Positions 1 through 59,923 of a stretch of DNA of 59,923 nt are shown one piece after another. The notes under the pieces are model-generated. The model had not been told where the DNA came from. It did not search any database and saw nothing but the letters and a program-made list of their open reading frames with translations. The stretch lies in NCBI RefSeq assembly GCF_003570715.1, contig NZ_QXXQ01000021.1, positions 1-59,923 of the forward strand. Direction: 5' to 3'. The DNA comes from Gemmobacter lutimaris. Its GTDB lineage: Bacteria; Pseudomonadota; Alphaproteobacteria; Rhodobacterales; Rhodobacteraceae. Each line of letters begins with the position of its first letter. The first letter of the stretch is position 1. Both the position numbers and the translations under genes were made by a program.

Positions 1-129
1 AAAAAAATACTTCCAGATAGGGAGGAAGCAGGGCGTGGGGCCATAAGATCGGCGGTCGCGCTGCGGAGGCCGAGGACTGCGGGGAAAAGGCGCAGGTGTT
101 CTGCTTTGGGATGCGCCACGCCAAAGCAA

Positions 130-250
130 GGGGGGGGGGGGGCGTAGGAAGGTTGCGCTTCACCCGAAAACCAAACCGAGCCAGCCTTCCGAGATTTTGG
201 CCGCCGCCCCCCCCCCCCCCCCCCCACCCCCCCCCCCCCCCCCCCCCCCC
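130..250. repeat. Poly-G and interrupted poly-C homopolymer tracts
   Basis: A run of 13 G (130-142) is followed by 19 C (207-225), one A (226) and 24 C (227-250). No credible gene covers them; any reading frame across the tract gives only polyglycine or polyproline. Tracts this long are rare in bacterial DNA. They may be a genuine slippage-prone locus or an assembly or sequencing artefact. The rest of 1-515 holds no gene I can support. Confidence 0.9.
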
Positions 251-518
251 TCGTTGATCGGCGCCGCGCTTACGGGCGGTTCTCTATTGATAGATTTACC
301 CACCCTTAAGAATGTGAGCCAAGGCCGCCATATCTGGTTATAAGTCTGCAATGGAATCATGACCATGGAAGTGTGTGGCTCGGAATTGCGCGTGTGACTT
401 GTGGTTCTGGGGGAGAATCTCAAGGTTAAAGTCGCGCAGGCTGATGTCGCCTTCTTTGGGTCTGGTTTCACGCGATAACATACTCAGGCTTCGGCCAGGT
501 TTGTTATCGCACCTTTCC

Positions 519-621
519 ATTTGTCCGTCCTGGACAAACTGCGCTACCCTATGCAGTATTTATCGCAAAGGGTAGAACCCGCCCAACTGCGCAGGGAATT
601 CATATTCCCTGCGTTTTTTTT
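519..621 (+). ncRNA. Candidate small RNA with three stem-loops
   Basis: Three consecutive hairpins lie in a stretch without a gene. The first pairs TTTGTCC (520-526) with GGACAAA (532-538). The second pairs CTACCCT (544-550) with AGGGTAG (569-575), extended inward by TGC/GCA around a ten-base loop. The third is a perfect ten-pair stem followed by eight T (590-621), a textbook intrinsic terminator. No open frame ends sensibly just upstream of the terminator, so an independently transcribed small RNA is the simplest reading. No clear promoter was identified and I do not recognise a named family. The first hairpin could instead be an operator. Confidence 0.5.
590..621 (+). terminator. Rho-independent terminator
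   Basis: CGCAGGGAAT (590-599) and ATTCCCTGCG (604-613) form a perfect 10-bp stem with a four-base TCAT loop, followed by eight T (614-621). The orientation suits plus-strand transcripts, so it most likely ends the candidate small RNA just upstream rather than the minus-strand regulator that finishes at 660. Confidence 0.85.
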
Positions 622-659
622 GCGCGTGAGAGGCAAATAGAAATGCTCTCAATCTCGGG

Positions 660-1316
660 CTAGATTATGTCCTTAGATTGAGCAATTATTACAGCGTGGG
701 TACGGTTATGCGCGCCGAGCTTTGTGAATATAGATCGCAAGTGCATTTTTACAGTCACTTCGCTAAGGCCCATTTCCCAAGCAATGATTTTATTGGTTTT
801 GCCTGCCGCAACCAAGGTCAGAATTCTCAGCTCCCGCGGCGTAAGCGCCGCAGGGTTACGCTTGGCATCCAGATCCTTGGCGGCGCCTTCGCCAAATCCG
901 ATTAATATGTCTGACGGCAAGAAAATCTGCCCCGAGCGCACCAGGCGCAACGCGGCAGCAAGCGATTGCAATGGAAGTGTCTTCGGAATGAACCCCCGAG
1001 CACCATTCTGGATAGCGGACACTACAAAGTCGGGTCTTACACTCCCCGAAAAAATGACAACGGCCGTCTTGGTTTCAGCCTTGATGATATCAATCACCGA
1101 CTCAAGGCCGATCATTCCAGGCATCAGCACATCCAGCATCACGATATCAAAGCCGCCAGGCGTTACAAGCGCCTCCTCCACGGCCTCCCGGCTATCCACT
1201 TTGGCGACCACGAACTCGCCCCCCGCCTGAAGCGTCGCACCAACTGCGTCACTCATCAGCCTGTGGTCGTCGGCGATCAAAATCTTGATCACATCCGTGG
1301 CTTGCATTGTTACCAT
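660..1316 (-). CDS. NarL/LuxR-family response regulator
   Basis: A two-domain DNA-binding response regulator of 218 residues, a normal length for the family. The N-terminal receiver has the acidic pair in ILIADDH near residues 13-17 and the likely phospho-acceptor Asp62 in VMLDVLMPG. The C-terminus carries a LuxR-type helix-turn-helix from about residue 155 (LTPRELRILTLVAAGKTNK then LSEVTVKMHL). The ATG at 1316 is preceded by a GGAAA at suitable spacing; a second ATG at 1307 is possible. It is divergent from the periplasmic protein and hybrid kinase at 1551-4589, which are plausible partners. An inverted repeat in the shared intergenic region is a candidate binding site. The target genes are inferred, not shown. 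Confidence 0.88.
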   Translation of the reverse strand: MVTMQATDVIKILIADDHRLMSDAVGATLQAGGEFVVAKVDSREAVEEALVTPGGFDIVMLDVLMPGMIGLESVIDIIKAETKTAVVIFSGSVRPDFVVSAIQNGARGFIPKTLPLQSLAAALRLVRSGQIFLPSDILIGFGEGAAKDLDAKRNPAALTPRELRILTLVAAGKTNKIIAWEMGLSEVTVKMHLRSIFTKLGAHNRTHAVIIAQSKDII

Positions 1317-1421
1317 TTGTGGATTTCCACTATAGTGATCTTCACTATTCTATATAAGGCTTCGGCCCTACGCACTACAGCGCACAGGGTAGTGCCGACA
1401 ACCCTGCATCGCCCCAAATGG

Positions 1422-1448
1422 GGACAACTATCTAAAGATAGTTTGTCC
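1422..1448. promoter_or_regulatory. 27-bp inverted repeat, candidate operator
   Basis: AACTATCT and AGATAGTT are perfect inverted halves separated by AA (1426-1443). They are flanked by GGAC on the left and GTCC on the right with one extra T. The site sits between the divergent response regulator (start 1316) and the gene starting at 1551. The right half plus flank recurs at 6473-6490 between two other divergent genes of the same signalling block, which suggests a common regulator, perhaps the LuxR-type protein encoded next door. Confidence 0.55.
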
Positions 1449-1550
1449 GGACCATTTGTATATGGCAAGCTTTGGTATCCCAAGAAATCTTGATGTCTTG
1501 CCGGTCCAGCGTAGTTGTCAAGCGATCACATCGTAGGAGAAGCATTGGTT

Positions 1551-2066
1551 ATGTGGTTGTCAAAGCTCAAATTTATCGGTCTGTGCCTCGCAACCTTGGT
1601 CTTCACCCAGGTCGCAGCGGACCTGCACGCTGCCACGACCGGGGACCCGGCAGATCAGGGCGTCCTTCTGCGTCTGGTCGGGCCCTCGGGTGAAGAACGC
1701 CAATTGACCATGGCCGATTTGGACGCGCTGCCACAACATAGCTTCACGACAGGCACGCTCTGGACCAGTGGCCCCAAACTGTATTCAGGACCGAGCCTGC
1801 ACGACACCTTGGCGCTTGTCGGGATGACGGACGAAAGCAGCGTCATTGCGGTTGCCGCCAATGATTATCGAGTAGACTTCAAGCCCGGCGCGATCGAATC
1901 CGATGTTCCCATCATTGCAACTCGCATTGATGGCCAACTCTATGGCCTGCGCGAGCGCGGGCCACTTTGGATAATCTATCCTTTCGACTCAAATATCCGC
2001 TTCCAGACGGAAGTGGCTTATTCGCAAAGCATCTGGCAACTGGTCGAATTGCACGTTAGTCGCTGA
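1551..2066 (+). CDS. Exported molybdopterin-fold (SUOX-like) protein
   Basis: A 171-residue protein with an N-terminal signal peptide (FIGLCLATLVFTQVAADLHA) and a small domain resembling the molybdopterin-binding fold of sulfite-oxidase-type enzymes (VRLVG-like start, LTMADLDALP, YSGPSLHDTLALVG, ending QSIWQLVELHV). Such short versions usually sit beside sensor kinases and may act as periplasmic ligand or partner proteins rather than enzymes. I see no cysteine that would serve as molybdenum ligand. The ATG at 1551 is preferred because AGGAGA lies 11 bases upstream; a TTG at 1515 would add 12 residues. The hybrid kinase begins 9 bp downstream, so the two are probably co-transcribed and functionally linked. 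Confidence 0.65.
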   Translation: MWLSKLKFIGLCLATLVFTQVAADLHAATTGDPADQGVLLRLVGPSGEERQLTMADLDALPQHSFTTGTLWTSGPKLYSGPSLHDTLALVGMTDESSVIAVAANDYRVDFKPGAIESDVPIIATRIDGQLYGLRERGPLWIIYPFDSNIRFQTEVAYSQSIWQLVELHVSR

Positions 2067-2075
2067 GACGCTTTC

Positions 2076-4589
2076 ATGAGTTTAATCAGTGCAAGTTTAT
2101 CAGAGAGCAGCAAAAAGCTCAGACGAAGATGGGTGCTCATATTCTTTGTCGTAATTCTGCCATGCTTCATACTGCTGGCATTACAGACCCTTCTCATACT
2201 GAGAGGAAGCCAGCAATTCCGTTTCCAACAACTTGATAACGGAACATGGATAGTGGGGCAGCTGGAGGTTGATCACAAGAATCTCTTGATCAGTCTTTCA
2301 TCCCTGCTGATCGAGCCACAGAAAAATGACGCCCCCCTGACGGATTTGCGCAGGGTTTTCGAGGTCTATTACAGCCGCATCGATGTGGTGCGTTCTTATA
2401 TTGATCGCACCGTCAGCGGCCATGTCGAAGACAGCACGGCGCTGAAAAAGCAGCTTTCCGCGATCACAACCAATCTGGAGGAATTGGCAAGACGCATCGA
2501 TTCCGCACAAACACTTGACCACGATGAAGTATTAAAACTTCTGATGACAGCGCGGGCCGCAACCAGCGACATACGGAACTTGGCCGTCGATGTCCTGATG
2601 ATCGAGAACGAACACGCCCGTGACGAGCGCTTGGCCCATGATGGCCTCATCGAGAAGTTCATATTTATGAACGTGATCGTGATCGGCATCCTCGGATTGA
2701 TGATCGCGCTTCTCCTTCTTGCCGAGCGCGATGCCCTGCGTCAGGCCGAGAAAATGGCACAGGTGGGAAGCATGCTCCGCAAGCTGGCCCATGCGTCGAT
2801 TGACGGTATCGTGGTCTGCGACGACGACGGCAGAATACTGGAAATCAACCCTGCGATTGAACGCATGTTTGCCTATGACCGAAACACGGCCATCGGTCAG
2901 CATGTTTCAGACCTGTTTTCGCGTCACCGGGTCGGTGGCGGCGCACAAGCAAGCAGGAGCCTTTTGCGCCGTGTCAGCGGCCTTGGGCTTATGCAGGGGT
3001 TCGCACGGCGTTCCGATGGGTCCGTCCTGCCGGTGGAGTTCTCTGTCGTTGACGAAAAGGGCATTGATGGCGATCTGGTACATATTGGTTTCATTCGTGA
3101 CATAACCCAGACCCTTGCTGAGCGTCGTCGCCTGCGGAGGGAACGGGGCAATGCTGCGGCGGAGGCAAGAGACAAGGCCCGGATCTTTTCGACCCTCAGC
3201 CATGAATTGCGCACGCCATTGCAGGTAATCGCCGCCGCACTGGCGCTCATGCGGGATCCGGCGCGAGGGGCAACCGACGAGGCCGTGCGAATAGCCGAGG
3301 CCGAAGTCGAGACGGCGCTTGACCAGATCGACCATGTGATCGGCGCTGCCCTGCCGACACCGCTGTCATCTGCAACATTGGTCAGCGGATTTGCACCAGT
3401 GCGTGAAATGACCGAGCTTTGCGACCGCATGCGCCTGCTGGCCAGCGCCCGCGGCCTTGAACTTGTGCTGAACCCGTCGGTTCCTGCCGGTCTGCGTGTA
3501 ATGGGTTCCGCAGCAGCCTTCCGGCGGGCGCTGCGCCACCTGCTGAACAACGCCATACGCTTCAGCCATACAGGACGAATAGAGGTCCGCCTGATCGCGG
3601 AAAACCCCGGCTGGCTGCGTCTTGAAGTTGAAGACGAAGGCGTCGGCATATCGGATCACGAACAAGCCCGCATTTTCGATGACTTCATCCATTTCGGCGA
3701 CCCGCTGGAAGATGGCAGCGGTCTTGGTCTGGGCCTTTCGGTCGTCCGCGATGCGGTTCGCCAGTTGAACGGCTCTCTGGGTCTGGCCAGCATCCTCGGA
3801 GAGGGTAGCGCTTTCTGGATCGAATTTCCGGCGCCGTCGCTCGATCCTGCGGAAGATGGGGCAAGCGCCCGTCTGCGGGTGCTGGTTGTGGATGACAATC
3901 CCGTCAACTGCAACATGGTCGCCCGCATGGTAACCAGCATTGGCCACATTGCCGACGAGGCAGGTTCAGGGCAGGAAGCTGTAGTGATGTCGGGGAACTG
4001 GCGTTACGATCTGATCCTGATGGACATCAACATGCCGGGTCTTGACGGGATCGCGGCCACCGCCCGCATCCGCGGCCATGGCCTGTCAAGGGAGGCCCGC
4101 ATCGTCGGCGTGACAGCCAATGTGCATTCCCGCGACATAACCCGACTGGCGGAAAGCGGTATGGCCCCCGTTTTGATGAAGCCGGTCAGTATCGAGACGC
4201 TGACGGCCCTTCTGAATGGCGATAGCCAATGGACGCCCCTGCCTGAACCGCCGCAGCCAGAGACAGACACCGTGCAGGAGACACTCGCCCTTCTCCGCGA
4301 GGTGATCGGCTCCCCGCAGGTCGATCAGATCATCGTGGAGTTTCTGGACGATTGCGGTGCGCTGTTGTCTACGGACATCCCGGCGAACCGCACCGCCGCA
4401 GAATGGCGCGATTTTGGGGCACAGGCCCACCGATGCGCCGGAATGGCAGCTATCATCGGCGCCACAAGGATGCATCAGGGCCTTTGCAGGCTGGAATTCG
4501 CCGCCGAAGAAGCCGACCCGGAAGTTGTGGCTGCGGGGATCGGCGAATGCCGGATTTATCTGTCACGTCTGCGCGGATGCCTGCTGTGA
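2076..4589 (+). CDS. Hybrid sensor histidine kinase with PAS, receiver and HPt domains
   Basis: An 837-residue membrane sensor. Transmembrane helices near residues 19-42 and 195-216 bracket a periplasmic, largely helical sensor. A PAS domain follows (about 235-345). The HisKA domain has His376 in STLSHELRTP. The ATPase domain shows the N box (LLNNAIRF), G1 (DEGVGIS) and G2 (GSGLGLGLS). A receiver carries Asp650 (LILMDINMPG), and a C-terminal HPt domain has His785 in HRCAGMAAIIGA. This is the full phosphorelay set His-Asp-His, so an external response regulator is the expected output; the LuxR-type one at 660-1316 is the nearest. The gene follows the SUOX-like gene by 9 bp and overlaps the convergent kinase gene by 34 bp. 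Confidence 0.93.
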   Translation: MSLISASLSESSKKLRRRWVLIFFVVILPCFILLALQTLLILRGSQQFRFQQLDNGTWIVGQLEVDHKNLLISLSSLLIEPQKNDAPLTDLRRVFEVYYSRIDVVRSYIDRTVSGHVEDSTALKKQLSAITTNLEELARRIDSAQTLDHDEVLKLLMTARAATSDIRNLAVDVLMIENEHARDERLAHDGLIEKFIFMNVIVIGILGLMIALLLLAERDALRQAEKMAQVGSMLRKLAHASIDGIVVCDDDGRILEINPAIERMFAYDRNTAIGQHVSDLFSRHRVGGGAQASRSLLRRVSGLGLMQGFARRSDGSVLPVEFSVVDEKGIDGDLVHIGFIRDITQTLAERRRLRRERGNAAAEARDKARIFSTLSHELRTPLQVIAAALALMRDPARGATDEAVRIAEAEVETALDQIDHVIGAALPTPLSSATLVSGFAPVREMTELCDRMRLLASARGLELVLNPSVPAGLRVMGSAAAFRRALRHLLNNAIRFSHTGRIEVRLIAENPGWLRLEVEDEGVGISDHEQARIFDDFIHFGDPLEDGSGLGLGLSVVRDAVRQLNGSLGLASILGEGSAFWIEFPAPSLDPAEDGASARLRVLVVDDNPVNCNMVARMVTSIGHIADEAGSGQEAVVMSGNWRYDLILMDINMPGLDGIAATARIRGHGLSREARIVGVTANVHSRDITRLAESGMAPVLMKPVSIETLTALLNGDSQWTPLPEPPQPETDTVQETLALLREVIGSPQVDQIIVEFLDDCGALLSTDIPANRTAAEWRDFGAQAHRCAGMAAIIGATRMHQGLCRLEFAAEEADPEVVAAGIGECRIYLSRLRGCLL

Positions 4590-6364
4590 GCAACCAGGTT
4601 CCGGCGCCCGAACAGGGAAGGCTCCGGGCCAAGCAGCTCGCTGATTTTTCTGGCCAGATGCACGCCTTTTTGCAGGGCTGCATCATAGCCGGAATTTCGG
4701 CAGACGCTGAGCAGATTTTCATCCAGATGCGCGGAATGGGCGACGACAAGCGGGCCGCCGGAAGATCGGCCACCTGTTTTTTCGCGCAGGTCAGATACAA
4801 AAGTGGCGGGGTCGAAATCAGGCATCCGCAAGTCTGTCAGGACCACTGCGGGCCATTCACCAGCGGGAATTCGTGAAAGCGCCGCCAGAAGCGCGTCAGC
4901 CCTGTGGAAACTCTGCGTCACCGCGCCCATCTCCCGCAATTGCTGTTCTATCAGATCGCGGATTGGTTCGCTGTCATCGACCACCCAGATGCGCCGGTTC
5001 CGCAGCAGATCTTGCCCTGAGTCGGGCGGAACGGCTTCCTCCATCGTCAACGACAGGCGGAATGTCGTGCCAGCACCGGGTTCGCTTACCATGGCGATCC
5101 GCCCGCCCAGAAACCGGACGAGCTGTCCGACCACGGCAAGACCCAGCCCTTGCCCCGCAACGCCGGCAGGATTGGACGATGCGCTGCGCTGGTGCGGCGC
5201 AAAGACCGCCCCCTGATCCATAGGCGGGATGCCGGGCCCGGTGTCGGAAATTACAATGGTGACCTGCCGCCGCCTGGCCTTGGCCGGGGTGGCCATGAGC
5301 GTCAGCGTGATCTCGCCTTCTTTCGTGAACTTTGCCGCATTGTCCATCAGGTTCATCAGGATCCGGAACAGGGCGGTGGGATGTGTCGTGACCCATACAG
5401 GGCAGGAACCCAGCGACAGTTTCAGATCATTCCCGTGCGCGTCGCACCGCAGGCGGTTCACCGCGGCCAGCTGCGTAAGGAACGACCGAAGCTCCACCAC
5501 TTCCAAGGCAGGCAGAGCGTCATCCAGCAGGGCGTTCAATTGCCCCAGCGCCAGATTGGCGGCCCGCAACGTCGCCTGAACATCGCCCGAAACGGTCTTT
5601 TCACGCGTCGCTTCGCCGACCATCGCCTGGACCGCCCAAAGCCCGTTGCGCAGGTCGTGGCGCCGCATGTCCGCTTCCAGCATGGTATCGAAGCCAGAAG
5701 GCCGGCGCTGGTCCGACAAATCCGACGCAAGCCGCGCCGCGTATTGGCGCAGCACTGGCATCAGCACGGCAAACTGCACACCCAATAAGATCAGGACGAC
5801 CCCCAAAGCAAAACCATGCCTGGTGCGCAGGAGCGGCGCAGGACGATCAGGGCGGACGTAAAGCAGCCAGAGCCGGGGCGACTCGCGCAACAATACAGCC
5901 TGTGTGCGAACAGGGCCGATGCCAGCCCCAACCGCCCAGGTTCCCGAACCGGACAAACTGCCCGAAAGCAGCCCATCGCGCAGCCAGAGCGGCAGTTCCG
6001 GCCGTCGTGGCGATACATCGGGGACGTTTTCAACGATGATCTCAAGGTCAGGCCCGATCATCGCAAACCATCCACCTTCTTCTGCAAGGCCACCGACCGC
6101 GGTGTGGAACGCCTGTCGCAGGCTGGCGCCTTCGGGCAGTGTGACGCGGCCGGGCAAGGGCAGGCCACCCTCGACGGCAACAGCCCCCAAAAGCGCGGTC
6201 TGGCGGATCGCCGTGTCAGCGGAAGTGCGTTCGGCCCGCAGCGCGAGCAGCCCGAAACCCGCTGCGGCCACCATCGCAGGCAGCAACAATACGGCAATCA
6301 GCCCCGGCAACATCAGGCGGTGCCCCCACTTCAAGTTCTTTCCCTGACGTCTGGACGGCCTCAT
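4556..6364 (-). CDS. Hybrid sensor histidine kinase with C-terminal receiver
   Basis: A 602-residue membrane sensor kinase. Hydrophobic helices at about 18-40 and 184-204 flank a periplasmic domain. The phospho-acceptor region has His236 in MRRHDLRNGLWAV, an H box less typical than the HELRTP type. The ATPase domain shows NLMDNAAKF, DTGPGIP and GQGLGLAVV. A C-terminal receiver has the acidic pair in VVDDSEP and Asp511 in VVLTDLRMP. There is no HPt domain. Its last 34 bp overlap the end of the convergent hybrid kinase. It is divergent from the receiver-like gene at 6662, across an intergenic region with the half of an inverted repeat also found at 1422-1448. Confidence 0.92.
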   Translation of the reverse strand: MRPSRRQGKNLKWGHRLMLPGLIAVLLLPAMVAAAGFGLLALRAERTSADTAIRQTALLGAVAVEGGLPLPGRVTLPEGASLRQAFHTAVGGLAEEGGWFAMIGPDLEIIVENVPDVSPRRPELPLWLRDGLLSGSLSGSGTWAVGAGIGPVRTQAVLLRESPRLWLLYVRPDRPAPLLRTRHGFALGVVLILLGVQFAVLMPVLRQYAARLASDLSDQRRPSGFDTMLEADMRRHDLRNGLWAVQAMVGEATREKTVSGDVQATLRAANLALGQLNALLDDALPALEVVELRSFLTQLAAVNRLRCDAHGNDLKLSLGSCPVWVTTHPTALFRILMNLMDNAAKFTKEGEITLTLMATPAKARRRQVTIVISDTGPGIPPMDQGAVFAPHQRSASSNPAGVAGQGLGLAVVGQLVRFLGGRIAMVSEPGAGTTFRLSLTMEEAVPPDSGQDLLRNRRIWVVDDSEPIRDLIEQQLREMGAVTQSFHRADALLAALSRIPAGEWPAVVLTDLRMPDFDPATFVSDLREKTGGRSSGGPLVVAHSAHLDENLLSVCRNSGYDAALQKGVHLARKISELLGPEPSLFGRRNLVAHSRHPRRRDR

Positions 6365-6472
6365 TTCTGGAAACCTGCTCCTCTGCTCGATGTGGCAGGC
6401 ATCTTCGACCCTCCCGAAACGGGTCTTTCACCATGGGAGGCATCGTTCAAGCCTTTAGGCGTAGAGTGATAC

Positions 6473-6490
6473 CTAAAGATAGTTCTGTCC
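6473..6490. promoter_or_regulatory. Second copy of the shared box (half-site)
   Basis: CTAAAGATAGTTCTGTCC at this position matches the right half of the inverted repeat at 1432-1448 (CTAAAGATAGTTTGTCC) except for one inserted C. The left arm is poorly conserved here. It lies between the divergent kinase (start 6364) and the receiver-like gene, a promoter position. Recurrence in two regulatory gaps of one signalling block supports a regulator site. Confidence 0.5.
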
Positions 6491-6661
6491 CGCCTTTCGA
6501 CAATTGGCGCTGCGCGATTCAGTAAAGATATGAGTCGAAGGGAGCATGGAGCACGTCCCGGCATGACGACAAATAACGCAAGATATTCAGGCCTGAATTT
6601 CGCGGCTTCCACAGTCCGCTCGGCTTGGTCAGCATTCATGTCGCGGCCGGGTTCAACGGGT

Positions 6662-7099
6662 ATGTCACATGTGCACCAGCCCAAACAGAGCCTCTTGGCC
6701 TGGCCAATCCATATCTTTGGCGTCGGCCCCGGACAGGCTGGAACGCTTATGGGATGGCTGACCGAACAGGGCATCATGGCGAAACGCCACCGCAAAGCGG
6801 ACCCGTTGTCAGAGATCAATAAATTGCACGAAGGAAGTCTGCTTTTTATTGATCTGGATGCAATGGGTGGTATCGCTTTCGCAGCCGACCGCATTCTTGA
6901 ACTCCGTCGGCGGAGAACTGATCTGGTTGTCGTTCTGATGTCGCGCGATTTTTCGGGTCATGACTTCTCGGCAGAACGCCTGCCGTTCGCGGATGCCTCA
7001 TTGAAGCTGCCCTGTTCGTTTGCGGCAATTGAGGAAGCTGCCGCAGAAGCCAGACAAAACAACGCCCTATGGCGGAAACGTGGGATGAATCATGCCTGA
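6662..7099 (+). CDS. Receiver-like domain protein of unknown role
   Basis: A protein of about 145 residues with an alpha/beta pattern resembling a response-regulator receiver: HIFGVGPGQAG at the start, then LLFIDLDAMGG (possible acceptor Asp), VVVLMSRDFS (Ser at the switch position) and ASLKLPCS (Lys-x-Pro). The acidic pair that binds magnesium is absent at the first strand, so phosphorylation is doubtful and it may be a pseudo-receiver. There is no output domain. The start is uncertain: ATGs at 6530 and 6563 in the same frame would lengthen it. It overlaps the next small membrane-protein gene, so the pair is probably one transcript. I cannot assign a function. Confidence 0.5.
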   Translation: MSHVHQPKQSLLAWPIHIFGVGPGQAGTLMGWLTEQGIMAKRHRKADPLSEINKLHEGSLLFIDLDAMGGIAFAADRILELRRRRTDLVVVLMSRDFSGHDFSAERLPFADASLKLPCSFAAIEEAAAEARQNNALWRKRGMNHA

Positions 7100-7286
7100 C
7101 AACGAAGAAGCCGGCATGTGGGTCAGTCTTTTCATGGCCGTCCCTCTCGCCCTTGTTTTCGCGCTCACCCATTTCTTCTGGATGGGGGGAACTGCCTTGG
7201 CTTCGCTACTTGTTTACGCGATCAGCGGAAACCTTCTGTTTGCAGCGCTGGCGTTTTCTGTCCGCCTATGGCGCAGCAGAAATTGA
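7092..7286 (+). CDS. Small two-helix membrane protein
   Basis: A 64-residue protein with two hydrophobic segments (about 10-31 and 35-57) and a basic C-terminus (RLWRSRN). Its ATG overlaps the end of the preceding receiver-like gene by 8 bp, which suggests translational coupling. An intrinsic terminator follows at 7308-7327. No known family is recognised. Its position directly before the exported-protein operon suggests, but does not prove, a link with it. Confidence 0.6.
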   Translation: MPDNEEAGMWVSLFMAVPLALVFALTHFFWMGGTALASLLVYAISGNLLFAALAFSVRLWRSRN

Positions 7287-7307
7287 AAATCGCCCGTCTT
7301 TATTGAT

Positions 7308-7327
7308 CCGCCGCTTTGGCGGTTTTT
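7308..7327 (+). terminator. Rho-independent terminator
   Basis: CCGCC (7308-7312) pairs with GGCGG (7318-7322) around a GCTTT loop, followed by TTTTT. It ends the 6662-7286 transcript and separates it from the exported-protein operon that starts at 7497. Confidence 0.7.
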
Positions 7328-7410
7328 CCGTTTTGATTTCGCGCCATGAATTTGCGCAAAATCCAGTTGGCTCCCCCAGAACCTATCCCAAATGATCAAT
7401 ACACCCATCC

Positions 7411-7433
7411 CTTTGATAGCCTGTTGATCAAAG
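7411..7433. promoter_or_regulatory. Inverted repeat upstream of the fibre operon
   Basis: CTTTGAT (7411-7417) and ATCAAAG (7427-7433) are perfect inverted halves with a nine-base spacer, 64 bp before the operon's first ATG in an AT-richer gap (7328-7496). It is a candidate operator for the lipoprotein-HfaA-HfaB-paralog operon; the binding protein is unknown. Confidence 0.4.
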
Positions 7434-7496
7434 TCGATGCGTTTTATGTTTCAGAAGCGGTTAGCCGTGGAAAATAACGCAAATTCAGGATAGTAG

Positions 7497-8075
7497 ATGT
7501 ATTCCTATCGGGTTTCAGCAATAGGCGCGGCGGTCAGCGCGCTGGCCATCTCCGGTTGCACCGCGCCTGTGTCGCGGCACAGCAGCTATGACGTGACTCC
7601 GGTCTATTGCGTGCAGGCGCCTCCGGGTTATGTTATCTCGCAGGACAAATGGGATCCCTATCTCGTTCCCTGCCCGGCAGTTGCAGCGGCGCCGCTCAAT
7701 CAAGTCGAAGCGGCGGCCACATCGGGTGGCGGCGGCGGAAGCAACCCCAACGACGGCACCAACAATGGCGGTGGCTCCAACAACGGGGGCGGGTCCCACA
7801 ATGGGGGGTCGCATCACGGCGGCAGCGGCAGCGCCTCGGCCTCCGCGTCCAATGGCTCGACCAGTGCCTCGGCAACCGGCGCGCAGGGCGGCAGCGCCGC
7901 CAGCTCGGCGTCGGGCGGCAGCAGTTCGTCTTCGGCCGCTGGCGGTGGCAAGAATGATGGCGCTGCGGCCGCAGGCGCGTCAGAGGGCAGCAGCTCGTCT
8001 TCGGCCACGGGCGGCGGCGGTTCGGCCTCGGCGGGCGCTTCAGGCGGTTCGACCTCGGCTTCGGTGTCCGGCTGA
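7497..8075 (+). CDS. Gly/Ser-rich lipoprotein, first gene of the fibre operon
   Basis: A 192-residue exported lipoprotein. The signal peptide ends in a lipobox-like AISGC (Cys about residue 21). A short folded-looking segment with TPVYCVQAPPGYV and VPCPAV follows. From about residue 78 the rest is low-complexity Gly, Ser, Ala and Asn (GGGSNNGGGSHNGG, then ASASNGSTSASATG repeats), which suggests an extended, flexible cell-surface tail. ATG 7497 has an AGGA six bases upstream. It precedes the HfaA-like gene by 3 bp and is probably co-transcribed with the CsgG/HfaB-type secretion gene. The family is not recognised; an accessory or anchoring role in the fibre system is inferred from position. Confidence 0.6.
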   Translation: MYSYRVSAIGAAVSALAISGCTAPVSRHSSYDVTPVYCVQAPPGYVISQDKWDPYLVPCPAVAAAPLNQVEAAATSGGGGGSNPNDGTNNGGGSNNGGGSHNGGSHHGGSGSASASASNGSTSASATGAQGGSAASSASGGSSSSSAAGGGKNDGAAAAGASEGSSSSSATGGGGSASAGASGGSTSASVSG

Positions 8076-8078
8076 TCC

Positions 8079-8624
8079 ATGCGCAGCGTTGCGATCCTCC
8101 CCCTCGTGGCTCTGGCCCTCGCCTGCGGCGCGGGCTCTTCCGCGCTGGCCCAGAACTATGCCAGCTCGGGTCAGTCGTGGTCGTCGTCCTACGGGTTTTC
8201 CTCTGCAACTGATCGCAGCCTGCGCCTGCAACAGGCGCAGGTCGTGCGCTCAGCCGAACAAGGGGCAGACCCGACCTCGGTCTACAACACGACCAATTAT
8301 TACGACAATCGCTCCGGCTACATCGAAACCAATGCCACGGGCGATGTGACCGGCGATCAGCAGATCGGCGACCAGATTGGCCAGCAGACCTATTCGGTTG
8401 GCTCGTTGAACACCGGCAGCAACACGATAGAGGTGCACGGCAGCGGCAACGTGATCGACGCGGTCAATGCTGCGCGCACCAACGGGTGTGTCGATGGCTC
8501 CATCCGTGAGGTCAATACCACAACGGGCGGCACCGCCTGGGCCACGACTGACGGGTCGGCAAGCGCCGCAAGCGAGGTTTCCACCTCTGCCGCGACGGCC
8601 GCTGTCGATCCGATCTGCCAGTGA
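8079..8624 (+). CDS. HfaA/curlin-like exported protein
   Basis: A 181-residue exported protein with signal peptide (LPLVALALACGAGSSALA-Q). The mature part is rich in Gly, Ser, Asn and Thr and contains Asn/Gly strand-like repeats such as TGDQQIGDQIGQQTYSVG and SLNTGSNTIEVHGSGNVID, resembling small amyloid-like subunits such as Caulobacter HfaA or curlins. It lies immediately upstream of the CsgG/HfaB-type gene, the same order as hfaA-hfaB of Caulobacter. Two cysteines in the C-terminal part may form a disulfide. The HfaA assignment rests on composition and synteny, so it is tentative; it may be the nucleator or minor subunit of the fibre. Confidence 0.5.
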   Translation: MRSVAILPLVALALACGAGSSALAQNYASSGQSWSSSYGFSSATDRSLRLQQAQVVRSAEQGADPTSVYNTTNYYDNRSGYIETNATGDVTGDQQIGDQIGQQTYSVGSLNTGSNTIEVHGSGNVIDAVNAARTNGCVDGSIREVNTTTGGTAWATTDGSASAASEVSTSAATAAVDPICQ

Positions 8625-8636
8625 CTGGATCGGCCG

Positions 8637-10037
8637 GTGTCGCGCAACCCCCTCCTCGCCCTGCTGCTTTCGACGTGTCTTGCGGGATGCCTTCAGGCGC
8701 CTGCCGGTTCGCGCACGCCGTCAGGTGTGGATGCGCCTTTGGTCAAGGGGCCGCCAATCACGGACATCACTACCGAATTCGACGATGCACTGGCCTGCCT
8801 GAACGGCGCAGTGCCGGAGGTGGTGACCTTTGCTGTCGGTCAGATCGCCGACAATACCGGCAAAGAACAATACGCCGATGGCGGCACCGGCAAACTGGTA
8901 ACCCAGGGCGCGGGCGACATGGTGCAATCGGCTCTCTTCCGCGCCGGGCTGAGTGTCGTGAACCGCCGCGATCCCAATATCATCTTGGCCGAGAACAACT
9001 GGGGCATCCGCAACGTCAAGACCCAGCGCGCGGCGGATCTGTTCATTTCGGGCTCCATCAACAGTCTTGACTACATCCCCGGTGGCGGGGCCGAGGTCGA
9101 AATCGCGGGCATCGGCCCGCGTTATCGGCAGAACCGTATCCTCGTGGGGCTGGATCTCGCCCTGACATCGGCCAGCACGGGCGAAATCATCGCCAATGTG
9201 CCGCTGCAAAAGCAGCTTTTCGCTGAAGAGATGGGCTTTTCGGTCGGGCGCTTCTTCGGTGACACGCTGGTTTCGGCGGAAGCCGGTGGGATGGAGCGCG
9301 AGGCACTGCATTTCACGCTGCGCCAGATGCTGAGCTACGCGACCTTCGACCTTCTGGCGCAGGTGCTGCCCACATCGCAGGTGACAGAGTGCGGGCAGAA
9401 GATCAGCACCTTCTCGGCGGTGCCGAACGGCGTGCGGGGCAGCAAGGCGCGGGCGATGAAAGGCGTGATCGCCTCGGCGAGGATCGCGGCGCAACAGCAG
9501 CAGCAGGCGGAAGAGGCGCTGGCCGCCTCGGTCGCCGGTGGTAGTGCGCCGGCACCGGGGGCGGGGGCCCAGGCGCCGGGCGCGCCGGCCGGGGCGGGGG
9601 CCCCGAAGGCCACTGCGGCCCGGCCCGCACCCCCGCTGTCCGACGAGGCGCGCAAGCTTGCCAATTCGGCGACTTCTTATGCGGCACGGGCAATTTCCTC
9701 GGCCGATGGGGTGCTGAACGCCAAGACGATCGAAGAGGGCGAGGCCGCAGCGTCCGAGGCCGTGCGCTACATGACACTGGCGATTCAGGCGCTGCGCGCC
9801 GGCGCCACTGCCGGGCTTACCGGCCCCGAAGGCGATGCGGCGGCGACGGTGGTGGAACAGGCGATCAATGCCACCGAAGCGGCACAGAAGCTGATCGAAA
9901 AGCGAAAGGCCAAGGCGGCCGAGGGTGCGGCAACGAAAGATGCCAACCCGGCTCCGGTGCTGGCCCCCGCGCCGCAGGAAACCTCGCCCGACCCGGCGAA
10001 AGCCGATGACAAACAACTGGGAGGTGCCAAGCCATGA
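8637..10037 (+). CDS. CsgG/HfaB-family outer-membrane secretion lipoprotein
   Basis: A 466-residue lipoprotein with lipobox STCLAGC (Cys18) and a CsgG/HfaB-type domain up to about residue 255: VVTFAVGQIADNTG, a GAGDMVQSALFRAG helix, SGSINSLDY, IGPRYRQNRILVGLDLALTSASTGEI and a closing ECGQ. CsgG forms the outer-membrane pore that secretes curli; HfaB plays this role for holdfast anchors. Unlike CsgG (about 280 residues), this protein has a C-terminal extension of some 200 residues, rich in Ala, Pro and Gln, with a helical segment (SEAVRYMTLAIQALRAG). The start is GTG at 8637, 13 bp after the previous gene. It is the likely export channel for the neighbouring exported proteins. Confidence 0.85.
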   Translation: MSRNPLLALLLSTCLAGCLQAPAGSRTPSGVDAPLVKGPPITDITTEFDDALACLNGAVPEVVTFAVGQIADNTGKEQYADGGTGKLVTQGAGDMVQSALFRAGLSVVNRRDPNIILAENNWGIRNVKTQRAADLFISGSINSLDYIPGGGAEVEIAGIGPRYRQNRILVGLDLALTSASTGEIIANVPLQKQLFAEEMGFSVGRFFGDTLVSAEAGGMEREALHFTLRQMLSYATFDLLAQVLPTSQVTECGQKISTFSAVPNGVRGSKARAMKGVIASARIAAQQQQQAEEALAASVAGGSAPAPGAGAQAPGAPAGAGAPKATAARPAPPLSDEARKLANSATSYAARAISSADGVLNAKTIEEGEAAASEAVRYMTLAIQALRAGATAGLTGPEGDAAATVVEQAINATEAAQKLIEKRKAKAAEGAATKDANPAPVLAPAPQETSPDPAKADDKQLGGAKP

Positions 10038-10168
10038 CGCGCCCGCGCGCCCCCGACCCGAGTTCTGTTCCAGGCCCGACAGCCCGGAACGGAAGACAGC
10101 CGGCCCTCAAAACCCGGAAATCAACGCCTCCCAGAGGGAGGGAGGCAGGACAAACAGGAAAACCAGAG

Positions 10169-11089
10169 ATGAAAAAACTCCTCGCCACCACGGCTCTTGC
10201 AGTGATCGCCATGTCCGGCGCCGCCTCGGCCCAGTCGGTTCTGGAGCGTGTGCTTAGCAGCATCAACGTCGACAACACCAACATGCTGCCGGTAACCGGC
10301 ACCTTCGCCAACATCGCCGAAAACATCGCGGTGCTTCAGCCGACGACTTCTACGGTGTACACTAAAACTGATGGCTCCGTGATTTCGGCGGCCGACTATG
10401 AGGCCCTCAAGGCCTCAGAGGCCTACGAAACCTTCGCGACCGGATCGCTGTATTACAATTCGACGACTGGCGAGTATGTCACGAAGGCTCAATACGACGC
10501 TATGACAACTGCAGCGGCTGCCGGCTTTGCCGCAACCACTGCGGCTGTCTACCTCAAAGCTGATGGCACTTATGTCACCACGACGCCTACGACTACCTAC
10601 AGCACCTATACGGCGAAGGTCATCGACGGTCCGGCACAGATCCTGAACAACATCGACGGTTCGATTACCAACACGATGACCGGCATTCAGGATGCGACCG
10701 CATCGGTTGGCACCGACGTGCTGGCGTTCAGCGAAGTGCAGGTAGATATCGGCGATCTGTCGACCACCGTTCTGGGTGCGGTCAACACCGGCGACATCAC
10801 CCTGGGCGTGAACCAGGATGTGTCCGAGGCGATCTCGGGCACCTCGTCGGCGGTTTCGGCCTCGATCAACCAGCTGGGCGGTGTGACCGACCAGACCGCG
10901 CTGGTGCTGAACGTCGCCTCGAACGCAACCGACGTGATCGGTTCGGTGAACAACTCGTTCACCTCGCTCAACGGCTCCATCGGCAATGTGGCGACCACCG
11001 TTCTGGGCGCGGTCAACACCGGCACCATCACCTCGGGCATCAATGCCGCGGTCACGGGTGTGCAGTCGGGCATCATCGGCACCAACTGA
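10169..11089 (+). CDS. Putative fibre/adhesin subunit, paralog 1
   Basis: A 306-residue exported protein. A clear signal peptide (MKKLLATTALAVIAMSGAASA) is followed at once by QSVLERVL and then LPVTGTFANIAENI, both conserved in the next genes. A variable middle rich in Thr, Tyr and Ala precedes a conserved C-terminal half in which TTVLGAVNTG occurs at about residues 199 and 276, a 77-residue period. The DNA of the C-terminal half is nearly identical to that of paralog 2. No enzymatic motif or cysteine is seen. Composition and position behind the CsgG/HfaB channel suggest a secreted, beta-rich fibre subunit. The family is not known to me. The ATG at 10169 fits the signal peptide; 10038-10168 holds no gene. 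Confidence 0.75.
   Translation: MKKLLATTALAVIAMSGAASAQSVLERVLSSINVDNTNMLPVTGTFANIAENIAVLQPTTSTVYTKTDGSVISAADYEALKASEAYETFATGSLYYNSTTGEYVTKAQYDAMTTAAAAGFAATTAAVYLKADGTYVTTTPTTTYSTYTAKVIDGPAQILNNIDGSITNTMTGIQDATASVGTDVLAFSEVQVDIGDLSTTVLGAVNTGDITLGVNQDVSEAISGTSSAVSASINQLGGVTDQTALVLNVASNATDVIGSVNNSFTSLNGSIGNVATTVLGAVNTGTITSGINAAVTGVQSGIIGTN
10745..11058 (+). repeat. Direct repeat shared with 11809-12122
   Basis: This 314-bp segment of paralog 1 aligns without gaps to 11809-12122 of paralog 2, with only scattered and mainly third-position differences, while the upstream halves of the two genes are unrelated at DNA level. It encodes the two TTVLGAVNTG motifs and the stretch between them. The pattern indicates a recent duplication or ongoing gene conversion, and it is a substrate for recombination that would fuse the two genes. 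Confidence 0.85.
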
Positions 11090-11169
11090 TCATCTGATCC
11101 CCGTTCTCCGCCGGTTTTGCCGGCGGAGATCACGCATTAAAGGCCTGTTTGGCATCTCAAGGCGTATCC

Positions 11170-12153
11170 ATGAAAGCTCTAGCAGCAATCTCGGTCATTC
11201 TGACACTTGGTCAGGCGGGTGCGGCCTCGGCGCAATCGGTGCTAGAGCGTGTGCTGGGCGCCATCACGGACGACGGGATGTTGCCGGTGACCGGCATCTT
11301 CGCCAATATCGCAGGGAACATCAGCGGCCCGACGGTCCCCGGCACCATGACCGAGGGCGGCTGGACCGATGGTGACGGCGCCAGCATCACCGACCAGCAG
11401 ATGCAGGATGCGTTCAACGCGGCGCAGGCGACATTCGTTTCGGACTACAACACCGCGCATTACATCGACTCGTATTCTTACGAGGATCCCTTCGACCCAT
11501 GGATGTCCTTCACCCTGTATCGTTTCTGGATACGTCCGGCCACTGACGAATATCATGGCTACTACACGCTTGCAGAGGCGCAGGCCGCGCAGGGCGTCGC
11601 GGCAGCCGCCGCCCTTGCCGCCGACGCCCTGTTGTCGGATTTCACCACCTGGCAGGCCGCGACCTACAGCTATACCGAAGGCAGTGAGACCAGCCCGAGG
11701 ACGCTGGTCAGTGCCATAGACGGCTCGATCTCGAACGCCATGACCGGCATCACATCCGCGACAGCCGCTGTGGGCGCCGATGTCCTCGCCCACAGCGACG
11801 TGCAGATCGATATCGGCGATCTTTCGACCACCGTTCTGGGCGCGGTCAACACCGGCGACATGACGCTGGGCGTGAATCAGGACGTCTCGGAAGCCATCTC
11901 GGGCACCTCGTCGGCGGTTTCCTCGTCGATCGCGCAGTTGGGCGGCGTGACCGACCAGACCGCGCTGGTGCTGAACGTGGCCTCGAACGCGACCGACGTC
12001 ATCGGTTCGGTGAACAACTCGTTCGCTTCGCTCAACGGCTCCATCGGCAACGTGGCCACCACCGTTCTGGGCGCCGTCAACACCGGCACCATCATCTCGG
12101 GCATCAATGCCGCGGTCACGGGCACGCAGTCCGGGATCACCGGCATGAACTGA
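11170..12153 (+). CDS. Putative fibre/adhesin subunit, paralog 2
   Basis: A 327-residue exported protein, closest to paralog 1. The signal peptide (ISVILTLGQAGAASA) is followed by QSVLERVLGAI and LPVTGIFANIAGNI. The middle, with several Tyr and Trp residues and an Ala-rich helix, is unlike that of paralog 1. The last third is almost the same, with TTVLGAVNTG at about residues 220 and 297, again 77 apart. The sharp change from divergent middle to near-identical end suggests duplication with domain swapping or gene conversion. The start at 11170 places the signal peptide at the N-terminus. Function is inferred from the operon only. Confidence 0.75.
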   Translation: MKALAAISVILTLGQAGAASAQSVLERVLGAITDDGMLPVTGIFANIAGNISGPTVPGTMTEGGWTDGDGASITDQQMQDAFNAAQATFVSDYNTAHYIDSYSYEDPFDPWMSFTLYRFWIRPATDEYHGYYTLAEAQAAQGVAAAAALAADALLSDFTTWQAATYSYTEGSETSPRTLVSAIDGSISNAMTGITSATAAVGADVLAHSDVQIDIGDLSTTVLGAVNTGDMTLGVNQDVSEAISGTSSAVSSSIAQLGGVTDQTALVLNVASNATDVIGSVNNSFASLNGSIGNVATTVLGAVNTGTIISGINAAVTGTQSGITGMN

Positions 12154-12206
12154 GGTTTCATTCCTTGCAGGAGCACCTCGGCCAGAGTCGCAGGTGGATA
12201 AAGACG

Positions 12207-12851
12207 ATGCCACAGAAGCTGCAACAGGAACTGCAATGGGGGCGGTGTTTTCCGGCACTGGCCCTTGTTGCATTTTGCACCCCAGCCAGCGCCGGGAGCA
12301 TTCTGGAGCGCGTGCTGGCGGACATCGCCGCCGATGCGCCCGTGGCGGGACAGACCGATGTGATGATGAACATCGCCGAAGTCGTGAATCCGGCGACGGA
12401 CCCCAGCATTCTGAACAGGATCGACGGCTCCACCACGCTGGTATCGGGCGATCTGATGCTGCCTGCGGCGATTGGCTATAACACGGCGGCAAGCACAACC
12501 GCCGATCTGGTCTGGCGCGAGATCGACACGCAGACCATTGCATCGTCCAATACCGGCACAATCGAGGTTGCAAAGATCCTGCCCATAGCCCCGGTCGCAG
12601 TGCCTGAGGATATCGGGCAGGCGGGCACAGCGGCCGCGACCGGCGCAGCGCAGCCGGGTGGATATGCCGTGCTTCTGGGCAATCTGGCCGTGGCCACGAC
12701 CACTGTGATCGGCTCCATCAGCCTGCGCACCGAAAACATCGCGAACAGCGGCGCCACGGTCGTCCAGCAAGCCACCAGTTCCATCGGCACCATCAACAGC
12801 GGCGGGATTACCTTGAAGATAACGCAGGACAGTGAAGGCGTGGCACAATGA
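12207..12851 (+). CDS. Putative fibre/adhesin subunit, paralog 3 (divergent)
   Basis: An exported protein of about 214 residues and the most divergent of the four. After a signal peptide (CFPALALVAFCTPASA) it has GSILERVLADI, matching the QSVLERVL motif of paralogs 1 and 2, then MMNIAEVV in place of FANIAENI. The C-terminal half keeps a degenerate repeat (LAVATTTVIGSISL and later SSIGTINSGGITLKI), without exact TTVLGAVNTG copies. The ATG at 12207 is chosen because it gives a normal signal peptide; an ATG-like start at 12165 would add a 14-residue hydrophilic leader. It overlaps paralog 4 by 4 bp (ATGA), so the two are coupled. It may be a minor subunit or cap; this is inference. Confidence 0.65.
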   Translation: MPQKLQQELQWGRCFPALALVAFCTPASAGSILERVLADIAADAPVAGQTDVMMNIAEVVNPATDPSILNRIDGSTTLVSGDLMLPAAIGYNTAASTTADLVWREIDTQTIASSNTGTIEVAKILPIAPVAVPEDIGQAGTAAATGAAQPGGYAVLLGNLAVATTTVIGSISLRTENIANSGATVVQQATSSIGTINSGGITLKITQDSEGVAQ

Positions 12852-13759
12852 GGTCTCGGTTCTGGCGGCTTAGCATCGGAACCGCACTGGCCCTTACGGC
12901 GGCACAGGGCGGGCAGGCCACCACGCTGGACCGCGTTCTGGGTCTGGTCAGCGCGATGGGTCCGTCACCGCTGTCGGGACTTTTCGTCAACATGGCTGAA
13001 ACCATCGGCACCACGATCGACACCCCCCGCACCCTGCGCGCGGGCGACCGGGTGATCGTCGGTTATGCCAATGACGGAAGCCCGGTGCTTGCGCAGGCCG
13101 ACAGAAGCGGCGTCACCGTCACCCCCGAGATGCAGGCGGCAATGACCAGCGGGCTGTCCGCCGGGCTGTATCCGCCGGGAAGCGCGCTTTACGCCCTGCC
13201 GCCGGCCGGACAGCTTTCGCTGTTTGAGGAAGCGCAGGACGCCCAGGAGCTTGCCTTCGCGCGCGAACTGATGATGACGCGGATCGACGGTTCGGTGCAT
13301 GAGGTGCTTAGCGGCATCGTGCCGTCGGAAATGGCGGCAATCTACGTCATCGCCCCGGAGATCAGGCTGGGCGGCGTCATGGGCCGGGTGGAGACCACGG
13401 TGCTGGGAGCCGTGAATACAGGAGAGATTGTCTCCAGTCTCGCGGTGGGAGTTGATGCTGCCTCAGGCTATGGCGCACAGGTTGATCTGGCCATGGCGGG
13501 GATCAGTGTCGGAGCCAATCAGGCGCTGGACCGGGCCATCGCGGAAAGCAGCCGCGCCAGCAGTTTCCGCATGACCCAACTGGGTGGCTCGGCCGATGTG
13601 CCGGTGGCCATGCTGAACATGGCCAGCGCCGCGCAGGACATCACGGGCGCGGTTGAAATGCAACTGACAGCGCGCGGTCTGGCCGGTGGCGACACCGTAA
13701 CCACCGTTCTGGGGGCTGTGAACGCCGGTCTGATGCGTTTGGTCGCCCAATCGCGCTGA
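12848..13759 (+). CDS. Putative fibre/adhesin subunit, paralog 4
   Basis: A 303-residue exported protein with signal peptide (LSIGTALALTAAQGGQA). TTLDRVLGLV and SGLFVNMAETI match the leader motifs of the other paralogs. The C-terminal half carries TTVLGAVNTG at about residue 183 and TTVLGAVNAG at about 285, with QLGGSADVPVAMLNMAS between them, parallel to QLGGVTDQTALVLNVAS of paralogs 1 and 2. The spacing of the two motifs is 102 residues rather than 77. Its ATG overlaps the end of paralog 3. It is the last of the tandem set; the RTX gene starts 39 bp downstream, close enough for the same transcript. Confidence 0.68.
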   Translation: MRSRFWRLSIGTALALTAAQGGQATTLDRVLGLVSAMGPSPLSGLFVNMAETIGTTIDTPRTLRAGDRVIVGYANDGSPVLAQADRSGVTVTPEMQAAMTSGLSAGLYPPGSALYALPPAGQLSLFEEAQDAQELAFARELMMTRIDGSVHEVLSGIVPSEMAAIYVIAPEIRLGGVMGRVETTVLGAVNTGEIVSSLAVGVDAASGYGAQVDLAMAGISVGANQALDRAIAESSRASSFRMTQLGGSADVPVAMLNMASAAQDITGAVEMQLTARGLAGGDTVTTVLGAVNAGLMRLVAQSR

Positions 13760-13798
13760 CGCCCCCCCCTTTGCTGAACCCTATGAAAGGACAACGCC

Positions 13799-16700
13799 AT
13801 GACCCTCGATCACCGGTTCCGCTTTCCAGCTTTGCTGCCGCTGACCGCAGCGGCCAACCTGTTCAACGGCACGTCGGCCGACGATTCCATTGACGGTCTT
13901 GCGGGCAATGACACCTTGCACGGAGATGCCGGAGCAGATGCGCTGATGGGGGGGGCGGGCTACGATCTGGTTCAGGGCGGCGCAGGCGACGACCTGCTGG
14001 CAGGCGGCGCAGGTAACGATACGCTGGATGGCGGCGACGGCTTCGATCTGGTGAGCTATGCCGAGTCGGAAACCGGCGTCTGGATTTCGCTGAGCCGGCG
14101 CAGCGCCCAGGCGCAAAGCGATCAGGGCCGCGATGTGCTGATCGGAATCGAAGGGATCATCGGCAGCACCGCTGACGACCATCTGCGCGGCGATGCCGGG
14201 GCAAACCTGCTGGTGGGCAACGACGGCAACGATCTGCTGGAAGGTGGCAACGGCGACGACACGCTCTGGGGTGGCGAGGGCAATGACACGATCACCGGCG
14301 GCAGCGGCACCGATACCGCGACTTATGCCGATATTTCGGCTGATCTGACCATCGACCTGGGCATCAGCAAGGCGCAGGAAACCGGCGCGGGGCGGGACAT
14401 CCTCAGCGGGATCGAGGTGTTGATCGGCGGTGCTGGCAATGACCGTTTGACCGGCGGGCGCGGCAACGAAAGGCTGGAGGGCGGTGCCGGCAATGACTCG
14501 CTGGATGGTGCGGCAGGCGACAACACGCTGATGGGCGGTCTGGGCGACGATGTCTACCGTATCCGCGCGGCCAGCGAGGTGGTGTTCGAACTGCCCGATC
14601 AGGGCCGCGACACCATTCTCAGCTCGACCAGCCTCACGCTGATTTCCGAGGTCGAGAATCTGGAGCTTCTGGGCATCCGGTCATTGAAGGGCACCGGAAA
14701 CACGCTGGACAATACGATTACCGGCAACGGATCGGCGAATGTGCTGTCAGGGCTTGAGGGCAACGACAGCCTTTATGGCGGCGGCGGCCTGGACAAGCTT
14801 TATGGTGGCGATGGGGACGATCTGCTGGTCATCGGCGCGGGCAGCGATCTGGTGGATGGCGGGGATGGCGCCGACACAGCGTCCTTTGCCGGTGAAACCG
14901 CAGGCGTGCGGGTGGATCTGTCTGCGGCCACTGTGGTTGTGGGCACCGCCAGTGGCAATGACACGCTGCGCGGCATCGAACACCTGATCGGCGGCGACGG
15001 TGGCGATACACTGACGGGCGATGCGGAGGGCAACAGCCTTGACGGTGGGGCTGGTGCCGACAGTCTGGCGGGCGGCCTCGGGGCCGACAGCCTTTACGGT
15101 GGAGGCGGCAACGATACGCTGACCGGCGGCGCGGGCAACGACAGTCTCGCAGGAGGCGCGGGCTTCGACGTAGCGGTGTTCGCCGATGGGTATGTGGAAG
15201 GCTGTGTGAGCTGGAACGCTACGGCCGACAGCTTTGTGGTGACCACGTCGGAAGGCACGGACCAGGTGACCGAGGTGGAGCGGTTCTCCTTCGCGGGCAC
15301 GCTGTTTGGTGCCGACGAGTTCCGCGCGACCCGCCTGACCGATGGCGCCGACAACTTCACCGGCACGACAGGGAACGACCGGGTGCTGGGCTTCGCGGGC
15401 AGTGACACGATCAGCGGGCTGGCGGGCGATGACAGCATCGACAGCGGTGCCGGCGATGACAGCCTGAGCGGTGGCTCCGGCAACGACAGCCTGTCCGGCG
15501 GCAACGGCGACGATACGCTGGATGCGGGCGGCGGCAACGATCTGCTCTATGGCGGCGACGGTGACGACCGGCTGATCGCAGGCGCGGGCAACAGCACCGT
15601 GATGGGCGGCGCTGGCACCGATACCGTGGTGTTCGACTTCGCACTGGCACAGGCGAGCTTTGCCTATGGCGATGGTCTTTTCACCGTGCTGGGGCCGAAT
15701 GGCATGACCCACGTCGGCGAGGTCGAGAATTTCAGCTTCTCTGACGCGCCTTCCGTCAATCGCCGCCCGCTGCTGACGGTGCCGGACAAGACCGCGCTCC
15801 GCGTGGTCGAAGGCACCGATGGCGCCCCGACAAGCGTGGTGGTGCATCTGACACTTGAAACGGCGGCAACTGCCACGGAAAGTCTGAGCTGGAACGTGAC
15901 CTCCGGATCAGCCGGGCTGACGGCAGGCGATTTTGCAACAGCAGGGGGCGTTGCCCTGACCGATCTGCCCGCCGGCACCATCACCTTCGAAATCGGCGAG
16001 ACCAGCGCGACGATCACCCTGTGGCTCTTGCCCGACAGCCAGCCGGAAGAGGAGGAGAGCTTTACGCTCAACCTCAACGCCGCAGACCCCCGTCTTCTGC
16101 TGACGCAGAACCGGATCACGGTGGTGATCGCCAATGACGACGCCACGCTGCTTGGCCCCGGCGCCGACCTGTTTACCGGCACAGCCGTCGATGACCGCAC
16201 CAACGGCGGCGCAGGCAAGGATACGCTGCGCGGCATGGGGGGCAATGACTACCTGCTGGGCGGCGATGGCAATGACAGCATTGATGGCGGTGACGGCGAC
16301 GATACCGTGGTGGGTGGCACCGGGAATGACACGCTGATCGGCGGCAAAGGCAACGATACACTGACCTATGCGCAGAGCGCGGGCAATGTCACCGTCAACC
16401 TGTCGCGCAGCGCGGCGCAAAGCACCGGCGTCGATGGCCGCGACCGCATCAACGGGTTCGAAACGCTGATCGGCGGGCTTGGCAACGACAGCCTCACCGG
16501 CACCAGCGCGGCCAACCGGATCGAAGGCGGGCAAGGCGCTGACACGCTGGACGGAAATGGCGCAGACGATACGCTGGTCGGGGGAGGCGGTGACGATGTG
16601 TTCATCGTCGATTCCGTCTTGGATCAGGTGATCGAGGCGGCGGACGGCGGCAAAGACAGGGTTCTGAGCGAAATCAGCTGGGTGCTGGGTGACAATCTGG

Positions 16701-18148
16701 AAGAGCTGGAACTCACCGGCGCAAAGCTGATCGACGGCACCGGAAACGCGCTGGACAACCTGATCATCGGCTCGCGCCGCGACAACCTGCTGTCGGGCGG
16801 CGCGGGCGATGACACGCTTCAGGGCGAAGATGGTCGTGACAGGCTTGCGGGCGATGCGGACGACGACCTGCTTTATGGCGGCAAGGGCGATGACACGCTG
16901 GATGGCGGGGCGGGAACGGATACGCTGGATGGCGGCGAGGGCAATGACACCTACCTCATCAACGATGCCGACGACATCATTCTGGAGGCGCTGGACTCCG
17001 GACGCGACGAGGTGCGCACCACGCTGCAAACCCTGACGCTGGCCGCCAATGTCGAGGATCTGGTCTATCTGGGCAACGGCGGGCTGACCGGCACGGGCAA
17101 TGGGCTGGCCAATAGCATGGACGGCGGCGAAGGCGATGACACGCTTTATGGCGGCACGGGCAACGACACGTTGCGTGGTTACGCCGGAAACGACCGTCTG
17201 GAGGGCGGCACAGAGGCCGACCTGCTTTATGGCGGCGACGATGCCGACCGGCTGTATGGCGGGGCGGGCAATGACGCGCTGCTCGGTGATACAGGTGATG
17301 ACAGCCTTGCTGGTGGCGCGGGCGATGACCGGCTGTTCGGCGGCACGGGCAATGACACGCTGATCGCGGATGGCGGCACTGATACCCTGCTGGGTGGCAG
17401 CGGCAGCGATTCCTTCGTTCTGTCCGTGAGCGACGCGGTGGCCGGCATAGCCGATCTGACAACAGGCGACACGGTGCAGGTGGCATCCGGCGCCATAGCG
17501 GCGGCGGTCGAGATCACGGCATTTGTCGCAACTTCGGCCACGGTGAACGATGGCACATGTGCCATTTCCACGCGCGCCAGCGGCGGAACGATCGACATGA
17601 CGCTTGCGACGGGCACATCGGGTTTCACGCTGACGGGGCTTGCCGGCAACGACACTTTGTCCGGTAGCACAGCCTCTGACAATCTGTTCGGCGGGTCCGG
17701 GAATGATGTTCTTGTCGCAACTGGCGGCAGAGACATCCTGACAGGCGGCGCCGGAAGCGATACATTCGTCTTTGCCTCGTCAGGGCATCATCACGTTATC
17801 ACTGACTACTCGGCGCTTCAAAACGACAGGGTGGATCTTTCCGCCCTTGGGTTGTCGCTAACGACGGTTGGCGCGGCCAAAACCGTGACGGCGCAGGAAT
17901 TGTATCAACTGTCAGGCGATCTGAGCGACGCAAGCGATGCGGCGGTTGTTTCCGACGCATTGAACAACAGCGGAACGATATGGACATCTGCAAATGCGAC
18001 GGCCTGGGTTCTGGCACAGGACAACACGGGCAGCAGCCTGTTTCGATGGGATGAAGTCTCTGCAAGCGACGGGGCCAGCGCGAGCGAACTCACAATGGTC
18101 GTGCGTCTCGAAAATGTGGCCATGAGTGATCTGTGGCTTCTGCTCTGA
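13799..18148 (+). CDS. RTX calcium-binding protein with Calx-beta domain
   Basis: A 1449-residue secreted-type protein without an N-terminal signal peptide. Glycine/aspartate nonapeptide repeats (GGxGxDxLx; for example GGAGNDTLDGGDG) occur in many blocks from about residue 25 to 1220, binding calcium as parallel beta-rolls. At about residues 658-780 a Calx-beta domain interrupts them (ALRVVEGTDG to ITVVIANDD). The last 150 residues have a final RTX block and a C-terminal region as expected for type I secretion signals. No toxin or protease domain is visible, so an adhesin or matrix protein is more likely than a cytolysin. A good ribosome site (AAAGGA) precedes the ATG. No type I exporter is encoded in this window. 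Confidence 0.9.
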   Translation: MTLDHRFRFPALLPLTAAANLFNGTSADDSIDGLAGNDTLHGDAGADALMGGAGYDLVQGGAGDDLLAGGAGNDTLDGGDGFDLVSYAESETGVWISLSRRSAQAQSDQGRDVLIGIEGIIGSTADDHLRGDAGANLLVGNDGNDLLEGGNGDDTLWGGEGNDTITGGSGTDTATYADISADLTIDLGISKAQETGAGRDILSGIEVLIGGAGNDRLTGGRGNERLEGGAGNDSLDGAAGDNTLMGGLGDDVYRIRAASEVVFELPDQGRDTILSSTSLTLISEVENLELLGIRSLKGTGNTLDNTITGNGSANVLSGLEGNDSLYGGGGLDKLYGGDGDDLLVIGAGSDLVDGGDGADTASFAGETAGVRVDLSAATVVVGTASGNDTLRGIEHLIGGDGGDTLTGDAEGNSLDGGAGADSLAGGLGADSLYGGGGNDTLTGGAGNDSLAGGAGFDVAVFADGYVEGCVSWNATADSFVVTTSEGTDQVTEVERFSFAGTLFGADEFRATRLTDGADNFTGTTGNDRVLGFAGSDTISGLAGDDSIDSGAGDDSLSGGSGNDSLSGGNGDDTLDAGGGNDLLYGGDGDDRLIAGAGNSTVMGGAGTDTVVFDFALAQASFAYGDGLFTVLGPNGMTHVGEVENFSFSDAPSVNRRPLLTVPDKTALRVVEGTDGAPTSVVVHLTLETAATATESLSWNVTSGSAGLTAGDFATAGGVALTDLPAGTITFEIGETSATITLWLLPDSQPEEEESFTLNLNAADPRLLLTQNRITVVIANDDATLLGPGADLFTGTAVDDRTNGGAGKDTLRGMGGNDYLLGGDGNDSIDGGDGDDTVVGGTGNDTLIGGKGNDTLTYAQSAGNVTVNLSRSAAQSTGVDGRDRINGFETLIGGLGNDSLTGTSAANRIEGGQGADTLDGNGADDTLVGGGGDDVFIVDSVLDQVIEAADGGKDRVLSEISWVLGDNLEELELTGAKLIDGTGNALDNLIIGSRRDNLLSGGAGDDTLQGEDGRDRLAGDADDDLLYGGKGDDTLDGGAGTDTLDGGEGNDTYLINDADDIILEALDSGRDEVRTTLQTLTLAANVEDLVYLGNGGLTGTGNGLANSMDGGEGDDTLYGGTGNDTLRGYAGNDRLEGGTEADLLYGGDDADRLYGGAGNDALLGDTGDDSLAGGAGDDRLFGGTGNDTLIADGGTDTLLGGSGSDSFVLSVSDAVAGIADLTTGDTVQVASGAIAAAVEITAFVATSATVNDGTCAISTRASGGTIDMTLATGTSGFTLTGLAGNDTLSGSTASDNLFGGSGNDVLVATGGRDILTGGAGSDTFVFASSGHHHVITDYSALQNDRVDLSALGLSLTTVGAAKTVTAQELYQLSGDLSDASDAAVVSDALNNSGTIWTSANATAWVLAQDNTGSSLFRWDEVSASDGASASELTMVVRLENVAMSDLWLLL

Positions 18149-18476
18149 TCTCTCGCGTCAGGCGGTGCGAGCGGGATCGCTAAGAAGACTGCTCCGGGCA
18201 CCGGACGTAACAGGTGGTGACCCGTCGCCAGGCTTTGGCGCGGTCGCAACCGCATCGCCGGGAAGGTGACCCGGCCGAATCGGTCAACCCTACCGAAGCC
18301 GCCCGCCTGTCGGGCGTCTGAGTCCGGTTTTCCCTGCCCGAGCCGGGGAGCGGAGAATGATCCCCTCTTTTCACGACAAACTTTGACGTGATTATTTCGT
18401 TGCTTTTATCTACCAACTCTGTCGTGATTATGGTCATGGAGGCCATGCGCCTCTGACACGAACAGGAGGCCTTGCC
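18149..18476. promoter_or_regulatory. Intergenic region with promoter-proximal direct repeats
   Basis: This 328-bp gap lies between the RTX gene and the sulfate operon. Near its right end TGACGTGATTAT (18384-18395) and TGTCGTGATTAT (18420-18431) form an imperfect 12-base direct repeat, 36 bp apart and so on nearly the same helix face if the pitch is about 10.5 bp. They lie 45-90 bp before the first sulfate gene, fitting activator sites. The left part has GC-rich hairpins (for example GCCCGCCTGTCGGGC near 18300) but no poly-T terminator. I could not match a known riboswitch. Confidence 0.4.
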
Positions 18477-19607
18477 GTGATCCATACCGTTTTCGTCTCG
18501 TCCCATGTCCTGGCTCAGGGGCCGTTGATCGAACGGCTGCCCGATGGCCGCCTGCTGATCGAAGCCGGGGGCCACAAGATTGCGGGGCATCCCCTGCCGC
18601 GCAAGACCGCGCGTGGCTGGAAGGCCGTGATTGCGGCGGCGTTGATCGGGCTCGGCGGGCTGACCCTGGGCACCCCTCATGCGCAGGCCGACACGCTGCT
18701 GAATGTCAGCTACGACCCGACCCGCGAATTCTACCGCGAATACAACGCCTGGTTCACCGACTGGTGGGTGGCGCAGGGCAACCCGGTGCCGACGATCCAG
18801 ACTTCGCATGGTGGATCGGGCGCACAGGCGCGGGCCGTGATCGACGGGCTGGAGGCACAGGTGGTCACGCTCGCGCTGGCCTCTGACATCGACCAGATCG
18901 CGGCGCGCTCTGACCTGATCCCCGAGGATTGGCAGGCGCGGCTGCCCCACAACGCCTCGCCCTATACCTCGACCATCGTGTTTCTGGTGCGCGAAGGGAA
19001 CCCGAAAGGCATCAAGGACTGGGATGACCTGACCGCCGAAGGGGTAGAGGTAATCACCCCGAACCCCAAGACATCGGGCGGCGCGCGGTGGAACTACCTT
19101 GCCGCCTGGGGCTATGCAGAACGCAACGGGCTGGACCCGCGCGCGTTCGTCGGCGCGCTTTATCGCAACGTGCCCGTGCTGGACACTGGCGCACGCGGAT
19201 CGACGACGACCTTCGCGCAGCGCGGCATCGGCGACGTGCTGCTGGCATGGGAAAACGAAGCTTATCTGGCGCTGGCCGAACTGGGCGAAGACCAGTTCGA
19301 CATTGTGGTGCCCTCGGTTTCCGTGCTGGCCGAGCCGCCCGTGGCGCTGGTCGATGGCCACCTTACGGATACGAACGGCGCGCTGGCGACGGCCTATCTG
19401 GAGCAGCTTTACAGTCCTGAGGCGCAGGCCATGGCATTGCGCCATTACTACCGCGCCTGGGACACCTCGGCCGCCGATCCGGCAGACGTGGCCCGGTTCC
19501 CGGAGGTCGAGCGGTTGTCGATCGCCGATTTCGGTGGATGGGCTGCGGTGCAGCCCGAGCATTTCGGTGACGGTGGTATCTTCGACCAGATCTATCAGGC
19601 GCAGTGA
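18477..19607 (+). CDS. Sulfate ABC transporter substrate-binding protein
   Basis: A 376-residue periplasmic binding protein of the sulfate/thiosulfate family: LLNVSYDPTREFYREYNAWF, TSHGGSGAQARAVIDGLEA, VTLALASDID, PKTSGGARWNYLAAWGYA and LLAWENEAYLALAE are typical. The mature part begins after HAQA at about residue 71. Oddly, the cleavable-looking hydrophobic stretch (AVIAAALIGLGGLTLG) is preceded by some 50 extra residues (start MIHTVFVSSHVLAQGPLIER) with no internal Met that would give a normal signal peptide. The GTG at 18477 has an AGGAGG seven bases upstream, so the long form seems genuinely translated. The gene is first in the operon with the permeases and ATPase. Confidence 0.9.
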   Translation: MIHTVFVSSHVLAQGPLIERLPDGRLLIEAGGHKIAGHPLPRKTARGWKAVIAAALIGLGGLTLGTPHAQADTLLNVSYDPTREFYREYNAWFTDWWVAQGNPVPTIQTSHGGSGAQARAVIDGLEAQVVTLALASDIDQIAARSDLIPEDWQARLPHNASPYTSTIVFLVREGNPKGIKDWDDLTAEGVEVITPNPKTSGGARWNYLAAWGYAERNGLDPRAFVGALYRNVPVLDTGARGSTTTFAQRGIGDVLLAWENEAYLALAELGEDQFDIVVPSVSVLAEPPVALVDGHLTDTNGALATAYLEQLYSPEAQAMALRHYYRAWDTSAADPADVARFPEVERLSIADFGGWAAVQPEHFGDGGIFDQIYQAQ

Positions 19608-19608
19608 C

Positions 19609-20460
19609 ATGACCACGCGCCCCTTCACCCTGCGCAATCCCACCCCGATGCCGGGGTGGGGCCTGTCTTTCGGGATCATGGTCACGATGCTGTCCGTCAT
19701 CGTGCTGATGCCCATGGCCGTGCTCTTGTGGCGCGGTTTTGCGAGCTTCGGTGCGGCCGAGATGTGGGCGGTGGTGAACCGCCCCCGAGTCTGGTCGGCG
19801 CTGGCACTGTCATTCCGTGCGGCGCTTGTAGCATCGCTGTTCAACCTGATCTTCGGCGTCCTGCTGGCCTGGGTGCTGGTGCGTTACCGCTTCCCCGGCA
19901 AGCGGCTGATCGATGCCGCGGTGGACCTGCCCTTTGCCCTGCCCACCGCCGTGGCAGGCATTGCCCTGACGGCGATCTATGCCCCGAACGGGGTGCTGGG
20001 CACCCCGATCAGCGAAGTATTCGGCGTCCGCGTGGCCTACACCGAACCGGGCATCTGGATCGCGCTGATCTTTGTGGGCCTGCCCTTCGTCGTGCGGACC
20101 GTCCAGCCCGTCATCGAGGAAATCGACCGCGAGACCGAGGAGGCCAGCGCCACGCTCGGCGCCAGCCGCCTGCGCACGCTGAACCATGTGGTCCTGCCCA
20201 TGCTCGCGCCCGCCGCGCTGACGGGGTTTGCGTTGGCGCTCGCCCGGTCGGTGGGGGAATACGGGTCGGTCATCTTCATCGCGGGCAACCTGCCGAACGT
20301 GACCGAGATTGCGCCGCTGCTGATCGTCATCCGTCTGGAGGAGTTCGACTATGACGGTGCCGTCGCCATCGCCATCGCAATGCTGGCGATCTCGTTCACC
20401 CTGCTTCTGGCCATCAACCTTATCCAGATCTGGAGCCGCCGCCGCATGGGCGCAGTGTGA
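19609..20460 (+). CDS. cysT: Sulfate ABC transporter permease, CysT/CysU type
   Basis: A 283-residue inner-membrane permease with about six hydrophobic helices and the cytoplasmic EAA loop that contacts the ATPase (EASATLGASRLRTLNHVVLPML). The motif YRFPGKRLIDAAVDLPFALPTAVAGI is shortened here but typical of CysT/CysU. ATG 19609 follows the binding-protein stop by one base, so the genes are coupled. With the CysW-type partner it forms the heterodimeric channel for sulfate or thiosulfate uptake. Confidence 0.92.
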   Translation: MTTRPFTLRNPTPMPGWGLSFGIMVTMLSVIVLMPMAVLLWRGFASFGAAEMWAVVNRPRVWSALALSFRAALVASLFNLIFGVLLAWVLVRYRFPGKRLIDAAVDLPFALPTAVAGIALTAIYAPNGVLGTPISEVFGVRVAYTEPGIWIALIFVGLPFVVRTVQPVIEEIDRETEEASATLGASRLRTLNHVVLPMLAPAALTGFALALARSVGEYGSVIFIAGNLPNVTEIAPLLIVIRLEEFDYDGAVAIAIAMLAISFTLLLAINLIQIWSRRRMGAV

Positions 20461-20468
20461 GAGACATC

Positions 20469-21347
20469 ATGACCGATACCCTGACCATTCCCTCCCGCCC
20501 CCGCGCGTTCCGCCCGGCAACGACAGAGCCACCTGTCATAAGACGGGTGCTGATCGGCGTCTGCCTCGTGGTGCTGACGGTCCTTCTGTTCGCCCCCCTG
20601 ATCGCGGTGTTCGATGAGGCGCTGCGGCAAGGTTGGGCCTTTGCCATCGCCTCGCTGTCGGAATCCGATGCGCAATCGGCGATCCGGCTCACGCTGATGG
20701 TGGCGGCCATCGTCGTGCCGGTGAATGCCGCCTTCGGCATTGCAGCGGCCTGGGCAATCACGAAATTCGACTGGCGCGGCAAGGCCTGGGTGATCACCTT
20801 GATCGACCTGCCTTTTTCGGTTTCGCCGGTCGTGGCGGGCCTGCTGTTCGTGCTGATGTTCGGCGCGAACTCGGCGGTTGGTGCGTGGCTGGTCGCAAGC
20901 GGCTTTCCCATCGTCTCCGCCCTGCCGGGGATCGTGCTGGCGACGCTGTTCATCACCTTCCCCTTCGTCGCGCGCGAGTTGATCCCCGTCATGCTGGAAC
21001 AGGGCCGCGCCGAGGAGGAGGCCGCGCTGACCCTCGGCGCGAGCGGTTGGCGCACCTTCCTGACCGTCACCCTGCCAAACATCCGCTGGGCGCTGCTGTA
21101 TGGCGTGCTGCTGTGCAACGCCCGCGCCATGGGCGAATTCGGCGCGGTCGCGGTCGTCTCGGGCAAGATCCGTGGCCAGACCACCACCATGCCGCTGATG
21201 ATCGAGATGTTCTACAACGAATACCTCTCAGTCGCGGCCTTCACGATGGCGGCGCTGCTGGCGCTTCTCGCCTTCGTCACCCTGACGCTCAAGACGGCTC
21301 TGGAATGGCGCTACGCCGACCAGCTGGCCGCATCCCACCGCCATTGA
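20469..21347 (+). CDS. cysW: Sulfate ABC transporter permease, CysW type
   Basis: A 292-residue inner-membrane permease. It has the CysW features [35 protein letters not shown] and a cytoplasmic EAA loop ([20 protein letters not shown]), then [17 protein letters not shown] and a conserved YNEY segment. I prefer the ATG at 20469, eight bases after the CysT stop, to an in-frame GTG at 20457 that overlaps it. It pairs with CysT and is energised by the ATPase encoded 11 bp downstream. Confidence 0.92.
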
Positions 21348-21358
21348 TGGAGACCGCC

Positions 21359-22078
21359 ATGAATATCGAGATCGAAGACATCGCCAAGCAGTTCGGCGCA
21401 ACCGCCGCGCTGCACCCCGTATCGCTCTTCATCCCTTCGGGCACGTTGGTCGCGCTGCTGGGGCCCTCCGGTTCCGGCAAGACAACGCTTCTGCGTATAC
21501 TGGGAGGGCTGGAATTTCCCTCCACGGGCCGCGTCCTGTTCGATGGCACGGACGCCACCGGCCTGACGGTGCAGGACCGGCGTGCGGGTTTCGTGTTTCA
21601 GTCTTATGCGCTCTTCCGGCACATGACTGTGTTCGACAATATCGCCTACGGCCTGCGTGCGCGGTCTCGCAAGTCGCGCCCCGCAGCGGCCGAGATCGCC
21701 CGGCGGGTGAACAAGCTTCTCGATCTGATCAAGCTGCCAGACATCGGCGCGCGCTACCCCAGCCAGTTGTCGGGCGGCCAGCGGCAGCGCGTGGCGCTTG
21801 CCCGTGCGCTGGCGATCGAACCGCGGATGCTGCTTCTCGACGAACCCTTCGGCGCGCTGGATGCGAAGGTGCGCAAGGAACTGCGCCAGGGGCTGCGCGA
21901 CATCCATGACACCACGGGCCTGACCACCATCTTCGTGACCCACGATCAGGACGAAGCGATGGAACTGGCCGATCTGGTGGTCGTCATGTCGATGGGCCGC
22001 ATCGAACAGGTAGGCAAGCCCGAAGACATCCGCGCCCGACCGAAAACGCCCTTCGTGCGCGAGTTCATCACGGCATGA
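21359..22078 (+). CDS. cysA: Sulfate ABC transporter ATP-binding protein (short form)
   Basis: A 239-residue ATPase with Walker A (GPSGSGKTT, about residues 37-45), Q loop ([14 protein letters not shown]), signature (LSGGQRQR), Walker B ([13 protein letters not shown]) and H loop ([13 protein letters not shown]). It stops soon after the nucleotide-binding domain (ending [13 protein letters not shown]), whereas most CysA proteins run to about 330-360 residues with a C-terminal regulatory domain. Loss of that domain could remove an inhibition point. It overlaps the regulator gene by 4 bp (ATGA), so both are on one transcript. Confidence 0.92.
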
Positions 22079-22551
22079 GCGAGGCGATTCCCCTCGACCG
22101 GATCGACCGGCGCATTCTGCACGAGTTGATGCGCGACGCGACCCTGCCGGTATCGCAACTGGCCGAGCGGGTGGGCCTGTCGCAGACTCCCTGCTGGAAA
22201 CGGGTGCAAAAGCTTGAGGCGGCCGGGGTCATCACCGGCCGCGTCGCCATCGTTGACCCCGCCGCCATCGGCCTCGGCCTCACCGTCTTCGTCGAGATTG
22301 ATGCCGCCGACCACACCCCGGAGTGGAGAGCGGCCTTTGCCACCGTTGTGGCGGATTATGCGGAAATCGTGGAAGTCCACCGAATGGCGGGCGAGGTCGA
22401 TTATCTTCTCAAGGTCGTGGTTGGTGACATGGCCGCTTACGATGCCTTCTATCTGGACCTGACAAGGCGCTTGGTGTGCCGCAATGTGACCTCGAAGTTC
22501 TCGATGGAGCGGACGAAGGCCATGACCGCGCTGCCGATTGATACGAACTGA
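22075..22551 (+). CDS. Lrp/AsnC-family transcriptional regulator
   Basis: A 158-residue regulator with an N-terminal winged helix-turn-helix ([31 protein letters not shown] is shortened here to its key positions: the recognition helix is near [14 protein letters not shown]) and a C-terminal RAM ligand-binding domain ([18 protein letters not shown], then DAFYLDL). It is translationally coupled to the ATPase gene, so its ligand may be a sulfur amino acid and its target this operon. That role is inferred from position. The following 22552-22668 holds no gene and no convincing terminator. Confidence 0.88.
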
Positions 22552-22668
22552 GCGTAAGTGGGGAACCCCTGCCAGACCCTGTGAAACGCAGACGCGTCGC
22601 GCTGCCCGTTCGATATGCCAATAATCAAGGGCTGACTTTCGGCCAGAAAGAAAAAACCTGACCCATTC

Positions 22669-24012
22669 CTATAGGTTCATTTCGCGTATTCCCGTCGGCG
22701 AGAGTCTTGCCTCAAACCCCGAGTCCCGGCCTTCGCGCGGCGACCTTAGGTCGAGTTGACAGCCTGACCTTTCGGCAATCGTGGCGACGATAGCGAGCCC
22801 AAGACCGCTGCCCCTGCCGTCGGACCTGACACGTTCAAACCTATGCGTCAGCCGCACAAGGTCGTCAGCCGGCACAACCGGGCCGTCGTTGGCGACGACC
22901 AGCGTTCCGTCTGTGCGCAGCGATACCTCGACCGTGGAACCCGGCTGACCGTAGCGCAGGGCGTTCTCGATCAGATTGCGCAGGAGGATCGCGAAGGCGT
23001 CGGGGTCCAGATCCGACAGGATGGCGCTTTCGGGCATGGTCAGCAGGATGCGGCCAGGCCCCGCGACGCGCGCGAGGTCGTCTACGATCAGCCGGGCCAC
23101 CGGGCGAAGGTCGGCGGCCACATCACGGCGCAGGCGGCCCCCCTCGGCGCGCGCCAGTTGCAGCAGGCGTTCGGAAAGCCGTGTCAGGCGCTTCAGCGTG
23201 GCCTCGATCTCGGCCGCGCGCGCCCTGGCATCGGCATCGCGCGTCTCGGCCTGTAGCCGTTGCGCCTGTGCAATGGCACCGGCCAGCGGTGTGCGCAGTT
23301 CATGTGCGGCGTTCGCGGCAAAACTGCGCTCTGCCTCGAAGGCCGCCTGCAACCGCCCAAGAAGACCGTTCATCGTCTCTGCGAGGGGCGCAATCTCGGT
23401 CGGAAGATCGGCGCTGGCGACCGGGCTGAGGTCGCGCGCGCCGCGCGCCGACAGCCGGTCACGGAACTGGCGCACAGGCGCAAGGCTCGCACGAACGGCC
23501 AGCACGATGGCCAAAAGTGCGATCGGCAGCACGATCAGAAGGGGCAGCCCGAGACCCATCTGGATTTCGCGGGCAACGCTGGCACGATGGTCCAGCGGCT
23601 CGGCCATGGTGATGCGGATCGTGCCTTGCACGGCCTCGTCGCTGTACAGCCGATGCGTCGCCGTCTGGCGGAACCCGATCCCGTCCCATGCCGGAAACGC
23701 GGCCGGGTCTGCGGCATGGGATTGCAGCAGGATGCGCCCCTGATCGTCCCGCACGATATAGGTGAAAAATTCGTCATGCCCGCGAATGGCGGCAAGGCGC
23801 TGGCTGATGCCCGCCTCCTCGCGGTTGAGGATGTCAACGACGGCCAGCGGCAGGATGCGCTGCGCGGTTTCCTGCAGGGCTGAATCGAAAACTTCTTCGA
23901 TCTCGCCCCGCGCAATCAGCGCGGTCACGCTGGCCGCCGCGACCCAAAGCAAAGTCAGCACAATCCCCAGCCAGAGACCGAGCCGCCCCTGAAGGCTGCG
24001 TGGCACCCTCAT
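22669..24012 (-). CDS. Sensor histidine kinase, QseC/TctE type
   Basis: A 447-residue inner-membrane sensor kinase. Two transmembrane helices (about 10-33 and 152-173) bracket a periplasmic domain of some 120 residues, followed by a HAMP-like linker. HisKA has His237 in NAAHELRTPLAGA; the ATPase domain shows NLIENALRYG and a G2 box GSGLGLAIV. Length and order fit the QseC/TctE group. It overlaps the response regulator upstream by 4 bp. The pair is divergent from a PepSY/ApbE redox cluster, a frequent arrangement suggesting that it controls that cluster, perhaps in response to metals or redox state. Confidence 0.92.
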   Translation of the reverse strand: MRVPRSLQGRLGLWLGIVLTLLWVAAASVTALIARGEIEEVFDSALQETAQRILPLAVVDILNREEAGISQRLAAIRGHDEFFTYIVRDDQGRILLQSHAADPAAFPAWDGIGFRQTATHRLYSDEAVQGTIRITMAEPLDHRASVAREIQMGLGLPLLIVLPIALLAIVLAVRASLAPVRQFRDRLSARGARDLSPVASADLPTEIAPLAETMNGLLGRLQAAFEAERSFAANAAHELRTPLAGAIAQAQRLQAETRDADARARAAEIEATLKRLTRLSERLLQLARAEGGRLRRDVAADLRPVARLIVDDLARVAGPGRILLTMPESAILSDLDPDAFAILLRNLIENALRYGQPGSTVEVSLRTDGTLVVANDGPVVPADDLVRLTHRFERVRSDGRGSGLGLAIVATIAERSGCQLDLRSPREGRDSGFEARLSPTGIREMNL

Positions 24013-24668
24013 GCGCGACCCAGACGGTAGCCGAGACCGCGTTCCGTCTCGATCACCTCGGCGCCCAGCTTCTTGCGCAGGCGGCTGACATGCACTTCGA
24101 TCGTGTTGCTTTCGATTTCGGCCCCGAAGGCATAAAGCTTGTCCTCAAGCTGTGCCTTGGACAGAAGCTGGCCGGGCCGGGACAGGAACGCCTCGAAAAG
24201 CGCCCATTCGCGGGCGGTCAGGGCCACGGGGCGGCCTGCCTTGTGAATGCTGCGGGCGGCCAGATCAATCTGCAAGGGCCCATGCGTGACGATGGGATTG
24301 GGGTTGCCCGCATAGCGCCGGGCCACTGATCCGATGCGGGCGGAAAGTTCAGCGAGGTCAAAGGGTTTCACCAGATAGTCGTCGGCGCCCGCATTCAGCC
24401 CCTCGATCCGGTCGCTGATCTGGTCCAGCGCAGTCAGGATGATGACGGGCGTCACATCGCCCTTGGCCCTCAGGCGGCGCAGGAACGGGATACCCCTTCC
24501 ATCGGGCAGCATCAGGTCCAGCAACACAAGGTCAAAGCTTGCCCCGGCCAGCGCATCCCCCGCCGAATCCAGCCGCTGCACCCAGTCTACCGAATGGCCA
24601 TCGGCGGCAATCTGGTCACGCACGGCCGCACCCAGAACCATGTCGTCTTCGATCAGCAATGTGCGCAT
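24009..24668 (-). CDS. OmpR-family response regulator
   Basis: A 219-residue response regulator. The receiver has the acidic pair in LLIEDD, the phospho-acceptor Asp51 (LVLLDLMLPDG) and the conserved Lys in YLVKPFDLAEL. The C-terminal winged helix (LTAREWALFEAFLSRPGQLL and VHVSRLRKKLG) is of the OmpR/PhoB type. The ATG at 24668 begins the conserved MRTLLIEDD; longer in-frame readings upstream are not homologous-looking. It is co-transcribed with the kinase and divergent from the PepSY gene, with a likely operator in between. Confidence 0.93.
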   Translation of the reverse strand: MRTLLIEDDMVLGAAVRDQIAADGHSVDWVQRLDSAGDALAGASFDLVLLDLMLPDGRGIPFLRRLRAKGDVTPVIILTALDQISDRIEGLNAGADDYLVKPFDLAELSARIGSVARRYAGNPNPIVTHGPLQIDLAARSIHKAGRPVALTAREWALFEAFLSRPGQLLSKAQLEDKLYAFGAEIESNTIEVHVSRLRKKLGAEVIETERGLGYRLGRA

Positions 24669-24752
24669 GGTCTTCTGCCGTCCCTTCAGGCCCCGGTTGG
24701 TTTGCTTCTGCCCCTCTCTCCTGACAGCAGGCTGAAGCTTTGGATCAGCCGT

Positions 24753-24773
24753 CTTCAGGCTGCCGTAAGCTTC
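24753..24773. promoter_or_regulatory. Candidate operator of the OmpR-type regulator
   Basis: The divergent promoter gap (24669-24820) contains CTTCAGGCTGCCGTAAGC, with TCAGG and GTAAG elements spaced like sites of QseB/TctD-type regulators, and a related CAGGCTGAAGC at 24728-24738. Position 50-70 bp before the PepSY gene fits an activator site. The family consensus is recalled, not computed. Confidence 0.4.
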
Positions 24774-24820
24774 GGCGTGCATCACATCATCCAGACTGGC
24801 CGTAACCCGGAGTGTGGCCC

Positions 24821-25129
24821 ATGCGAAAGACCCTGACAATTCTTGTGTTTCTGGCAACCCTGCCTGCCGGTGCTGCCCTCGCTGACGATGATTGCTTCGT
24901 GCCGATGGCCGATTGGCAGCCGCGCGAGGCCGTGACCCGGTTTGCCACCGCACAAGGCTGGGACGTGCGCCGGATCAGGATCGACGACGGCTGCTACGAG
25001 ATTGATGGCCGCGACGCGCAAGGCCGCGCGATCGAGGTCAAGCTGCATCCCGGCACGCTCCAGATCGTCGAGTTCGAATTCGAGAATGACGATCACGGCA
25101 ATGAACGCAAAAGACCGGAAAATGACTGA
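24821..25129 (+). CDS. Small exported PepSY-domain protein
   Basis: A 102-residue exported protein: signal peptide (LTILVFLATLPAGAALA) then a single PepSY-type fold (WQPREAVTRFATAQGWDVRRI, CYEIDGRDAQGRAIEVKLHPGTLQIVEFE). Such proteins often accompany two-component pairs and redox systems. An in-frame GTG at 24812 is possible, but the ATG at 24821 gives the better signal peptide. It is followed by a strong terminator at 25167-25196, so it may be transcribed alone as the first, most regulated unit. Confidence 0.75.
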   Translation: MRKTLTILVFLATLPAGAALADDDCFVPMADWQPREAVTRFATAQGWDVRRIRIDDGCYEIDGRDAQGRAIEVKLHPGTLQIVEFEFENDDHGNERKRPEND

Positions 25130-25166
25130 CCCTGTTCCCCGACCACCTGTCCCTCGTGGTCCGACT

Positions 25167-25196
25167 GGCCCTGCCCATTCCCGGCGGGGCCTTTTT
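25167..25196 (+). terminator. Rho-independent terminator
   Basis: GGCCCTGCC (25167-25175) pairs with GGCGGGGCC (25183-25191), nine pairs with one G-T, loop CATTCCC, followed by TTTTT. It lies 37 bp after the PepSY gene and could end or attenuate transcription into the rest of the cluster. Confidence 0.85.
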
Positions 25197-25294
25197 CTTC
25201 CTGACGCCAAGCTTAAGCAGAAACCGTGGCGGCGTCAGGAACTGCTCAGGTCCGGGCCCCAGCTTGGCAGCATCAGATCTAAGGAGACCGAAGC

Positions 25295-25639
25295 ATGACA
25301 TCCCGATTTTCCCTTCTGTTCGCCCCGACAGCCCTGACCGTGGCGCTCGGCCTGCCAGCCCTTGCCGCAATGCAGACCCAAGGCAATGCGCAGGACCAGT
25401 GCAGCGGCGTTTGTGCCGCCGTGTTCAGCGCGGACGACCTGTCCATGCCGCTGATCCGTGTGAGCGGGGACGACGATGACGATGATGACGGCAGATGGTT
25501 CCGCCGCGGGCACGACGACGATGACGACGAGGACACCTGTACCGGCGGTCCTGGCAACCCCGCGCCCGCCGGCACGGCGGCACCGCCCGCGAACGGGCTT
25601 TTCGGCAACGGCGCGCCGCCTGTCGCCGTGACCAACTGA
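25295..25639 (+). CDS. Exported Asp-rich protein
   Basis: A 114-residue exported protein with signal peptide (LTVALGLPALAA) and two acidic clusters, one of seven consecutive Asp followed by GRWFRRGHD and a second of Asp/Glu. Four cysteines (QCSGVC and DTCTGG plus neighbours) could form disulfides. The tail is low-complexity Ala, Pro, Gly and Asn. The Asp/His segment suggests binding of divalent cations in the periplasm. I recognise no family. It lies between the PepSY and DUF2271 genes of a likely redox cluster. Confidence 0.6.
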   Translation: MTSRFSLLFAPTALTVALGLPALAAMQTQGNAQDQCSGVCAAVFSADDLSMPLIRVSGDDDDDDDGRWFRRGHDDDDDEDTCTGGPGNPAPAGTAAPPANGLFGNGAPPVAVTN

Positions 25640-25694
25640 TCCCGTCATCGCGCCCCGATCCATTGGGGCGTGCGCATCACCGAAAGGAAACCTG

Positions 25695-26162
25695 ATGAAA
25701 TCCCTTCTCGCGACCCTTGCCCTGACCACCGCGCTGACCCTGCCGGGGTTGGCGATGGCCCGGCCCGTGACGCTGACCACCACCATGAATAGCTATGGCG
25801 GCGATGGCGCCTATCTGGCACTTTATGTCACCGATGCCTTGGACGCCTATGTCGGCAGCCTCTGGATGGCTGGCGGAAAGTCGAAATACTATGCGCATCT
25901 GAGCGACTGGTATGCCGCCGCGGGGGGCGACCTCGCTCAGATCAACGGCATCACCGGGGCCAGCGTCGGCGCGGGCCGGAAGCTTGAAATCACGCTTGAC
26001 CTGGCCGATGCGCTGTTCGACGCGGGCTACACGCTGCACATCGACGCCGCGGTCGAGGACATGCGCGACAGCCCGAACGAGATCGCGGTGCCCCTGACCA
26101 CTGCTGGTGCGGGCACGCCCGTGGCTGGCCGCCGTTACATTTCCAGCTTCACCTATCAGTAA
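25695..26162 (+). CDS. DUF2271-domain exported protein
   Basis: A 155-residue periplasmic protein with a signal peptide (TTALTLPGLAMA) and the short beta-sandwich pattern of DUF2271 proteins (YLALYVTDALDAYVGSLWMAG, HLSDWYAA, ITGASVGAGRKLEI, YTLHIDAAVED). Such proteins regularly neighbour ApbE and PepSY genes, and some are targets of ApbE-mediated covalent FMN attachment. No clear D-G-x-T/S-G-A-T flavinylation motif is visible here, though ITGASVGAG is a loose match. RBS GAAAGGAAA precedes the ATG. It is followed by the PepSY-reductase gene 12 bp downstream. Confidence 0.75.
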   Translation: MKSLLATLALTTALTLPGLAMARPVTLTTTMNSYGGDGAYLALYVTDALDAYVGSLWMAGGKSKYYAHLSDWYAAAGGDLAQINGITGASVGAGRKLEITLDLADALFDAGYTLHIDAAVEDMRDSPNEIAVPLTTAGAGTPVAGRRYISSFTYQ

Positions 26163-26174
26163 GGGAACGGACCG

Positions 26175-28382
26175 ATGATCCGCGCGCTTCACCGCTGGCC
26201 GGGGTTGCTGGCCCTTGTCCTTGTGACCGTCCTCGCGCTCAGCGGTGCGGCGCTGTCGGTCTTCCCCATGGCCGAACGTCTTGCAGCGTCGCAAGCCGTC
26301 GCGGGACAGAGCGTGGCCGATCTGGCCGTGCGTGTTGCCGCCACCCATCCGGGGCTGGAAGAAATCCGGCGCGCACCGTCCGGCACCATCACCGCCTGGT
26401 GGTTCGACGGTGGCACGCCGGGATCGGCTGTGATCGACCCTGCGACGGGCGCGGATGTCGGATCGGCCGATCCAAACCCGCTGGAACGCTGGTTGACCAA
26501 TCTGCACCGATCGCTGTTTCTGGACGATGCCGGACGGCTGGTGATGGCCGCAGGCGCGGCGGCGATGCTGGTCTTGGCCCTGTCGGGGGCTGCCCTTGTG
26601 GCGCGGAGAACGGGCGGCTGGCGGCACTGGTTCGCGCGCTTGCGCGGGCCGCTGACCGGGCGGCTGCATGTGGAACTGGCGCGCGTTGCGGTTCTGGGGC
26701 TTTCCCTGTCGGCTGCAACGGCGCTGTGGATGACAGCCTCGACCTTTGACCTTCTGCCCGATGGCGCACAGCGCCTGGCCGATCCTGCGGCGGTCAGCGG
26801 ACAGATGGCCTTCCCGCTGGAGCGGATGGCCGCGCTGCGCGATGTGCCCGTCCACACGTTCCGCAAGCTGAGCTTTCCCTACGCGGGCGATGCGCAGGAT
26901 GTGTTCACCCTGTCCACCGATGCGGGCACCGGCCTGATCGACCAAGGGACCGGCGAGCTTTTGTCGTGGTCAGACCTTACGCCTTGGCAGCAGCTCTCGG
27001 AAACCATCTACATGCTGCACACCGGTCAGGGCGCGGCGGTCCTTGGGCTGATCCTCGGCCTGATCGCGCTGAGCGTTCCGGTCATGGGGGCAACCGGCGC
27101 CCTGATCTGGGCCGCCGGTCGGCGGGGGCGGCCACGGCTGCGCGACAATGCACCGGCGGGCCGCGCACAGAACGTGATCCTTGTCGGCTCCGAAGGGGGC
27201 AGCACCTGGGGTTTCGCCGCGACGCTGGCACATGCCCTGAAAGATGGAGGACAGACGGTGCATGTCGCGCCGATGTCAGGTTTCGATCCGGCCCACCACC
27301 CGCTGGCTGAACGCGTCCTGATCCTGACCGCAACCTATGGCGAAGGTGACGCCCCTGCTTCGGCCAAGGGGTTCCTCGACCGGCTGGACCGCCTGCCCAA
27401 GGCACCTACGGCCGCGCTGGCGGTCCTCGGCTTCGGCGACCGCAGCTTTCCCGCCTTCTGCGCTTTTGCAGCTGAGGTGGAGCAAGCCGCCCGCGCCAAA
27501 GGCTGGGCCACCCTCCTGCCCATGGACACTGTGGATCGGCAGTCGCCGCAGGACTTTGCGCGCTGGGGCCGGGCCTTGGGAGAGGCGCTGGGGATGCCGC
27601 TTGCGCTTGACCATCAGCCCGCCCGCCCTGACGCCCACAGCCTCAGGCTGATCTCGCGCCGCGATTATGGGGCTGAGGTGCAGGCCCCGACGGCAATCCT
27701 GCGCTTTGCCCTGCCGAAAGTATCGCTCTGGGCACGGTTGACCGGACAGGGCTTTGCGCGGTTTCAGGCGGGCGACCTTCTGGGCATCCTGCCCGAAGGT
27801 TCGGCCCTCCCGCGCTTTTACTCGCTTGCCTCGGGCAGCGACGATGGTTTCGTCGAAATCGTGGTGAAGAAACACACCGGCGGTCTCTGCTCCGGCCAAA
27901 TGTTGGCGCTGGAACCGGGCGAAGCCGTGCAGGCCTTCCTGCGCCGCAATCCGGGCTTCCATGCCGGGCAGGGACGGGCCCCCCTGATCCTGATCGGGGC
28001 TGGCACCGGGATCGGGCCGCTGGCCGGGATCATCCGCGCCAATGCCCGCCGCCGCCCTGTGCATCTGGTATTCGGGATGCGCCACCCGGACAGCGACTTC
28101 CTCTATGGCGACGATCTGGCGGCATGGCAGGCCGAGGGCAGGCTGACCCGCCTTTCCACCGCCATCTCGCGCGGGGCGCGGCCGCACTATGTGCAGGATG
28201 CGCTCCGGGCCGAGGCGCCACTGGTGGCCCAGGCGATCCGACAGGGCGCGAGAATCATGGTCTGCGGCGGGCGTGACATGGCGCAAGGCGTCGCCCGCGC
28301 ACTGGAGGATATTCTGGCACCCATGGGCCTGACGTCCGCAATGCTCAAATCCGGGGGGCGCTATATCGAAGATGTCTACTAA
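26175..28382 (+). CDS. PepSY membrane protein fused to flavodoxin and ferredoxin-NADP reductase domains
   Basis: A 735-residue fusion. The first 325 residues are a PepSY-associated membrane domain with hydrophobic helices near 10-32, 115-137, 160-180 and 277-305. From about residue 333 a flavodoxin-like domain binds FMN (VGSEGGSTWGFAATLAHAL, TATYGEGDAP, GFGDRSF). From about 490 a CysJ-type FAD/NADP reductase module follows (PRFYSLASGS, GGLCSGQ, LIGAGTGIGPLAGII, VFGMRHP, end RYIEDVY). It should pass electrons from cytosolic NADPH through FAD and FMN to the membrane and on to periplasmic acceptors. It overlaps apbE by 11 bp. Confidence 0.9.
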   Translation: MIRALHRWPGLLALVLVTVLALSGAALSVFPMAERLAASQAVAGQSVADLAVRVAATHPGLEEIRRAPSGTITAWWFDGGTPGSAVIDPATGADVGSADPNPLERWLTNLHRSLFLDDAGRLVMAAGAAAMLVLALSGAALVARRTGGWRHWFARLRGPLTGRLHVELARVAVLGLSLSAATALWMTASTFDLLPDGAQRLADPAAVSGQMAFPLERMAALRDVPVHTFRKLSFPYAGDAQDVFTLSTDAGTGLIDQGTGELLSWSDLTPWQQLSETIYMLHTGQGAAVLGLILGLIALSVPVMGATGALIWAAGRRGRPRLRDNAPAGRAQNVILVGSEGGSTWGFAATLAHALKDGGQTVHVAPMSGFDPAHHPLAERVLILTATYGEGDAPASAKGFLDRLDRLPKAPTAALAVLGFGDRSFPAFCAFAAEVEQAARAKGWATLLPMDTVDRQSPQDFARWGRALGEALGMPLALDHQPARPDAHSLRLISRRDYGAEVQAPTAILRFALPKVSLWARLTGQGFARFQAGDLLGILPEGSALPRFYSLASGSDDGFVEIVVKKHTGGLCSGQMLALEPGEAVQAFLRRNPGFHAGQGRAPLILIGAGTGIGPLAGIIRANARRRPVHLVFGMRHPDSDFLYGDDLAAWQAEGRLTRLSTAISRGARPHYVQDALRAEAPLVAQAIRQGARIMVCGGRDMAQGVARALEDILAPMGLTSAMLKSGGRYIEDVY

Positions 28383-29331
28383 GCCAGCCCGCCATGCGCT
28401 GAACGGCCCGACCATGGGCACCCGCTGGAGCGCACTGTTCTTTGCCCCTCTGGGATTTGACCCTGCCCCGTTGCAGACAGCGTTGCAGACGGCGGTGGAT
28501 GCTGTGGATGCGCAAATGTCCACCTGGAAGCCCGACAGCGATCTGATGTGCCTGAACGCCGCCCCGGTAGGGGAATGGCGGGACATCCCTCCCGATCTGA
28601 CCCGCGTTCTGGCGCTTGGGCTGGCCATAGGACGCGCCTCTGGCGGGGCCTTTGACATCGGAATGGGCGATGCGGTGCGCGCCTGGGGTTTCGGCCCCGG
28701 CGCCGCCGATCCGCAGGCCATCCGCGCCGCGATGCAGGCCCCCCCCCACCCCGCGCACGAAGGGGTAGAGCTAGACGGCAACCGGGCACGCAAGACAGCC
28801 CCCATCACGCTGGACCTGAACGGTATCGCCAAAGGCTACGGCGTGGATCGTCTGTCCGAAGTCTTGCGTGAGCATGGCATCCACGCCGCGCTGGTTGGCA
28901 TTGACGGCGAGATGCGCGCCATGGGTCTTCGGCCTAACGGCGCCCCCTGGACCCTCGCGGTTGAGGCCCCCGACCATAACCGCCGTGCGCCCCATTCCAT
29001 CCTGTCGCTTCATGAAGCCGCAGTGGCCACGTCGGGCGACTATCGCCTCTGGGTCACGGTGCGGGGTCGCAAGCTTTCGCACACAATGGACCCCGCGCGC
29101 GGTGCACCGCTTCCCAACTCTCCCGCATCCGTAACGGTGATCGCGCCCAGCTGCGCTGAGGCTGATGCCTGGGCAACAGCATTGATGGTTCTGGGCGTCG
29201 ATGCGGGTGCACGCCTTGCACAGCAGACGGGGCTCGACGCCCTGTTCCTCAGTCGCAATGGCACAGGCAACCTGCAAAGCCTTGGCGTTGGACGTCATTT
29301 TTCGGTCAAGCCCGCGTCAGGTTGCGAGTGA
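28372..29331 (+). CDS. apbE: ApbE-family FAD:protein FMN transferase
   Basis: A 319-residue flavin transferase. Motifs typical of ApbE are GPTMGTRWSALF at the N-terminus, VDAVDAQMSTWKPDSDL, GMGDAVRAWGFGP, LDLNGIAKGYGVDR, a GIDGEMRAMG turn, VATSGDYRLWV and HTMDPARGAPLP. It attaches FMN covalently to Thr/Ser of target proteins. It lacks an obvious signal peptide, unlike many periplasmic ApbE proteins, but may still be exported or act in the cytosol. The overlap with the PepSY-reductase gene suggests that the product flavinylates a component of this electron-transfer chain. Confidence 0.93.
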   Translation: MSTKPARHALNGPTMGTRWSALFFAPLGFDPAPLQTALQTAVDAVDAQMSTWKPDSDLMCLNAAPVGEWRDIPPDLTRVLALGLAIGRASGGAFDIGMGDAVRAWGFGPGAADPQAIRAAMQAPPHPAHEGVELDGNRARKTAPITLDLNGIAKGYGVDRLSEVLREHGIHAALVGIDGEMRAMGLRPNGAPWTLAVEAPDHNRRAPHSILSLHEAAVATSGDYRLWVTVRGRKLSHTMDPARGAPLPNSPASVTVIAPSCAEADAWATALMVLGVDAGARLAQQTGLDALFLSRNGTGNLQSLGVGRHFSVKPASGCE

Positions 29332-29642
29332 TCACCGTGGATCATGCCCAGGCAGACTGGCCCAGTTACCTCTTTCTGTGCATCGCGTTGGCAGGGGCCG
29401 ACCTGTGGGGCGGCAGGTATACGCACATTACGCAGACCATCCGGATCGTGGCACTGGTCACTCATGACAATGCACCCCATGTTTTCCGCCGAGGCGTGAT
29501 CCTCGGCGGGGCAGACTGACGTTGTGGACTGCTTCGGACATCAGATCTTCACCACGACAGGCACCGAAAGCCACTCTCCGGATTTCACTTCCCGTTGTCC
29601 TGTTGACCTTCCCTGCCCCTTACCCATCAAACAGAGGAAGGA
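29332..29642. other. Non-coding gap between apbE and the plasmid core
   Basis: No credible gene is seen. A perfect nine-pair hairpin (CCGCCGAGG 29486-29494, CCTCGGCGG 29501-29509, loop CGTGAT) occurs about 155 bp after apbE without a following T run; it may protect the 3' end of the redox-cluster transcript. The right part leads to the parS palindrome. Confidence 0.5.
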
Positions 29643-29658
29643 GTTCACAGCTGTGAAC
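29643..29658. promoter_or_regulatory. parS: parS-type palindrome of a repABC plasmid
   Basis: GTTCACAGCTGTGAAC is a perfect 16-bp palindrome that fits the repABC parS consensus GTTNNNNGCNNNNAAC (recalled from rhizobial plasmids). It starts just after the repC stop codon (29660-29662, minus strand), a usual place for parS. RepB would bind it for partition, but repB here is truncated. Confidence 0.75.
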
Positions 29659-29659
29659 A

Positions 29660-30732
29660 TCACGCCGCGCTCCGTCGTGACATCAGCGCCATGATCATCG
29701 GCCCACAGGAGAACTCGCCCGCCGCCGCCTTGGATGTCAGTGCGCGAAGATAGCCGCCGGGCGATCGGATGTCGGCAAAGCGTTCCAGCATGGCAACAAG
29801 AACAATCGACGCCTGCTCAGGCCCATGAACCGTTGTGCATCTTCCCAGCCGGAGGTGCTGATCCCCATGGCAGGCCGGACATGACACGCCGCATCGAAAA
29901 GCTGGTGCCAGTGCCGGACATCGCCACTGTAGAAAGTCTTGAGGGAAGGGCAGGCTGTAATCACCAGATGGAGCGGGATGTTTGGAACCCGTCTTGTATC
30001 CGGCTCTTGCAACTCAGTCACATGCGCGTCTGTTTCATCATCTGGCGCACCGGCCGCCACCCCGCCTTTTTCGAAGGCTGGTTCAAGACCAATAGAGTCT
30101 TTATTTGAATTATGATAGTGACGCTCAAATCGGGCATCATCGGTGTTCATTTTCTCTGTTTCAGGCCCATCAATGACACTGCGAGCCCGGTCCAGGAGAG
30201 TTTCAAGACTTGCGCGATACGCAGAAAGGTCCTCAAGGGAAAGCTTGCGGCGAAGGCCACGAGCCGCGAGACTGGCTGCATCCCGAAGCTGATCCCAGAG
30301 CCCAAGCCCCGGCTGGATCTCCTCCCCGAACTCTGCCAGCGCGGCGAGATCGCGGCGCATGAGGCTCACGATCTCTCTCAGGCGCCGCGACTTCCCCTCT
30401 GTCTCACGCACGGCCTCTGCGGCCCGCGCGATCTCCTCTGAGCGGCAGTAAAGCGGCGAGAGGTCGAAGCCGAAGGCCACGCGCTCTTCGCCGTGCTTGC
30501 GGACATAGCGCTTCCCGTTTGGACTATCGCGCCGGCGGAGCAAGCCAGCCTCGACCAGGCGGGCGAGGTGCCTGCGCATCGTCGAGCAGGGCATGCCATT
30601 CAGCCGCTCACAGATCGCCTTGTTGGACGGGAAGACGAGCATTTCTGTATTCCCGCCAAGCGCATCTTCCGGAAAGAAGCTGAGAAGCCCCTGCAGAACG
30701 GTCAGATCGCGCTCGGAAACCCCGAAAGCGGC
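29660..30732 (-). pseudogene. repC: RepC replication initiator, 5'-truncated and frameshifted
   Basis: RepC initiates repABC plasmid replication and carries the origin inside its gene. The remnant reads FGVSERDLTVLQGLLSFFP, FPSNKAICERLNGMPCSTMRR (first 20 key positions only), a helical DNA-binding part, and GISTSGWEDAQRFMG. At about 29819-29824 the frame breaks: one base is missing from GGGCC(C)TGAG, after which the expected EQASIVLVAMLERFADIRS and SPGGYLRALTSKAAAGEFS continue in the next frame to the stop at 29660. The first 80-100 residues are missing, replaced by IS-related sequence. It should be non-functional unless the frameshift is a sequencing error and another start is used. Confidence 0.85.
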
Positions 30733-31720
30733 CTGCTGTTGATTTTCACCCAGAACTGAGCCGGGTTTTCCATCGAGAAGTGAGCCACCTCTGACTATGG
30801 ATTTCGGATCAGGCTGGGGTCAAGGGTGGGTTTGAACTGATGCGGTGGATGCCCCCACCCAACGGCATCACTTATGCCATGATGGTTTCACCGCAACCGA
30901 AGGGAGGGCACATCGATGACGAGACCGATCAGCATGCTGGCGATCGACTTGGCGAAGGGCAGTTTCCAAGTCTGCGCAATTGGATTGGATGGGGCGGTTC
31001 TATACAACCGCGTTCTGTCACGGACTCGCCTGGCGGCGCTTCTGGCCGCGCAGCAATCCTGCATTGTGGCGATGGAAGCCTGCGCCACGTCAAACTACTG
31101 GGGCCGGGTGGCGCAGTTCCATGGTCATGAGGTGCGCCTGATGCCGGCGGCGTATGTGAAGCCGTTTGTCAAACGCCAGAAAAACGACAAAGCGGACGCT
31201 GAAGCCATCGCGGAGGCGGCCTCGCGCCCCACCATGCGCTTCGTGGCTGTGAAGAGTGCCGAGACGCAGGGCCGGGCAGTAGCCTTTCGGACCCACCAAT
31301 GCTTGGTCAGGCAGCGCACACAGCTCATCAATGCGCTGCGGGGGCATCTGGCTGAGTTTGGGCTGGTGGCGCCGCAAGGGCCGGCGAGCCTGAAGGTGCT
31401 CGAGAACGCGCTGGCCGAAGAGACCAGCGTTCTGCCGGTCCAGGTCCGGGAGATGGGAGCGATTTATCTCGACCAGATCGCCAGGCTGACGGAAGTGATC
31501 GAACAGCTGGCGGGTGAACTCGAAGCGGCATCAAAGACGGATGCTCACTTGCGTCGGCTCTGCACGATCCCGGGGATCGGCCCTGTCACCGCAGGCGCCG
31601 TCGCGGCGTTTGCACCGGATCTCGACACGTTCGACAGCGGGCGCAACTTTGCCGCCTGGCTTGGCTTGGTGCCACGCCAGAGGTCCACTGGCGGCAAGAC
31701 TAGGCTGGGTTCGGTCAGCC
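30733..31720 (+). mobile_element. Truncated IS110-family element inside the rep operon
   Basis: The element separates the repC remnant from the repB remnant, both of which lack the sequence that should lie here. Its left part (30733-30915) is non-coding and contains GAGCCGGGTTTTCCATCGAG near 30758, resembling a terminal sequence of another IS. A near-complete transposase follows and stops abruptly at about 31715, where repB sequence starts. The arrangement suggests an IS insertion followed by adjacent deletion, or recombination between two IS copies. Confidence 0.75.
30916..31715 (+). pseudogene. IS110-family transposase, C-terminally truncated
   Basis: The first 265 or so residues match an IS110-type transposase: the DEDD RuvC-like start (MLAIDLAKGSFQVCA), an acidic MEACATSNYWGR, KNDKADAEAIAEAASRP, and the C-terminal Transposase_20 region (LCTIPGIGPVTAGAVAAFAP and FAAWLGLVPRQRSTGGKTRL). 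Sequence after RLG is not transposase but the reverse strand of repB, up to a chance stop at 31794. The catalytic Ser region of the C-terminal domain is therefore lost. It begins at ATG 30916 with AGGGAGG upstream. Confidence 0.85.
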
Positions 31721-31721
31721 C

Positions 31722-31955
31722 GTTTTGTTCTATTGACGCTCGAAGATCCTGCACATCCTTCGGGTCGAGACGATCCGAGTATCTCTCGTCCTGAATATCG
31801 GCAGGATCAAGCTCCCAAACGTGGTGGGCATCCACGGCGTCACGCGCCGAACGCAGGGCACGATTACTTGACATCATGCTGCCGGGGGCAGGGGGCGTCC
31901 CCGCCGCCGCCAGACTGTCGAGCATGGACATGCGCTTTTTCTTGCTGTCGGTCAT
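31722..31955 (-). pseudogene. repB: RepB partition protein, truncated after about 78 residues
   Basis: The N-terminal part of a ParB-like RepB: MTDSKKKRMSMLDSLAAAG, RALRSARDAVDAHHVWELD and the start of the ParB domain (SDRLDPKDVQDLRASIEQNG). The expected continuation (a TVPILVR-like strand, helix-turn-helix and dimer domain, about 250 residues) is gone; the IS110 fragment follows. The ATG at 31953-31955 would normally overlap the repA stop as TGATG. Here an extra base removes that stop, so repA and repB lie in one frame. Confidence 0.85.
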
Positions 31956-33140
31956 CAGCGCCCCCCAGGTTTTCTGAATAAGCTGGGCAATCTCGTCGTT
32001 GGCCGCATTGAGGCTTTCAATGGCCCGGTCATAGGTCGTGCGGGTGAAGGGGCTCCGTTCGACCTCATAAAGGGTCTGCTTGGTCAGCCCGGCATCCGAG
32101 CTGGCCGTCGATTTGAGCATCGGCGCGTTCAAGACCTTGTCGCCGTACATCGTCCGCAAGAAGTCGACGATGCGGTTCTGTGGTGCGTCCGTCGGCTCGT
32201 AGCGGGTCAGGAGATACCGCATCCAGTCATGCGACATGTCGGCACCGCTGTCGGCAATGACGTCCATCAGGTCGGCCGTCATTCTGAGAAACTGGCTCAT
32301 CGACATCACGTCCAGCATCTCGGGATGAATCGTCACTAGAACGCCTGTCGCGGCCGACAGCGCCGATATGGTCAGAAACCCGAGCTGCGGCGGACAGTCG
32401 ATAACGACAACGTCGTATTGCTCATCGACCTGCGCCAGCGCCTCTTTCACCCGGAAGAAGAACAGGCCCGCATTGCCGCGATACAGGACCCGCGGTGTCT
32501 CGTGCTCGAATTCCATGAGTTCGAGGTTGCCGGGAATCAGATCGAGGTTCGGGATGTATGTCCTGCGGATGACCTTTGCGATCGGAACCGGGTCTTCATA
32601 CCGGATCACATTGTAGAGTGTGCCGCCATCGACAGGGTCAAATTCAGGCTGAACCCCATGCAGGGCCGTCAGCGAGGCCCGCGGGTCAAGGTCGATCGCC
32701 AGGACACGATACCCCTTGAGCGCCAACCGTTGAGCGAGATGCGCCGAGGAAGTCGTCTTGCCGCTACCACCCTTGAAATTCATCACGCCAATGATCTGAA
32801 GGTGATCGCCCGCGCGGCGACCGGGCAAGTAGTCTCCGGGTCGGCGAGCCGTTTTTTCCAACAGAACCCGCAAGTTATGAATGTCTTCAGCCGAATATTG
32901 CCGCCGGTTCCCCGATGAGACTTCCGGCGATGGCCCCTTGCCATCAAGGTGAAGCTTTCTGAGGTATGAGTCGTTGACGCCCAGCAGTGCAGCAGCTTCC
33001 CCAGAGGTGAATTTGCGCATGGATTTGGACGCGTCGGGGGGGAACAGGCTTTCACGCTGCGAATGCAGTTGCGCCGCCAGCAACTCGGAGTACTGACAGA
33101 TCGCGGCGTTCAGGTCTTCCTGTGTATCGGATCCGCTCAT
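31953..33140 (-). CDS. repA: RepA, ParA-type partition ATPase of repABC
   Basis: A ParA-family ATPase of about 395 residues that positions plasmids and represses the rep operon. An N-terminal winged-helix part (KFTSGEAAALLGVNDSYLRK) precedes the deviant Walker A (NFKGGSGKTTSS, about residues 120-131), the A' motif (AIDLDPRASL) and Walker B (VVVIDCPPQLGFL). The end reads IAQLIQKTWG, after which RepA should stop. A run of six G (C at 31961-31966 on the plus strand) in place of five puts the frame into repB, giving a 531-residue hybrid to 31545 that also runs through the IS sequence. The true RepA end is thus ambiguous. Confidence 0.88.
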
Positions 33141-33368
33141 CTGCCCTCGCGCGGCCCCGATTCTTTACCGAAACGTGTTCACGGATTTCGGCGTTTAGGC
33201 GCCCTTTTCCGTGACTATTGCCGGAGGAGTCAGATTCGTGCAAGTTGTTTCTAAATCTGGTGTCAGCCACTCCGTCACGCACAAGCATAGCCGGGGCAGA
33301 GCGTCAGACTTGTCCTTGCAACCTTTCTGATATACATCATCCCAAGTATATCCAGACAGGAGGTCACG

Positions 33369-33596
33369 ATGCAGGTCGCAAAATGGGGCAACTCGCTTGC
33401 CGTCCGTTTGCCCGCGCAGCTTGTCCGGGAACTTGGCCTCAAGGAAGGCGATCAGATTGATCTGGTCAAGGATGACACACAGATCAGGGTCCGTCGTCTG
33501 GCGCGCGCGGATGAGGTGCTGACAGGTCTGCGTCGCTTCCGCGGCAAGCTGCCTGCAGCGGAACGCCTGAGCCGCGACGACACGCATGAGCGCTGA
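33369..33596 (+). CDS. AbrB/MazE-type antitoxin (VapB-like)
   Basis: A 75-residue antitoxin with an N-terminal swapped-hairpin DNA-binding domain (VAKWGNSLAVRLPAQLVREL and LKEGDQIDLVKDD) and a C-terminal tail that would wrap the toxin (LRRFRGKLPAAERL). AGGAGG precedes the ATG by five bases. It overlaps the PIN toxin gene by 11 bp, the standard arrangement for VapBC modules, and should autoregulate the pair. The module would stabilise the plasmid by post-segregational killing. Confidence 0.9.
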   Translation: MQVAKWGNSLAVRLPAQLVRELGLKEGDQIDLVKDDTQIRVRRLARADEVLTGLRRFRGKLPAAERLSRDDTHER

Positions 33597-33981
33597 ATTC
33601 GCGGACACGAATGTTGTCCTCTACCTGCTTGATAGCGACCCGAAGGCGGACCGAGCCGAGGTCATTCTCGGGCAGGGGCCCCGGATCAGCGTACAGGTCT
33701 TGAGCGAGACGCTGGTGAACTGCCGCCGCAGGGCCGGTCTCAGTTGGGAGGAGGCCAGGGCGTTTCTTGAGGGCGTGCGCGCCTTGTGTCCCGTCGAAGA
33801 ACTGACCCTGCGGACCCATGACGTCGGCCGCGCTTTGGCGGAGCGCTACGGCTTCTCGATTTACGATGCGATGATCGTGGCCAGCGCCTTGGTTGCGGGT
33901 TGCACCACATTGTGGACCGAGGACATGCAAGATGGCCTGCTTGTGGAAGGCAGGCTGCGGATTGTGAACCCCTTTGCATGA
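33586..33981 (+). CDS. PIN-domain ribonuclease toxin (VapC-like)
   Basis: A 131-residue PIN-domain RNase. The acidic residues of the active site are visible: Asp in FADTNVVLYLL (about residue 7), Glu in QVLSETLVN (about 41), Asp in SIYDAMIVASAL (about 94) and Asp in LWTEDMQDG (about 112). It is expected to cleave tRNA or rRNA when the antitoxin is degraded. The reading frame is intact, so the module may still be active even though the adjacent replicon is decayed. Confidence 0.9.
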   Translation: MSAEFADTNVVLYLLDSDPKADRAEVILGQGPRISVQVLSETLVNCRRRAGLSWEEARAFLEGVRALCPVEELTLRTHDVGRALAERYGFSIYDAMIVASALVAGCTTLWTEDMQDGLLVEGRLRIVNPFA

Positions 33982-34001
33982 ATGGGGGTGATGTCTGGTA
34001 A

Positions 34002-34184
34002 AGATGGGCGCATCCTAGGCGGTCGCATCTGGTGATCCATCGGCTGGAAGGGCAGGCACACGAAATTCTTCGCATCCTGCACGCGCCTCAGAACCTGCTG
34101 GCCCTATCCCAACGACGCCTGACCCGTCACAACCCCGCGGCCTTGGTCAGGTTGATGCGGAACCTGTCCCTGCGGCGCTGGTAA
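34002..34184 (+). pseudogene. Possible ParE/RelE toxin C-terminal remnant
   Basis: Between the VapC-like gene and the recombinase remnant one frame reads RSHLVIHRLEGQAHEILRIL then HAPQNLLAL, resembling the last strands of ParE/RelE toxins, where a SHxVxYR strand is followed by ILRILH. No start, antitoxin or N-terminal half is present; a TAA at 33999-34001 closes the frame upstream. The similarity is short, so the call is tentative. Confidence 0.35.
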
Positions 34185-34811
34185 CGGCGGGTCATTTCTG
34201 CGCTGGCATGACCGAGCTGCTTTTGAACATAGCGTTCATCCACCTCGGCACTGCTGGCAAGGCCCGCGCGCAGGGAATGGCCGGAATAGAGCCGGATCCG
34301 CTCCGCCTCTGGCAGATCGGGGCGCAGGCCCGCCTAGCGGGCGCAAGACTTGATCAGCCGAGCGACATGCTTGTCGGAAAGCCGCTCGGACGTGGCGCTG
34401 AGCCCGTTACGGGAAACCGCGACGAACAGGGGGCCGAAATCGATTTTCGCATAGTGCAGCCATTGCGTCAGGGCATGGACCGGGCAGGTCTGGTCGGCCG
34501 AGCCGCGTCCGATCTCGACCTCGCGCCAGCCGGTTTTGCCGCGCAGGGTGATCAGCACACCATCCTCCAGCACCTCTGCCCAGCCGCCAGAAGTGGGCGT
34601 GTCGTCCTTGCCGTGGTCCAGACTGACGATCTCGGACCGGCGCAGTCCGCCGGCAAAGCCGATCAGCAGGATGGCGCGATCACGCAGGCCGCGAAGGTCA
34701 TGGGGCAGGGTGGCCAGCATGTCGCGCAGATCCTCGGGCAGGATCGCTTCCTTCTGCACGGGCGGGCGGCCGTGCTTGCGGCGGATACCGGCCAGAACTG
34801 TGGCGATGTAG
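34127..34811 (-). pseudogene. Tyrosine recombinase with internal amber codon
   Basis: A phage-integrase-type recombinase remnant. It starts inside the gene at the IS3 boundary (HYIATVLAGIRRKHGRPPVQ), shows box I (GFAGGLRRSEIVSL, catalytic Arg) and the beta-hairpin Lys (RGKTGWREVEIG), then a TAG at 34334-34336 after LIKSCAR. The same frame continues with AGLRPDLPEAERIRLYSGHS, then LRAGLAS (catalytic HxxR split across the two pieces), GHASAEMTRRYQRRR with the nucleophile Tyr, ending at a TGA at 34127. The N-terminal domain is missing. Loss by IS insertion and nonsense mutation should inactivate it. Confidence 0.85.
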
Positions 34812-34892
34812 TGAGCTACTCCCCGAAAATCGGACAGTGACGGAAGCTACGATCTGACGTCTGCTGGTCTCCAAGAGCGAGGAGATCAGGAC

Positions 34893-35146
34893 ATGTCGAA
34901 ACGCAGGAACCATGATGCGGGGTTCAAGGCCCGCGTGGCGCTGGAGGCCGTGAAGGGCGAGCGCACGGTGTCGGAACTGGCCGCCGAATACGGCGTGCAT
35001 CCGACGATAATCCATCAATGGAAGAAAACTTTGCTGGACGGCGCGGCGGAGATCTTCGATCGGGGCGGCAAGAAGGCTCCCGAAGTCGATGAGGATACGG
35101 TGCGGGCGCTTCATGCGAAGATCGGGGAGCTGGCGGTCGCCAACGA
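34893..35146 (+). pseudogene. IS3-family OrfA, truncated
   Basis: About 85 residues of an IS3-type OrfA with helix-turn-helix (FKARVALEAVKGERTVSELA, YGVHPTIIHQWKK) and the start of the leucine-zipper-like helix (ALHAKIGELAVANDLYE). The expected ending (like FLERKLK) is replaced after 35146 by unrelated sequence which extends the frame by chance to 35306. The stretch 35147-35280 has no recognisable gene. Confidence 0.8.
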
Positions 35147-35280
35147 TTTATATGAGAGAGATTCTGTCAATAGCGCACGCTTGATCACTCGACCGTTGGA
35201 TCACGGGCGTCATGCTGGGCTTGTAGTGCCATTTGCCGATTGGGCGATCCATGCACCCTATGTTGTTGCAGTCAACCGAC

Positions 35281-35448
35281 TCAAGGCAGGTCATCGACCA
35301 CGGTAAGGATCCTGAACCGGCGGCCATCCGTCAGCTGATCCGACACAAAATCCAGTGACCAACGCTGGTTTGGCAGCAGTGGCGGCACCACCGGGGCCTG
35401 CGTTCCCATGGCACGTTTGCGCCCACCGCGACGGCGCCCAGGCATCGC
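35281..35448 (-). pseudogene. Fragment of an IS3-family OrfB on the opposite strand
   Basis: On the minus strand about 55 residues read RRRGGRKRAMGTQAPVVPPL, PNQRWSLDFVSDQLTDGRRF and RILTVVDD, the entry to the DDE catalytic domain of an IS3-type transposase with its first Asp (in LDFVSD) and VVDD. Everything before and after is missing. It is inserted between pieces of a different IS3 element on the plus strand. Confidence 0.75.
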
Positions 35449-35458
35449 CACAACTGGC

Positions 35459-35606
35459 CAGTCAGCTGGCTGTGCGATGTGCTGGAGGTCTCGCGTTCCG
35501 GCTTCCACGCCTGGCTCATCCGCCCGACAAGCACCCGCGAGATCCGCGACGCCAGGCTGGTCACGGTGACCGAGACGAGCTTCAAGGCCAGCGACCGGAC
35601 CTATGT
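35459..35606 (+). pseudogene. IS3-family OrfB N-terminal fragment
   Basis: The plus strand reads VSWLCDVLEVSRSGFHAWLI, RPTSTREIRDARL and ETSFKASDRTYG, the N-terminal region of an IS3 OrfB. At about 35606 (GACCTATG) the sequence switches to an IS30-type transposase. It belongs with OrfA upstream and the C-terminal piece at 35971. Confidence 0.75.
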
Positions 35607-35968
35607 CCGAGATGCCATTGCCGCGACGATCAACAATTTACCTGCCCACCTGCGCCGCTCTTTGACCTGGGACCAGGGGCCGAGATGGCCCAACACACGC
35701 AGCTGCGGATCGACACCGGTCTCGAAATCTACTTCTGCGACCCTCAGAGCCCTTGGCAACGTGGCAGCAACGAGAACACCAACGGTCTGCTCCGGCAATA
35801 CTTTCCCAAGGGCACGGACCTCAGCCAACACGGCGTAGACGAGCTGAATGCCGTTGCCCACGCGCTAAACACGCGCCCCAGGAAAACACTGGGATGGCAA
35901 ACACCAGCCAAAGCTCTCGACCGGCTGCTCATTCAGGATATGATCGAAGGTGTTGCGACGACCGGTTG
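35606..35968 (+). pseudogene. IS30-family transposase C-terminal fragment, frameshifted
   Basis: The C-terminal half of an IS30-type DDE transposase: NNLPAHLRRSLTWDQG, then after a frame change AEMAQHTQLRIDTGLEIYF, CDPQSPWQRGSNENTNGLLR (with the catalytic Glu in NEN), QYFPKGTDLS, NTRPRKTLGWQTPAKALD. The frame changes at about 35678-35682, where GGGGCC is one G short of the expected GGGGGCC. The N-terminal half is missing, and the piece splits the IS3 OrfB. Confidence 0.82.
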
Positions 35969-35970
35969 AA

Positions 35971-36276
35971 TCCGCCCAATATCTGTCCATTCGCTACAGC
36001 GAACGGCTGGCCGGGGCGGGCATCGAACCCTCGGTGGGCAGCGTCGGCGACAGCTACGACAACGTGCTGGCCGAGACCATCAACGGGCTCTTCAAAGCCG
36101 AAGTGATCCACCGCCGTGGCCCGTGGCGCAGCTTCGAGGCCGTCGAATACGCAACCCTCGAATGGGTCGACTGGTTCAACAACCGCCGCCTGCTCGAGCC
36201 GATCGGGAACATCCCGCCCGCAGAAGCCGAGGCAAACTTCTACGCAACTCTGGAAACAGAACCCATGGCCGCGTAA
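35971..36276 (+). pseudogene. IS3-family OrfB C-terminal fragment
   Basis: About 100 residues of the OrfB catalytic domain: YLSIRYSERLAGAGIEPSVG, SVGDSYDNVLAETINGLFK (second Asp and catalytic Glu of DDE), EVIHRRGPWRSFEAVEYATL, EWVDWFNNRRLLEPIG and the end PAEAEANFYATLE. The N-terminal two-thirds lie elsewhere or are lost. After it, 36277-36315 is the IS right end, and 36316-36417 is a non-coding gap. Confidence 0.85.
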
Positions 36277-36417
36277 CTAACCGAAATCAGCCTCCGGAGA
36301 ACCCGGTGCGGTTCACCTTGCTGGATTGCTCTTGGCAGTGAGCTTCCGTGAAGAGACCATGCTATTGTCGTCAATTACGTATTACACCTTCGGCTTTCGC
36401 CATCAGGTCTCTTCTCT

Positions 36418-37260
36418 CTACTGTGCAATCTCGCCAGCGAGTACGGCTAGTCCGTGCACCGCAAGTGAAGCAGCGAACCTCGGACATCCGAACTGGCCCT
36501 CCATTCTGGCGACACGAGCATCATAGGCAATTTGACCGATTAGTCTGCGTAAATCCGCCGCGTGAAACTGCCAGTTCTTGCTGGGCGCTGCCGAAATCAG
36601 TCGCTGCAGTTCCAAGTCTTCCGGCTTCAATGCGCGCATCGGGGTTGCATATGCATCGCGTTTCAGTGGGGCATCCGGCGAAGTCCGCCACCGGCGCATG
36701 AAGCCCAGAAGAAACCCCGCTGGCACGGCCGCATTGCCACGCGACCGGTTAAATGCAAGGAAGCGCTCCCAAATGACTTGTGTGTCGACGTTCCAGCAAG
36801 CGAGCGACGCCTTCGCAGCCTTGATCAGGGCCGCCCACGGCGTTCGGTAAACGTTGGTTCCCTCCGCAATCTTGATCCTCCCCGCGAAGATAGTTTTGTT
36901 CTTAGACTCTCTAGATAGTGATGTGTCGCTTGGGGATGACACGACATCTGGCGACGCATCGACATCGTCTTGCCCCCCGAACCGGAAGAGCCACGGCGCG
37001 AACTTGCCATTCGGCTTCCACCGGACGAGTTCCAGGCTGGACGCAGCGAGCTCGGCCAAGAGTGCCGTCAGATGCTGTCGTGACACCCCCATCTTCTCGG
37101 CGAGATGCGCCAGCGTGAAGGCGGCCGTCCCGCGCTCAAGTCCGTTGTAGCCGTCTTTCCAGGCGATCCCGTCGAGGATGATGGTCGCAAGCTTGTGCGC
37201 CGCTGTGGAAAGTGGTGTTTCGGTGATGCGGCGCAGGATGGCGCCGGTGGTGATTTCCAT
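36418..37260 (-). CDS. Plasmid helix-turn-helix protein of unknown role
   Basis: A 280-residue cytoplasmic protein. The first 90 residues contain a likely winged helix-turn-helix (AAFTLAHLAEKMGVSRQHLT, ALLAELAASSLELVRW), preceded by TAAHKLATIILDGIAWKDGY. The central segment is acidic and Ser-rich (residues about 100-125); the C-terminal half is helical with many Arg and Trp. It could be a replication initiator or a regulator of the plasmid; neither can be decided from sequence. I prefer the ATG at 37260 (MEITTGAILRRI). It lies between the IS3 mosaic and the small exported proteins next to the conjugation operon. Confidence 0.6.
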   Translation of the reverse strand: MEITTGAILRRITETPLSTAAHKLATIILDGIAWKDGYNGLERGTAAFTLAHLAEKMGVSRQHLTALLAELAASSLELVRWKPNGKFAPWLFRFGGQDDVDASPDVVSSPSDTSLSRESKNKTIFAGRIKIAEGTNVYRTPWAALIKAAKASLACWNVDTQVIWERFLAFNRSRGNAAVPAGFLLGFMRRWRTSPDAPLKRDAYATPMRALKPEDLELQRLISAAPSKNWQFHAADLRRLIGQIAYDARVARMEGQFGCPRFAASLAVHGLAVLAGEIAQ

Positions 37261-37475
37261 GATGTGTCGTTCCGTCTTGGGGCGACACCAGACCGCAAGG
37301 TACAAAGAATCGATCCGTCAAAAGTGTTTGCCGGTTGAACGGACCCAAAGCTCGCGCTAGATTCCCACTACCACGAGGAAATCAGTGCGGCGTCGGGCCT
37401 ATGGTCTGGCGTCGTTTCCGTTTCTGGGGAGGGCGGTCTTTCGATCGTTGCAGGAGCGGAAGGTCGTTAAGGGTC

Positions 37476-38114
37476 TCAGTAGTGAACCTCCTCATGTCCG
37501 TAGCTGCCTTTGGCATCGCGCCATTCGACGAACACGGACCGGTGCCGGTAGCCGAGACAATCCGCCGGGACAGAGAGATCTGACGTGGCTGGCACAGCAG
37601 ACACACTGCTTCGGCGACGGTGGTATTTGCCTTGTGCGCCATAGGAGCCCAGATAGACGCTTTCTGAACTTTTACAGCCGCCATCCCGATTTCGGTGTTG
37701 CTGATAGGTGATTTCGAAGACGCGGATCGACCGCACGAAATCAAACGAAGGGTCAGAGATATCAACATCCGCCCGCCCCTGGACGAACTGCAGGGCCAGG
37801 GGCGTTTCCGGAACTGAGTCGATCGGCACCGGCCCACCACGAACTGCGATGTCGAACAGGTGCTCAATTGGTTTCACCTCGCCATGGAAACTTGCCCGCA
37901 TCGGGCAATTCCAGATCTGCAGCGGCGGCTCGATCGGCCAGGGCGTGATGCGCCGGATGAAGACCGCGCGGGCACGAGTGCATTCAATCGAGGCCGGCCA
38001 GCCCCCTGCGAGACAGAGCAGGATTGCGCAGTCGACCGGGTAGGCAGCGGCCGGTGAGACGACGGCGGTCGAAAGCCCGATACCGAGAAGCAGGGCAGGG
38101 AGGTGACGTTTCAC
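37476..38114 (-). CDS. Exported protein, conjugation-cluster associated
   Basis: A 212-residue protein with signal peptide (LPALLLGIGLSTAVVSPAAA) followed by YPVDCAILLCLAGGWPASIE, RARAVFIRRITPWPIEPPLQ and IWNCPM. Several cysteines may form disulfides in the periplasm. I recall similar short exported proteins beside VirB operons on rhodobacterial plasmids, but no function. It overlaps the upstream gene by 4 bp (ATGA at 38111-38114) and is transcribed away from the VirB operon. Confidence 0.65.
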   Translation of the reverse strand: MKRHLPALLLGIGLSTAVVSPAAAYPVDCAILLCLAGGWPASIECTRARAVFIRRITPWPIEPPLQIWNCPMRASFHGEVKPIEHLFDIAVRGGPVPIDSVPETPLALQFVQGRADVDISDPSFDFVRSIRVFEITYQQHRNRDGGCKSSESVYLGSYGAQGKYHRRRSSVSAVPATSDLSVPADCLGYRHRSVFVEWRDAKGSYGHEEVHY

Positions 38115-38419
38115 GGAAGGTCCTTTCCGGCGGGGATGGTGCTGATGAGACGGGCGTAGGCCTCGGTCGCGGCGCGAGCCTCGTGCAGGACGCGGGCGCG
38201 CTCTTCATCGAGGCAGGCGATGTGTTCCGTGATCGACGAGAAATACGCCTCGAACTCTGCGGCGATCTCCATGCGGTACTCGGCCAGGACGTCGACAGGC
38301 AGATCGGTCATCGGTGCTTCGGGTGGCAGGCAACGAATCACTTCGGGTTGTGCTGAGGCGGGGACCACACCGAAAGGGGCGCAGGTTGCGACGGCGAATG
38401 CGACACGCAGCACGCCCAC
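38111..38419 (-). CDS. Small exported helical protein
   Basis: About 102 residues if the GTG at 38419 is used, which gives a good signal peptide (VLRVAFAVATCAPFGVVPASA-Q). A longer in-frame start at 38521 adds 34 hydrophilic residues and seems less likely. The mature part is a helical segment with many Glu and Ala (LAEYRMEIAAEFEAYFSSIT, CLDEERARVLHEARAATEAY) and two cysteines. It is coupled to the exported-protein gene downstream. The function is unknown; it is probably an accessory to the divergent conjugation operon. Confidence 0.5.
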   Translation of the reverse strand: MGVLRVAFAVATCAPFGVVPASAQPEVIRCLPPEAPMTDLPVDVLAEYRMEIAAEFEAYFSSITEHIACLDEERARVLHEARAATEAYARLISTIPAGKDLP

Positions 38420-38713
38420 CTGGCGCAAGAGCCGTCCTCGGATCGGCAGCGGAACTGGGGGGCAATTTCCCTTGTTTCGCTGGCCGTGCAAAGCATTTCG
38501 GCCATCGGATTTAATTGGCAAATTTGATCCTTCCTCCGGCAGCCGCCTGCTCTTCTGGCCGACAAGGTGCGACCCTTTTCGAACGCCATTTCAGACTTAT
38601 TTCATCGTATTTGTCATTTTTACGTTGTATGCGCCATACTTTCTGTTAGGCATCGCTGCACGGAAAACTTTCCGCTACAACGATCCCCGAGAGATCGAAC
38701 CCGAGGGGATCCC

Positions 38714-39052
38714 ATGACGACGAAACGGCGTGCGCTGCCCGTCTTGCTGGAACGTGACTTCCGCAAGATGGCGGCCACTGAGGGAGCGACAGTTGAGATC
38801 GAGTGTGTTTCGGCGCCGGACCCTGAGGGGCGATTTTCCGGCGAATGGCTGTTCTATGTGGTCAACAGTGCCGGTGAGCGTTTCATGCTGGTCACGGCTC
38901 TGGCCCGGGAACGGGTGGTCAACTCGCCGATTGGCATGTTCGGTCTCGCTTTCGGGAAGCTCGCCCTCGATCATCTCGACGTGCCTGCTATCGCTGGCGA
39001 TGTGCGGCGTGGCATGCGGAGCCTCGCAGGCGGACGTGATCCGGTGGAATGA
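38714..39052 (+). CDS. Small hypothetical protein leading the VirB operon
   Basis: A 112-residue cytoplasmic protein (MTTKRRALPVLLERDFRKMA; EWLFYVVNSAGERFMLVTAL; SPIGMFGLAFGKLALDH). No domain is recognised. The ATG at 38714 follows a GAGGGG ribosome site. It overlaps the start of the lytic transglycosylase gene in another frame, so it is probably the first gene of the VirB operon. The gap 38420-38713 should hold the divergent promoters; an AT-rich stretch at 38590-38670 is the best place. Confidence 0.55.
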   Translation: MTTKRRALPVLLERDFRKMAATEGATVEIECVSAPDPEGRFSGEWLFYVVNSAGERFMLVTALARERVVNSPIGMFGLAFGKLALDHLDVPAIAGDVRRGMRSLAGGRDPVE

Positions 39053-39650
39053 ACCGGAAGGGCAGGGAACGGAGATCGAATTCGCCTCACTTGAGGCATC
39101 AGTCCTACGCTATGACGGCCAGGGAAAGCTGATTGTTCCGGCGCGTCCGGATACGGAAGAACAAGTCCGGGAAGGGGCAGGGGCAACGACCGAGGTCTCC
39201 TATAGCTCCAAGGGCATCGCGGCACCGGCCGAGGTGCTGCCCGCAATCCGGCTTGTCGCGGCCCGGTATCAGGATCATCCCGCCCTGGCTAAGATTGATC
39301 TTTCTCCCAGGGAATGGGCCGCGTTCTTTCAGGCGATGATCAAGGTCGAAAGCAACTATTCACAGAGAGCTGTCAGCTCCGCCGGAGCAATCGGTCTTGC
39401 CCAATTGATGCCCGGCACCGCACGTTCTCTTGGCGTCGATGCGGGCCAGCCGATCGAGAACCTTGACGGCGGTGCCCGCTACCTTCTGGAGCAACTGGCT
39501 GCATTCGGCCGCCTCGACCTTGCCCTGGCCGCTTATAATGCCGGGCCGGAGGCCGTCCGGAAGCATGATGGCATTCCCCCTTATCGCGAGACCCGGACCC
39601 ATGTCCGACGGGTCTTCGCGACCTATGACCGCATTCTTGCGGAAACCTGA
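39000..39650 (+). CDS. virB1: VirB1-like lytic transglycosylase
   Basis: A transglycosylase that opens peptidoglycan for the secretion apparatus. The SLT domain spans about residues 85-205: the catalytic Glu lies in MIKVESNYSQRAVSSAGAIG, followed by LAQLMPGTARSLGVD, GARYLLEQLAAFGRLDLALA and AYNAGPEAVRKHDGIPPYRE. The start is uncertain: ATG 39000 gives only a short leader (MCGVACGASQA), while the same frame upstream encodes STCLLSLAM, which would complete a signal peptide but has no normal start codon. It overlaps the previous gene by about 53 bp. Confidence 0.8.
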   Translation: MCGVACGASQADVIRWNEPEGQGTEIEFASLEASVLRYDGQGKLIVPARPDTEEQVREGAGATTEVSYSSKGIAAPAEVLPAIRLVAARYQDHPALAKIDLSPREWAAFFQAMIKVESNYSQRAVSSAGAIGLAQLMPGTARSLGVDAGQPIENLDGGARYLLEQLAAFGRLDLALAAYNAGPEAVRKHDGIPPYRETRTHVRRVFATYDRILAET

Positions 39651-39662
39651 CGGAAGGACCCC

Positions 39663-39962
39663 ATGCAGAAATCACATCTCATTCTCCTCGCGCTGGCCGC
39701 GGGGCTGGCTCTGGCCATCCATGCGGAACCTGCACTGGCACAGGTAAAGTTCGCAAAGGCTGAGAAGGTGGCCACTGGTCTGCTGGCCTCCTTGCGCGGC
39801 ACGCTGTCGACAGCCTTTTTCGGCATCGCCTTCGTGGTGACCGGCTTTCTAGCGGCCTTCAACCGGATCAGCTGGGCCTGGGTGGCGCTGGTCGTGGTCG
39901 GCGCCTTCCTTGTGTTCGCAGGGCCTGCCATCGTCGCCAACCTGCGTTCGTCGTTCAGCTGA
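39663..39962 (+). CDS. virB2: VirB2/TrbC-family pilin
   Basis: A 99-residue pilin precursor: long signal peptide ending EPALA-Q, then a mature part with two hydrophobic helices (TAFFGIAFVVTGFLAAF and WVALVVVGAFLVFAGPAIVA) separated by a short basic loop. This is the size and layout of VirB2/TrbC pilins, which make the conjugative pilus. It starts 12 bp after the transglycosylase gene and precedes virB3. Confidence 0.9.
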   Translation: MQKSHLILLALAAGLALAIHAEPALAQVKFAKAEKVATGLLASLRGTLSTAFFGIAFVVTGFLAAFNRISWAWVALVVVGAFLVFAGPAIVANLRSSFS

Positions 39963-39977
39963 GGCGAGGCCAGCCCC

Positions 39978-40244
39978 ATGGAGAAAAGCGCGGTCATCCT
40001 CGGGCTCTCGCGGCAAGCCAGGTTTCTCGGCCTGCCGATGCCCTATGCCATGGCGGTGGGCGCGATGACCGTGCTGCCCTTCATCCTGTTCAAACCGGTC
40101 TGGTGGTTCCTGACCGCCCCCGTCTGGTACGGGTTTGCCCGTGTTGCCACCAAGTTGAACCCGAACGGGCACCATGTCTTTGCCGTCATGATGCAGGTGA
40201 CGCCGCTGGCCATCCTGAACCGGAGGCGGCGCCATGTTTCTTGA
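39978..40244 (+). CDS. virB3: VirB3-family membrane protein
   Basis: An 88-residue inner-membrane protein with the VirB3 pattern: short cytoplasmic start (LGLSRQARFLGLPMPYAMA), two close hydrophobic segments (VGAMTVLPFILFKPVWWFL), and a basic end (LNRRRRHVS). It overlaps the virB4 start by 11 bp. VirB3 works with the VirB4 ATPase in pilus assembly. Confidence 0.88.
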   Translation: MEKSAVILGLSRQARFLGLPMPYAMAVGAMTVLPFILFKPVWWFLTAPVWYGFARVATKLNPNGHHVFAVMMQVTPLAILNRRRRHVS

Positions 40245-42576
40245 GCGCACGACGCCGCGGGGCAGGGCAGGACGGTTGATCCCGGCCAACCCAAAGATCT
40301 ACGCCCATCTACCTTACGTCATCGAGCTTGATGACGAGGTCGTCCGCACAAGGGACAATGCGCTGATGCTGTCGCTTGAGGTGACCGGCATCGACGGGGT
40401 TACGTCAGGCGCGGCTTCGGTCGCAGCCCTTCGGGCAGGCTTCGCGCATCTCCTCGACACGCTCGATGAGCGTTTCACCTTCTATCTGCACCGGATGATG
40501 CGTCCTGCAGAGACCGGCATCGCGCCGATCCATGGGCTGAGCTTTGCAGCCGACATCGACAGGGCCTGGCGGCATGAGCTTAGCCGCCGCAACCTGCAGG
40601 ACTCGGTGTTGATCCTGACCGTCGTCCGGCGACAAGTGACCCCGCTGGCTGTTCCGCTCTTTGGCAAGGCTGCGGCCCGGGTCTGGGGCGAAGACACCGC
40701 GCGGCGTCTGGAAGAGCTGCGTGAGGTGGTCTCCATCCTTGAGACCGGTCTTGGCATCAAGACCCGCAGGATGAAGATCAGTGATGGAAGCCTGATCGGC
40801 TTTTACGCCTCGCTTCTGACCGGTGAGTTGCGGGCGCACCCGCGCAGCCCGTACTGCCTCCTTGCGGAAGACGCCGCCGGTGCCTCCGTGCAGTTTGGCA
40901 AGGGCGTGGTCGAGATCGAAGAGGGGACGTCCACCCCGAAACTCGCCACCGTTCTCTATGTCAAATCCTATGCCAATGCGACCTGGCCCGGCATGCTCGA
41001 TGCGCTCGGGGCCACGCAGGATACAATCATCACCCACAGCTACACGCCGATTGAACGGGGCAGCATCGCCGAGCGGGTGAAGCGCCGCGTGGCCCAGATG
41101 CGATCGGCTGAAGACATCGCAGCCACTGTCGAGGCACAGCTCTTTGAGGCGGCGGACAAGGCCGAGAGCGGCGCACTTGGCTTTGGCGTGCATCAGATGA
41201 CGATCACCGTTTTCGCAAAGACTGAGGCCGCCCTCGACTCCGAGGTCGCCCGCATCCGCGGCATCGCGCATCAGAACGGCATGCGGCTCGTGCGCGAAGT
41301 CACGGCACTCGAAGCCGCCTTCTTCGCCATGCATCCCGGCAACATGGAGTATCGGGCGCGCGACATGACGGTGTCGTCGATCAACTTCGCCGATATGGCC
41401 GCGCTGCACGCCGCCGACACTGGCACGGAGAAGGCGCGTCTGCCTTGGGCGACGCCGATCACGGCCTTTCAGACGCTGCAGGGCTCGCTGCACCGCTTCA
41501 GCTTCCACGAACCGGGCGACCCGACGGCTGAGCCGACCAACGGGCATACTCTCGTCCTCGGAAAATCCGGCGGGGGCAAGACAACGACCGTCGCCTTCCT
41601 TGCGGCCCAGGCGCAAAGGGCAGGGGGCCGGACGATCATCTTCGACAAGGAAGCCGGTCTCAGAATGGCCGTGCATGCCCTTGGCGGTCGCTATGCCGAA
41701 GTCCGCGCGGGACGCCCGACAGGGCTGAACCCGCTCGCGACTGAAGCCGGAGAGCGCGGGGAAGCCTGGCTTCTCGACTGGCTGGTGGCCCTTCTGGAAT
41801 CCCGCTCCGGGCCAATGACGCCCCTGCAATCGGAGGCGCTCAAATCCGCCATCGCCCAGAATGGCAAGGCACGCGAGAGGCTCAGGAATTTCCATAGCTT
41901 TCAGGAGCTCTTCGGGGATGTCGGCGATGGCCTCGATCTCGCGCAGCGTCTCCGCGAATGGGGACCGGACGGCCGCTACGGTTGGGTGTTCGGCGAAGCC
42001 AAGGAGCCGGTGGTCGACTTCACCAGCGATGATGTGACGGCCATCGACCTGACGGAAATCCTTGATCTCGGCACCGAGCGCACCGCGATCCTCGGCTATC
42101 TCTTCCGCCGGATCGAGATGCTGATCGAGGAAAAGCGCCCGACGCTGATCCTGATCGACGAGGCCTGGAAGGTTCTCGACGATGAATATTTCGCCAAAAA
42201 GCTCGCCGAATGGCTGGTGACGGCCCGGAAGAAGAACGTCGTCGTCGTGATGATGACCCAGTTTCCAGGCCAGATCCGGGGATCGAAAGCCCGGTCGATC
42301 CTTGAAGCGCTGCCGAACCAGCTTCTCTTCCCGAACGGCGAAGCGGCATCGAGCGACTATGACAGCTTCCGCCTGACCGACGGCGAGCTGGACTTCGTCC
42401 TGAACCCGATCCCCGGCCAGAGACTGGTCCTGTCACGGTCTCCAGGCGGCTCGACCGTCCTCAATGTCGATCTGAAGGCACTCGGGCCTTTGCTGACAGC
42501 ACTTGGGGGCGGGCAGGCCGGTCTGAATGCCTTCGGTGCCGACTACGCCGCGCGGCCCAAATTCTGGAAGGAATGA
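40234..42576 (+). CDS. virB4: VirB4-family ATPase of the type IV secretion system
   Basis: A 780-residue ATPase with an N-terminal CagE/VirB4 domain and a C-terminal RecA-like domain. Walker A is LGKSGGGKTTT (about residues 442-452) and Walker B LILIDEAWKVLDD (about 638). Further motifs are GLNPLA, TEILDLGTERTAILGYLFRR and MMTQFPGQI. It powers pilus biogenesis at the inner membrane. Length is normal, the frame is intact. Confidence 0.95.
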   Translation: MFLERTTPRGRAGRLIPANPKIYAHLPYVIELDDEVVRTRDNALMLSLEVTGIDGVTSGAASVAALRAGFAHLLDTLDERFTFYLHRMMRPAETGIAPIHGLSFAADIDRAWRHELSRRNLQDSVLILTVVRRQVTPLAVPLFGKAAARVWGEDTARRLEELREVVSILETGLGIKTRRMKISDGSLIGFYASLLTGELRAHPRSPYCLLAEDAAGASVQFGKGVVEIEEGTSTPKLATVLYVKSYANATWPGMLDALGATQDTIITHSYTPIERGSIAERVKRRVAQMRSAEDIAATVEAQLFEAADKAESGALGFGVHQMTITVFAKTEAALDSEVARIRGIAHQNGMRLVREVTALEAAFFAMHPGNMEYRARDMTVSSINFADMAALHAADTGTEKARLPWATPITAFQTLQGSLHRFSFHEPGDPTAEPTNGHTLVLGKSGGGKTTTVAFLAAQAQRAGGRTIIFDKEAGLRMAVHALGGRYAEVRAGRPTGLNPLATEAGERGEAWLLDWLVALLESRSGPMTPLQSEALKSAIAQNGKARERLRNFHSFQELFGDVGDGLDLAQRLREWGPDGRYGWVFGEAKEPVVDFTSDDVTAIDLTEILDLGTERTAILGYLFRRIEMLIEEKRPTLILIDEAWKVLDDEYFAKKLAEWLVTARKKNVVVVMMTQFPGQIRGSKARSILEALPNQLLFPNGEAASSDYDSFRLTDGELDFVLNPIPGQRLVLSRSPGGSTVLNVDLKALGPLLTALGGGQAGLNAFGADYAARPKFWKE

Positions 42577-42583
42577 TTACTCA

Positions 42584-42787
42584 ATGAAATCAATATATTA
42601 CATAAGTATCCTTATGGGCTTTCTTGGTGTTGCGCTCGCGGGCTGTGGAGAAGTGCCGATCCGGAAAACCAATTGCTGGGCGCAATCTGGTTCCACTGTG
42701 ACCAGTTCCACAAAGGGCGCAAACCCGACTTCGTACCCTGCCTCGCGCGTGGACAGCTCGCCGGCCGATGTCATTCCTTGCCGTTAG
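42584..42787 (+). CDS. Small lipoprotein in the VirB operon (VirB7 or entry-exclusion-like)
   Basis: A 67-residue lipoprotein: MKSIYYISILMGFLGVALAGC with the lipobox Cys near residue 21, then a Ser/Thr/Pro-rich tail with two further Cys. The first 60 bases are AT-rich and contrast with the GC-rich neighbours, hinting at separate acquisition. Position between virB4 and the virB5 region matches lipoproteins such as VirB7 or TrbK/Eex entry-exclusion proteins. Sequence alone does not decide. It overlaps the next gene by 20 bp. Confidence 0.6.
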   Translation: MKSIYYISILMGFLGVALAGCGEVPIRKTNCWAQSGSTVTSSTKGANPTSYPASRVDSSPADVIPCR

Positions 42788-43910
42788 ATCACCAGCCTCA
42801 GTCAGGGCGCTTGTCTTGATGATTACGGTTCTGCCTCTTGCGGCGCTCGCACGCGGCGTGCCGATTGCTGACGGCAAATCGATCATCCAGCACGGCCTCG
42901 AGATCGCGCAGATGAGCAGCTTGTCCGCGGCGCGGGAGCTTGAGACCGACAAGAAGGCGCGGATTGCCGAGCTGCATCAGGAACAGCTTGATGCGCTCGA
43001 CGCCACGCTGGCGATGATGGCCGGCCAGACGCCTTGGATCGGTGATCTCGAGGTGATCCCGGGGGCCGAGGCCGAAGTCCTCTATGATGTCGAGGATGAC
43101 AGCCCCTATGCGGCGCGTCTTTTCGGGGATGGCAAGACCGGTATCGAAGAGATGATCATCGCCACGGCGAAGAAATACGCGGGCCACCCGGGGCTCGCGC
43201 GGGCTGGCCTCAATCCGGTCGAATTCCGCATCTGGTTCCAGAGCCTTGTGAAGCAGGAATCCGGGTTTTCCATCGGGGCACGCTCGCCTGTCGGCGCTTT
43301 CGGCCTGACGCAGGTGATGCCGGATACGGCAAAGGATCTCGGCATCTATCCCGCCTATTACGACGACCCGATGCTGCAGCTCGATGGGGGTGCCCGGTAT
43401 TTTCTGACCCAGCTCAACAAGTTTGGCTCAGTCCCGCTGGCGCTCGCCGCCTACAACGCCGGTCCCGGCAATGTCTCGAAATACGGCGGTATCCCGCCCT
43501 TCAAGGAAACCCAGGACTACGTCGTCCGCATCACCGGGTTTTTCAATACCTATGCGGGACAGATCAGCGGCATTGATCAGGTCGGCACTTTCGATCCGCG
43601 CGACATGGCGATCGCCACGGCCTCCAATGTCTCGGACGCCGGGCTGCACTATGGCATGGAAGCGAGCCTCGAGATCGAGGCCTCGCTGAAACGGCTTCGC
43701 GTCCTCATCGAGAAGATCCCGACCACAAGTTCGGCCAAGGAAGCGCTGGATCTCAACAGCTATGCCCGGGCCGAGGTGGCGCGGATCGCGCTGATGGTCG
43801 ACAGGGTCAAGGCCGCAAGGGTCAAGGTCGACCAGGCCCGCTACGCGCTCTGGATCGAGGCTTATGCCCGCGACGCAACATTCATCAAGGTAAGGGCTGG
43901 TTCCGAATGA
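42768..43910 (+). CDS. Lytic transglycosylase embedded in a VirB5-like scaffold
   Basis: A 380-residue exported protein. The signal peptide ends LPLAALA. The N-terminal part (RGVPIADGKSIIQHGLEIAQ) resembles the start of the VirB5-like protein next door (QGVPTIDLTSIAKIGEVLAQ). A coiled region follows, then an SLT domain at about 145-260 with catalytic Glu in LVKQESGFSIGARSPVGAFG, LTQVMPDTAKDLGI and LALAAYNAGPGNVSKYGG. The C-terminal helical part (LIEKIPTTSSAKEALDLNS) again matches the neighbour (LVQEIPDTEGLKEAIDLNT), and both end in FIKV. It seems to be a fusion of VirB1 and VirB5 functions, in addition to the separate VirB1 at 39000. Confidence 0.82.
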   Translation: MSFLAVRSPASVRALVLMITVLPLAALARGVPIADGKSIIQHGLEIAQMSSLSAARELETDKKARIAELHQEQLDALDATLAMMAGQTPWIGDLEVIPGAEAEVLYDVEDDSPYAARLFGDGKTGIEEMIIATAKKYAGHPGLARAGLNPVEFRIWFQSLVKQESGFSIGARSPVGAFGLTQVMPDTAKDLGIYPAYYDDPMLQLDGGARYFLTQLNKFGSVPLALAAYNAGPGNVSKYGGIPPFKETQDYVVRITGFFNTYAGQISGIDQVGTFDPRDMAIATASNVSDAGLHYGMEASLEIEASLKRLRVLIEKIPTTSSAKEALDLNSYARAEVARIALMVDRVKAARVKVDQARYALWIEAYARDATFIKVRAGSE

Positions 43911-44704
43911 TCCCTACGCGCATCCGGGGCGTCAGTGCCCTTCTCCTCACCGCATCCCTGGCGCTCCCGATGACAGCGGCGGCCCAGGGCGTGCCCACCA
44001 TTGACCTCACCAGCATCGCCAAGATCGGCGAGGTGCTGGCGCAAGCCAAACTCCAGGTGCGCGAGATGATCGCCTCGAATCTGAAGCTGGACGAGCAGAT
44101 CCTGAAGCAGATCGAACAGATCGCCACCCTGAAGGCGCAGCTTGACGCGCTGAGGAACGGGCTGACACTGGAAGCACTCGGCATACCGGACCCGGAAACC
44201 TTCTTTGACGATATCCTTCCCGATGTCGCCGATCTGACGGGCGGGCTCATCGCCGCGAGGGATGGCAAGTACGCCCTGATGACCACCTCAGGCAAGGTCG
44301 GCGACAAGCCCGCAGGAGAATTTGTCTCCGACTTCTTTGCCTCGGTCGGACTTGATGTGAAGACAGTCGATACGCTTGCGAAAAGCGAGGACCCGGGTGC
44401 GGCGCGGATTGGCACGCAAGCCAACACGGCCGCCTTCCTGTCGGCCGCGGCGGAAACATCCTCGGTCAAGGCGTCCGAAAGCCTCGAACGGGTGCACGAA
44501 CTGGTCCAGGAGATCCCGGACACTGAAGGGCTGAAAGAGGCCATCGACCTCAACACAAGGGTCACGGCCGAGCTGTCCATCGCCATGGCCAATATCTGGA
44601 ACATGGAATCCGCCCAGCTCATGGGAATGGGGGAAGCCGGAGTCATGGATGCCGCGACGGCCGCCGAGGAAGAGAAGTTCATCAAAGTGATCCGAAAGGA
44701 ATGA
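43907..44704 (+). CDS. virB5: VirB5/TrbJ-like pilus-tip protein
   Basis: A 265-residue exported protein with signal peptide (LLLTASLALPMTAAA-Q) and long helices with heptad character (VREMIASNLKLDEQILKQIE, IATLKAQLDALRNGL), then a helical bundle (SVKASESLERVHELVQEIPD). This is the architecture of VirB5/TrbJ proteins, minor pilus components that contact recipients. Its ATG overlaps the stop of the transglycosylase fusion (ATGA). The end (EEEKFIKVIRKE) parallels the end of that fusion. Confidence 0.75.
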   Translation: MIPTRIRGVSALLLTASLALPMTAAAQGVPTIDLTSIAKIGEVLAQAKLQVREMIASNLKLDEQILKQIEQIATLKAQLDALRNGLTLEALGIPDPETFFDDILPDVADLTGGLIAARDGKYALMTTSGKVGDKPAGEFVSDFFASVGLDVKTVDTLAKSEDPGAARIGTQANTAAFLSAAAETSSVKASESLERVHELVQEIPDTEGLKEAIDLNTRVTAELSIAMANIWNMESAQLMGMGEAGVMDAATAAEEEKFIKVIRKE

Positions 44705-45186
44705 GAATGAGGAAGCTCCAACAGAAGCCCTTCAGCGCTGCGCTGATCCTGGCGACCCTGTGGACGGGGATGACCTCGGCCGAGGCTCCTGCTCCAGCCG
44801 ACATGGCCCAGGAAGAGGCCTTCCTCAACGTCCTGCCGAAGGTCGAGGTGCCGGACGACGTCCAGCCGATCCCGGGCGCGGTGAACGAAGAGTTCCGGAA
44901 CTGTGAGGCCCAATGGCCGCCGGAATATGCCATGAGCCAGAAGGGGCCTGAGGCCCGTGCCTATCGGGATATCTATGGCTACGTGAAGGTGCGGAACGTG
45001 ATCGCCACAAGCGACTGCGCCTGTGCAGGGAAAGTTGCCGCCTGGTCCGACGTAGACCTCATTGCAGCTGCTATCCGCGAAGAAGCCGGAAAAGAGCGTC
45101 TGAGTTGGCAGGACACCAAGGCGGTCTTCGACGCCTCGAACGAGATGTTTCCCGTCGCCGAGACCATGTGTGGCGGTTCCTTCTGA
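44701..45186 (+). CDS. Exported protein of the VirB operon
   Basis: A 161-residue protein with a probable signal peptide (SAALILATLWTGMTSAEA), then an acidic segment (MAQEEAFLNVLPKVEVPDDV) and a Cys-bearing region (NCEAQWPPEYAM, ATSDCACAGKVAAW). No known family is recognised. Overlap with virB5 (ATGA) and with virB6 (TGATG) indicates a structural or accessory role in the secretion channel. Confidence 0.65.
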   Translation: MRMRKLQQKPFSAALILATLWTGMTSAEAPAPADMAQEEAFLNVLPKVEVPDDVQPIPGAVNEEFRNCEAQWPPEYAMSQKGPEARAYRDIYGYVKVRNVIATSDCACAGKVAAWSDVDLIAAAIREEAGKERLSWQDTKAVFDASNEMFPVAETMCGGSF

Positions 45187-46184
45187 TGGACAGCGTCTCG
45201 ACCATTCTGACGACTTTGGATGAAGCGATCACCGCGGCGGGCCAACGGTTTTTCGAAGCAACAGCCAGCGCCGTCGGCCCGATCTACACGAGCCTCCTCG
45301 CCCTCCTCCTCGTCATGGTCGGGATCAATGCCGCCCTTAATGTCTACCGGATCGCCATGCGCGATGCGGTGCAATTGGCCTTCCGCATCGTGATGGTGCT
45401 GATGTTCGGTCTCACCTGGTCGAACTTCAGCCAGATCTATCAGGCCGCCAGCAATGGTCTGAGCGATCTGGCACTGGAGTACTTCCGCCTTGGCGGCGGC
45501 GGTGTCGCGACCTCCGCCACAGCAGCCATGGATGACATGGCCAACATGATGGCCGGAAACGTCGACTCCGTTTCGTCCGCCATGTCCTCGATCATGCGCG
45601 GCTTCGTGGCCGCCATCCTCTATGTCGTCCTCGGTATCCTGATGGCGGTTTATGTCTTCATCGTCGGCTTCGCCAAGCTGATGATCGCCTTCCTTCTGGG
45701 TGTCGCCCCGCTCGCCATCGGGGCCACGATCTTTGAGAAGACCAAGGGCATCTTTGAGGCCTGGCTTTCGGCGATGATCGGCTATCTGATGTACCCGGTC
45801 GCTTCCGCAGGGATCATCGTTGCCGTCGTGACCGTCGCGCATGATGTGTTTCGGAATGCGGATGCGGTCACCGATCTCGGCTCGATCCTCGGTTTCTTCG
45901 TCATCGTCTTTGTGGGCATCTTCGCCCTGATGGCCATCCCGAATGCCGTGACGCATATCACCGGCCAGATCAGCCTCGCCAGCATCGCACCCCAAGCCCT
46001 CCGGGTTGCGGGCAAGCCTCTCGAAAAAGCCAGCGACTATTCCGCCCGACGCATGAACGAGTTCCGCTCCGGCTTCATGACCGGCAAGACCGAACATCAC
46101 CATTTGCGCGATCAGGCGCGGTCGGATGCCGAGCAGGGCCATGCCGCACGGATGCGGCTGGGCCAGTTCATCCGCGACAGCTGA
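45186..46184 (+). CDS. virB6: VirB6/TrbL-family membrane protein
   Basis: A 332-residue inner-membrane protein with at least five hydrophobic helices (VGPIYTSLLALLLVMVGINA; LAFRIVMVLMFGLTWSNF; FVAAILYVVLGILMAVYVFI; FAKLMIAFLLGVAPLAIGAT; GSILGFFVIVFVGIFALMAI), as in VirB6/TrbL. The conserved FAKLMIAFLLGVAP segment with its Trp-bearing follow-up (FEAWLSAM) is typical. The C-terminal 60 residues are hydrophilic with HHH. The ATG at 45186 overlaps the previous stop. Confidence 0.9.
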   Translation: MDSVSTILTTLDEAITAAGQRFFEATASAVGPIYTSLLALLLVMVGINAALNVYRIAMRDAVQLAFRIVMVLMFGLTWSNFSQIYQAASNGLSDLALEYFRLGGGGVATSATAAMDDMANMMAGNVDSVSSAMSSIMRGFVAAILYVVLGILMAVYVFIVGFAKLMIAFLLGVAPLAIGATIFEKTKGIFEAWLSAMIGYLMYPVASAGIIVAVVTVAHDVFRNADAVTDLGSILGFFVIVFVGIFALMAIPNAVTHITGQISLASIAPQALRVAGKPLEKASDYSARRMNEFRSGFMTGKTEHHHLRDQARSDAEQGHAARMRLGQFIRDS

Positions 46185-46232
46185 TCCAGCCACCCGACAG
46201 CCGCGCCAACCCCCGTTTTCCGGAGCAAGACC

Positions 46233-46913
46233 ATGACAGGTTCACCCCCTGAATTGAGAAGTTTTCTCGAAGCCGAGATGTTCTTCGGCGTGAAGAAGCG
46301 CGAACGCATCGCCTACGCGGTGGCGGGCGGCGGGCTCGTCATCGGCCTCATGGGGATGATCGCCATCGTCACCCTCCTGCCCCTGAAAGAGACCGAGGCT
46401 TTCCTCGCCATCGTCGACAAGGACACCGGTGTGGCCGAACGCGTGGTAGCCGTTGAGAAGGCCGGAATGGAACAGGCCGAGGCCATCCGGCAAAGTTTGC
46501 TCTTCGCCTATGTCACCGATCGCGAAACCTATGACCAGCACGACAACGAGATCCGGATTCTCCGCGCCTATACCTGGTCCGAGGCCAATGCGAAGTCTTC
46601 GCTCGTGGCGCTCTGGACGGAAGGAGCCCCGAACTATCCGCCGAAGCTTTATGGCGAAAGTTCCAAGGTCCGGGTCGACATCCTCTCGATCACACCGGTG
46701 ACCGAGACCACCGCACAGGTGCGCTTCACCAAGACCTGGGTCTCGGATGGCGAGGGCATCCCGGACCGGGAAGGCAAGTTCACGGCGACGGTCACCTACC
46801 GGTTCGAGCCAACCAGAGAAACTGCGCTCAATCTCGTCTGGCAGAACCCGACCGGGTTCGTCGTGACCGACTATCGCCTCACATCCGAGGCCCTCACCCC
46901 TTCGGGAGGCTGA
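46233..46913 (+). CDS. virB8: VirB8-family inner-membrane protein
   Basis: A 226-residue bitopic protein: cytoplasmic start, one transmembrane helix at about 30-50 (AVAGGGLVIGLMGMIAIVTL) and a periplasmic NTF2-like domain (AFLAIVDKDTGVAERVVAVE; FAYVTDRETYDQHDNEIRIL; FTATVTYRFEPTRETALNLV then WQNPTGFVVTDYR). VirB8 nucleates the assembly of the channel. It lies 48 bp after virB6 and one base before virB9. Confidence 0.92.
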   Translation: MTGSPPELRSFLEAEMFFGVKKRERIAYAVAGGGLVIGLMGMIAIVTLLPLKETEAFLAIVDKDTGVAERVVAVEKAGMEQAEAIRQSLLFAYVTDRETYDQHDNEIRILRAYTWSEANAKSSLVALWTEGAPNYPPKLYGESSKVRVDILSITPVTETTAQVRFTKTWVSDGEGIPDREGKFTATVTYRFEPTRETALNLVWQNPTGFVVTDYRLTSEALTPSGG

Positions 46914-46914
46914 C

Positions 46915-47631
46915 ATGACGCCAGGTTTGACAATTTTCGCGGCGGGTCTTATGGCCAGCCTCACTACCCTGCCCGCCCTCGGCGAAACCGCGCCCAAATC
47001 CGGTCGTCATGACGCAAGGGTGACCTATGCCAGTTATCAGGAGGGTCAGGTCTACCGGATCACCACCCGGCTCAGGACAGTGACCCTCGTCGAGCTGGGC
47101 GACAGCGAGAAAATCCAGTCCATCGCCATCGGCGATCTCGAGAGCTTCAAGATCGACAAGCTCGAGCGGTCGAACCTCTTCATCATCAAGCCCGTGGTCG
47201 CCGGTGCCACGACCAACCTGACGGTCGAGACCCAGAAGAACATCTACTTCCTGCAGGTGACGGAAAGCGCCAAAAGCAGTCCGAACTATTCCGTGAAGTT
47301 CACGGTCCCGGGCAGCTTCCGGGCCACCTCGCCCGGAACAGACATCCCGGCGGCCTTGCCCATGACCTACAAGATCATGAAGAAGGGCAAGCGGCTGCCC
47401 GACTTCGCGCCGGTGTCGATCTCGGATGATGGACGGAAGACGACCTTCGTCATCCCGCCCGGCGCGCCGATGCCGGTGATCTTCCGGGCTGATGCCAAGG
47501 GGCAGGAATATTCGGTCAACTCCGCCGTACGCGGCACGAGGATCACTGTCAGCACCCGCTCGGAACGCTGGGTTCTGCGCTACGGTGATGAATATGTTTG
47601 CGTAACCGCGGAAACGGGGGGCGGCCAATGA
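46915..47631 (+). CDS. virB9: VirB9-family outer-membrane complex protein
   Basis: A 238-residue exported protein with signal peptide and two beta domains: DARVTYASYQEGQVYRITTR, VTLVELGDSEKIQSIAIGD at the start, and FVIPPGAPMPVIFRADAKGQ, VNSAVRGTRITVSTRSERWV (first 20 positions), LRYGDEYVCV at the end. It forms the outer-membrane core with VirB10 and a VirB7 lipoprotein. It overlaps virB10 by 4 bp (ATGA). Confidence 0.93.
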   Translation: MTPGLTIFAAGLMASLTTLPALGETAPKSGRHDARVTYASYQEGQVYRITTRLRTVTLVELGDSEKIQSIAIGDLESFKIDKLERSNLFIIKPVVAGATTNLTVETQKNIYFLQVTESAKSSPNYSVKFTVPGSFRATSPGTDIPAALPMTYKIMKKGKRLPDFAPVSISDDGRKTTFVIPPGAPMPVIFRADAKGQEYSVNSAVRGTRITVSTRSERWVLRYGDEYVCVTAETGGGQ

Positions 47632-48947
47632 GCGAGGAAGATCAGGACGGCAAACTCGCCGCGCGCATGGCCCGCATGAAACCTGCCGAGGCGCCAAAGC
47701 GCCGCCGTGGCGTGAACCCTTACGCGCTTTCGGCCGTGACTGCTGTGGCGGGTGTCGGCGTCGGGGCTTGGCTTGTCCTCGCCGCGCCAGAGGCCCCTGC
47801 CCCGGCACCTGCGCTGGAGACCGCCTCAGTCAGCGATTTCCAGGGGGATGGCGGCGCCGACGGGTTTTCGATCACGAAAGAAAAGCCGCAGATCGTCCCT
47901 GCCGTCCCGGATACTTCCGAAGCGGACCGGCTCAAGGCCGAGATCGAGGCCCTGAATGCCCAGATCGCGGAACTGAAGGCCAATCCGGTGACCGTCACCG
48001 ATGAGGCCGCGCTTGCGGATTTGAAAGCGCAGGTCGCGGCCCTTGATGCGGATGCAAAGGCACGGGAGGCCGCCCTCTCCGACCTGGAACGCGAGAACAT
48101 CCGGCTTCAGACCGAACTTGAGACCAAGGCGCTCGTCGAGGGTGATGCCGAGGCCGAAGCGGCCCGCGCCCGCGAAGAGGAACTGGCCCGGAGGCGTCAG
48201 GAAGCCGAGATGCTGAAAGAGGCGCAGATCCATTCCGACATGGTCGCGATGCGCTCTTCCATGGATATGGGCGGGGAGACGGGTGGTGCCGCCCCGACCG
48301 GTCCTGGAGGTGGAGGTGCCGCTGCCACGGGCGACGACGCCTTCCGGCGTGCGGGGGCCAAGTCGGCCGAGGCCCGCCAGGCGGAGGTAATCGCCAACCC
48401 TGCCTATACCGTGATGCAGGGCACCCTGATCGAGGCCTCGCTGGAAACCGCCGTCAGCACCGATCTTTCCGGCAATGTCGCTGCCATCGTCAGTCACGAT
48501 GTCTGGTCATTTGACATGTCCCGCGTCCTGATCCCACGTGGGTCCCGTCTCTTTGGCCGCTACGACTCCGACGTTGATGCCGGTCAACGCCGGGTGCTGA
48601 TCGCCTGGGACCGGATCGTGACCACCGATGGCCAATCCGTCGAACTCGCGGCTTACGGCACGGACCGCATCGGGCGCTCCGGCCTGCCCGGCAAGGTGCG
48701 CAATCACTTCCTGCAGCGCTTCGGCACCGCCGCCCTGATCTCGGTGATCGGAGCGGCGCCCGCCATCGCCGCCGCGAAATACGCCGATGACGAAGTGGCA
48801 TCTGATACCGCCGAAAATGTCGGCAATGATCTCGGCGAGGCGGTGAATGAGGTGATGGCCGACTACCTGCGCATCCCGCCGACGATCAGCGTCAATCAGG
48901 GGGCTGTCGTCATGGTCCGGGTCGACGCCGACATCGAGTTCTACTGA
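47628..48947 (+). CDS. virB10: VirB10-family channel protein
   Basis: A 439-residue protein with a short cytoplasmic tail, one transmembrane helix (about 25-45), a Pro/Ala-rich and coiled periplasmic linker (AEIEALNAQIAELKANPVTV; REEELARRRQEAEMLKEAQI) and the C-terminal beta-barrel-forming TrbI domain (VMQGTLIEASLETAVSTDLS, LIPRGSRLFGRYDSDVDAGQ, DRIGRSGLPGKVRNHFLQRF). It couples inner- and outer-membrane parts. Its stop overlaps the virB11 start. Confidence 0.94.
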   Translation: MSEEDQDGKLAARMARMKPAEAPKRRRGVNPYALSAVTAVAGVGVGAWLVLAAPEAPAPAPALETASVSDFQGDGGADGFSITKEKPQIVPAVPDTSEADRLKAEIEALNAQIAELKANPVTVTDEAALADLKAQVAALDADAKAREAALSDLERENIRLQTELETKALVEGDAEAEAARAREEELARRRQEAEMLKEAQIHSDMVAMRSSMDMGGETGGAAPTGPGGGGAAATGDDAFRRAGAKSAEARQAEVIANPAYTVMQGTLIEASLETAVSTDLSGNVAAIVSHDVWSFDMSRVLIPRGSRLFGRYDSDVDAGQRRVLIAWDRIVTTDGQSVELAAYGTDRIGRSGLPGKVRNHFLQRFGTAALISVIGAAPAIAAAKYADDEVASDTAENVGNDLGEAVNEVMADYLRIPPTISVNQGAVVMVRVDADIEFY

Positions 48948-49933
48948 TGAGCTACCTCGACACCTATCTCGGGCAGCTCGACACGGCGCTCTCTGACCCG
49001 GCCGTCATGGAACTTGCGATCAACGCCGATGGCACGATCTGGGTCGAGAGATCAGGCCAGATCCACATGGGGCCGAGCGGGCTTGCGCCCCTGCCCGCGC
49101 GCTCGGTGCGCGATCTCGCCGCCCAGATCGCCAATTCCACCTCGAACACCTTTACCGAAGCCGCACCCCTCATCTCGGCCACTGTGCCCTACCGCGATCT
49201 GATGCTGCGCTGTCAGGTGGTCGGCACGCCCGCCGTTTCGGGTGGCACCGTCATTGGTATCCGGGTGTTTCGGTCCCGGCAGGGGGACACGAGGCGCGCG
49301 CCGCGTTCCTTCAGTTTCTTGCGCGGACAGGAAAAGTCCCTCGAAGAGGAGCGGCGGGCCATGGTTGCGGAAATCCGCGCCGAGTCTGAGGGGGCGGATG
49401 TCGATGCCTTCCTCGCGCGGCTCGTCAGCGAACGGCTGAACGTCATCGTCTCGGGCGGCACCTCGACCGGCAAGACCGAGCTTGGCCGCAAGCTTCTGGA
49501 GATGGTCGCCCCGGACGAGCGCATCGTCACCATCGAGGATTCCCTCGAACTCCTGCCGGGCCAGCCCAATACCGTAAGCCTGATCGCGCAGCGGGACGAG
49601 GCCTCCCCCCGCTCGGCAGACAAGCTTTTGCAGGCGACCCTGCGCCTTCGGCCCGACCGGATCATCCTCGGCGAATTGCGCGGGTCTGAGGCTGCGACGT
49701 TTCTCGATGCGATCAACACCGGCCATTCCGGCTCCTTTACGACGCTCCACGCCCATTCGGCGCGAAAAGCCATGGACCGGCTGGCGCTTCTCGTCATGGC
49801 GCAAGGCACAAAGCTCAGCTTCGCAGAGGTGATCCGTTACCTCGAGACCTCGATCGACGTGATCCTGCAGATGGGCCGCCAGGGCGACCGCCGCGGGATC
49901 ACGGAGATGTATTTCCCCGGGCTCGAGGACTGA
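48947..49933 (+). CDS. virB11: VirB11-family traffic ATPase
   Basis: A 328-residue hexameric ATPase. Walker A is VSGGTSTGKTELG (about residues 167-179), followed by an Asp box (IVTIEDSLEL), Walker B (RIILGELRGSEAATFLDA) and a His box (GHSGSFTTLHAHSARKAM). It drives pilus assembly and DNA transfer together with VirB4 and VirD4. Length is normal and all motifs are intact. Confidence 0.95.
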   Translation: MSYLDTYLGQLDTALSDPAVMELAINADGTIWVERSGQIHMGPSGLAPLPARSVRDLAAQIANSTSNTFTEAAPLISATVPYRDLMLRCQVVGTPAVSGGTVIGIRVFRSRQGDTRRAPRSFSFLRGQEKSLEEERRAMVAEIRAESEGADVDAFLARLVSERLNVIVSGGTSTGKTELGRKLLEMVAPDERIVTIEDSLELLPGQPNTVSLIAQRDEASPRSADKLLQATLRLRPDRIILGELRGSEAATFLDAINTGHSGSFTTLHAHSARKAMDRLALLVMAQGTKLSFAEVIRYLETSIDVILQMGRQGDRRGITEMYFPGLED

Positions 49934-49997
49934 CAGACTGCGGTCTTTGCCCTCCCTTTCCACTTTTGATTGGCCTGCTGGCTGAAAGGTTGCATTC

Positions 49998-52157
49998 ATG
50001 GACCAAGACATTGACGGCCTGCAGACGAAAGTGGCCGAAGAGCGGAAGAAGGAATACTTCTCCGTCCGCTCGGCCTTCTCCGGGACTTCGCAGGAGTTCG
50101 AAGATCCGCGTCTTGCCGGCGAGGCCTTCTTCCGGGCCGATCCGGCCGAGCGGCCTTCGGTGACCCATATCGACGGCAACTCCGCCCGGACCATGGCTCA
50201 TACGGAAACCCACGGGACACACGAGAGGGGAGAGACACGTTATTTCAAATCGCTGCCGGACTCGCATGCCCCCGATGCGGAATTCCGGGCCGGGTTTGTG
50301 GCGGCAATGGAGGCTTCGATCTCTGAGCGCCTGGAGAGGGTCGAGTTTGGCAAGGACGGGGCGAAGGCCGTCGAGAGGCTGGATGCCGGGCTGAAGGACG
50401 ATCTGGAAGCCTTCGCGCGGCGGGAACCGGAAAAGGCGGCCGCGCTCTGGAATGAGCATACAGGTGAAGTTCCGCCGGGGCCGACCCTGCGCGCGGCCGT
50501 CGAAGCCCGCGAAGCTGACGCGGACCGCGAGCAGCAGGCTGAGTTCGCGTCGCGTGCAGAAGGGCCGAAAGTCGTCGCTTCAGGGGACTGGGTCACGACG
50601 GACCGGAACGTGGAGCTGCGCCCCGTCGCGGTCGCAACCGAGCGCGGCGTCCACGCAGGCTATGACGCGTCCGAAAGCGGTGGTGAGGGGGTGATCAGCT
50701 TTTCGGAGCGGACCTTCGCGAACAGCTGGGAGGCACTGCGGCATGCCTGGGATTTTTACGAAGGCGGCGAAGAAGGGCTGGAGCTTGCCGTCAGCCGGGC
50801 CGCCGCGGTGGATCGTGACGCTGGCGAAGAGATGGACCGCGGACCCTCGGGCCTCGTGCTCGAACATCGCGAACAGCCGGAATTCCCCCGCCCTGAGACT
50901 GCGATTTATGCGGGCGAAGACGCCCAACTGGTCCTCACCCTCGGCCGTGACACCGAGGCCTCCCGCGATATTGCGGAACGCCTGGTTGCCGATCCTGCGT
51001 TTCGGCAAGTGGTGGCCGAGCATATTCCCGATGCCGAGGCCACCCTTGGCACCGGCCGGTTTGTCGACGGCCAAGGCTCCGCAGGGTTTCTGCCCGATGA
51101 ACTCCTGGCCATCACCTCCTATGGTCGTGATGGCAGTGCCGAGGTGCTGGCCAAGTTCCCGGACGAAGGGCCGCTGAGCGAAGCCCTGGCCAGGCATCTG
51201 GCTGAAAGCCCGGTTCTCACGGCCCATGTCGAAGAAGAACGGCTGCGCAGCGACTTCACGGCTGATCCAGCGCGGGCCATCTCCACCTGGGTGGCGCAGT
51301 CGAGCGCCCGGATTGATCGGTTGCCGTCGGACCGACAAGAAGACCTTCGTGCCGAAATGCAGAGCATCGCCAAGGAAGCTGCAGCAGCCTTTGGCCTGGA
51401 TCGGGAGCAGACTGGCCACGAGGTCTCTCCCCGCTCGACCCTCTACAGCACGGCGATCAGCCCGACGATCTTGACCGTTGGCGGCGAAGAGACGGGGCTT
51501 CAATCCGGCGGTGCCGAAAGCCTGCAGGGAAGCCTGACCCTCAACGCCCGCCTCGCAGGCATCGACGCCGAAAAGCTTGGCAAGCGTCTCGAAACCGGTG
51601 CCGCCAACGCCCGTGAAGAGGAAGCTTGGGTGAAATCCGATCTCGCCGACGTCGCCAGGCGTCACGGCTATGACCTCGACAACACGCAAGGCCGCAACGC
51701 GGCCGCAGAACGCCTGGATCGCTTCTACCAACGCGCCGCCGAGATGATCCAGTCCGCCCGTAGCATCGACGCTTCGAGAGCCCCGGACCCGATGGTCGAG
51801 GCCCTGGACAAGATGGCGAAACTCCATGTCCGGCAAGGCTCAGTCGCCTTCCGCAACGAGGCCCAAGCACGGGATTTCGCGGAAGAGATGAAAGAAAGGT
51901 ACGGTGCTAATGTGCTGAAAGATATCGCCGCCGGACGCACTGACGCCTTGGCCAAGGATGTCCCCGAGGCCAGTGCCTGCCAAGCCATGGCTGCGGCCGT
52001 CATCTCAGCGGCAAAAGAACACCCCTCTCTCGGCCTCAGTGCCCATGAGGTGGAAAGCGCCGAACGTCGCATGACGGCCGAGGCCGGTCCCAGGCCGCCG
52101 GAGCACACGCGCGCGTCTGGTCATGACCGAGCGCATGCCCAGGACAGGGAGTTCTGA
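49998..52157 (+). CDS. Large hypothetical protein between virB11 and virD4
   Basis: A 719-residue, acidic, soluble protein without signal peptide or membrane helix. The N-terminal 230 residues are charged and helical; a globular stretch follows (VVASGDWVTTDRNVELRPVA; GEGVISFSERTFANSWEALR; HAWDFYEGGEEGLELAVSRA). The C-terminal third has heptad-like helices (AAERLDRFYQRAAEMIQSAR) and a segment KLHVRQGSVAFRNEAQARDF. No relaxase His triad or primase motif was found. Its place two bases before virD4 suggests a cytoplasmic partner of the coupling protein, such as a relaxosome accessory or a translocated effector. That is inference; the family is not known to me. Confidence 0.6.
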   Translation: MDQDIDGLQTKVAEERKKEYFSVRSAFSGTSQEFEDPRLAGEAFFRADPAERPSVTHIDGNSARTMAHTETHGTHERGETRYFKSLPDSHAPDAEFRAGFVAAMEASISERLERVEFGKDGAKAVERLDAGLKDDLEAFARREPEKAAALWNEHTGEVPPGPTLRAAVEAREADADREQQAEFASRAEGPKVVASGDWVTTDRNVELRPVAVATERGVHAGYDASESGGEGVISFSERTFANSWEALRHAWDFYEGGEEGLELAVSRAAAVDRDAGEEMDRGPSGLVLEHREQPEFPRPETAIYAGEDAQLVLTLGRDTEASRDIAERLVADPAFRQVVAEHIPDAEATLGTGRFVDGQGSAGFLPDELLAITSYGRDGSAEVLAKFPDEGPLSEALARHLAESPVLTAHVEEERLRSDFTADPARAISTWVAQSSARIDRLPSDRQEDLRAEMQSIAKEAAAAFGLDREQTGHEVSPRSTLYSTAISPTILTVGGEETGLQSGGAESLQGSLTLNARLAGIDAEKLGKRLETGAANAREEEAWVKSDLADVARRHGYDLDNTQGRNAAAERLDRFYQRAAEMIQSARSIDASRAPDPMVEALDKMAKLHVRQGSVAFRNEAQARDFAEEMKERYGANVLKDIAAGRTDALAKDVPEASACQAMAAAVISAAKEHPSLGLSAHEVESAERRMTAEAGPRPPEHTRASGHDRAHAQDREF

Positions 52158-52159
52158 TC

Positions 52160-54130
52160 ATGCAACGTATCGCGCTTCTCCTCCCGATCGGTCTGTCGGC
52201 CGGCCTGCTCGTGGGCCTTATTGCCGGCGGCCTCGCGCTGAACCTGATCCTGGGGCGCGACCCGAACGCGACCGGCATATTCGTCCTGATCGAGGAATTC
52301 CCCGGCTTCGCACGGCTGACCTCCGTGCCTTGGGTTCTGCCCTGGCAGATTGTCGGTGCCTCGACTGTGGTCTTCACGATCGCCGCGGTCGCCCTGACCT
52401 TCCGCCAACAACTGACGGGCTATGGCCAGGCCAAATTCCAGGCTCGCGCCGAGATGAAGGCGAATGGCCTCTTGCAGCCCTTGGGCGCAGGCATGGTCTT
52501 CGGCAAACTCGGGACACCTTCAAAACGCGCGCCTTACGTCAGCGCCACGTTCCAGAAGTTCCCGCATTGTCTCGTCGTCGCACCCACGCGCGCCGGGAAA
52601 GGTGTGGGCTATGTTATCCCGAACACCCTCCTCTTCAACGGCAGCATCGTCGTTCTCGACGTGAAAGGGGAGATATTCGAGGCCACCTCGCGGCACCGGC
52701 AGGCCGAAGGCGATGCGGTCTATCGCTTCTCGCCTTTCGACTTCGAGCACCCGACCCATCGCTACAACCCGCTCGAGCGCGTCTCCCGCATTGAAAATCC
52801 CGAACAGCGCTACACGGAGCTTGCCAAGATCTCGGACTACTTCCTCACGGTTTCGGACAAAGGGACGGCTGGTGATTTCCTGACCGAGGGGCGCGAACTG
52901 TTCGTAGCTGCAGGGCTTCTGGCGATCGAGCGGGGCAAGCCGACCATCGGCGAGATCAGCCGCATCCTCTTCGGCCGTGGTGCCACGCAGGAGGTTTACG
53001 GCGAGCATGCCGAGGAGGTGAAACACCCCAATGCTGCCCAAACCTTCCGCAAGTTTGCAGGCTACTCCGACCGGACCCTGTCGTCCCACGCCTCGGTCCT
53101 GGGCGGTGCGGGCATGACACTTTGGAACAACCCGGCGGTGGATCGGGCAACCTCCGGTAACGACTTTTCCTTCACGGATCTGCGCAAGCGCCCGATGTCG
53201 ATCTATGTCGTTGTCAACGCCGATGACATCCGCACCCTGTCACCGCTGGTGCGGCTCTTCTTCGGCGAGCTCATTGCGACAATGCGCTCGACCCTCCCCG
53301 ACCCGAAATCTGAGCCTTGGCCGGTCATGGTCATGCTCGACGAATTCGACCAGCTCGGGCCAATGCCCATCGTCGAACAAGCCCTGAAACAGCTCGCGGG
53401 CCACGGCGCGCGCGTCTCGATCATCACCCAGTCGATCCCCGGCCTCGACAACATCTATGGCGAGAACGTCCGCATGTCGCTCGAATCTGCCGCCGGGATG
53501 AAGCTCTACCTCGCGGCCAACGACAAGAAGACCGCCGGAGAGATCTCGGACGCCTTGGGCAAGACGACCAAGCTTTCGGTGTCGGACAGCGTGTCGCGGG
53601 ATCGGGACTTCATGCAGCGGCGATCGGTCAGCCGACGGTTGGAGGAGCGGCCCCTCCTGACACCCGACGAGGTGCGGAGGCTGAACCCGGATCAGGCCAT
53701 CCTTGTCCCGGAACGGCAGAATCCGCTTTTGGTCCATCGGATCGTTTATTTCCAGGATACGACCTTCAAGACCCTTTTCGAAGCGCAGGCGGGACCCCTG
53801 CCCTATCCGCCGAAGGAGGCTGCCGCGGTTCAGGTTTTAACCGCGCGAATGGAAGCGCTGGAGCGGCGGCTGGCCGAAAAAATGGTGGTGGATTTCGTGC
53901 GAGCGGAAAAACCGGGATCGGCTTCGGCCATGGCCGAACCAAAACTGGCGGCGGAACTCATGGCGGCGGAAAAGCCAATCCTCGCGCAGAATGGCCAGTC
54001 CGGCGAAGGTGCCAACCTGCCAGATTCGTCAGGACCGGACGCAAATCTTGCGGCCTTCCGGCCAGACCAGATCGTTGCTGTGGCGCGCATGCGCAGGTTC
54101 ACCAGGAAAATACAGGAAATGGGAGCATGA
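52160..54130 (+). CDS. virD4: VirD4/TraG-family coupling protein
   Basis: A 656-residue ATPase that links the DNA-processing complex to the channel. Two N-terminal membrane helices (LLPIGLSAGLLVGLIAGGLA; IVGASTVVFTIAAVALTF) precede the RecA-like domain with Walker A VVAPTRAGKGVGYVIPNT (about 138-155), VVLDVKGE, Walker B VMVMLDEFDQLG (about 388-399) and IITQSIPGLD. It completes the conjugation set. Its C-terminal 120 residues are Ala/Glu-rich. The following 126 bp to 54256 contain no gene. Confidence 0.95.
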   Translation: MQRIALLLPIGLSAGLLVGLIAGGLALNLILGRDPNATGIFVLIEEFPGFARLTSVPWVLPWQIVGASTVVFTIAAVALTFRQQLTGYGQAKFQARAEMKANGLLQPLGAGMVFGKLGTPSKRAPYVSATFQKFPHCLVVAPTRAGKGVGYVIPNTLLFNGSIVVLDVKGEIFEATSRHRQAEGDAVYRFSPFDFEHPTHRYNPLERVSRIENPEQRYTELAKISDYFLTVSDKGTAGDFLTEGRELFVAAGLLAIERGKPTIGEISRILFGRGATQEVYGEHAEEVKHPNAAQTFRKFAGYSDRTLSSHASVLGGAGMTLWNNPAVDRATSGNDFSFTDLRKRPMSIYVVVNADDIRTLSPLVRLFFGELIATMRSTLPDPKSEPWPVMVMLDEFDQLGPMPIVEQALKQLAGHGARVSIITQSIPGLDNIYGENVRMSLESAAGMKLYLAANDKKTAGEISDALGKTTKLSVSDSVSRDRDFMQRRSVSRRLEERPLLTPDEVRRLNPDQAILVPERQNPLLVHRIVYFQDTTFKTLFEAQAGPLPYPPKEAAAVQVLTARMEALERRLAEKMVVDFVRAEKPGSASAMAEPKLAAELMAAEKPILAQNGQSGEGANLPDSSGPDANLAAFRPDQIVAVARMRRFTRKIQEMGA

Positions 54131-54256
54131 GATCTCTTCTGGTGAACCACGGGCACTTTCTACGACAGAGGCACCCCGGCAAGCGTTCCTGGAGCTCTCA
54201 GATCGTAGCTCACCGGGATAGGGACGGGCTTTCCGGCGCACTGCCGGATCAGCTGT

Positions 54257-54670
54257 CTACAGCTCCTCACCTATCTCAAGCGCAGCGAGACTTCGCAGCA
54301 TCATGGTCAGGGCTTCAAACGTCATAGCTTCGCTTCGAACAACAGTTGTTCCGATCACCCCCCTGCAATCATATCCTCCTCGCAAACCGATGGTGATTTC
54401 GAACCTTGATCCGTTCTTCGGCGCGCAGAGAACCCGCGGAAGCGACCAGTTGCAGGAATCCTGTGGCAGGGATGGCGCGGCTTCCAGTCCAAGACCAGCA
54501 TCGAGCAGGATTTCAAGGACAATATCCAGGGTCCTGGCCGCCGCGGACCGATCACATCGCCTCTGGGATGTGACTGTCGGAACAACTGATTGCGGCGCCG
54601 TAAACATTGCAAGAAACGCGGCAAGTCTCCTCTGAACAACCTTGTCGTTTGAAAGCTTTGAAACTGTCAC
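54257..54670 (-). CDS. Hypothetical protein
   Basis: A 137-residue soluble protein (start GTG, an internal ATG at 54607 is also possible). The N-terminal half is helical (RRLAAFLAMFTAPQSVVPTV; AARTLDIVLEILLDAGLGLE); the C-terminal half has alternating strands (SRFEITIGLRGGYDCRGVIG; TTVVRSEAMTFEALTMMLRS). No family is recognised. It converges with virD4 and is divergent from the XRE regulator. Confidence 0.45.
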   Translation of the reverse strand: MTVSKLSNDKVVQRRLAAFLAMFTAPQSVVPTVTSQRRCDRSAAARTLDIVLEILLDAGLGLEAAPSLPQDSCNWSLPRVLCAPKNGSRFEITIGLRGGYDCRGVIGTTVVRSEAMTFEALTMMLRSLAALEIGEEL

Positions 54671-54775
54671 CCCGATACCCTCAACTCGGACACTGCGGCC
54701 GCAACCATCGCGTGGCCCACGAATGTATCTTAAAACAGGTAGAGTTAAAAGCGGTGATGCACAATAGCATCCCGC

Positions 54776-55021
54776 ATGAAAACCACGCCCCGGAGCCCGC
54801 TGCGCGACGTCCTCGCCCGCAACATGCGACTGTTGCGCGCCGAGAAAGGCTGGTCACAGGAGTTTCTGGCACATGAAGCGGGCCTGAACCGCACCTATCT
54901 CAGCGCCGTCGAGCGCGGTGAGCAAAACATCTCACTCGACAACCTCCATCGCATCGCTCAAGGACTGAACGTCGATGCCTGGTCGCTGTTGAAGGAAGAA
55001 AACCCGAGGGGCGTTTCATAA
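54776..55021 (+). CDS. XRE-family transcriptional regulator
   Basis: An 81-residue protein that is essentially one Cro/C1-type helix-turn-helix: RNMRLLRAEKGWSQEFLAHE, AGLNRTYLSAVERGEQNISL, DNLHRIAQGLNVDAWSLL. The small size is typical of plasmid and phage regulators. It could control the conjugation genes or the divergent gene; nothing in the sequence decides this. The gap 55022-55223 holds no gene. Confidence 0.88.
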   Translation: MKTTPRSPLRDVLARNMRLLRAEKGWSQEFLAHEAGLNRTYLSAVERGEQNISLDNLHRIAQGLNVDAWSLLKEENPRGVS

Positions 55022-55223
55022 ACCTCTCTGCGCGCTCAATGAAAGTTATGTCCCGCTAACATGCTCATCCTGAGAAGAGTGAGCCCCCATCGTTTGGACA
55101 GTTTCCGGGACGATTCAAGCGACTCTCTGCCTCAGTTGGCCTGTCAGATCGCCCCCGTCACATTGAATTTGCAAGATCATCAGAGCTCGGGGCGCGCCGG
55201 AATTGGCCCCTTTTTCGGTACTC

Positions 55224-56039
55224 TCAATCATCCGGGACAAAACCCGCAACATCGACAAACTGGCCATCGGTGAGGCAATGCTCCAGCGAAACGGGAATAA
55301 TTAGATTGACCGCCAGCCGCGTGACGCTGGCTGCAAGATCGCCAAGCAGCACCTCGCTGGCGCGCGGCGAGAGACCCGCCACGGTAATTTCGAGTCCCTC
55401 CTTCACGCCACAGCCCCGCCGCCTGGGCGTCAGGTGTAGCTCGCAGCCTTTCACCTCTCCGGCGATCGTGGAGCACCACCGCCATCCGACGATGGTCACT
55501 CCGAGATCATCCCTGAGCCAGATCAGATCCTGATTTGCACCCATTCTGATGCTCGGGGAATAGTGGACCTGGCACGCTTTGGCTGCCCCCTCGACGCGCT
55601 GCAGCCAAGCCGTTCCGGTCGCCTTTTGACCTACCCAAACTGCCGCCCGCGACAGATCGCCCGCGAATGTCTCCAGCTGGCAGAGATCCGGGTCGGTTTG
55701 GGAAAATGAGAACGCCGTATTGAAGCGCGCTCCGGGCAGGTTGCTCAGCGCCGGGGGCAAACCCTCCTCCGGACGCCCCTTCATTCGCGGCGAGTGCGCT
55801 CCGATGAACAGCGGATAGGCGCAGCTCCCCGCCGGCAGATCCGCGCATTGCGGCAATATGGTCTCGGCGGCGATCAGGATCTTCGAATAAAGCACCTTCT
55901 TCGCCTGCACGGCAGAAGAGAGCAGCAGCACCGCAGCAATCGAGTAAACGGGAACAGCCAGTATCCGCAATCGCCTGGATCGGGTGCGGCGATCATTCTG
56001 GTGGACAGGCAATATGTTGCGCTGTGCTGATCTTGACAT
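55224..56039 (-). CDS. Exported hypothetical protein
   Basis: A 271-residue protein with a basic N-terminus and one hydrophobic segment (ILAVPVYSIAAVLLLSSAVQA) that can be a signal peptide or anchor. The rest has eight or so Cys (PQCADLPAGSCAYPLF; DLCQLETF; KACQVHY; WRWCSTIAGEVKGCELHLTP; RGCGVKEG; EHCLTDG), consistent with a disulfide-rich periplasmic fold. No family is recognised. It is the last gene of the minus-strand cluster and follows the membrane protein at 56060 by 20 bp. Confidence 0.6.
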   Translation of the reverse strand: MSRSAQRNILPVHQNDRRTRSRRLRILAVPVYSIAAVLLLSSAVQAKKVLYSKILIAAETILPQCADLPAGSCAYPLFIGAHSPRMKGRPEEGLPPALSNLPGARFNTAFSFSQTDPDLCQLETFAGDLSRAAVWVGQKATGTAWLQRVEGAAKACQVHYSPSIRMGANQDLIWLRDDLGVTIVGWRWCSTIAGEVKGCELHLTPRRRGCGVKEGLEITVAGLSPRASEVLLGDLAASVTRLAVNLIIPVSLEHCLTDGQFVDVAGFVPDD

Positions 56040-56059
56040 TCTCGTCCCTCAAGCCGTCG

Positions 56060-56434
56060 TCACATAGCCGCCAGCACGAAGCCCATCCAAAGTGTGAAGC
56101 ATGCGGCGAGGATGATGAGTATCTCAAGTTCTACAGCCGCAGTCAGGCCCCTTCGGCGACGATGTAGCGTCACGGGATAAAGCAGAAAAGCGGCGAACCC
56201 CGGCAAAAACGCGGTGCTGAACAAGAACACCAGTCCCTTTGGCGGGCCAGGCGGAGCGTTTGACGCCGCCCTCGTCCCCTCGGGCAATACCAGAACATCC
56301 GCCACCACCACACAAAAAACCCCAAGGATCAGGGCGGCGGCGCAGCCAGCAAGAACCCCTGACAGACGGGCCAGCATCCGCGGGCGCGATGTTTCCCTGT
56401 CTGTGGCCGCGCTTCTCTTGGCGTCTCGTGTCAT
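56060..56434 (-). CDS. Small membrane protein
   Basis: A 124-residue protein with three hydrophobic helices (LSGVLAGCAAALILGVFCVV; GLVFLFSTAFLPGFAAFLLY; ELEILIILAACFTLWMGFVL) and basic loops. No family is recognised. Its start overlaps the stop of the upstream Imm11-like gene (ATGA), so it is translated with it and may act with it. Confidence 0.6.
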   Translation of the reverse strand: MTRDAKRSAATDRETSRPRMLARLSGVLAGCAAALILGVFCVVVADVLVLPEGTRAASNAPPGPPKGLVFLFSTAFLPGFAAFLLYPVTLHRRRRGLTAAVELEILIILAACFTLWMGFVLAAM

Positions 56435-57066
56435 ATTTCAGTGCATTCCCCGAAACCCAGCCCCAGTGTGCCACCTAGGACCTTGGCTCGCTTGCGGAAA
56501 TCCTCGGTGCAGAAGATCGCCCCGGTCACCTCATCCGCCCAGAGGCTGCGCCCCAAGGCGGTATCCGTGCGAACGACCCTTTGAACGGGATATATAGCCG
56601 ACAGTCGGACCGCCGTCTTTTGCAGATGAGGCAAGAATTGGCGCATTATCCGCGACTTTTCCAGATCGACGGTCGGTGCATAATCCATGATCAGCGCGGC
56701 CAGATAGCGGCCCGGCGAGGGCTCCTTGGCTTTGTAGAACCAGACATCCGACAGCGGCACGAATTGGTGCCTGCCCGGTGCCATTTCCTCGGCCATGGCG
56801 GCGAATTCGGTGCTGACGATCATCAGGTTGTGATGGATCCCGGCACTGTGCAGCGGGCGCACGGGCTTTTGCATCAGCTCAATCCGGCTGCGCTGCAATA
56901 CCGACACCTCGGCATCATTCAAGGCGCGGGCGCCATCAAGGCTTGGCGAGAACCAGACCCCCTCCGCATCTTCGTCGTCACACAGATTCTTGCCATCCGG
57001 GGGCAGGATATGTGCCCCGATGCGGTGCGCAGCCACGAGGGAGACATCGACACAGTAAATCGTCAC
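56431..57066 (-). CDS. Imm11-like (DUF1629-like) protein, tentative
   Basis: A 211-residue soluble protein. The order of motifs resembles Imm11/DUF1629 immunity proteins: FVPLSDVWFYKAKEPSPGRY, LAALIMDYAPTVDLEKSRIM with the vDxEkS signature, VVRTDTALGRSLWADEVTGA and a closing IFCTEDFRKRAK segment followed by LGGTLGLGF. No cognate toxin gene is next to it, so an orphan immunity or unrelated role is possible. The GTG start directly follows the stop of the Dabb gene (TGAGTG), indicating coupling. Confidence 0.45.
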   Translation of the reverse strand: MTIYCVDVSLVAAHRIGAHILPPDGKNLCDDEDAEGVWFSPSLDGARALNDAEVSVLQRSRIELMQKPVRPLHSAGIHHNLMIVSTEFAAMAEEMAPGRHQFVPLSDVWFYKAKEPSPGRYLAALIMDYAPTVDLEKSRIMRQFLPHLQKTAVRLSAIYPVQRVVRTDTALGRSLWADEVTGAIFCTEDFRKRAKVLGGTLGLGFGECTEI

Positions 57067-57369
57067 TCAGGCACCTTCCGCAAGACCCGCGTGGAAATCT
57101 GCCACAACCCGCAGCTCGCGCAAGGGGCGAGCGATGGATATCGAGGCGGCATAGGCCGGATGCGCCTTGTAGCGAGCCAACTCTGCTTCATCCGCGAACT
57201 CACCATAAACAACGAAATCGACAGGGGCGGACAGGGTGTCGATCCCGAGGTTGCGCCCGATCTCCACGCGGCCATGGGGGATCTGGGTCAGGAGAAGCAA
57301 GCCTTCGTAAAGCCGCTCTACATCCGCGCGATTCCGGGCGGAGAAGAACACGACATGGCGCAGCAGCAT
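57067..57369 (-). CDS. Dabb-family (stress-responsive alpha/beta barrel) protein
   Basis: A 100-residue protein with the dimeric alpha/beta-barrel pattern: MLLRHVVFFSARNRADVERL, a central VEIGRNLGIDTLSAPVDFVV and YGEFADEAELARYKAHPAYA, ending VVADFHAG. Dabb proteins are small enzymes or stress proteins of varied function. Its ATG shares one base with the stop of the LysE-type gene, so both lie in one operon. Confidence 0.85.
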   Translation of the reverse strand: MLLRHVVFFSARNRADVERLYEGLLLLTQIPHGRVEIGRNLGIDTLSAPVDFVVYGEFADEAELARYKAHPAYAASISIARPLRELRVVADFHAGLAEGA

Positions 57370-57989
57370 CACACCCCCACGCGCCGAAGCATGGCCAATC
57401 CCCCCGCCAGCGCAAGGAAGACGCCACCGCAGACCCGGTCCATCCGGGTGATCAGCCTCGTACCAAAGCGTCCCGCGCAACGCCTGCCTGCCGCCGCATA
57501 GGCCAGCAGGACCGCCAGGTCGATCAGTGAGAAAGTCACCGCCAGAAGCAGGTATTGCGGCAGGACTGGCGCGGCGGCATCGATGAACTGGGGGAGAAGC
57601 GCTGTGAAGAACAGGTAACCTTTGGGATTTGTGACGGCGACAAGGAAACTGCGCGAGAACAGGCGGCGCACCTCTGTGACCTGAGCCGTCGGTGCTTCGG
57701 CAGAGGCGGCCTTGCTGAAAAGCAGCCGCAGACCGATATAGGCCAGATAGGCCACCCCCAGCCATTTCACGGCCGAGAACAAAAGCTGCGAGGTGGAGAG
57801 CAGCACACCCAGACCGGCCGAGACAGCGGCGATCAGAACCAGGTCTGAAAACACCGCCCCCGCGATTCCGAAACCGGCATCGCGCAGCCCGTGGCGGGCC
57901 CCGTTGGAGAAGGCCAACAGGGAGGTCGGCCCCGGCATTGCGACGGTTAACAAAGCCGCAAGCGCAAAGGTCAGAAGGGTAATGCTCAT
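57369..57989 (-). CDS. LysE/RhtB-family exporter
   Basis: A 206-residue inner-membrane exporter with about six hydrophobic helices. The signature MPGPTSLLAFSNGARHGLRD near the N-terminus, KWLGVAYLAYIGLRLLFS and FLVAVTNPKGYLFFTALLPQ are typical of the LysE/RhtB family, which exports amino acids and related compounds. It overlaps the DUF1772-like gene upstream by 4 bp. The substrate cannot be inferred. Confidence 0.92.
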   Translation of the reverse strand: MSITLLTFALAALLTVAMPGPTSLLAFSNGARHGLRDAGFGIAGAVFSDLVLIAAVSAGLGVLLSTSQLLFSAVKWLGVAYLAYIGLRLLFSKAASAEAPTAQVTEVRRLFSRSFLVAVTNPKGYLFFTALLPQFIDAAAPVLPQYLLLAVTFSLIDLAVLLAYAAAGRRCAGRFGTRLITRMDRVCGGVFLALAGGLAMLRRVGV

Positions 57990-58513
57990 GATCTTCTCCG
58001 GTTCTGGACAGCAGCAGTGAGTGTGGCGGCAACCAGCATCAGGCTGCCACCGGCGGCGATCATCCGGCTCAGGTTGGCCGACTGCCAGCGCGTGGAATAG
58101 GCCCGCCAGATTGTGTCGCCGCCCGGCGCCCGGGCATCGACTGCGGCAAGTTCCCGATTCAGCGGCACATTGGGCGCGACAATGCCCCCAAAGACTCCGA
58201 TCATATGCACGGCAAGCCCGAGACCCAGCACCGCGGCGGCGACTCTTGCCCGCAGAACGGCCATCATGACGACCGCCAATGTCAGAGCAAAAGGCGTTCC
58301 GAAGTAGACGGCGCCGAAAAGCGGATTACGGAGAGAGGCGTTCATCACCTGCATGGCCTCGATGGCCCTGGCCGGGTTGATCATGTCCAGATCGCGCAGG
58401 GCTGAACTTTGCCGGGCAGATAAGAAGTCGAAACATGCCTCGCTGAAACTAACTGAAACTAGCAGCGGCAGGGTGAGTAATGCCGATGCCTTGAGCGGCG
58501 CAAACCACGTCAT
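57986..58513 (-). CDS. DUF1772/anthrone-oxygenase-like membrane protein
   Basis: A 175-residue protein with four hydrophobic helices. The pattern VMNASLRNPLFGAVYFGTPF, GVFGGIVAPNVPLNRELAAV and a conserved W plus R/S segment near the end (YSTRWQSANLSRMIAAGGSL) fits DUF1772, the anthrone-oxygenase-like family. The start ATG at 58513 overlaps the upstream stop (ATGA). In bacteria such proteins have no firm function; the TetR-divergent operon suggests inducible expression. Confidence 0.75.
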   Translation of the reverse strand: MTWFAPLKASALLTLPLLVSVSFSEACFDFLSARQSSALRDLDMINPARAIEAMQVMNASLRNPLFGAVYFGTPFALTLAVVMMAVLRARVAAAVLGLGLAVHMIGVFGGIVAPNVPLNRELAAVDARAPGGDTIWRAYSTRWQSANLSRMIAAGGSLMLVAATLTAAVQNRRRS

Positions 58514-58899
58514 CTTGCCGAACGATGCCCCTGACGGATCAGCACTCCAATGAAAATCGCGATGACGGCGACCTGTGCCGTCAGAACGGCGGGCCATATC
58601 AGCGGAAACTGCAGGTCCAGATATTTCTGGGGGCCAAAGGACAGCATGGCCATCAGCGCGGCAAGCAGGCTGAGCACCTTGCCCGTCCGGCTGGCAAGGG
58701 GACCGATGATCAAAGCAGCAGCCGCAGTCGCAAGGGCGACAGCGAGGAACGGGGCGATTGCGAAAAGCGGAATCGTCGCGGGCGGATGCGGCGGCACCTG
58801 CGCGTAAAGGGCGCCCAGCATGACCAGTTGAAGGATGATCAGCACGCTCAGCGCGGCGGAGATCGAACGGGATTCGGACAAGATGGGCCCTCCGGCCAA
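58510..58899 (-). CDS. Small four-helix membrane protein, first gene of TetR-divergent operon
   Basis: A 129-residue membrane protein with four hydrophobic helices (ALSVLIILQLVMLGALYAQV; LFAIAPFLAVALATAAAALI; VLSLLAALMAMLSFGPQKYL; IWPAVLTAQVAVIAIFIGVL). No family is recognised. It starts 87 bp from the TetR gene in divergent orientation and leads a tightly packed operon down to at least 57067. Confidence 0.65.
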   Translation of the reverse strand: MAGGPILSESRSISAALSVLIILQLVMLGALYAQVPPHPPATIPLFAIAPFLAVALATAAAALIIGPLASRTGKVLSLLAALMAMLSFGPQKYLDLQFPLIWPAVLTAQVAVIAIFIGVLIRQGHRSAR

Positions 58900-58917
58900 A
58901 GATATGTGTAACTTATA

Positions 58918-58939
58918 TTACGGTTGCGATAATCCGTAA
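58918..58939. promoter_or_regulatory. Candidate TetR operator
   Basis: TTACGG (58918-58923) and CCGTAA (58934-58939) are perfect inverted halves with a ten-base spacer, in the 87-bp AT-rich gap between the divergent TetR gene and the small membrane protein. Size and place fit a TetR-family operator that represses both promoters. A second weaker repeat, GTAAC/TTAC, overlaps on the left. Confidence 0.55.
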
Positions 58940-58986
58940 CTACAATTACTGATCCTGTCAACGCGGACATTCAGGAGCGAAGGTAC

Positions 58987-59613
58987 ATGCGGCAAGAAGC
59001 ACAGAAGGCGCGGCGAAAAGAGATCGAGCAGGCTGCGCTGGCGCTGCTTGTCCAGCATGGTTATGCCGCGACAACGATGGCCTCTGTTGCCAAGGCAGTT
59101 GGAGCCTCGCTTGAAACGCTTTACAAATGGTATGGCGACAAGCCGGGCCTGTTCCGCGCGATGGTGCAGGCCAATATCGAGGAACTGCGTGACGGGCTGT
59201 TGATGTCGGCCGCCACATTCCGTGATCCGATTGCCGCCCTGCAGGAGTTCGGCCCCCGGTTAATCGCGGTTCTCACCAGCGAGGAAGTTGTTGCCCTGAA
59301 CCGGGCGGCGGCGGCCGACCCCAGCGGCGATCTCGGTCGGATCATTGCCGAAACTGGGCGCGGCTCTATTGCGCCACAGTTGACCGGCTTGTTCGACCGG
59401 GCAATGGAGAGCGACGACCCTGCGCAGATCACCGAGATCTATCTCGGGCTACTGCTGGGTGATCTGCAGATCCGCCGGGTGATCGGCCGAATGCCGCCCC
59501 CTGACGCCACAGAAATCCGGCAACGTTCCGACAGAGCTCTGGAGTTGCTTTGCCGCCTGTTTCCAGCCTGTCCCTCAAAGCTCCCATCCGAGATTTCAGT
59601 CGCGTTCGCGTAG
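58987..59613 (+). CDS. TetR/AcrR-family transcriptional repressor
   Basis: A 208-residue regulator with N-terminal TetR helix-turn-helix (IEQAALALLVQHGYAATTMA; SVAKAVGASLETLYKWYGDK) and a helical ligand domain of the AcrR C-terminal type (LSEVV-like region EEVVALNRAAAADPSGDLGR; TEIYLGLLLGDLQIRRVIGR). It is divergent from the LysE-type exporter operon and probably represses it until a ligand binds. The ATG follows GGAGCGAAGG. Confidence 0.92.
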   Translation: MRQEAQKARRKEIEQAALALLVQHGYAATTMASVAKAVGASLETLYKWYGDKPGLFRAMVQANIEELRDGLLMSAATFRDPIAALQEFGPRLIAVLTSEEVVALNRAAAADPSGDLGRIIAETGRGSIAPQLTGLFDRAMESDDPAQITEIYLGLLLGDLQIRRVIGRMPPPDATEIRQRSDRALELLCRLFPACPSKLPSEISVAFA

Positions 59614-59816
59614 GGGCCGTGACTTCCCGTGATCGAGACCGGCCCATAGCCGCCGGTCGACCTCGACTTGTGCTGCCTTCCCGCGCTCTCGGAAGCTGCC
59701 GTTCATCTTGCTACGCAGCAAACACTCGGCCACGATAGTAGCGATGAGGGACTGGACAGGCCACGGACTCCGCTCCGAGCAGAAAACGCTTGTCTAGGCT
59801 CCAGACTCATTGATCG
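59614..59816. other. Non-coding gap before the terminal IS
   Basis: About 200 bp with no credible gene. The right part from about 59785 (GTCTAGGCTCCAGACTCATT) is likely the terminal region of the IS5-type element whose transposase ends at 59817. Confidence 0.4.
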
Positions 59817-59923
59817 TCAAAGCCAGAACATGACGGTTGCTGCGAGGGCGACAGCAGAGAGGAAGGTCTTGGCACATCTGTCGTAGCGGGTTGCGATGCG
59901 GCGCCAGTCCTTCAATCTGCCGA
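59817..59923 (-). pseudogene. IS5-family transposase, C-terminal end cut by window edge
   Basis: The minus strand encodes GRLKDWRRIATRYDRCAKTF and LSAVALAATVMFWL followed by a stop at 59817-59819, the highly typical C-terminus of IS5-type DDE transposases. The rest lies beyond the window, so completeness cannot be judged; it is listed as partial rather than proven broken. Confidence 0.85.

Follow-up and report, generated by a model that had tools for sequence, protein, structure and literature searches.

The window, a 59,923-nucleotide stretch of contig NZ_QXXQ01000021.1 from Gemmobacter lutimaris, probably carries a CsgG-type surface display operon, built on a plan like that of curli and of HfaABD and, by the features tested, a member of neither. 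Seven open reading frames (ORFs) lie at 7497-13759, all on the plus strand, and encode a lipoprotein, a small exported protein (A), a CsgG/HfaB-type channel and four exported paralogs (D; p1 to p4). Successive genes are separated by 3, 12, 131, 80 and 53 bp, and p3 and p4 overlap by 4 bp. A CsgG/HfaB-type secretion operon of seven genes in one orientation had been proposed from the sequence-only reading, and this description holds: the ORFs are present and the channel scores 48.4 bits on Pfam CsgG (cut-off 20.8). The features of the operon and its surroundings are as follows.

660..1316, minus strand: LuxR-type response regulator, receiver plus GerE (Pfam GerE 71.5 bits, Response_reg 64.8 bits)
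1551..2066, plus strand: small exported protein, part of the linked signalling module (no Pfam match)
2253..4589, plus strand: PAS hybrid histidine kinase (Pfam PAS, HisKA, HATPase_c, Response_reg)
4556..6313, minus strand: second histidine kinase/receiver (Pfam HATPase_c, Response_reg)
7497..8075, plus strand: Gly/Ser/Ala-rich lipoprotein, 192 aa (lipobox ISGC, by eye)
8079..8624, plus strand: A protein in the HfaA position, 181 aa, one IGxxNTG repeat copy, two C-terminal Cys (profile family upstream of the channel)
8637..10037, plus strand: CsgG/HfaB-type outer-membrane lipoprotein, 466 aa, C-terminal extension of ~200 aa (Pfam CsgG; own clade by sequence)
10169..11089, plus strand: D paralog p1, major class, 306 aa (profile and tree)
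10325..10627, plus strand: p1 variable insert, approximately residues 53-153 (borders from alignment), 11 Tyr
11170..12153, plus strand: D paralog p2, major class, 327 aa (profile and tree)
11320..11688, plus strand: p2 variable insert, approximately residues 51-173, 10 Tyr
12207..12851, plus strand: D paralog p3, 214 aa from the ATG taken as its start at 12207 (longest ORF there 228 aa), no long insert (pairs with L086 p3 in the tree, support 99)
12848..13759, plus strand: D paralog p4, minor class, 303 aa, middle region alignable (class of 7 rows, support 98)
13799..18148, plus strand: RTX repeat protein (1449 aa), separated from p4 by 39 bp (HemolysinCabind 438.7 bits)

The channel is the sole Pfam CsgG match in the Gemmobacter lutimaris assembly at E 0.001, carries a lipobox (LAGC, by eye) and matches PDB CsgG chains at E 4e-4. 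Against NCBIfam HfaB it scores 85.9 bits, or 75.3 bits in the genome search, below the cut-off of 300. In a 94-row channel tree, built unrooted by a quick method without E. coli CsgG, with long branches flagged and the curli-type rows named by eye from curlin-like neighbours, the window group (support 99) and classic HfaB (97) form separate branches. As far as its sequence indicates, the channel of the D loci is thus a clade of its own, apart from classic HfaB.

The four window paralogs are one family, as the sequence-only reading had supposed. An iterated profile that excluded the window and its nearest relative, L086, recovers them at E 3.6e-51, 4e-44, 1.1e-13 (the 214-aa protein) and 2.6e-29; the first search had been seeded with all four. 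D is an internal duplication containing two copies of one repeat, with the motif NxAxN..GSI..TTxxGAVNTGxI. Comparing the whole D profile with itself by HHalign gave nothing, and it was the comparison of split halves that revealed the duplication (97.6%, E 3.5e-12; reversed controls 0.5 and 0.6). D proteins are nearly devoid of cysteine and basic residues, the mature protein being cysteine-free in 71 of 77. No Pfam or NCBIfam family was matched by the 77 D or 53 A proteins, and no enzyme family, one of the two outcomes that the sequence-only reading had set against its proposal, was seen in the 77 D members. The short or weak matches that the D and A profiles drew in the PDB, to SecM, to fragments of the SCL-interrupting locus and to a phage portal, were put down to chance.

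Profile comparison of the paralogs with curlin-like proteins and HfaD, which had been suggested as a check, revealed no link. D against HfaD gave 0.3% by HHalign, with an HfaD profile of only two proteins and no HMM crossover at E 1e-4; D against curlin-like proteins gave at most 16.3%, over the first 33 aligned positions only, mostly signal peptide. D was therefore rejected as a homologue of either. The earlier suggestion that the paralogs replace HfaD or curlins keeps its support from gene position and loses it at the level of detectable homology.

The A protein shares the D repeat, at 52% and 43%, where the controls with reversed sequence give 0.3 and 0.6. Its description as HfaA/curlin-like is weakly supported on the HfaA side, where a profile built from three classic HfaA proteins is matched at 12.7%, in colinear order along 131 columns (0.1-0.2 for the reversed controls), and hardly at all on the curlin side (at most 1.5%). 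A candidate relationship to CsgF was discarded at 0.3% against three CsgF-like proteins, and the A of O-type CsgG operons is matched at 90.6%. Counts of A use E < 1e-20 with D removed, because iterated A searches drew in some D proteins. Two cysteines stand near the end of 81 of 86 A proteins, a pair as compatible with a folded periplasmic accessory as with a secreted nucleator.

A single scan of the GTDB genomes produced 80 loci, in Rhodobacterales, Aureimonas, Polaromonas, Desulforhopalus and many Acinetobacter. Genes were called with a simple in-house caller. The neighbourhood survey called for by the sequence-only reading bore out the association, with D following this type of channel gene in 69 of the 70 loci with enough sequence and found nowhere else within the loci in a search of all 6,228 ORFs of 104 loci; approximately 28 of the loci come from Acinetobacter or its family, and hence are not independent. 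Four paralogs are no hallmark: D numbers one to four copies per locus, and 55 of 70 loci have one. The four-gene arrangement is nonetheless not chance, since the same four D classes recur as four genes in Gemmobacter lanyuensis (L086). Under a strict distance rule A lies upstream of the channel in 67 of 71 loci; in three of the four exceptions an overlong channel ORF runs into that of A, whereas L165 is a locus with A downstream. A simple rule placed a lipoprotein gene ahead of A in at least 35 of the 42 Rhodobacterales-type loci, or 32 of 38 once duplicates are removed, and in 0 of 44 others, with taxon labels assigned by the analyst from record titles and L095 recorded as Gammaproteobacteria; the Rhodobacterales-type counts are lower bounds because the rule missed the L088 lipoprotein.

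Within Rhodobacterales the system is patchy, occurring in 7 of 390 genomes, the window's own and one weak match included. G931 carries an orphan pair of D genes on a separate contig and G917 a single orphan on a short contig, both being genomes with a matching channel. G451 has a D-like gene, yet its only channel-profile match is of another type. Weak D matches in G1135 and G1288 appeared by eye to be caught by the signal peptide and were rejected as D; they are presumably VirB5-type conjugation proteins. Those in G595, G1243 and G890 were left out of the count of real D.

Relatives of the LuxR-type regulator (E 1e-10) occur in 20 of 38 non-redundant Rhodobacterales-type loci, many of them cut by contig ends. 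The small exported protein, searched with a clean seed set from which a non-relative L096 seed had been removed, has relatives in L008, L091 (two), L097, L099, L100, L103, L106 and L112. Linkage of the second histidine kinase/receiver (4556..6313) to the operon is uncertain. The RTX protein is a possible operon member: L086 has an RTX gene in the same place, 51.5% identical over 1397 columns without a low-complexity filter.

Beyond the sequence-only reading, the analysis adds that the p1/p2 class has a two-repeat core with a tyrosine-rich insert that is apparently exchangeable. The core of this class measures 201-213 aa (14 rows), and repeat 1 carries inserts of 0-118 aa. Tyrosine accounts for 6 of 2042 core residues versus 76 of 1073 insert residues in 11 proteins (0.3% versus 7.1%). 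The pattern is seen in the p1/p2 class only, and Acinetobacter D has no such insert. In the window, p1 and p2 are 78% identical in the core and 13% in the insert, and the p2 insert scores z 0.4 against that of p1 and 7.4 against that of Tabrizicola p2. The core tree joins Rp1 with Rp2 (support 99/99) and Wp1 with Wp2 (93/87), and AU tests on the core, with pairs picked after the data had been seen, reject Tp2+Rp2 (p 0.007) and Tp1+Rp1 (p 0.001), though the insert of Tp2 is clearly related to that of Rp2 (z 24.5). Tp1+Tp2 and Gp1+Gp2 are absent from the best core tree and not rejected (p 0.33 each), and by identity the Wp1 core is nearer Gp1 (91%) than Wp2 (78%). Within-genome core matching is clear in one genus only.

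Strains of one species also differ in this way. The locus DNA of Celeribacter baekdonensis B30 and DSM 27375 is 96.4% identical up to and into the D gene, and the core proteins are 92% identical, while the inserts differ and each is nearer that of another organism (150 shuffles). Directly behind the D gene the DNA differs too, DSM 27375 having about 1.8 kb, including a sulfotransferase gene, that B30 lacks. Inserts have apparently been exchanged between paralogs and strains. Several nevertheless keep faint similarity (z 3-6, with the two Celeribacter inserts at z 4), and fast divergence is therefore a rival to exchange.

Like HfaA-HfaB-HfaD of Caulobacter crescentus, the locus has the gene order A-B-D, a CsgG-type channel, a small exported A and a larger exported partner downstream of the channel. 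It differs in its separate channel clade, in a D that is not an HfaD homologue by profile, in having one to four D copies with variable inserts in one class and, in Rhodobacterales, in a linked LuxR/kinase module and lipoprotein gene. D might be a divergent holdfast anchor that tethers a polysaccharide adhesin to the outer membrane and forms no fibres itself. We consider this unlikely, although the conserved gene order, the channel's HfaB score and the colinear match of A to HfaA speak for it, as does the dependence of HfaA and HfaD surface arrival on HfaB described in PMC6707917. Furthermore, an A. baumannii H-NS paper (PMC8446060) lists PNAG and a CsgG/HfaB-family protein as both H-NS-repressed; the main text of the source it cites names neither PNAG nor CsgG/HfaB (PMC7910304). 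Against this stand the missed HfaB cut-off, the separate channel branches and the lack of similarity between D and the two-protein HfaD profile.

Curli share with the locus a CsgG-type channel, tandem subunit genes and a repeat common to the putative major and anchor proteins. Whereas curlins have four or more short repeats (PMC10192328), D has two long ones plus an insert. Ordinary curli with unusual subunits would account for the CsgG domain and the tandem genes; this is very improbable, given that the curlin repeat family has no Pfam or NCBIfam match in the 77 D and 53 A proteins, that A does not resemble CsgF and that CsgE and CsgF find no match among the seven operon proteins. O-type and N-type (L076-L083) CsgG operons likewise combine a CsgG-type channel with an A-like protein, the O-type having a channel with a long C-terminus, OmpA-like by eye, and in Variovorax (L009) an S-layer-like partner. 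Both fall on other branches of the channel tree, unlike the present loci, and their large partners lack profile similarity to D (N-type partner 6.1%, in the signal-peptide region). Finally, the change of insert between strains and the patchy spread would fit an arms race, in which D, a variable protein resembling a bacteriocin or acting as a phage-receptor decoy, would be secreted through the channel and be soluble or released into the matrix, and not part of an anchored assembly. We judge this improbable: the co-conserved A with the same repeat suggests assembly, and inspection of the called neighbours by eye revealed no immunity partner.

Returning to a surface display operon, we propose the following course. 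The CsgG/HfaB-type lipoprotein would oligomerise into an outer-membrane channel, as its family suggests, and D, nearly free of cysteine and basic residues, would be exported by Sec and cross this channel unfolded; signal peptides are visible by eye on the channel's partner proteins. We think these two steps likely. The D protein has the two-repeat core described above, with the insert in repeat 1 of p1/p2. The constant p1 and p2 cores may co-assemble, with the inserts forming an exposed, tyrosine-rich, variable face; the cores would therefore tend to stay matched per genome while the inserts exchange. The p4 protein could be a specialised minor subunit. CsgB and HfaA are thought to anchor or nucleate assembly, and A, with its one repeat copy, may do so at the channel. 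Linkage suggests that the LuxR-type regulator, the small exported protein and the hybrid kinase control the operon.

Secretion, surface exposure and fibre formation of D are what we infer from these likenesses, assembly in particular by analogy, because profiles connect D with neither curlin-like proteins nor HfaD. On balance the sequences slightly favour a surface assembly with variable display. That D forms true fibres is a real possibility that we place somewhat below even. More doubtful is a complete array in which a constant, self-assembling scaffold exported by the CsgG-type channel would carry a swappable tyrosine-rich cassette, with paralog cores matched, cassettes replaced strain by strain and the display modified, in certain lineages, by an ATP-grasp enzyme or a sulfotransferase encoded beside the subunit genes.

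The sequence-only reading knew of no described system of this composition, and we found none in the open-licence literature; its protein families are unnamed by Pfam and NCBIfam. CsgG channels are known for curli and have been proposed for the holdfast anchor, and the present loci would add another CsgG substrate system, patchy but wide, extending across Alphaproteobacteria, Betaproteobacteria, Acinetobacter and Desulforhopalus. The system matters because a constant scaffold with a fast-changing insert suggests a surface coat with an exchangeable exposed part. If the insert is displayed, it would represent a natural case of a secreted scaffold that assembles itself and whose payload can be swapped, and would offer a direct test of the tolerance of CsgG channels for variable cargo.

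All seven genes that the sequence-only reading had placed in the operon were found at 7497-13759. Its CsgG/HfaB-type label for the third gene was borne out: the product is a lipoprotein with a Pfam CsgG domain (48.4 bits, cut-off 20.8), the sole such match within the assembly, and scores 85.9 bits against NCBIfam HfaB, below the cut-off of 300. The four downstream exported proteins (D, p1-p4), which carry N-terminal signal peptides by eye, do form one family as claimed, with E 3.6e-51, 4e-44, 1.1e-13 and 2.6e-29 in p1-p4 order against a profile from which the D proteins of both the window and Gemmobacter lanyuensis (L086) were excluded. None of p1-p4 matched a Pfam or NCBIfam family, and in the same search with 77 D family members five families were each hit by a single protein (best E 7e-4).

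Comparing the D profile's two halves shows them to be homologous (97.6%, E 3.5e-12, versus 0.5 and 0.6 with reversed controls), with the repeat consensus NxAxN..GSI..TTxxGAVNTGxI. A loose form of this motif occurs at least twice in 48 of the 77 D proteins, once in 21 and not at all in 8, against two copies in 1/77 after shuffling. Protein A, encoded at the HfaA position, holds one repeat motif, and comparison of A with D gave 52% and 43%, versus 0.3 and 0.6 with reversed controls. No link was detectable between D and either a two-sequence HfaD profile (0.3%) or curlin-like proteins. Mature D proteins are Cys-free in 71/77 cases and poor in Lys (0.6%) and Arg (1.3%).

Proteins of the p1/p2 class (14 rows) combine a core of 201-213 aa with an insert in repeat 1 whose length ranges from 0 to 118 aa, or to 123 if its border is drawn slightly wider. 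Orthologues of p4 make up a seven-row class (support 98); in the middle region, six of these rows occupy 99 or 100 of its 100 alignment columns. Window p3 groups with its G. lanyuensis counterpart (support 99). Locus L091 also has four D genes, the third lying outside the p3 group on a long branch. Since p3 and p4 belong to classes separate from p1/p2, the window D genes are not four equal copies: two encode variable proteins of the major class, and the other two encode specialised proteins that evolve fast.

Window p1 and p2 share 78% identity in the core and 13% in the insert. Tyrosine accounts for 6/2042 core residues versus 76/1073 insert residues in 11 proteins. While the two window inserts show no similarity to each other (z 0.4), that of p1 resembles the Gemmobacter p2 insert (z 10.1) and that of p2 the Tabrizicola p2 insert (z 7.4), itself related to the insert of p2 from a reactor MAG (z 24.5). 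The core tree instead pairs p1 and p2 of the reactor MAG (99/99) and those of the window (93/87); the equivalent Tabrizicola and Gemmobacter pairs are absent from the best tree, yet not rejected. For core pairs chosen post hoc, with the data already inspected, grouping of the Tabrizicola and reactor-MAG p2 cores (p 0.007) or p1 cores (p 0.001) is rejected. Core and insert thus have different histories.

Two Celeribacter baekdonensis strains, B30 and DSM 27375, were compared at the DNA level. Their identity is 96.4% over 2,896 bp reaching ~157 bp into the D gene; a 450-bp part of the 3' core is 92.7% identical, and 6,928 bp farther along are 96.0% identical. The inserts differ (z 4), that of B30 resembling Pseudotabrizicola's (z 14-15) and that of DSM 27375 resembling L095's (z 28), and directly behind the D gene DSM 27375 alone has ~1.8 kb with a sulfotransferase gene. 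Both insert and DNA behind the gene have thus changed, leaving a well-kept core flanked by two changed stretches, a pattern that we read as probable cassette replacement with selection on the core. Alternatively, inserts may have diverged fast in place, with no cassette exchange; the faint similarity that several retain (z 3-6) favours some divergence of this kind.

An iterated D profile, searched against all 6,228 ORFs from 104 loci at E 1e-4, gave 101 matches; in the survey loci, every match lies behind the channel. None came from the 18 loci whose CsgG is of another type. Where the sequence extends 1.2 kb or more past the channel, D is present in 69 of 70 loci, L115 having none; 55 loci have one copy, nine have two, three have three and two have four. 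By a strict rule, A lies upstream of the channel in 67/71 loci. Exceptions to this linkage are known from three genomes: G931 has two extra D genes on a separate contig, near a small exported protein of signalling type by eye, G917 has one additional unlinked D gene on a short contig, and G451 has a D-like gene and a sole channel match of another type.

In a quick, unrooted CsgG-domain tree (94 rows, SH-aLRT), the window channel group forms one branch (support 99), classic HfaB a different branch (97) and the O-type channels a third (91, not starred). N-type channels form one group, into which one Vibrio row falls; curli-type rows are placed outside. With channels split by type, the channel clade tracks its own partner family. 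In the N-type operons (L076-L083), a channel of ~280 aa is followed by an exported protein of ~250-584 aa whose C-terminus reads TAVGNNxSI or a close variant. Genome G309, with five HfaB matches, has several such units in tandem. Between the D and N profiles, the signal peptide is the sole region of similarity. O-type loci (L009, L073-L075, L085) have an A-like protein upstream of a channel with a long C-terminal extension, OmpA-like by eye, and in L009 a very long downstream protein annotated as S-layer family. CsgG/HfaB-type proteins of large Brevundimonas and Caulobacter phages (H31-H39) share ~29-31% identity with a part of the window channel.

By a simple rule, a lipoprotein lies upstream of A in 35/42 Rhodobacterales-type loci (32/38 without duplicates) and 0/44 others. 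Relatives of the window LuxR-type regulator occur in 20 of the 38 non-duplicate Rhodobacterales-type loci, a raw count with no background rate, and the small exported protein in nine loci, window counted. A motif search placed an RTX protein behind the last D in 3/104 loci (window, L086, L127); in L127 and L116 the operon has an ABC/HlyD exporter pair in front of it. Sulfotransferase genes lie within or adjoining the operon in 3/104 loci, two of which (L098, L165) have TPRs above Pfam cut-offs, and related RimK-type ATP-grasp genes (proteins 29.5% identical) adjoin D operons of distant bacteria in 2/104.

Sulfotransferase-domain and RimK-type ATP-grasp proteins at D operons
L098, 6592-8832: sulfotransferase-domain protein, Tropicibacter
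L099, 12658-13974: sulfotransferase-domain protein, Celeribacter
L165, 7412-9529: sulfotransferase-domain protein, Desulforhopalus
L096, 12462-13844: RimK-type ATP-grasp protein
L165, 5798-7246: RimK-type ATP-grasp protein

Distribution of the system is patchy. The channel was matched in 13/295 family genomes, with E < 1e-79 in six, our own among them, and D in 3/149 family genomes with a single query. The D profile matched 7/390 order genomes (own included, one weak at 5.6e-5), with none in G854, the only other genome of this genus among those listed, and D matches in 6/398 phylum genomes comprised our own, G451 and four weak ones. Contigs of GTDB genomes were scanned once using the channel alignment, and the best 80 of 96 related stretches were taken as loci; these include Aureimonas, Polaromonas, Methylophilales, one Desulforhopalus and many Acinetobacter (~28/80 with its family), and four (L089, L094, L128, L163) duplicate genomes already in the set. 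In the plasmid collection, p1 had no match at E 0.001, though a distant D is present on Pacificitalea manganoxidans pDY25-D, as the single D gene behind, in turn, regulator, small exported protein, kinase, lipoprotein, A and channel. The window carries type IV secretion (conjugation) genes at 36684-53908, and a 22-kb query has ~80% DNA identity to Gemmobacter aquarius and G. fulvus plasmids (76% and 68% covered); the contig may therefore be a plasmid. By eye, it also holds a small gene pair resembling an AbrB-type antitoxin and PIN-type toxin (33369-33981) and insertion-sequence transposase-like fragments (34893-36276).

Family and linkage make CsgG-type export of D, and probably of A, the best reading; D may then assemble, expose its inserts and perhaps form fibres. 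In working plan the system is close to curli and HfaABD, yet by the features tested it is a member of neither. Proposed variable display is the unusual trait of a system that is itself akin to known ones.
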